From a virus, in the IMG/VR virus record IMGVR_UViG_3300044681_000709, positions 1-26,892 of that record: a stretch of 26,892 nucleotides of DNA, one strand, 5' to 3'. The notes beneath the pieces are model-generated. The model was not told where the DNA came from. It worked only from the letters and a program-made list of their open reading frames with translations, and did no database searches. Shown here in pieces: positions 1-26,892 of this stretch (the first letter of the stretch is position 1; each line of letters starts with the position of its first letter). The position numbers were made by a program, and so were the translations under genes.

Positions 1-191
1 CGACATTTGAAAATCCATTTGTCGACAATCAGTTAGAGTGGAAACAAAGATATCAATCGGAAACACCGGTAGAAAGTATCATGAAACGTGTCCCGATGCA
101 TGAGCCCTGGATACTTCATGAGAATCAAATACCGATAGCAGTTACCGAAGAGGAAACAGACAGAGAGGTCGTTCCTAAAGAGGAGGAATAA
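1..191 (+). CDS. C-terminal fragment of an upstream tail/baseplate gene (partial)
   Basis: An open frame enters from the left edge and ends at TAA 189-191, giving 62 residues read from base 3. The visible part is polar and ends in an acidic tail (EEETDREVVPKEEE). Its middle holds a short motif, VESIMKRVPMHEPWILHEN. Similar R-V-P-x-H-E-P-W/Y-x-x-H-E-N strings occur, as far as I recall, in gp5-type hub or PAAR-linked proteins of marine T4-like phages, and those genes sit just before gp25/gp6. That assignment is inference from memory and position only. The last codons overlap the strong AGGAGG ribosome binding site of the next gene, so the two are probably translated in a coupled way. The rest of the gene lies outside the window. 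Confidence 0.6.
   Translation, partial: TFENPFVDNQLEWKQRYQSETPVESIMKRVPMHEPWILHENQIPIAVTEEETDREVVPKEEE
181..186 (+). promoter_or_regulatory. Strong Shine-Dalgarno site for gp25
   Basis: A perfect AGGAGG lies 8 bases before the ATG at 195 and inside the last codons of the upstream gene, whose TAA is at 189-191. It fixes the gp25 start and suggests coupled translation across the junction. It is the best ribosome binding site among the gene starts in this window. Confidence 0.8.
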
Positions 192-194
192 AAA

Positions 195-632
195 ATGTCT
201 AGATTGTATAATCAAAAATCAGTTGGAGCAGGAAAATTTGTTTTAGGGTCGAAGGCTGTACAAGATTTTACCTATAAAGGGTTTGATAGCAATACCAACA
301 AGAATAATTTTAAGTTATATGATATTGATTTAGTTAAGCAAGACATAATCAATCATTTTTATATTCGCAAAGGAGAGAAGCTACAGAATCCAGATTTTGG
401 AACGATCATCTGGGACATTCTTTTTGAGCCGTTTACAGACGAAGTTAAAAGATTAATTTCAAAGGATGTTGAAGCAATAATTAATTACGATCCTCGCATT
501 AGTGTAAATTCAGTGACTATCGATTCTACAGAACAGGGCATTAGAATTGAAGCAGACATTACATATTTGCCTTTTAATATACTAGAAAAAATGTCGTTTA
601 ATTTTGACAGAAACAACTCGATCATTAACTGA
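195..632 (+). CDS. 25: Baseplate wedge subunit gp25 (GPW/gp25 family)
   Basis: A 145-residue protein of the usual size for T4 gp25. Members of this family are small sheath-initiator-like wedge proteins that sit at the top of the baseplate inner ring and contact gp6/gp53 and the tail sheath. The family core is visible at residues 59-102: KGEKLQNPDFGTIIWD, then LFEPFTDEVK and a D-P-R-I segment. The G-T-x-x-W-D / F-E-P pattern is characteristic of the T4 gp25/GpW family and of type VI secretion TssE. The C-terminal residues 103-135 form the expected pair of beta strands (VNSVTID, IRIEADITY). The N-terminal 45 residues are less conserved and Lys/Asn rich. The start is set by the AGGAGG at 181-186. 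gp6 follows after 42 bases, an order found in marine T4-like phages, whereas T4 itself keeps gp25 elsewhere. Confidence 0.93.
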   Translation: MSRLYNQKSVGAGKFVLGSKAVQDFTYKGFDSNTNKNNFKLYDIDLVKQDIINHFYIRKGEKLQNPDFGTIIWDILFEPFTDEVKRLISKDVEAIINYDPRISVNSVTIDSTEQGIRIEADITYLPFNILEKMSFNFDRNNSIIN

Positions 633-674
633 CCGGTTTATTACAGATGTTAAATACAAGATAGGAATGAAAAT

Positions 675-3600
675 ATGACCACGACTGCGAGATTAAACAA
701 TCTTTTGTTAAACCAAGACTGGACAAGAATCTATCAAACTTTCCAGAATGCTGATTTCAAATCTTATGATTTTGAAAATCTGCGTCGTGTCATCATCACT
801 TATCTAAGAGAAAACTACGCAGAAGATTTCAATGACTACATCGAATCTTCTGAATATATGGCATTGGTTGATGCTATCGCATTCATGGGACAGAGCCTTA
901 GTTTTCGTATAGATTTAGCTAGTAGAGAAAACTTTATCGATCTCGCTGAACGTAAGGAAAGTGTGCTGAGATTAGCTAGAATGCTAAGTTACAATGCTAA
1001 GAGAAACATTCCCTCCACTGGACTTTTAAAATTTGATACTATTAGTACTTCAGAAAATATCTTAGACGGTAACGGCAGAAATCTGGCCCAACAGGTTATT
1101 GTTTGGAACGACCCCACAAATCCTAATTGGGCTGAACAGTTTATTACAGTATTGAATTCAGCCATGGCTGATAATACAGAATTTGGTCGAAGCCAGGGAA
1201 CAGCAGTGATCGACGGAATCACTACAGATCAGTACAGATTTAGATCAGCTTCTGCAGATGTGCCCATATACGCTTATAATAAAAGCGTGGCTGGACGAAC
1301 TATGTCCTTTGAATTAGTCAGCACATCTTTTAAAGATGCTGAGGAAATTTACGAAGAATCTCCATTACCAGGAAGACAGTTGGGATTCGTTTATAAGCAG
1401 GACGGCAAAGGCGCTGGATCTAATAATACAGGATTTTTTCTGTTATTCAAACAGGGTAGTCTTGAAGTCGCAGACTTTAATATCGATGCACCGACAGTAA
1501 ATGAAAAAGTAGCCATAGCGACAGAAAATATTAATAACAATGATATTTGGTTATATTCTTTAGATGCTGGCGGAAATCAAATTTTCGAATGGACTAAAGT
1601 TTCTTCTTTGGTAGGCAATAATATTGCTTACAACAGCATAAACAGCAATATTAGAAATATCTATAATGTTGTTACCAAAGAAAATGACAAAGTTGAATTG
1701 GTATTCGCAGATGGAGTTTACGGAAATCTACCTAGAGGATCTTTTAGAACTTTTTATAGAGTCAGTAACGGTCTTTCTTATCAGATAAGTCCCAACGATA
1801 TGCGAGGAATTAATATCACTATTCCTTATCTTAATAAGAAAGGTGTTATTAATACCTTGTCGATAGGACTTAGTTTAAAGTATACAGTTAATAATTCTTC
1901 TCCATCAGAAGACATCGACACTATCAGAACCAATGCTCCTGCTCTTTATTATACGCAGAATAGGATGATCACCGGAGAAGATTATAATTTAGCTCCTCTA
2001 GCTAGCAGTCAAAATATTTTAAAGGTAAAGGCAGTCAATAGAACTTCTAGTGGCATTTCTAGAAACTTTGAAATCATTGATGCATCAGGAAAATATTCAA
2101 GTGTTAATGTTTATGGATCGGATGGTTATATCTACAAAGAAGAAGATCAATTGACTTTTGATTTTAAATTTACCAATAGACTAGATATCTATAATTTTAT
2201 TAGAAATACCGTAGAACCTAAATTTAGTTCTACCGGAATTTATAATTTCTATTTGACTAAATTTAATAAAATTTTCTTTTCTGATTCAAATACACAGTGG
2301 ACATCTGTGACCACAGATATTAATCAGAATACCGGATATTTTTCAAATGCTATCGATTCCTCTCTATTAAAAGTAGGAAGTTATACTACAAATATTTTAA
2401 AGTACGTTACTATCGGTGCTTTGATAAAATTTGTTCCACCAACCGGAAAATCTTTTAAAAACGGAGAAATTGTTGATACTGATCTTACCGATCCAGAGCA
2501 GAGAGATAAAATATGGACGAAGGTTGTATCGGTAGCTGGCGACGGAACCAATGCAGGCAACGGTGCACTTGCATCGGGACTAGGTCCAATAAAATTTAAT
2601 GATATAGTTCCGACGGGATCTATAGCAACTAGAATTGTTCCAAAGTTTGTTAATGATTTGCCAACAGATTTAGAAAATGAAATGGTCAATCTAATCTACT
2701 CTAATTTAAACTTTGGAATAAGATACGATGTGGCTTCAACGAGTTGGCAAATCATCGATGCTGCAGACCTAAATTTATTAACAGCATTTAGTTTAGGCAA
2801 AGCAGGAGATACTACTAGCTCAAACTTAGATTCGAGTTGGATAGTTTCTTTTGTTAAAGAAACAGATAGGTATGTTGTTCGAGTTAGAACTCTTGATTAT
2901 ATCTTTGGTAGTTTAGAACAGAATAGATTTTATTTTGATCCAAGCCAAAAAACCTATAATGCAAAGAACAATACAGTACAGAAAGATCAAATAAAAGTAT
3001 TAGGAATCAATACTTCTAGTGATTTTATAACCCCGTTGATAGCTGATTTAAGTTTTGAAATCAGTGATACGATCGTATTCGATGACGGTTACCAAGCGGC
3101 CAACGAAATAAAAATTGGATTCATTGACAGTGACAACGACGGAGTTATTGATAATCCTGAGCAGTTTGAACAGATCGTAGGAGAAGATGCTGATTTAAAC
3201 TTTTTATTTTTTAGAAAAACTACCGACATATACGGAGAAATCGTATATGATTTTATTGATAACAGTGGCGGAGATATTTTAATTCGAAACAGGGAATCAT
3301 TAGTTAACATCAACGATACAGAGTTCACTGATGGTAGACTAGTATATTTTTATAATCAAGATGAAGCCGTTGTTAAGAGTGTGAACAAATCTACAAATAC
3401 TTTTATCCTTGAAAGTTCCTACAAAGTGGTTGTAGGAAGACCAACATTAAAGTTTCATTATATACATAACGCCAATGTTGATAGACGCATTGATCCTAGT
3501 TCTACTAATATAATCGATGTTTATATTTTACCTAGAAGCTATGATACAGAATTTAGAAACTATCTAGCAGGAGCACTAACAACTAAACCAGAAGCACCAA

Positions 3601-4082
3601 ACAGTGACAGTTTGAGAATCAGTTTTGGATCTCAGTTAGATCAAATTAAAGCCATTAGTGATGAAATTATCTATCATCCTGTAGAATACAAAATTTTATT
3701 CGGTCAAACTGCAGAAGAAAAATTACAGGCAGTTTTTAAGGTAGTGAAGAATCCAGCCAAGAGCATAAATGATAATGATTTAAAAGTTAGGATTATTTTA
3801 GCGATCAACGAATTTTTTGAAATCTCTAATTGGGACTTCGGAGATACGTTTTATCTATCAGAACTTATCACTTATGTAACGAATCAAACAGCTCCTGATA
3901 TCAGCAATATGGTGATACTTCCAAAGCAGGAATCGCAGGTATTTGGAAGCCTATTTGAAATAAAAAGCAGATCTGATGAAGTATTTGTTAGCGGAGCCAC
4001 AGTTGATGATATTGTAATAGTTCAGGCATTAAACGCCACTGAATTGAGATCTAATCCTTCTTACATTGTTACTTCTAGTTAA
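675..4082 (+). CDS. 6: Baseplate wedge subunit gp6, enlarged
   Basis: gp6 forms the inner iris-like ring of the T4 baseplate and holds the wedges together. The N-terminal 130 residues show the family pattern: a helical start, then VITYLRENYAEDFNDYIES, YMALVDAIAFMGQSL and RIDLASRENFIDLAERKES. Residues around 925-965 (N-x-D-R-R-I-D-P-S-S-T-N-I-I-D-V-Y) and the C-terminal 150 residues are also typical of marine gp6 proteins. At 1135 residues it is far longer than T4 gp6 (about 660). The extra length lies in a beta-rich middle, roughly residues 400-920. Within it, residues 818-829 are a perfect 12-residue EF-hand-type loop (D-S-D-N-D-G-V-I-D-N-P-E). The ATG at 675 has AGGAA at 663-667, seven bases upstream. 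The next gene begins five bases after its stop. Confidence 0.92.
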   Translation: MTTTARLNNLLLNQDWTRIYQTFQNADFKSYDFENLRRVIITYLRENYAEDFNDYIESSEYMALVDAIAFMGQSLSFRIDLASRENFIDLAERKESVLRLARMLSYNAKRNIPSTGLLKFDTISTSENILDGNGRNLAQQVIVWNDPTNPNWAEQFITVLNSAMADNTEFGRSQGTAVIDGITTDQYRFRSASADVPIYAYNKSVAGRTMSFELVSTSFKDAEEIYEESPLPGRQLGFVYKQDGKGAGSNNTGFFLLFKQGSLEVADFNIDAPTVNEKVAIATENINNNDIWLYSLDAGGNQIFEWTKVSSLVGNNIAYNSINSNIRNIYNVVTKENDKVELVFADGVYGNLPRGSFRTFYRVSNGLSYQISPNDMRGINITIPYLNKKGVINTLSIGLSLKYTVNNSSPSEDIDTIRTNAPALYYTQNRMITGEDYNLAPLASSQNILKVKAVNRTSSGISRNFEIIDASGKYSSVNVYGSDGYIYKEEDQLTFDFKFTNRLDIYNFIRNTVEPKFSSTGIYNFYLTKFNKIFFSDSNTQWTSVTTDINQNTGYFSNAIDSSLLKVGSYTTNILKYVTIGALIKFVPPTGKSFKNGEIVDTDLTDPEQRDKIWTKVVSVAGDGTNAGNGALASGLGPIKFNDIVPTGSIATRIVPKFVNDLPTDLENEMVNLIYSNLNFGIRYDVASTSWQIIDAADLNLLTAFSLGKAGDTTSSNLDSSWIVSFVKETDRYVVRVRTLDYIFGSLEQNRFYFDPSQKTYNAKNNTVQKDQIKVLGINTSSDFITPLIADLSFEISDTIVFDDGYQAANEIKIGFIDSDNDGVIDNPEQFEQIVGEDADLNFLFFRKTTDIYGEIVYDFIDNSGGDILIRNRESLVNINDTEFTDGRLVYFYNQDEAVVKSVNKSTNTFILESSYKVVVGRPTLKFHYIHNANVDRRIDPSSTNIIDVYILPRSYDTEFRNYLAGALTTKPEAPNSDSLRISFGSQLDQIKAISDEIIYHPVEYKILFGQTAEEKLQAVFKVVKNPAKSINDNDLKVRIILAINEFFEISNWDFGDTFYLSELITYVTNQTAPDISNMVILPKQESQVFGSLFEIKSRSDEVFVSGATVDDIVIVQALNATELRSNPSYIVTSS
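3126..3161 (+). other. EF-hand-type calcium-binding loop within gp6
   Basis: Codons 818-829 of gp6 read D-S-D-N-D-G-V-I-D-N-P-E. Acidic residues fall at loop positions 1, 3, 5, 9 and 12 and glycine at position 6, which is the canonical calcium EF-loop pattern also found in dockerins and thrombospondin type 3 repeats. No paired second loop is evident nearby. That the loop binds calcium is inference. Confidence 0.65.
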
Positions 4083-4087
4083 AAATT

Positions 4088-7000
4088 ATGACAGACAAAA
4101 AATTTCCAAAAAGTAATATTCCAATCAGAAAGAGTTCTGATTTCTTACCTCAAGTTTTTAAAACAGAAACTAACGATAAATTCCTACAAGGAACACTAGA
4201 TGGATTGATACAGCCCGGAGTTCTCGATAAGTTAGTTGGATATATAGGACGTAGATACGGAAAGACTTATAGAGGCGACGACGTATATCTAGATTCAGAT
4301 CAAACTCTGCGTAGTCGATATCAGCTTGAGCCGGCTGTGGTTTTGCAAAAAGACACCAAGACTGAAGATTATTTTGATTACCTCGATCTAAAAAATATTT
4401 TATCTTTTTTCAATAATGTAGAAGATAACGATAATATCACCACAGAACAAGAACATTATTCCTGGGATCCTCCGATCGATTGGGATAAGTTTATAAATTA
4501 CAGAGAATACTACTGGGTTCCGGACGGACCGCCTCCGGTGATTATATCTGGACAATCTCAGTCGATTGAAAGTACCTATCGAGTAAGATTAGGTACAAAT
4601 GCTAATTCTTATATTTTTTATCCTGACGGATTAACAAATAATCCTACAATAACTTTATATCGTGGACAGACATATAATTTCATTGTAAATACCCCAGGCG
4701 AAGGGTTGACTATAAAGCGAAATTATGACACCGGTAGTCTTCGCTATAATCCCGATTTGGCTTATCCGAAAGGTGCACTGGTCCTGTTTGACAGCAAGCT
4801 ATGGAGATCGTTGAGAGATATCGCACAAGGTGATGGAAGCACAATAGACGAATTCAGCCAAGACTGGGAATATGTAGAACCTGCCAACGAAGCGTCGTCG
4901 TTAGATTACAATTTTGGAACTACAAATAATGGCGCCGAAACCGGAACGATTACTTTTACGGTGCCGTTCGATGCTCCCGATATATTATATTATCAAAGCA
5001 GCACTAATCCAGATCGCTTAGGAAGATTTTTAATCGCCAATGTTGATACTAACACTTTCCTTGATGTTGAAAAAGAAATAATAGGAAAATTAAATTATAA
5101 AAGTGGAAATGGGATCGAGTTAACTAACGGACTAGTCATAAAGTTTTCTGGAAGCATAGCACCTGAAAAATATGCTGATACCGAAGACAGGTGGATAGTA
5201 GAAGGTGTTGGATCTTATATTAGATTAGTTAAGTTTTCAAATCTATTAATTCCTGCTGATTTAAACGAAACAGCTCCTGAGGTATTATTTGATGATGGAG
5301 GATTCGACACCGATCCCTTTGACGATGCACAATTTTATCCTTCTAGAAAAGATTATATCACTGTCAATAGATCGAGTTTAGATCTTAATGCTTGGTCTAG
5401 ATATAATAGGTGGTTTCATAGAGATGTGTTAAATTATGCCCATGCTGTTAATTTATCCGATTTTGATTCGGACGAAACTCGACGGGCTAAAAGACCGATC
5501 ATAGAATTTAAACCTAATATACAGTTATTCAACCACGGATCTTTTTCGAAAGATCCAGTGGACTTTATTGATGATTTTACCGACGATGTATTTTCTAAAA
5601 TCGAAGGAAGCACCGGTTATCTAGTAGATGGAGAAGCTCTGTTCGAAGGAGCGAGGATATTATGTATAGCCGACACAGATAAATTAGCCAATAATAAAAT
5701 TTACAGAGTTACCTTTATTATTCATAATGGAAGAAAACAGATTAGTCTAAAAGAGACTGATGACTCCGTTAGTACCGAAGGTGATTGCGTTTTAGTAAAA
5801 CGAGGTCAAAAAAATATACGGTCAATGTATCATTACAATGGAGAACAGTGGGTTAAAAGTCAAGAAAAATCAGATGTCAATCAAGCTCCGATGTTCGATG
5901 TTTTTGATTCTACTGGAATAAGTTTATCAGACAATACTTTGTATCCGGTTTCGAGTTTTCAGGGATCTAAGATTTTTAGTTATAAAGTCGGAAATAGTAT
6001 AACAGATTCGGAATTGGGATTTAGTCTAAGTTATCTCAATATCGAAAATGCCGGAGATATATCTTTTAATTTTGATTGGGAGATAGATCAAGTATATTAC
6101 CAACAGGGAGAGAATACATTATCTAAGTTTGTTAAAACAGGATTTTATAAATTTGTAGATGACAGCTCTTACGGCAATTGTTGGACAAATACAGAATTTA
6201 AATTCATACAACCCATTATTGATAGCAAAATAATTACTGTTTCAACAAACCAGGTTGTGTTTAGCTCTATCGACTGGGAAGAGTTTGATCTTGAAACTGA
6301 ATCATTTCTTGAAGTTTTTATAAATGGAGAGAGATCAACAAATCCTTATTCTAGAACACTAGGAACTTTTACATTTGAGAATCTCTTATCGGTCAACGAT
6401 GTTGTTTCATTAAAGATATTTTGCAACACGATTCCCAATGAAGGATATTATGGAATTCCTATAGGATTAGAAAAAAATCCGTTAAATCAAAACCTCACAC
6501 AACTGACATACGGAACGATCGCCGACCACTTAAAATCGGCATTAGAATTTAACACAGATATAGTTGGACCTGTATTAGGAGAAAATAATCTAAGAGACCT
6601 AAATGGGTTTCAACCTTACGGAACAAGGATAGTAAAACATAGCGGATTAGCTCCAGTAGCATTAGCCCTGGCCGTAAGTAAAGATTTTAATATTATTAAA
6701 TCTCTAGAATATAATGCCCAACAGTATCTCGAGTTTAAAAATACTTTTATTAGAGCAATCACTGACGCTGTTGAAAATCTGCCACCTAAGGATCTAGTAG
6801 ATCTAGTCTTAACACAATATTCTAAATCAAAGTTACCTACTGATGCATTTTCAAATTCTGATATGGTAGGCTCGGGTGGATTTTCAGAAATCGTATATGA
6901 AGTTGAAGATCCAGAAATTAAAACTTTTACGTTATCGGAAAAATTTGATTTACAGACTCTGTCTTATAAAGCAGTTTATGTTTACTTGAACGAATCACAA

Positions 7001-10000
7001 TTAATTCACGGAAGAGATTATACATTTGATTCAACATTTGGATTTTTAAATTTATCGACAACATTAGCCGAAGGCGATAATATTGTTATTAGAGAATATA
7101 TTTCTACAGCGAACAATTTTATTCCCTCGACACCTACCAAGATGGGTCTCTATAAAAAATATCTTCCTTATAAATTTATAGATAATACCTATCAGGTTCC
7201 TAGAGAAGTTATCCAAGGGCACGACGGAAGCATAACCGCAGCCTATGGAGACTATAGAGATGATTGTATTTTAGAGCTAGAATTAAGAATCTATAATAAT
7301 ATTAAGAAAGAATATGATCCGTTGGTTTTTGATATTGACCTCATGAGACAGGGATATTATCAGAATGGAGTATTTTCTAAATCTAAAATAGATAGAGTTC
7401 TAACAAGATATTTTTATAAATGGTTATCTAATACCAGTATAGATTTTACGAATAACGATTATTTTGACAGCGAAAATAGTTTTACCTATACATATTCTAC
7501 GCTGTTAGATCGAGACAGAACTGTTAATTTGCCTGGTTATTGGAGAGGAGTATATCAGTGGTTTTACGACACCGATCGCCCGCATACTCGTCCTTGGGAA
7601 ATGTTAGGCTTCAGTGAACAACCTAATTGGTGGGAATCTGAATATGGTCCTGCTCCTTATACTAAAAATAATTTGTTGCTATGGGAAGATTTAAGAGACG
7701 GTATTATACGACAAGGAGTTCGTGCTGGTACATATGATCGATACAAACGTCCCACATTGCTAGATCACCTACCAGTTGACAAAGAAGGAAATCTACTAAG
7801 TCCTCTAGATAGCAACCTAGCTGTTAATTTCAGTTTGATTAATTGCAGAGAAGATTTTAAAGCTGGAGATATAAGTCCAGTGGAATACACATGGAGATCT
7901 AGTTCAGATTTTCCGTTTGCTATATTAATAGCAATGGCGGTATACAGACCTTTTGATTTTATAGTTAAAAATTTCAATAATAATGATACAGAGCTTAATG
8001 TTTTAGGACAGATTGTTGATAAAGAATCCGAATATTTTTCAACGATTGAAGATTATTCTATACCTTCTACAAATAATCCAACTTCCGGGTTGGTGGTATA
8101 TCTATCAGATTATCTAAAAGGTCGAGGACTATCTCCTTCTACTATCTCTGATTTCCTACAAAGTATTGATGTAAGACTGTCTTCTAGATTGTCGGGATTT
8201 GTCGATCAAGACAATCAAAGATATCTTTTAGACAGTAAAAATCCTAACAGCCTTTCGTCTACATTGTTTATACCTCAAGAAAATTATGACATTATCTTTA
8301 ATGTATCGGCTCCTGTCTCGTCAGTGACCTATAGCGGAATCGTAATCGAAAAGGTTAACAGAGGATGGCAAATACGAGGCTACGACAAACTAGATCCAGT
8401 GTTCAAGTATTATTCCCCAGTGAAAAGCAGCAGCGATCCTACGATCACTGTTGGCGGAGTTTCTGAAAACTTTTTGAAATGGGCTCCGGAAAAATTTTAC
8501 GGAAACGGTGTAGTCATATCCTATGGATCTTCGTATTATAGAGCTATAAAGAGTTTTACAAGCGGACTTGATTTTTCTGCAGAAAATTTAAAGCCATTGT
8601 CTAGCCTGCCGATAGTTGGCGGAATAACGGTATCTCGGAGAATAAAATTCAATGATAGAAATATCAGAGAAATGGTATATGGAACGATCTTAACATCTGC
8701 CCAAGATGTGGTAGATTTTATATTTGGATATGATCTCTATCTTCGTAAACTGGGATTCTTATTTGAAGATTATGATCTAGATACTGGTACACCAAAAAAT
8801 TGGCTTACATCGATTAAAGAATTTTTATTCTGGACTCAACATAATTGGCAAGAAGGTTCTCTTTTAACATTAAGTCCCCTAGCAAGTTCGATAAAATATA
8901 CCAACACTACGGGAGTTGTTGATAATCTTCTCGATTCTTTCTATGACTATAGTGTTTTGAAAGCTGACGGAACCCCACTGTTACAAAACCTTATTAATGT
9001 CTACAGAGGCTTTCAAGAATTTAGGCTCTCTACAACTAACACCAATGAAGGAATATATTTCTTTAAGGGATTTTTGGTTCTTAAAGAGCATGTTGTTGTA
9101 TTTGATGACAGGACAGTTTTTAATGATGTTGTGTATGATAAACCTACGGGATATAGGCAAGAACGAATCAAATCTAGAGGGTTCCGAACTACAGACTGGG
9201 ACGGAGATTATACCAGCCCAGGATTTATCTTTGACAATGTAAAAATAGATTCTTGGCAAACCTATACTGATTATAAATTAGGAGATATAATCTTATATCA
9301 GGATAGATACTACACCAGCAGAATTAATCAATCGGGAACCAGCGAATTTGATTATGATAATTGGACAAGATTAGATTTAATTCCTAAAAAGCAACTTATA
9401 CCTAATTTTGATTATAGAATAAATCAAATAGATGATTACTACGATTTAGATTCAGAAGGCGTTGGTCAGAGTCAACGAGATTTAGCTAGACATTTGGTAG
9501 GTTATCAACCTAGAACCTATTTAGAAAACATTGCTGAAGATCCAGTTTTACAATATAAACTCTATCAAGGATTTATTAGAGAAAAAGGAACAGCAAATTC
9601 TATCACTAAGATTTTTGATAAAACTAGCGATATTGAAGACGATAGTGTTGTATTAAAGGAAGAATGGGCTTTTAGAGTAGGTACCTTGGGCGGAAATGAT
9701 CAATTAAGCCAGATAGAATTTTTAGTTGACAAAAATAGTCTAATGGTAAATCCACAGATAACGTTATTAGAAAATGCTACATCTGGAATAATAGTTGATC
9801 AATATCTAAGAATACCTGAAAAAGATTTTACTATAGGAAAAGTGCCTTTTACGTTTGATGTAAATTCAAAGATATATTTTAACGAGATCAATAGATCTGC
9901 AGGGTTTGTAAAGAAAGATCACGTAGACGGAATACTTAAAAATTCTGATGCTCTATTAAATGTAAACATTTTTTCATTGACCGAGAATGATCATATATGG

Positions 10001-13000
10001 TTGACATTTGAAAATAATTCTTGGACAGTTTTGAGATTTAATCAAAATCAATTATTAGTTATAGATAGCGTTGAGGAGAGCGGACAAGACGTAACCTTGA
10101 CATTTAATGTACCTCATTCTTATGTCGAAGGTGATTTAATAGGAATAAAATATATAGGTAATCTAGAAGGGTTTTATAAAATAACCTCTATAGGTACAAA
10201 ATCTGTTACGATTACAAAAACAACAACAAGTCCTGTTTCGTTTGACCCGAGCACAATAACCTTTGTTTATGATTTTACTGTCGCTAGATTTAATAATTAT
10301 GAATCTTTAGATCAAGAAGAAATCGCATTATTAAAATCGGGAAGTAAAGTTTGGGTTGATAATAATGGTGATAAAAAATATGAAGTAATACAAAAAAATA
10401 ATGTTTATTCTAGTAAGTCTATAGTAGATTATGGAATTTCAGTTCCGCTGGGAGCTGGTACAAGAGTTGTTTATGCAGATTTATTATCTCAGACGATAAC
10501 CAGTTATCCGTCGTCCGGTTATGTTATTGCTTATTCAGAATCAATCGACAGGTTAGTTAGTAGATATCTAATTACCGCACCCGAAGAATTAACTACTCTG
10601 TTGGGTAATTCTTTTGGAAAAGGAATAGCACTAAGTCCTGATAACAGATTTTTGATCGTAGGAGCGCCGAACGCATCTGGGATCAGATCGTCATTTTTAG
10701 GCGAGTACGATTCTATGGCGAGTTATTTTGCTAGCGAGGTTGTCGAGTACGGCGGCAAGTTATGGAAGGCCAAAGAAGATATCGTTGGCGATGGTTCGTC
10801 TATAGATGTATATTCTGATAGATGGGAACCAGCAACACTGATAGAATATCTAAGTATCGGAAGAGGCCTAGGATATGCTAATCAGGGTGCTATTTTTATT
10901 TACGAATGGCAAGATCAGCAATGGAATTATAGAACAACATTGTTAAGCCCCTCTATAGATGAAAACGAAAATTTTGGTTTTGATATATCCATAGGTATTA
11001 CAGGGTCTAATTATTTTGCAGCAGTTTCTGCTCCTGGCGCCTTTTTAAATAGAGGAAGAGTTTATCTATTCACTTATAATGGAACAACTTGGTCTCATCT
11101 AGTTAATTCTGATTATGTTGGTCAATACTCTTCTGGAGCCTATTACCCAGAAGGTGCTATAGTCTATTATGACAAGAAACTCTGGCAAGCTCAGACCGAA
11201 ATAATCGGAGATGAAAGCACGATTGCTATTGACGGCATATCAACGGACTGGGTACAAATTGATCCTGTCAGCACAGAAGCTTCTTTACCTATGAATGTTT
11301 TCTTAGGTGAAGATGATGGGTCAACTATAGCATCTGGTATACTAACTGAACAATCTATATCTGAACTAATCAAACAGGGAGATAAATTCGGTCATAGATT
11401 GAATATGAATAGAGATGGTAGTATTCTAGTCATTTCCACACCTTATAGTGATGGACAATTCTTTAATAATTACAGAGGTGACTGGAATTTAACTGAAGAA
11501 TATGTCGAGAATGATGTTGTAAGATATCAGAACAATTATTATAGATTATCTAACCCAGAATTAGATATCGCTGATAGTTCTATAGTTTATACTAATATAG
11601 GTGACGATCCTTCCGACAGCGAAGCATGGATAAATGTAGGCGACAGTACTAATGTTTCTAAAGGTAAAGTCTTTATCTATCAGCGAGATCAATATAATAG
11701 GTATGTATTAAAACAAACAATTACTGCCGGTAATCTTTCTTCTCTTAATGACACTGGAATAGAAGAATCGATAGAAATGGGAGATCTATTCGGGTACGAT
11801 CTTGATATAGATTATACAGGAACAACATTGGTAATTTCTAGTCCTGAATCAGATATCAATTTTATCAATCAGGGAGCTGTGTTTGTTTTTGAAACTTCTG
11901 GTTTCTCTGATATAGAATATAGGCTTAAACAGAAATTGATAAGCCACGAAAAAACTTCAAATTCTTTCTTTGGAGCTAGTGTATCGATTAGTGCCAATAC
12001 CGAACAAATTGTAGTAGGAGCAAAAAGTGCTTCTAGCAAACTTTACACCACATTTGATTCTGTAGAAACTAAGTTTGACCAGAGCACTACAATTTTCTCT
12101 GAAAGCAACGGATATCCAGGACAAGTATATGTCTTCCAGAAAAAATCTACCAAATATCTCCTAGCAGAAAAATTAGAAGCTGATCTACAAACTTTCGAAT
12201 CATTTGGAGAAAGCCTAGATACTACAGCATCAACAATCGTAGTAGGATCACCCGGTTACGGCAACGCTAAACAGGGAATGGTGAGAATATTTAAAAAGAA
12301 TAGTTCTGAAAATTCTTGGTCCACAATATCTATCCAAGAACCGGTAGTTGATGTAGAACTAATTCATTCAATATCGTTATACGATACGTTGTCTAACAAG
12401 AAGGTAGCGGATTTAGATTACATAGATCCTTATAAGAATAAAATCCTTGGTATAGCAGAACAGGAAATAGATTATAAAACGCTTTACGATCCTGCGATTT
12501 ATTCTATAGGAAATGATCTTGTATCGGTTGATACTAGCCAGCCTTGGAGAGAAAAACAAGTTGGAAAAGTCTGGTGGAATCTAGATACAGTTAAATGGAT
12601 CAACTATGAACAAGGTGATATTACTTATCGTTCGGGAAATTGGGGCGAATTTGCGGTAGGATCTACCGTTGATGTCTGCGAGTGGGTTGAGTCTGTGCTA
12701 CTGCCATCGGAGTGGTCGGCGATCGCAGATACTACTGATGGCTTGTCGGTGGGAATTTCAGGACAGCCTGTATATCCTGACGATTCTGTTTATTCTGTCA
12801 AGCAGATTTATAATATCAATACAGGTGAGCTGTCAGAGACAAAATATTATTATTGGGTTAAAAATAAAAAAACTATTGCCGGAAATCGCAGAAAATCAGT
12901 CTATGATATTGCAGCAATAATCCAAAATCCTGCAGCAGCGAATCTACCATTTATGGCATTTACAGATTCTGATAGTTTCTTGTTCTACAATTTTGATTCT

Positions 13001-16000
13001 GTAATAACAAACAGTGAAACTTATTTAAATATTGAATACAAGAAAACACGAGGAGAGCTAACTCCGATACATCGTGAATATGTATTGTTAACCGAAGGAC
13101 AAGCTGATAGTCTACCGCCCGCATCTCTAGAAAGAAAATGGTTAGACAGCCTTGTAGGGTTTGATGAAAAAGGAAATCCGGTTCCTGATCAAAATCTTCC
13201 TATCAAACAAAAATATGGTGTGTTGTTTAGACCAAGACAATCTATGTTTGTTGATAGAGAAAAGATATTAAAGATTGTAATCGATAACATAAATTCTATA
13301 TTAGAAACAAGACCGTTCGCAGATACTGCAAATTTTGATAATTTTAATTCGGAGGACGAAGTACCATCTGAAGAATTAAATGAATATGATATTGCTGTTG
13401 ACAATTTCATCGATCTTGAACAAGTAGGTACAGCTAGATTACGTAGAGCAATTCTAACACCGGTGATAATCGACGGAGAAATCGAAAGCATAAACATTAT
13501 AGATACTGGATTCGGTTATCGAGTAGCGCCTACGATCGAGATAGAAGGTACAGGTACAGGAGCTAAGGGTATCTTGACTATAGATAGCCAAGGAAGAGTT
13601 AGCTCAGCAACTATAACAGTAAAAGGAAAAAATTATTCCTCAGCACTGATAAAAATCAGAGAATTTAGTGTGTTAGTCGAAGTAGACGAAACATCAAACG
13701 GTTATTGGAGTATATACAGTTACGACCAGCAACGTTTAGGTTTTTACAGAAGCAAGACACAGGCATATAGTGTAAAAAATTATTGGGAATATATCGATTG
13801 GTGGAAAGCAGGCTATACCGCTGAATCTAAGATTAAAATAGAAATAGACAATTTATATTTAGAGCCTACATTGGTTCTTGATATTGATGATCTTGTAAGA
13901 GTAAAAGAATACGGCACCGGCGGGTGGATCGTGATAGAAAGAACACAAGATGGCCTAGGAGATTTTGGAAGTAATTATAATCTTGTCGGCCGTCAAAATG
14001 GCACGATTAGAATTAAAGAGTCGTTATATAATACCAAGACCGAATCATTAGGTTTTGACAATGTTGGAGCATTTGATGCTACATTGTACGACCTTCAACC
14101 TTCATTAGAATTAAGAATAATACTAAAAGCGATAAAAGAAGATATCTTCAAAGATGATTTGCGTGTCGAATGGAATAACCTATTCTTTAAGTGTATAAAT
14201 TATCTATATTCTGAGCAAGAATACGTTGACTGGGCATTTAAGACTAGCTTCTTAAACGCTATACATAATGTTGGACCGCTAAAACAAAAATTAAGTTTTA
14301 AAAACGATTTCTTAGATAGTTATAGAGATTATCTAGAAGAAGTCAAACCGTATAGAACTACAATAAGAGAATTTACTAGCAGATATACCAATATCGATAA
14401 CACTAATTCTTTATTGACAGATTTTGATCTTCCTCCTGATTATTCTAAAATAGATGGAAGAATAGTTCCGGTAAGCAGTTCTTATGACAGATTATCAGAA
14501 TTCCCCTGGAAACTTTGGACAGATAACAATTATTATATAATAACTGCCATAGAGATATCTAATCCTGGTGCAGACTATACATCACCGCCTACGGTAAGAA
14601 TCGAAGGAGACGGCCAAGCTGCCGCAGCTACCGCTTATATTGTAAACGGCAAAGTTTCTGCGATCAGAGTTACTAATTCCGGGTATGGATACACAAAAGC
14701 ACCAACAATCACATTGGTGGGAGGAAACGGTAATTCTACAAATATAGCCAAGGCTGTGGCTATCATAGGAGATTCTAAAGTCAGAATGTTTGACTTAAAG
14801 ATAAAGTTTGATAGAATTAACAAAACAGGCTCATTTGAAAATTACAATTTTGATCAAACTTTCATAGCTAACGGTTCTAGTGCATCGTTTAATCTCACAT
14901 ATGCTCCCACACGGGATAAAAGTAAAATAACAGTTATTAAAAATAATCAGTTAGTGCTTTCATCTCAGTATAGCATAACCCTGTATACATCGGCCAACGA
15001 TTCTTATACTGTTATTAGAGGAAAATTAATTTTCAATGATCCTCCATTAGCAGGTGATGTGATACAAATCATATATGACAAAAACGAAGATCTCTACGAT
15101 AGTGTAGATAGAATCAACAAATATTATCAGCCTTTCTCGGGAATGAAGGGTAAAGAAATTAATCAGTTAATGACAGGTGTTGATTACGGCGGCGTTCTTA
15201 TACAGGGAACGACGTTTGACGTCACAGGCGGCTGGGATGCTTTACCTTGGTTTACAGAAGGATGGGATAGCGTTGAGTCTAATGGAGACTTCTATTATGT
15301 AATGGATATAGATCAAGCTCCAGACTCTGAAGTCGATGGTCAAATAGAACCCTACAGATCCGGAGCAGTTGTTGAAGTCTCTGGAAGATTGTATGTTGCG
15401 ATCGCAGATACAGTTGAAACAACAACCGGAACTATTATCCTTCCATTGGATGATGGATGGGAGCAGTATTGGGAAGAGTTCAGCATTACCCTACCTTATA
15501 CTCCTGCGGCTGGTCAGCAGGTAACAATTTATCTAAAACGTAATTTTGACGATCCGTACATAGGTTTATCTTTAGAAGATACATTATCTAAAAAGGTCGA
15601 TAATTTACAGTATTCTTCGGAAATTTCTCAAAATACTAGAACAATTAGAATTGATGACCCATTCTTTAGCATCTATGACGGATCAACAATACAACCCAAC
15701 GGCAGAATAAATGCTCCAGAAACTGCCCTTATGCCGACTTTTGTAGGAGACGGATCTACCAACATTATAGAATTTGTTGACCAAGAAACTGGGCTACCTT
15801 ATCTTAGATTGTTGCCCGGCGATACTTTGATATTCAGAACTATTGACAGCGACGGTTCATTGATAATCAACGATGTAAATCTTATAGATACAAATATCAG
15901 CGGAGGAAATCTTTCTTCTTTAGGATCTGCGTACCTTACAGCTACAGGAACATTAGCAGAAGAAATAATAATAGACGGTAGTGATTTGGTAAATCCTACA

Positions 16001-18058
16001 CAAGTACCGGCTCCTGAAGAAAATATTCCAGGCCAGGTTTTGGAAAGTGTCAGTATCCGTGTTTACAACGTGACAAAAACTGGTGCATCTCCGTTGCAGA
16101 CTAAAATTTATCTCGGAGACAATAATACCAAGACATTTTCTACTGATCTAGAAATATTCGAATCATCATCGGTAATAGTTTATGTTGATAAAATTAAACA
16201 AGTATCGGGTATTGATTATGTGTTAGATATAGTGAATAATTCTGTGGTCTTTGAAACTGCACCTGCTGAGACATCGGTGATAGAAATAATCAGTGTTGGG
16301 ATCGGAGGTCTTGAGTTATTAGATTACCAAGAGTTCGTAGCCGACGGCGAGACTAACTTTTTCCTAACCAAAGCTAGATATGACCAAACATCTGCTATTT
16401 CTGTTACGGTTAACGGAGAGTTAACAGACATTGGTTACGTAAATAGCAGTGATTTTATCGACGATCAGGGATTAGTATTAGTACAATTTGGAATTCCGCC
16501 TGAGAGAAATACAGTCATTAAAGTAATATCTATCGGAGTTGCTGACGATGTTGACTCGTCCGGGCTATCTTTAATAAGAGTAAACAAGCAGCAGTACTAT
16601 TATGATGGAAGCTCTAGAAAATTCGCTATAGATGGATTTGTGAATTTGCAGAGGGGTTCTTCAAATTCTAGCGCATTGGTTACAGTAAATGGTAGAGCAC
16701 TGATAGGAATAGATACTGTTTACGAAATTTATGATGGTGTCAACAACAGTTTCAGTGTCGGAGTCGATCCAGAGGAAGCAATTGGAAATATTACATCCGG
16801 AAACATCAAGGTTTATGTCAATAAAGAACTTAAACGATTTGTAATAGATTACGTATATGACGGTAATCAAAACTTAATTACCATTTCTAATTTAAACTTG
16901 GGTGATGAGATAAAAATAGAAATTGATCTTAGAGCCGAATTTTATTTTGAAGATAACGATTTAGTTATATCAACATTGGTACCATTATTTGAGGATGATG
17001 TTATAGAGTTAACATGGTTCGGCGAATATCCTTCTCTTGATATCATTTCAGACGAATATTCTGGAGGAAAATTAATTTATAAGTTAAGCAGAATTCCGTT
17101 GGATATTTCATACCTGTGGGTTTATAAAAATGGTATTCGTTTATCTCAAGACGTAGATTACATATTCTCGAAATTTCAAAATTCGATAATTTTAAAAGAT
17201 AGAACTGTGTCAAATGATCAGATAAAAATAATCCAATTTGGATCTCAGATCAAACAAGAACCAGTAGCTTATGAAATTTTCAAAGACATGTTGAACAAAT
17301 ATCATTTCAAGAGATACAGTAGAAATGCCAATCTATTATTGGCAAAAGATTTAAATTACTATGATTTAGAAATAGAAGTCACCGACGGCACAGAGCTATT
17401 CAATCCAATTCCGTCAAGAAATATCCCCGGAGCTATAATTATCGGTAATGAACGGATAGAATATTTTGAAAAATCTGGAAATATTTTAAGAAAATTGAGA
17501 AGAGGGTGCCAAGGAACTGCTATATCGGAACTATACACTTCTGGCGAATATGTGATCGATATAAGTCCCACAGAAACAATACCGTATAACGAAGAACAGA
17601 TAAGAAGCGATTTTGTCAGCGACGGAAGTAGTTTATTAATCGGACCTTTAGAATTTGTTCCCTCTAAATCTAACGGAACTTTCTACAGATTACAAGACGT
17701 CGATGGTACGTATCTAAGCATCCCGGCAGAATATGGCCAATGCGATGACATCGAAGTTTTCGTAGGTGGCAAGAGATTACTGAAAACAAGTATTGACATT
17801 TATGACGAAAATCTTGGAGTCATCAGCCCTGAAGCAGATAAGAGAATAGAAGCAGAGTTTAGTGTAGACGGCGCAAACCCGTATTTGAGATTAACTACCC
17901 CCGCACCAGTGGGAACGAGAATCACCGTAATTAGAAAAATCGGAAGAACTTGGCAAGAACGAGGCGAAAACTCTGCAAGTAAGGGGGTAACTTTTACGAG
18001 AAACGATACCCCGATAATTAAATTCATCAATGAAAAGACCAGTCAATTACCTGAATAA
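4088..18058 (+). CDS. Giant modular baseplate-associated structural protein (4656 residues)
   Basis: I recognise this as the very large virion structural protein of marine T4-like phages, placed directly after gp6. Its slot matches T4 gp7/gp8, but I see no sequence match to those, so a wedge role is inferred from position. Residues 4-150 are the conserved N-terminus (KFPKSNIPIRKSSDFLP, VGYIGRRYGKTYRGDDVYLD, LRSRYQLEP, WDKFINYREYYWVPDGPP). A cupredoxin-like domain follows at about 166-319. Further conserved core segments are NGFQPYGTRIVKHSGLAPVA (near 842) and PWEMLGFSEQPNWWESEYGP (near 1168). An FG-GAP-type propeller spans about 2143-2752. Two GYGYT..PTI beta modules lie near 3119-3194 and 3488-3570, and Ig-like repeats fill about 3590-4390. 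A GNERIEYFEKSGN...LRRGCQGT module is near 4455-4480. Carbohydrate-binding-like W/Y modules recur at least seven times. Cysteines are very few, and I see no signal peptide or membrane segment. The ATG at 4088 has no clear Shine-Dalgarno and lies five bases after the gp6 stop, suggesting translational coupling. Confidence 0.88.
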   Translation: MTDKKFPKSNIPIRKSSDFLPQVFKTETNDKFLQGTLDGLIQPGVLDKLVGYIGRRYGKTYRGDDVYLDSDQTLRSRYQLEPAVVLQKDTKTEDYFDYLDLKNILSFFNNVEDNDNITTEQEHYSWDPPIDWDKFINYREYYWVPDGPPPVIISGQSQSIESTYRVRLGTNANSYIFYPDGLTNNPTITLYRGQTYNFIVNTPGEGLTIKRNYDTGSLRYNPDLAYPKGALVLFDSKLWRSLRDIAQGDGSTIDEFSQDWEYVEPANEASSLDYNFGTTNNGAETGTITFTVPFDAPDILYYQSSTNPDRLGRFLIANVDTNTFLDVEKEIIGKLNYKSGNGIELTNGLVIKFSGSIAPEKYADTEDRWIVEGVGSYIRLVKFSNLLIPADLNETAPEVLFDDGGFDTDPFDDAQFYPSRKDYITVNRSSLDLNAWSRYNRWFHRDVLNYAHAVNLSDFDSDETRRAKRPIIEFKPNIQLFNHGSFSKDPVDFIDDFTDDVFSKIEGSTGYLVDGEALFEGARILCIADTDKLANNKIYRVTFIIHNGRKQISLKETDDSVSTEGDCVLVKRGQKNIRSMYHYNGEQWVKSQEKSDVNQAPMFDVFDSTGISLSDNTLYPVSSFQGSKIFSYKVGNSITDSELGFSLSYLNIENAGDISFNFDWEIDQVYYQQGENTLSKFVKTGFYKFVDDSSYGNCWTNTEFKFIQPIIDSKIITVSTNQVVFSSIDWEEFDLETESFLEVFINGERSTNPYSRTLGTFTFENLLSVNDVVSLKIFCNTIPNEGYYGIPIGLEKNPLNQNLTQLTYGTIADHLKSALEFNTDIVGPVLGENNLRDLNGFQPYGTRIVKHSGLAPVALALAVSKDFNIIKSLEYNAQQYLEFKNTFIRAITDAVENLPPKDLVDLVLTQYSKSKLPTDAFSNSDMVGSGGFSEIVYEVEDPEIKTFTLSEKFDLQTLSYKAVYVYLNESQLIHGRDYTFDSTFGFLNLSTTLAEGDNIVIREYISTANNFIPSTPTKMGLYKKYLPYKFIDNTYQVPREVIQGHDGSITAAYGDYRDDCILELELRIYNNIKKEYDPLVFDIDLMRQGYYQNGVFSKSKIDRVLTRYFYKWLSNTSIDFTNNDYFDSENSFTYTYSTLLDRDRTVNLPGYWRGVYQWFYDTDRPHTRPWEMLGFSEQPNWWESEYGPAPYTKNNLLLWEDLRDGIIRQGVRAGTYDRYKRPTLLDHLPVDKEGNLLSPLDSNLAVNFSLINCREDFKAGDISPVEYTWRSSSDFPFAILIAMAVYRPFDFIVKNFNNNDTELNVLGQIVDKESEYFSTIEDYSIPSTNNPTSGLVVYLSDYLKGRGLSPSTISDFLQSIDVRLSSRLSGFVDQDNQRYLLDSKNPNSLSSTLFIPQENYDIIFNVSAPVSSVTYSGIVIEKVNRGWQIRGYDKLDPVFKYYSPVKSSSDPTITVGGVSENFLKWAPEKFYGNGVVISYGSSYYRAIKSFTSGLDFSAENLKPLSSLPIVGGITVSRRIKFNDRNIREMVYGTILTSAQDVVDFIFGYDLYLRKLGFLFEDYDLDTGTPKNWLTSIKEFLFWTQHNWQEGSLLTLSPLASSIKYTNTTGVVDNLLDSFYDYSVLKADGTPLLQNLINVYRGFQEFRLSTTNTNEGIYFFKGFLVLKEHVVVFDDRTVFNDVVYDKPTGYRQERIKSRGFRTTDWDGDYTSPGFIFDNVKIDSWQTYTDYKLGDIILYQDRYYTSRINQSGTSEFDYDNWTRLDLIPKKQLIPNFDYRINQIDDYYDLDSEGVGQSQRDLARHLVGYQPRTYLENIAEDPVLQYKLYQGFIREKGTANSITKIFDKTSDIEDDSVVLKEEWAFRVGTLGGNDQLSQIEFLVDKNSLMVNPQITLLENATSGIIVDQYLRIPEKDFTIGKVPFTFDVNSKIYFNEINRSAGFVKKDHVDGILKNSDALLNVNIFSLTENDHIWLTFENNSWTVLRFNQNQLLVIDSVEESGQDVTLTFNVPHSYVEGDLIGIKYIGNLEGFYKITSIGTKSVTITKTTTSPVSFDPSTITFVYDFTVARFNNYESLDQEEIALLKSGSKVWVDNNGDKKYEVIQKNNVYSSKSIVDYGISVPLGAGTRVVYADLLSQTITSYPSSGYVIAYSESIDRLVSRYLITAPEELTTLLGNSFGKGIALSPDNRFLIVGAPNASGIRSSFLGEYDSMASYFASEVVEYGGKLWKAKEDIVGDGSSIDVYSDRWEPATLIEYLSIGRGLGYANQGAIFIYEWQDQQWNYRTTLLSPSIDENENFGFDISIGITGSNYFAAVSAPGAFLNRGRVYLFTYNGTTWSHLVNSDYVGQYSSGAYYPEGAIVYYDKKLWQAQTEIIGDESTIAIDGISTDWVQIDPVSTEASLPMNVFLGEDDGSTIASGILTEQSISELIKQGDKFGHRLNMNRDGSILVISTPYSDGQFFNNYRGDWNLTEEYVENDVVRYQNNYYRLSNPELDIADSSIVYTNIGDDPSDSEAWINVGDSTNVSKGKVFIYQRDQYNRYVLKQTITAGNLSSLNDTGIEESIEMGDLFGYDLDIDYTGTTLVISSPESDINFINQGAVFVFETSGFSDIEYRLKQKLISHEKTSNSFFGASVSISANTEQIVVGAKSASSKLYTTFDSVETKFDQSTTIFSESNGYPGQVYVFQKKSTKYLLAEKLEADLQTFESFGESLDTTASTIVVGSPGYGNAKQGMVRIFKKNSSENSWSTISIQEPVVDVELIHSISLYDTLSNKKVADLDYIDPYKNKILGIAEQEIDYKTLYDPAIYSIGNDLVSVDTSQPWREKQVGKVWWNLDTVKWINYEQGDITYRSGNWGEFAVGSTVDVCEWVESVLLPSEWSAIADTTDGLSVGISGQPVYPDDSVYSVKQIYNINTGELSETKYYYWVKNKKTIAGNRRKSVYDIAAIIQNPAAANLPFMAFTDSDSFLFYNFDSVITNSETYLNIEYKKTRGELTPIHREYVLLTEGQADSLPPASLERKWLDSLVGFDEKGNPVPDQNLPIKQKYGVLFRPRQSMFVDREKILKIVIDNINSILETRPFADTANFDNFNSEDEVPSEELNEYDIAVDNFIDLEQVGTARLRRAILTPVIIDGEIESINIIDTGFGYRVAPTIEIEGTGTGAKGILTIDSQGRVSSATITVKGKNYSSALIKIREFSVLVEVDETSNGYWSIYSYDQQRLGFYRSKTQAYSVKNYWEYIDWWKAGYTAESKIKIEIDNLYLEPTLVLDIDDLVRVKEYGTGGWIVIERTQDGLGDFGSNYNLVGRQNGTIRIKESLYNTKTESLGFDNVGAFDATLYDLQPSLELRIILKAIKEDIFKDDLRVEWNNLFFKCINYLYSEQEYVDWAFKTSFLNAIHNVGPLKQKLSFKNDFLDSYRDYLEEVKPYRTTIREFTSRYTNIDNTNSLLTDFDLPPDYSKIDGRIVPVSSSYDRLSEFPWKLWTDNNYYIITAIEISNPGADYTSPPTVRIEGDGQAAAATAYIVNGKVSAIRVTNSGYGYTKAPTITLVGGNGNSTNIAKAVAIIGDSKVRMFDLKIKFDRINKTGSFENYNFDQTFIANGSSASFNLTYAPTRDKSKITVIKNNQLVLSSQYSITLYTSANDSYTVIRGKLIFNDPPLAGDVIQIIYDKNEDLYDSVDRINKYYQPFSGMKGKEINQLMTGVDYGGVLIQGTTFDVTGGWDALPWFTEGWDSVESNGDFYYVMDIDQAPDSEVDGQIEPYRSGAVVEVSGRLYVAIADTVETTTGTIILPLDDGWEQYWEEFSITLPYTPAAGQQVTIYLKRNFDDPYIGLSLEDTLSKKVDNLQYSSEISQNTRTIRIDDPFFSIYDGSTIQPNGRINAPETALMPTFVGDGSTNIIEFVDQETGLPYLRLLPGDTLIFRTIDSDGSLIINDVNLIDTNISGGNLSSLGSAYLTATGTLAEEIIIDGSDLVNPTQVPAPEENIPGQVLESVSIRVYNVTKTGASPLQTKIYLGDNNTKTFSTDLEIFESSSVIVYVDKIKQVSGIDYVLDIVNNSVVFETAPAETSVIEIISVGIGGLELLDYQEFVADGETNFFLTKARYDQTSAISVTVNGELTDIGYVNSSDFIDDQGLVLVQFGIPPERNTVIKVISIGVADDVDSSGLSLIRVNKQQYYYDGSSRKFAIDGFVNLQRGSSNSSALVTVNGRALIGIDTVYEIYDGVNNSFSVGVDPEEAIGNITSGNIKVYVNKELKRFVIDYVYDGNQNLITISNLNLGDEIKIEIDLRAEFYFEDNDLVISTLVPLFEDDVIELTWFGEYPSLDIISDEYSGGKLIYKLSRIPLDISYLWVYKNGIRLSQDVDYIFSKFQNSIILKDRTVSNDQIKIIQFGSQIKQEPVAYEIFKDMLNKYHFKRYSRNANLLLAKDLNYYDLEIEVTDGTELFNPIPSRNIPGAIIIGNERIEYFEKSGNILRKLRRGCQGTAISELYTSGEYVIDISPTETIPYNEEQIRSDFVSDGSSLLIGPLEFVPSKSNGTFYRLQDVDGTYLSIPAEYGQCDDIEVFVGGKRLLKTSIDIYDENLGVISPEADKRIEAEFSVDGANPYLRLTTPAPVGTRITVIRKIGRTWQERGENSASKGVTFTRNDTPIIKFINEKTSQLPE
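4583..5044 (+). other. Cupredoxin-like domain with copper ligands absent (in giant protein)
   Basis: Residues 166-319 follow the plastocyanin-like pattern seen in several marine phage structural proteins: PTITLYRGQTYNFIVN, then GEGLTIK, and later TGTITFTVPFDAPDILYY. In family members with copper ligands the first gap carries H-P-F and the last strand reads Y-x-C-x-x-H-x-x-M. Here those positions read GLT and YYQSSTNPDRLG, so His, Cys, His and Met are all missing. A carbohydrate-binding-like W/Y module (4748-4882) is inserted between the two halves. The fold is an inference from the strand pattern and is probably structural only. Confidence 0.5.
4748..4882 (+). other. Carbohydrate-binding-like W/Y module 1 (in giant protein)
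   Basis: Residues 221-265 show the pattern Y-P-K-G-A-L-V-L-F-D-S-K-L-W-R, then GDGSTIDEFSQDWEYV. The layout (Y..G..V.Y...LW.A....GDGS.I......W..V) resembles CBM5/12 (ChtBD3-type) modules, in which exposed aromatics bind chitin or peptidoglycan-like glycans. It lies between the two halves of the cupredoxin-like domain. Sugar binding is inferred. Confidence 0.5.
8480..8602 (+). other. Carbohydrate-binding-like W/Y module 2 (in giant protein)
   Basis: Residues from 1465 read W-A-P-E-K-F-Y-G-N-G-V-V-I-S-Y-G-S-S-Y-Y, then R-A-I-K-S-F-T-S-G. This is the same Y..G.VV.Y...Y.A pattern as module 1 but with a divergent second half (F-S-A-E-N-L-K-P-L) and no closing tryptophan. It is the most degenerate copy. 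Confidence 0.4.
9254..9376 (+). other. Carbohydrate-binding-like W/Y module 3 (in giant protein)
   Basis: Residues 1723-1763 read WQTYTDYKLGDIILYQDRYY, then T-S-R-I-N-Q-S-G-T and Y-D-N-W-T-R-L. This is a near-ideal CBM5/12-like arrangement (W..YT.Y..GDI..Y...YY......G.......W). It stands outside the propeller, just upstream of a linker-like Asp/Tyr-rich stretch. Confidence 0.5.
10514..12343 (+). other. FG-GAP-type beta-propeller with inserted W/Y modules (in giant protein)
   Basis: Six repeats begin with F-G at residues 2176, 2296, 2434, 2568, 2628 and 2706. Each continues with alternating hydrophobics and then (I/V)(V/I)(G/S)(A/S)P-like text (FLIVGAP, FAAVSAP, LVISTP, LVISSP, IVVGA, IVVGSP). 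Each repeat is also followed by a G-x-(V/I)-(Y/F)-(V/I/L)-(F/Y) strand (GAIFIY, GRVYLF, GKVFIY, GAVFVF, GQVYVF, GMVRIF). A seventh such strand (YVIAY, residue 2145) precedes the first F-G, as expected if the ring is closed by the N-terminal strand. Blades 4 and 5 are 60 and 78 residues. Blades 1-3 are 120-138 residues because each carries a W/Y module of roughly 40-55 residues (10703-10831, 11120-11263, 11483-11643). Integrin-alpha-type FG-GAP repeats form such propellers. Ligand binding is inferred. Confidence 0.6.
14861..17250 (+). repeat. Diverged Ig-like beta repeats (in giant protein)
   Basis: The region holds a series of 50-75-residue units built as 'G(D/N/S)GS..F.L ... (V/I).V.(V/K)(N/D)...L..G.DY .......I.F...P...D.I.I...G'. 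Clear copies start near 14861, 16106, 16328, 16594, 16750 and 17061. An isolated copy sits earlier, at about 6893-7105 (VYVYLNESQLIHGRDYTF). They are diverged at the DNA level, so these are old protein repeats. Such units are common in long phage tail proteins and probably form stacked beta sandwiches. Confidence 0.5.
15350..15478 (+). other. Carbohydrate-binding-like W/Y module 7 (in giant protein)
   Basis: Residues 3755-3797 read P-Y-R-S-G-A-V-V-E-V-S-G-R-L-Y-V-A-I-A-D, then T-T-G-T-I-I and a closing G-W-E-Q-Y-W. This is again the Y..G.VV.V...Y.A.....W pattern. Modules 4-6 lie within the propeller blades. Confidence 0.45.
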
Positions 18059-18061
18059 ATA
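18054..18061 (+). promoter_or_regulatory. T4 late-promoter-like octamer
   Basis: AATAAATA matches the T4 late consensus TATAAATA at seven of eight positions and overlaps the stop codon of the giant gene. In T4 the octamer covers about -13 to -6, which would put the transcript start near 18067. That would leave the ATG at 18067 without a leader and favour the in-frame ATG at 18088. The match could be chance in AT-rich DNA. Confidence 0.35.
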
Positions 18062-18066
18062 TAGTT

Positions 18067-18717
18067 ATGGAACCAAAAGAGACAACCATGCCTGAAGACA
18101 AATCTGAAAAAAAACCCAACGAAACTGGGGGATTCCACTTTGAAGGACATATTAAAATATTTGATCCTGAAACTCAAGAAATTTTTATCGATAAGCGAAA
18201 CGCTATACACTATGAAAATATGAGTATAGCTATGGTAAATGCATTATCTAGCCAAGGGCAGGGACAAATATACGAAATGGCGTTTGGTAGTGGGGGTACC
18301 GCTGTAGACCCCACAGGACTTATCACATATCTCACCCCAAACACTGTAGGAACTAATGCTAGTTTGTATAATCAAACATATAGCAAGATTGTAGACCAAA
18401 ATTCGTCTTCCAATACCGATCCAATAAGAAATAAAATGGAAATACGCCATATCAGCGGCGCCACTTACAGTGACATTATTATAAGCTGTTTACTAGACTA
18501 CGGTGAACCGGACGGACAAGAAGCGTTTGATAATAGCCAATCTTTGGATGGTGATTTTGTTTTTGATGAGTTGGGATTAAGAAGCTTTAGTTCAACAGGA
18601 ACCGGAAAACTTTTAACACATGTGGTATTTCACCCTGTACAGAAATCCTTAAACAGACTGCTTCAGATCGATTATACGATTCGTGTACAGAGCTTAACGA
18701 GCTTTAGTGAGGTATAA
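18067..18717 (+). CDS. Conserved virion structural protein of marine T4-like phages
   Basis: A 216-residue protein belonging to a family I recognise from marine T4-like phages by FEGHIKIFDPETQEIFIDKR (residues 24-43), N-A-I-H-Y-E-N, M-A-F-G-S-G-G-T-(A)-V-D-P-T-G, N-A-S-L-Y-N-Q-T-Y, R-N-K-M-E-I-R-H, and a C-terminal L-T-H-V-V-F-H-P-V-Q-K-S-L-N-R. It is annotated as structural in relatives, with no defined biochemical role. It lies between the giant protein and the fibre genes, which suggests a connector or baseplate rim part. The first 23 residues are a charged, low-complexity tail. The start is ambiguous: ATG 18067 gives the longest frame but has no Shine-Dalgarno. ATG 18088 (codon 8) has GAGA five bases upstream and would still include all conserved sequence. 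The next gene starts two bases after the stop. Confidence 0.8.
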   Translation: MEPKETTMPEDKSEKKPNETGGFHFEGHIKIFDPETQEIFIDKRNAIHYENMSIAMVNALSSQGQGQIYEMAFGSGGTAVDPTGLITYLTPNTVGTNASLYNQTYSKIVDQNSSSNTDPIRNKMEIRHISGATYSDIIISCLLDYGEPDGQEAFDNSQSLDGDFVFDELGLRSFSSTGTGKLLTHVVFHPVQKSLNRLLQIDYTIRVQSLTSFSEV

Positions 18718-18719
18718 AG

Positions 18720-20792
18720 ATGCCATACGTTGTTAATTTTACTGATAGAGCCAATAAAAGTGCTATTACTGTTTACGATACAGTATCGAATACAGACACG
18801 AGTTTAAATTTTCCAGGAAGAAATTCTACCGGATACGGACAGATTATTGCAGAAAATTTTCTACATTTATTAGAAAATTTTGCTAATTCTACTGCACCCG
18901 TTAATCCGACTGAAGGACAATTGTGGTATGATAACGTAAATGGCGTTCTGCAGATATGGGATAATTCTGCATGGAAAGCTGCTAGTAATATACAAAAAGG
19001 CCCAGTAGAACCGGGAGTAGAGAGTTCTAAAACTGGAGAATTGTGGGTAGATACAACTAATCAGCAACTATATGTATATTCAGGAACAAGATGGATTTTA
19101 GTAGGACCTAATTTTTCAACTGGTCTACGAAGTGGTCCTCTTGTTGAACAGATCGACGACTCCGACGGCATTAGTCGCGTAGTATTGGTGTTTTATATAG
19201 AAGATGTTCCTGTTTTTATTATTAGTAAAGATAGCTTTACTCCAAAAATCACGGTTTCTGGATTTCCAATAATTAGAACCGGTTTAAATATCACGGAATC
19301 GGAAATAGATGAATCTGCTGTACCCTTGATTACTAAACTGTATTCTACGTCTATTTCTGCCGATGCCCTTAATATCAATGATGTAGAAATACCTGCAGGA
19401 AAATTTTTAAGATCTGATGTGATCAACACCACAGAATACGGGTTGAATATTAGAAATAACGCAGGTATGACAGTTGGTATTGATGGAAATTTTAGTATTT
19501 CTACATCTGCCACAGCCGCAAGAATATACAATTCTTCAGAAGGATCTAGCATTGACTTGCAAATCAACCGAACAGGAATTCCAGAAACAATTCTTAGAGT
19601 CATTGATAACAAGATCGGTATCAATGTTCCTGATCCTGAAGAGTCATTAGATGTTAGCGGTAATTTTGTCATCGATGGTAATATTATACTCACTAATACT
19701 AACGTAGCGTCTAATTCAGTCAATGGTACTATTAGAGCTGCTGGTGGTGTTTCTATTGCTAAAAATCTTATCGTCGGTGACGGAGTTGATATATCCGGAA
19801 CTTCGAATTTTTCTAATATACAGCCACGGACTACTGACCTTTACGATATAGGAACAGAGACTAAAAGGTGGAATGTTATTCGAGCGAAGAGACTAATCGT
19901 TGATACCATAGAAGGTACACTAAGCGGAAGTATTACCGGAAACGCAGCCACAGCAAATAATTTAAAATTTTCTACACAGTTTCAGATGACCGGCGACGTT
20001 TCGTCGCCTAGTTTTAATTTCGACGGACAAGTCGGAGGGTTAACTAAAACTTTCACAACGACACTTACAGCAAACATTATCAGTAGTAAATTATCCCCTA
20101 CGCCCAATGTTTCTCAAGAAGATGACACGATTTTAGTTTTTAGACCGGGCACTGGCTTAATTAAAGAAACACGTAATGTTTTTATTGCCGATTTGGGAGT
20201 TCCGATAGGAGCTATAATGCCTTTTGCAGGATCTAGTGCTCCTACAGGATATCTATTATGTGATGGTTCGGAGGTAGAAAGAACAAAATATCCCGATTTA
20301 TATGATGTGATTGGTAATATCTATGGTAGTACTAGCATTGGTGTGGGAACGTTTAAGTTACCAGACCTAAGAGGTAGATTCCCCTTAGGTAGAGATAATA
20401 TGGACAATGGATTTACTGTTCCTAATACTACAGGTGGATATGTTGATGCAGGCGGCGGAAACATAGATAGGGTTCCTGGTACAGATCCCGATAACTTGGG
20501 AGGTTCTGGTGGACAGAGTTCTAATTCCTTGATACTAAACAACCTTCCAGATCACGATCATACGATGAGAGGGTCAACCGGACAGCAATATTATGCAACA
20601 CGTATTGATACTGCGGCTCCTTTGGATTCGGGAGCATTTAGTGATAAAGGACCTACTACTGTTGCACAAAGTCAATACTTACCAAGTTCTGGTGGAGTAA
20701 GAACTACAGGATCTCTAGGACAACCATTCGCTGTAATGAACCCTTACCTCACTATCAACTATATTATTAGATCAGGTCCGCCGGCTTTCTAA
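18720..20792 (+). CDS. Tail fibre paralogue 1 with phage tail collar domain (gp12-like tip)
   Basis: A 690-residue fibre-like protein. Residues 1-70 are the shared N-terminal module of the four tandem paralogues (N-S-T-G-Y-G-Q-I-I-A-E-N-F-L-H-L-L-E-N-F, then GQLWYD). A second W-D unit (GELWVDTTNQQLYVYSG) and the ISKDSFTP segment follow. Residues 230-480 are a beta-rich shaft with G-N-A-A-T-A-N-N-L and L-Y-D-I-G-T-E-T-K-R-W-N-V motifs common in tail fibres. From residue 496 comes a tail collar domain (IGAIMPFAGSSAPTGYLLCD, then FKLPDLRGRFPLGRDNM) with the expected C-terminus LPDHDH and MNPYLTINYIIR. This domain ends short tail fibres such as T4 gp12, which bind the host surface. H612 and H614 match the His-x-His metal site of gp12. 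GAGG at 18709-18712 is the Shine-Dalgarno, seven bases before the ATG. Confidence 0.85.
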   Translation: MPYVVNFTDRANKSAITVYDTVSNTDTSLNFPGRNSTGYGQIIAENFLHLLENFANSTAPVNPTEGQLWYDNVNGVLQIWDNSAWKAASNIQKGPVEPGVESSKTGELWVDTTNQQLYVYSGTRWILVGPNFSTGLRSGPLVEQIDDSDGISRVVLVFYIEDVPVFIISKDSFTPKITVSGFPIIRTGLNITESEIDESAVPLITKLYSTSISADALNINDVEIPAGKFLRSDVINTTEYGLNIRNNAGMTVGIDGNFSISTSATAARIYNSSEGSSIDLQINRTGIPETILRVIDNKIGINVPDPEESLDVSGNFVIDGNIILTNTNVASNSVNGTIRAAGGVSIAKNLIVGDGVDISGTSNFSNIQPRTTDLYDIGTETKRWNVIRAKRLIVDTIEGTLSGSITGNAATANNLKFSTQFQMTGDVSSPSFNFDGQVGGLTKTFTTTLTANIISSKLSPTPNVSQEDDTILVFRPGTGLIKETRNVFIADLGVPIGAIMPFAGSSAPTGYLLCDGSEVERTKYPDLYDVIGNIYGSTSIGVGTFKLPDLRGRFPLGRDNMDNGFTVPNTTGGYVDAGGGNIDRVPGTDPDNLGGSGGQSSNSLILNNLPDHDHTMRGSTGQQYYATRIDTAAPLDSGAFSDKGPTTVAQSQYLPSSGGVRTTGSLGQPFAVMNPYLTINYIIRSGPPAF
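20205..20789 (+). other. Phage tail collar / gp12-type receptor-binding tip
   Basis: Residues 496-690 of fibre paralogue 1. The G-x-x-x-P-F-A-G-S-S-x-P-x-G-Y-L-x-C-D-G-S and F-x-L-P-D-L-R-G-R-F signatures are diagnostic of the collar family. A Gly-rich insertion (about 20440-20520) separates them from the H-D-H motif (20553-20561) and the closing N-P-Y-L-x-I-N-Y-I-I-R. In T4 gp12 two histidines per chain coordinate a zinc on the trimer axis. Metal binding here is inferred. Confidence 0.8.
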
Positions 20793-20801
20793 GGATAAAC
20801 A

Positions 20802-22694
20802 ATGGCATATACTATTAATAAAACAGACGGAACGATTTTATCTAATTTAGCAGATGGACAAACAGATAATTTCTCTACTGACCTAACACTAATTGGAAAA
20901 AATTATACCGGATTTGGCGAAGCGCTGAACGAAAATTTTGTTAAGTTATTGGAAAATTTTTCCAATGTTAGTGAACCTCCTAATCCTATCAGAGGACAAA
21001 TTTGGTTCGATGTTTCTGAACTAAAATTAAAAGTATATAACGGAAGCGGATTCGTACCTGTAAGTTCTGCGACGATATCAACGACACAACCGTTAACACT
21101 TGGCGTTGGAGATCTTTGGTTCGATGATTTGAATAAACAATTATTTTTCTACGACGGAACAAATACAATACTGCTAGGTCCTGATTATTCTGTCAGCCAG
21201 GGTTTAAGCGGTATTAAAGTTACTAGTGTTTTAGATACACTGAATCAAAATCGTGTTATTAGTTTATTATACACCAATGGAATTTTATTAGGAATCTTTT
21301 CAAAAGATTCGTTCACACCTAAATTACCTATAGATGGTTTTAGCGGAAGTATAGAGCCAGGATTTAATCAAGGTACACTGAGCGGAATTAAATTTAATGT
21401 AACAGCCACCAACTCTGATAGTCTGGGAGGACAGCCGGCTAGTTCCTATGTGAGAAACGACACATCAAACATCATCAATGGACAGTTGATCCTTGCTTCT
21501 AATCTGGGACTGATCGTCGGAGATGCTAGCCAGGCTCAACTTTTGGTCAGTGGAGGTAATGTTATTTTAGCAAACATTGCTTCGGACAAAGCATTTAATA
21601 TTTTAGTAAGAAGAGGAGTTGTTGCTGAAACTGCCATTAATATAAACTCAGCTGATAGAAAGATCAACTTATATGATGGAATTTCTGATAGTGAAATAGT
21701 CACCGGCGGCGACTTAACAGTGTCTGGAAATGTCACGATTAAAGGAAGTTTATTGATCAATGACGGAGATATCACTGTAGTTAAGACTTCCGAATTGCAA
21801 GTCGAAGATAAAATTATCAATTTAGCACAAACCGGAGACAGTTCATCTAACAACGACGAAAATGCCAACGGCGGCGGTATCATATTACAAGGCAACGATC
21901 CACATGAGTTTTTATGGAACATAAGCACTTCAGCTTGGGAATCTACCGAAAATATAAATCTAATCGATAGGAGATATTACATCGATGGCATCGAAGTTTT
22001 ATCTAAAACTTCTTTAGGTCCTACAGTTACTAGTATTCCTGGAGTTACCAGCTTTGGTACGCAGACAATTTTAAATGTCGGTCCGGTCATTTCCCCTGCT
22101 ACTACTCCTACGGTTTATACCAGAATAGAAGATAATCGAATATCCACTATTCCTACTAATTTAGATTTAGAATTAGCTCCCAACGGCAGCGGTGACGTTG
22201 TATTAATAGGAAGTCCTAGAATCACAGGGTTATCTACAACAGGCGAAGCTGGTGTAAATCAAGCAGTTGAATCTCCATCGGGTCTCTCTTCAGAAGAACT
22301 TTCGGAATCCACTAATAAAGAATATGTATTAAACATGGTTAGAAGACGGTCGTTGGCCTTTACTATGGATATTTCGGACGGAGTTACAGATTTAGACATC
22401 GCAGGATATCTAGCGATTATCGCACCTCCTAATGAATACGAATCGAGTACGATTGCTAGAGTACTGTGTCAATTCGTTTCCCTTTCTAATACCGAGGTAG
22501 ATTTTACCGGTAAGGTACAAACGGTCACTAGACAGTTTAACACTCCTACGGGAACGGCATTCGGAGTTATTGAACCTGTTACTGTTGATACCGTGACTGT
22601 CGGAGCTCCTGCAACTTCGATCACTAGGATAGTAAAAGTTTTTGCAATTACAGCAGGAATATGGACTCATCAGGGAGACATAGGTCCTTTATGA
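20802..22694 (+). CDS. Tail fibre paralogue 2
   Basis: A 630-residue protein with the shared N-terminal module (M-A-Y-T-I-N-K-T-D-G, L-I-G-K-N-Y-T-G-F-G-E, N-E-N-F-V-K-L-L-E-N-F, GQIWFD). The second W-D unit (GDLWFDDLNKQLFFYDG) and GIFSKDSFTPKLPIDGF follow. The middle carries a module seen in marine myovirus fibres at about residues 328-405 (S-E-L-Q-V-E-D-K-I-I-N-L, then N-G-G-G-I-I-L-Q-G and F-L-W-N). The last 110 residues, ending in G-I-W-T-H-Q-G-D-I-G-P-L, lack the collar or YADLAEKY domains of its neighbours, and I do not recognise them. AGGA at 20792-20795 overlaps the end of the upstream stop and sits six bases before the ATG. It is probably a baseplate-attached fibre or fibre adaptor. 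Confidence 0.75.
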   Translation: MAYTINKTDGTILSNLADGQTDNFSTDLTLIGKNYTGFGEALNENFVKLLENFSNVSEPPNPIRGQIWFDVSELKLKVYNGSGFVPVSSATISTTQPLTLGVGDLWFDDLNKQLFFYDGTNTILLGPDYSVSQGLSGIKVTSVLDTLNQNRVISLLYTNGILLGIFSKDSFTPKLPIDGFSGSIEPGFNQGTLSGIKFNVTATNSDSLGGQPASSYVRNDTSNIINGQLILASNLGLIVGDASQAQLLVSGGNVILANIASDKAFNILVRRGVVAETAININSADRKINLYDGISDSEIVTGGDLTVSGNVTIKGSLLINDGDITVVKTSELQVEDKIINLAQTGDSSSNNDENANGGGIILQGNDPHEFLWNISTSAWESTENINLIDRRYYIDGIEVLSKTSLGPTVTSIPGVTSFGTQTILNVGPVISPATTPTVYTRIEDNRISTIPTNLDLELAPNGSGDVVLIGSPRITGLSTTGEAGVNQAVESPSGLSSEELSESTNKEYVLNMVRRRSLAFTMDISDGVTDLDIAGYLAIIAPPNEYESSTIARVLCQFVSLSNTEVDFTGKVQTVTRQFNTPTGTAFGVIEPVTVDTVTVGAPATSITRIVKVFAITAGIWTHQGDIGPL

Positions 22695-22706
22695 TCTGGA
22701 GCGATA

Positions 22707-24527
22707 ATGGCATATCTTATCAATAAATTTAATGGACAACAACTAACAGTTCTAGAGGACGGGTCAATAGATACCACCACTAGTGTGACACTGGTAGGAA
22801 GGAACTATACAGGATACGGAGAAATACAAAACGAAAACTTTGTATTTCTTTTAGAAAATTTTGCAAATTCAAATCCTCCATCTAGACCGATCACTGGACA
22901 AATTTGGTATAGTACCAACACTAAAAATTTAAGTGTGTATGATGGAATTGATTGGAAAAGTTTAGGTTCTGCCGCGGTATCAGATTTCGCTCCTACGGAA
23001 TCCGAAGGCGCATTATGGCTGGATTCTAAAACTCAAAAATTATACATATTTAATGGAGAATGGAATCTAATAGGACCCGAAGGCATTGAGGGATTCGGAG
23101 TTACAAAATTAAGAAGTAGAAACATCACAGACTCTCTAGGAGATACACATGCTATATCTGAATTCGTCGTTGACGATCAGATAATCGCTATAATTTCTAA
23201 AGATGAATTTACAATAGGTGTCGAATCCTTTATTGAAAACTTTAATCTAGTTAAGAAAGGCATTACGTTCTCTTCAAAAGCGACCGACGGAGTTTATGAT
23301 TTTAAACTCAATGGAGATGTATCAGGAAATGCAGAAACTGCAACAAGATTGAAAAATCCTAGATCTATCAATGGTGCATTTTTTGATGGACAAAATAACA
23401 TAACTATTAAAGCATCGACCACGAATAAACTGTTAAAAGGTAGTTATATTTTAGGGACCGATTTTGATGGATCTTCTGAAGTAACATGGTCAGTGAATGC
23501 TTCATCTAATAATACTGTAGGGACGATAGTTTCGAGAGATAGTTCCGGCGGATTCAGTGCAGGAACGATAACAGCAGACTTTGTAGGAAATCTCGCTGGA
23601 AATGTTACAGCCCCTTCCGGAACATCTACATTTGATGTTATCACTGCTAATAGGATAACTGGTACAACACTAACCGGAAATGCCAGTAGTGCTGAAAAAC
23701 TTAGAACAGCTAGAAAAATCAACGGAATCGATTTCGACGGAACAAGCGATATTGTAATAACAGCTAATGCATCCACATTGTCGGGATCTAGTTTGAATAA
23801 TACAGTGACATCGTCGAATCTTCAAAGTGTTGGTATACTTAATACATTAAAGATAACAGATTTAGGTTTATTTGTGGGATCTAATGATATATTGAAAGTT
23901 TACGTTGATGGGTCCGAAAACCCTGTAATCAAATCAAACGTATCTAATAAAGATCTAATAATAGAAATAACTGACGGAAGTGTTTTTCAAAAAACTAAAT
24001 TCATTACAGCTACTACTTCATTAAGCATGGGCGGTCCTACACTACCATCATTTATTCCAGAAAATAACCTAGGATTTAATCTGGGTATTCCCAATAATAA
24101 ATGGAAGAATGTATATTCAGAATTTATGATAGGAACAGCAACTACAGCTCAATATGCAGACCTTGCTGAAAAATACACAGCAGATGCAGATTATGAACCA
24201 GGAATGGTATTGATGTTCGGAGGTTCTGCTGAATTAACATTGGCTGAAAACGAAACAAATAAAGTCGCTGGTATAGTTTCTACAAATCCTGCTTATTTAA
24301 TGAACTCGGAGTTAAATGATACACACGTAGTTTCTCTAGCACTCCAGGGTCGAGTTCCTTGTAGGGTCGTAGGTCCTGTTAAGAAAGGTGATATGCTAGT
24401 ATCCGCAGGTCGGGGTTATGCTAAAGCTTCTGCTGATAGCCCTAAGATAGGCACTGTTATCGGTAAAGCTCTAGCTGATTTTGATGGTCTAGAAGGAGTT
24501 GTTGAAGCAGTTGTAGGCAGATTGTAA
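22707..24527 (+). CDS. Tail fibre paralogue 3 with YADLAEKY C-terminal domain
   Basis: A 606-residue protein opening with the shared module (M-A-Y-L-I-N-K-F-N-G, L-V-G-R-N-Y-T-G-Y-G-E, N-E-N-F-V-F-L-L-E-N-F, GQIWYS) and the second W-D unit (GALWLDSKTQKLYIFNG). The shaft has fibre repeats of the type G-N-A-x-(T/S)-A-x-x-L-(R/K) followed by (S/K)-I-N-G-x-x-F-D-G, near residues 208-235 and 325-350. A short LGIPNNKWKNVYSEFMIG segment leads into a C-terminal domain from residue 478: A-Q-Y-A-D-L-A-E-K-Y, D-Y-E-P-G-M-V-L, A-G-I-V-S-T-N-P-A-Y-L-M-N, then GRVPCRVVGPVKKGDMLV. The same domain ends paralogue 4. GGAG at 22698-22701 precedes the ATG by five bases. Confidence 0.8.
   Translation: MAYLINKFNGQQLTVLEDGSIDTTTSVTLVGRNYTGYGEIQNENFVFLLENFANSNPPSRPITGQIWYSTNTKNLSVYDGIDWKSLGSAAVSDFAPTESEGALWLDSKTQKLYIFNGEWNLIGPEGIEGFGVTKLRSRNITDSLGDTHAISEFVVDDQIIAIISKDEFTIGVESFIENFNLVKKGITFSSKATDGVYDFKLNGDVSGNAETATRLKNPRSINGAFFDGQNNITIKASTTNKLLKGSYILGTDFDGSSEVTWSVNASSNNTVGTIVSRDSSGGFSAGTITADFVGNLAGNVTAPSGTSTFDVITANRITGTTLTGNASSAEKLRTARKINGIDFDGTSDIVITANASTLSGSSLNNTVTSSNLQSVGILNTLKITDLGLFVGSNDILKVYVDGSENPVIKSNVSNKDLIIEITDGSVFQKTKFITATTSLSMGGPTLPSFIPENNLGFNLGIPNNKWKNVYSEFMIGTATTAQYADLAEKYTADADYEPGMVLMFGGSAELTLAENETNKVAGIVSTNPAYLMNSELNDTHVVSLALQGRVPCRVVGPVKKGDMLVSAGRGYAKASADSPKIGTVIGKALADFDGLEGVVEAVVGRL
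24138..24527 (+). other. YADLAEKY C-terminal domain, copy 1
   Basis: Residues 478-606 of fibre paralogue 3. The order is YADLAEKY, YEPG, GIVSTNPAYLMN, then GRVPC and a G-P-V-K-K-G-D-M-L-V segment. The layout 'YA(D/E)....-V-GIVS..PA...N' recalls the autoproteolytic intramolecular chaperone domains (peptidase G2 type) at the ends of some fibres and spikes. That relation is a guess from pattern. Confidence 0.5.
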
Positions 24528-24540
24528 AGATTAAAAAGCT

Positions 24541-24548
24541 GATAAATA
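24541..24548 (+). promoter_or_regulatory. T4 late-promoter-like octamer before fibre paralogue 4
   Basis: GATAAATA matches the T4 late consensus TATAAATA at seven of eight positions. It lies in the largest gap downstream of gp6 (43 bases). The expected transcript start near 24554 is upstream of GGAG at 24560-24563 and the ATG at 24571, so the spacing of promoter, leader, Shine-Dalgarno and start is right. This is the most credible promoter in the window. Confidence 0.45.
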
Positions 24549-24570
24549 AGAATAGTAACGGAGCTAGTAA

Positions 24571-26295
24571 ATGCCATATCAAGTAGATAGATTTAATGGA
24601 ACTTTTTTAGTATCAGTAGATGATGGTACTATCGATACCACAACAGATATACGTTTCGTTGGTAAAAACTATGCCGGATATGGTGAAGTGCAGAATGAGA
24701 ATTTTCTTCATCTCATGGAGAATTTTGCCAATACAACAGCCCCACCCAAGGTAGTTACGGGACAGATTTGGTTCGATTCTGCTAATAAAAAATTAAAATT
24801 TTATGACGGTTCTATATTTAGAACTGCTGGTGGTGCAGAAGCAGGTACCACTGCTCCTGCAGGCCTGACTACTGGCGATTTTTGGTTTGACACTTCGGCT
24901 CAACAGTTATATGCATATAACGGTACTGAGTTTGTTCTTATAGGTCCAGAGAGTGCTCCTGATTCTGGAACTAGTGCGTTGGTCCCCCAGGTTGTTAAAG
25001 ACACTACCGGAGTTAACCACAGTATAGCTAAATTGTTATCTGGCGGCGAAACGATCGCTATACTTAGTAAAGACGCATTTACTCTTGACAGTGTGTTAAA
25101 TCCGATTACTGGTTTTACAGCGATTAAAAAAGGCTTTACATTAATTAACACTAATGCAACTACAGGCGTTACTACTTCAGACCATTACTTTTGGGGTACC
25201 GCTGCTAACGCTTTAAAATTAGGAAATTTTGTCGCTGAAGATTTTGTTAGAGCAGGTGCTGCTAATTTTAATAGTGGAGCTTCTTTTGGAGATACTGGTT
25301 TCACTTTAGGTGATCAAAACGACATTAAGGTTTTTGTTGAAAACGGTGATGAATCAGTACTTCAAAATCAATTAGGTAATCCTATAATATTCAAAATAGG
25401 ATCTAGTTCGGTTGCTCTTATTAATTCTTCCGCAATAATTCCCGGAACGGATGCTACTTATAATATAGGATCGTCTGGAAGTAAATGGAGTAATGTGTAC
25501 GCCACTACATTTATCGGTAATGTCACTGGAAATGTAACAGGTAATATCACTGGAAATGTAACAGGTAATGTAACAGGTAATGTAACAGGTAATGTCACCG
25601 GCGATGTAACAGGTAATGTAACCGGTAACGTTATCGGAGATTTAATCGGAACCGCTAATAATGCACTTTCTTTAAACGGAGCAGTTGGCAGTATATCTAC
25701 TTCTGCAAGCACAATCGTAATTAGAGATGCTAGTGGAAATGTATCAGCGACACAGTTTATCGGAATAGCCGATAAAGCTGATAGAATAATAATTAATGAT
25801 TCAGCAGACGATAGTTCTTCTGGGTCTTATAAGTCTGCAAAAACAATAGCTGCAGTGAATACTATAGCAGCTAGAGATAGCAGCGGTAATTTATCTGCTA
25901 ATATATTCAATGGTACGGCCACTGCGGCTCGGTATGCGGATCTAGCAGAAAAATATCTAGCAGATAAAGAATATGAACCAGGTACAGTTGTGTCTGTATG
26001 TGAACATGAAGATCACGAAGTTGAAGCTTGTTCGTGGGGACAACGAGCAATTGGTGTGGTTTCTACGAATCCTGCTTTTATGATGAATAAAGATTTAGAA
26101 GGTGGCACCTATATCGCTTTAAAAGGTCGTGTTCCTTGTAAAGTAATAGGTGCTGTTAGAAAAGGCCAACGTCTAATCGCTGCCGATAACGGATGTGCAG
26201 TAGCAGCAGTTCCGCATGCTAATGATGTTTTTGCTATAGCGTTAGAAAACAATAATGATATCGGTGAAAAATTAATTGAAGCCGTAATACTATAA
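24571..26295 (+). CDS. Tail fibre paralogue 4 with (GNVT)n shaft and YADLAEKY C-terminal domain
   Basis: A 574-residue protein with the shared N-terminal module (M-P-Y-Q-V-D-R-F-N-G, F-V-G-K-N-Y-A-G-Y-G-E, N-E-N-F-L-H-L-M-E-N-F, GQIWFD), a second W-D unit (GDFWFDTSAQQLYAYNG) and AILSKDAFTLD. A YNIGSSGSKWSNVYATTFIG segment leads straight into eleven four-residue repeats, mainly G-N-V-T (residues 316-359). The C-terminal domain from about residue 450 matches paralogue 3 (ARYADLAEKY, YEPGTVV, GVVSTNPAFMMN, GRVPCKVIGAVRKGQRL). This copy has four cysteines, more than its neighbours. GGAG at 24560-24563, seven bases before the ATG, supports the start. A late-promoter-like octamer lies just upstream. 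Confidence 0.82.
   Translation: MPYQVDRFNGTFLVSVDDGTIDTTTDIRFVGKNYAGYGEVQNENFLHLMENFANTTAPPKVVTGQIWFDSANKKLKFYDGSIFRTAGGAEAGTTAPAGLTTGDFWFDTSAQQLYAYNGTEFVLIGPESAPDSGTSALVPQVVKDTTGVNHSIAKLLSGGETIAILSKDAFTLDSVLNPITGFTAIKKGFTLINTNATTGVTTSDHYFWGTAANALKLGNFVAEDFVRAGAANFNSGASFGDTGFTLGDQNDIKVFVENGDESVLQNQLGNPIIFKIGSSSVALINSSAIIPGTDATYNIGSSGSKWSNVYATTFIGNVTGNVTGNITGNVTGNVTGNVTGNVTGDVTGNVTGNVIGDLIGTANNALSLNGAVGSISTSASTIVIRDASGNVSATQFIGIADKADRIIINDSADDSSSGSYKSAKTIAAVNTIAARDSSGNLSANIFNGTATAARYADLAEKYLADKEYEPGTVVSVCEHEDHEVEACSWGQRAIGVVSTNPAFMMNKDLEGGTYIALKGRVPCKVIGAVRKGQRLIAADNGCAVAAVPHANDVFAIALENNNDIGEKLIEAVIL
25516..25647 (+). repeat. 12-bp tandem repeat encoding (GNVT)11
   Basis: Eleven in-frame copies of a 12-base unit, consensus GGTAATGTAACA, with a few synonymous or near-synonymous changes. 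They encode GNVT GNVT GNIT GNVT GNVT GNVT GNVT GDVT GNVT GNVI GDLI. Several adjacent units are identical at the DNA level, which invites slippage, and any gain or loss keeps the frame. The peptide probably forms a regular beta structure in the trimeric shaft. Confidence 0.9.
25918..26295 (+). other. YADLAEKY C-terminal domain, copy 2
   Basis: Residues 450-574 of fibre paralogue 4, alignable by eye with the end of paralogue 3 along its whole length. Identical blocks include YADLAEKY, STNPA and GRVPC. Where paralogue 3 has the insert F-G-G-S-A-E-L, this copy has a His/Glu/Cys-rich C-E-H-E-D-H-E-V-E-A-C, which could bind a metal ion. Confidence 0.5.
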
Positions 26296-26304
26296 GGATT
26301 TATA

Positions 26305-26892
26305 ATGGCAAGTAGTGTTGGTGGAATTATAGAAGCTGTTGATTATAACAGCATTAGAAACAAAGTTATCGCTGTTCTAGGAAATGGTTCTGGAAATACT
26401 GGATACGGCCAAACAGCGAGAATACAGAGTTCTTCAGTATCGGCTGGAACCACGGTTACTGCTACCCAGTGGGGAAATCTAAGATATGACATTTATAATT
26501 GCTTAGTGCACCAAAACGGAACGACTCCGAGTATTGTACAAGTATCTAGCGGTGATACAGTTAGATATGGTGCTGGAAATCCAAATAATGCTTATGATAC
26601 ATTTGCCAATACACTCACCACCAATAGATTTAATCTAGGATCGGGACAATTTGTTACAGAAGCTTTAACTAATAGAAGTTCGGGCGATATTACGTTCTAT
26701 AGTCAGGCCTATGCTGATATTACCTATACTTTTAATTCTGCAGATACCGCTAGGTATTTCTTTAACAGTGGAGGTCAACTGCGAATAACTTCTTCATTCG
26801 CACCGTCGGTGACCAAATCGCAGACAACATCGTGGGTAAATCTGTTAAATGCTGCTGGAACACAGGGTTTTGGCGGCCAGGTCCCGACCGCT
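26305..26892 (+). CDS. Virion structural protein, N-terminal part (runs off the window)
   Basis: ATG at 26305 with AGGA at 26295-26298, beginning in the upstream stop. The frame stays open for 196 codons to the last base. The start reads M-A-S-S-V-G-G-I-I-E-A-V-D-Y-N-S-I-R-N-K, followed by G-N-T-G-Y-G-Q and T-A-T-Q-W-G-N-L-R-Y-D-I-Y-N-C-L-V-H-Q. I recognise this as the type of protein found beside fibre genes in marine T4-like phages, annotated only as structural or hypothetical. It lacks the N-terminal module of the four fibre paralogues. It is rich in Ser, Thr, Asn and Gly and looks beta-rich, as for a fibre or decoration protein. Its length and C-terminus are unknown. Confidence 0.75.
   Translation, partial: MASSVGGIIEAVDYNSIRNKVIAVLGNGSGNTGYGQTARIQSSSVSAGTTVTATQWGNLRYDIYNCLVHQNGTTPSIVQVSSGDTVRYGAGNPNNAYDTFANTLTTNRFNLGSGQFVTEALTNRSSGDITFYSQAYADITYTFNSADTARYFFNSGGQLRITSSFAPSVTKSQTTSWVNLLNAAGTQGFGGQVPTA

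Follow-up and report, generated by a model that had tools for sequence, protein, structure and literature searches.

The wedge bundle of contractile tails consists of two copies of gp6 and one of gp7, and minimal tails such as that of XM1 have no gp8, their gp25-, gp6- and gp7-like wedges being sufficient (PMC10457771). The gp7 orthologue of XM1, gp17, is 242 aa long and binds tail spikes (PMC10457771), and in Milano, as in structures solved earlier, BW3 (the gp7 equivalent) is the attachment site of receptor-binding proteins (PMC10811340). Host-cell binding is seen with Gp119, the BW3 wedge protein of Vp4, which has CBM folds, but not with its Deep-Blue homologue, which lacks them (PMC11406892). 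In T4, the genes follow the order gp6, gp7, gp8, gp9, gp10. Giant gp7-like wedge proteins in cyanophages are already implied by PHROG 2885 and Pfam PF23786, and a 2010 cyanophage comparison places gp7 among the non-cyanophage core genes (PMC3037559).

The stretch of DNA analysed here (the window) is a whole IMG/VR record of 26,892 nt, which is classed as linear and is therefore probably a piece of a larger genome. More than half of it (52%) is taken up by a single + strand open reading frame with an ATG at 4088, a stop at 18058 and zero internal stops, which encodes a giant protein of 4656 aa (~526 kDa, computed from the sequence). The gap between the end of gp6 (4082) and the giant start is 5 nt, which bears out the original prediction of one uninterrupted frame filling over half of the window directly after gp6. 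At the base composition of the window ~347 stops are expected in 4656 codons; the remaining two same-strand frames across the gene contain 403 and 526 stops, and its GC content at codon positions 1/2/3 (0.44/0.36/0.27) has a coding-type periodicity. More than 60 complete relatives (2734-4918 aa), from annotated phages and from independent contigs and in part near-identical, are single frames too, so the giant frame is no assembly artefact. We propose that the giant is probably an enlarged gp7/BW3 wedge subunit of this jumbo-phage group. The features of the locus are collected in Table 1.

Table 1. Features of the giant gene and its neighbours in the window (aa positions refer to the giant protein unless a length is given)
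Feature	Position (nt)	Strand	Evidence or remark
gp25-like wedge/sheath initiator	195..632	+	Pfam GPW_gp25 E=3e-9; phrog_43
gp6-like wedge protein, 1135 aa	675..4082	+	phrog_10646 E=3e-281; phrog_219
Giant virion structural protein, proposed gp7/BW3 equivalent	4088..18058	+	4656 aa
N-terminal block, aa 1-150, FLPxxF ... YIGRR ... YQLEP ... DWDKF.NYREYYW	4088..4537	+	aligned in PA5oct, Phosso, SCTP-2, CBB and environmental relatives
Cupredoxin-fold module, aa 160-323	4565..5056	+	AF2 model vs nitrite reductase/rusticyanin, Z 11.1, rmsd 2.1, 100 aa
CBM5/12-like module 1, aa 217-267, inside cupredoxin	4736..4888	+	internal HMM E=1e-22
Most conserved block, aa 1010-1240, YWRGVY..FYDTDRPH..PWEMLGFSE.P.WW	7115..7807	+	alignment
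CBM5/12-like module 2, aa 1462-1508	8471..8611	+	HMM E=6e-16; chitin-oligosaccharide deacetylase module Z 6.7, rmsd 1.4, 45 aa
CBM5/12-like module 3, aa 1719-1766	9242..9385	+	HMM E=3e-19; Milano baseplate chain 8fqc_P1 Z 8.5, rmsd 1.2, 45 aa, 24% identity
Proposed gp7 core, aa 1765-1890, LIPNFDY..QIDDYYD ... LARHLVGYQPRTYL ... YQGFIREKGT ... EEWAF	9380..9757	+	hhalign to cyanophage gp7-like profile
KGT signature segment, aa 1803-1851, via cyanophage giants to T4 gp7 726-758	9494..9640	+	profile alignment
Small beta-barrel, aa 1983-2065	10034..10282	+	like UBA6 and phage endosialidase barrels, Z 8-9, 72-80 aa
FG-GAP beta-propeller, at least six blades, aa 2173-2739	10604..12304	+	Pfam FG-GAP_2 E=1e-14; six repeats by internal HMM
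CBM5/12-like module 4, aa 2203-2253, propeller blade 1	10694..10846	+	internal HMM
CBM5/12-like module 5, aa 2343-2395, propeller blade 2	11114..11272	+	internal HMM
CBM5/12-like module 6, aa 2462-2521, propeller blade 3	11471..11650	+	Pfam CBM_5_12; internal HMM
C-terminal scaffold block 1, aa 2761-3080	12368..13327	+	occupancy 0.83-1.00, 59 full-length relatives
GYxAP repeat module 1, aa 3129-3177; phrog_438-matching part	13472..13618	+	profile search, internal HMM
C-terminal scaffold block 2, aa 3201-3470	13688..14497	+	same 59-relative alignment
GYxAP repeat modules 2 and 3, aa 3482-3571; phrog_460-matching part	14531..14800	+	profile search, internal HMM
CBM5/12-like module 7, aa 3751-3796	15338..15475	+	internal HMM
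Three fibre-type beta-hairpin modules, aa 4017-4080, 4227-4287, 4329-4395	16136..17272	+	internal HMM
Module aa 4412-4494, common with insert inside cyanophage gp7-like core	17321..17569	+	hhalign Prob 82%, E=1e-5
216-aa protein, phrog_11259	18067..18717	+	next gene in 68/105 relatives

The giant falls in phrog_10938, "virion structural protein" (1093 bits over four stretches in a profile search), whose members include about 60 cultured jumbo-phage records. The relatives found by tblastn were PA5oct-like phages, Atu_ph07, Phosso, SCTP-2 and Rak2-like phages (CBB, GAP32, 121Q, RaK2 and others), essentially all of them jumbo phages, and the giant aligns along the chain with its counterparts in PA5oct, Phosso, SCTP-2 and CBB. 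Alignments of the conserved blocks, used as queries, retrieved at least 593-596 relatives from IMG/VR, and the N-terminal 400 residues retrieved 348; a single PA5oct sequence had given no usable match in IMG/VR, whereas the alignment query worked. At the DNA level, a search of the phage collection found no similar sequence. Similar folds are predicted in BFVD for Atu_ph07 and several uncultured phages, none of which carries a functional assignment. The CBB homologue, CBB_236, was detected in virions by mass spectrometry with 21 unique peptides and 7.7% coverage (PMC5259590), and PA5oct gp355 is a virion protein by mass spectrometry according to its record note. The window sequence is one more member of a database family that is known but unexplained.

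The gene order in the window is gp25, gp6, the giant, the 216-aa protein and then four fibre-type proteins, and the T4 gp6 family (phrog_219) matches the window gp6 across aa 25-121 (E=1e-18). Among the relatives with enough upstream sequence, gp6 lies directly upstream of the giant in 226 of 229, and gp25 was found before gp6 in 143 of these 226; the gp25-gp6-giant order is also kept in PA5oct, Phosso and CBB. The original assignment to a gp7/gp8 slot can be retained for gp7, given this conserved placement, but its gp8 part is unsupported. By position alone, the 216-aa neighbour is a candidate gp8 replacement. The record of PA5oct gp357, which occupies the same place, notes its detection by ESI-MS/MS. 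In the Phosso record, the giant gene is followed on the tail-gene strand by radical SAM and oxidoreductase genes and by hypothetical ones (21753-29902).

The four consecutive proteins at 18720-26295 (690, 630, 606 and 574 aa) have a common N-terminal part of ~170-330 aa (31-43% identity, motif ..NYTGYGE..NENF..LLENFAN...P..GQIW..), and their downstream parts diverge. Judged by these sequences, they appear to be a fibre or spike set with one docking domain. The first has Collar and Gp10_C matches, and a 12/24-nt tandem repeat, GGTAATGTCACTGGAAATGTAACA, lies at 25516-25628 within the fourth fibre gene.

A direct profile comparison of the giant with T4 gp7 was negative, and neither phrog_964 nor the Pfam Gp7 domains, the sequence profiles of T4 gp7, found a match in it. 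Pfam and PDB sequence and profile searches gave no match to a gp7 or Tail_P2_I family, the PDB matches being chance only, and the Foldseek/PDB fold searches listed no wedge protein: barrels, cupredoxins and CBMs fill the lists, and the core is modelled with low confidence, so that a wedge fold could have escaped these searches. Because no T4 gp7 profile matched, we do not file the giant as a member of the T4 gp7 family, only as a protein working like one. The search with phrog_964 recovered T4 gp7 as well as the S-H38 signature, and found no match in CBB, 121Q, PA5oct, Phosso, SCTP-2 and two contigs of 353-369 kb. Our functional claim is based on synteny together with this lack of a phrog_964 match in related jumbo genomes; at the sequence level, homology to gp7 is suggestive, not established.

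The sequence link runs through giant proteins of marine cyanophages. Residues 728-758 of T4 gp7 (FYSTKG..SYKFLFK.LYNE), used as query, find cyanophage entries named "large exoprotein", "YadA domain protein" or "structural protein". These proteins have 5172-6198 aa, are encoded directly after gp6 (13904-30442 in one record, similar in three others) and match Pfam Baseplate_wedge (PF23786), and a profile of 82 cyanophage sequences matches T4 gp7 at its signature, 726-758 (Prob 97%, E=8e-11). Between their N-terminal LP motif and the KGT motif, S-H38 and S-RIM14 carry a repeat-rich insert several hundred residues long; in S-SCSM2R, the two motifs are ~180 aa apart. When the cyanophage profile was compared with tiles of aa 1-2130 of the window giant, it matched only where aa 1803-1851 was included (E 2e-4 to 1e-3); every other tile, and every reversed one, had an E no lower than 0.025. 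In absolute terms this match is weak (Prob 21-45% over 43-48 columns). None of 200 column shuffles reached the true E (0.00045; best shuffle 0.0027). When T4 and cyanophage sequences were combined in one profile, the link weakened to E=0.003, a value that one of 100 shuffles also reached. A tile scan of the whole chain gave one stronger match; it joins aa 4412-4494 to the insert that the cyanophage core carries rather than to the core proper. Given this cyanophage link, the earlier statement that the giant has no T4 match that can be recognised goes too far.

A gp7 core at about aa 1765-1890 is supported but not proven; the segment is predicted to be helical, with a low pLDDT of ~55-75. For the N-terminal 400 residues, which the original prediction had singled out for comparison with T4 gp7 and gp8, no resemblance to either was found. 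We also considered a discontinuous gp7 core, whose two parts, at the N-terminal FLPxxF motif and at the KGT motif, would be held apart by 1760 inserted residues, and rejected it, the N-terminal block having no gp7 profile link. The gp7 core can be contiguous, given that the KGT segment is immediately preceded by an LxPNFxxxxxxxxxYY segment.

In an alignment of 59 full-length relatives, the blocks that are nearly always present correspond to ~aa 1-150, 321-1440, 1521-1720, 1761-2000, 2761-3080, 3201-3470 and 4401-4480, the remainder being variable. AlphaFold models of aa 1-1010 (pLDDT 88) and 1001-2130 (pLDDT 83) mix beta modules with helices; the description of the protein as a chain of many beta modules is correct for the modules but leaves out substantial helical parts within aa 1-2130. 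The variable parts are removable modules, namely seven CBM5/12-like modules, six FG-GAP repeats, three GYxAP modules, six fibre-type hairpins and one cupredoxin. For the whole protein, Pfam CBM_5_12 scored 31.6 bits against a cut-off of 26.2, and the CBM5/12 fold was confirmed for two copies (modules 2 and 3). The cupredoxin module is missing in about a third of the relatives, and in nearly all relatives its Cys/His/Met copper-ligand columns are not kept. Besides the hairpins in Table 1, further copies are located at aa 729-788, 949-1012 and 3624-3670. The roles "head closure" and "tail fibre connector", after the names of phrog_460 and phrog_677, were discarded: these matches reflect the common GYxAP and cupredoxin modules rather than a head or gp9 function.

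The same evidence has to be weighed against an unrelated giant peripheral baseplate protein (an arm or outer ring) that sits in the gene position of gp7 while another protein completes the bundle. Such a protein would be expected to have no significant direct similarity to T4 gp7 and no wedge protein among its listed fold matches, and the ~1760 residues that precede the proposed core would be easily accommodated. It would not, however, explain the near-invariant gp6 adjacency or a cyanophage link that is position-specific in tile, reversed and shuffled controls, and no other gp7 was found in the relatives with near-complete genomes; we consider this reading unlikely, though by no means negligible. 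A secreted or otherwise non-structural adhesin-like giant, merely co-transcribed with the tail genes, is suggested by domain content alone, FG-GAP and CBM modules recalling surface adhesins, but homologues occur in purified virions of CBB and PA5oct and the gene is placed near-invariantly within the baseplate operon, which makes this explanation highly improbable.

A true fusion, in which one chain replaces gp7 and gp8 and perhaps more wedge parts, would account for the results with phrog_438, the gp8 family. This profile matches S-H38 and T4 outside the GYxAP repeat as well, but the jumbo genomes only at this internal repeat (~positions 182-338), and no match outside it was found in CBB, 121Q, PA5oct, Phosso, SCTP-2 or the two 353-369 kb contigs; the function of gp8 is therefore located elsewhere or absent in these seven. 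The conserved C-terminal scaffold blocks, to which no fold is assigned, would also leave room for a second wedge part. Yet the giant has no gp8-like segment: hhalign with the gp8 profile gave nothing (best E=0.04), and the phrog_438 matches are the GYxAP repeat only, so that the suggested replacement of several T4 proteins including gp8 finds no support. Moreover, cyanophage S-H38 has a giant plus a separate gp8, and XM1-type minimal tails work without gp8 (PMC10457771). We regard a fusion as improbable.

If the giant is the enlarged gp7/BW3 subunit, its short helical core (~aa 1765-1890) and two molecules of gp6, the product of the preceding gene, would together form the wedge bundle under gp25. 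The long parts on either side, N-terminal and C-terminal, would extend outwards to the edge of the baseplate and act as a platform for the fibres encoded downstream. For the C-terminal half and the inserted modules, the long peripheral arm of the original prediction is plausible. Together, the CBM5/12-like modules (three of them on the propeller), the copper-free cupredoxin and the hairpins might provide weak, many-point contact with host glycans before firing. We infer one copy per wedge, a peripheral position and glycan binding by the giant; six copies, if there is one per wedge, would add ~3.2 MDa to the baseplate. A more far-reaching version, in which a single chain of half a megadalton in each wedge supplies this jumbo-phage clade with gp7, gp8-type functions and an outer tier for receptor contact, the three-CBM propeller serving as an exchangeable first-contact receptor surface, seems rather doubtful to us.

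The gene is labelled "hypothetical" or "structural" across hundreds of environmental contigs and ~60 jumbo-phage records. Were it gp7/BW3, the minimal gp25-gp6-gp7 wedge of these phages would be complete, enlargement of one and the same subunit would be common to the T4-like tails of cyanophages and jumbo phages, and it would become possible to test for a host-contact surface in the baseplate that is separate from the tail fibres. The accessible portions of the literature on CBB, Atu_ph07, RaK2 and marine cyanophages do not name the giant gp7, and within the open literature searched the gp7 reading of the jumbo-phage giant is new. We judge it to be useful for annotation and testable, and to introduce no new kind of system.

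Among known systems, the phrog_10938 relatives are the closest (CBB_236, 3340 aa; 121Q gp582; RaK2; PA5oct gp355, 3857 aa; Atu_ph07; Phosso, 4555 aa; SCTP-2 gp140, 3807 aa). They resemble the window giant in their slot after gp25-gp6 (where the context was read), their conserved blocks and their single giant frame, and relatives have been detected in virions. The window giant differs from the cultured members, with which it has ~25-30% identity over long stretches, in having more inserted modules, notably the CBMs on the propeller blades; the annotated members are without an assigned role. The cyanophage giants (S-H38 gp097, 5512 aa; S-RIM14; S-MbCM100; S-SCSM2R; PHROG 2885/PF23786) likewise follow gp6, carry GYxAP modules and have a weak profile match to the window giant at the gp7 signature, but they are unmatched by phrog_10938, their core lies near the N-terminus without the 1760-aa N-terminal part, and S-H38 keeps a separate gp8. 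T4 gp7 (1032 aa) occupies the same slot between gp6 and gp10-type genes and also has a long stretch N-terminal to its core (~640 aa), but it is 4.5 times shorter and has no direct profile similarity to the giant. Vp4 Gp119, the 831-aa baseplate wedge 3, is a wedge protein with grafted carbohydrate-binding modules, as the giant would be from its sequence and models, although its CBMs are of different families, its phage belongs to a different family and it is far smaller. By analogy, the giant appears to fit the pattern of XM1, Milano and Vp4, itself combining a small conserved core with a large conserved scaffold and exchangeable, putatively glycan-binding modules.
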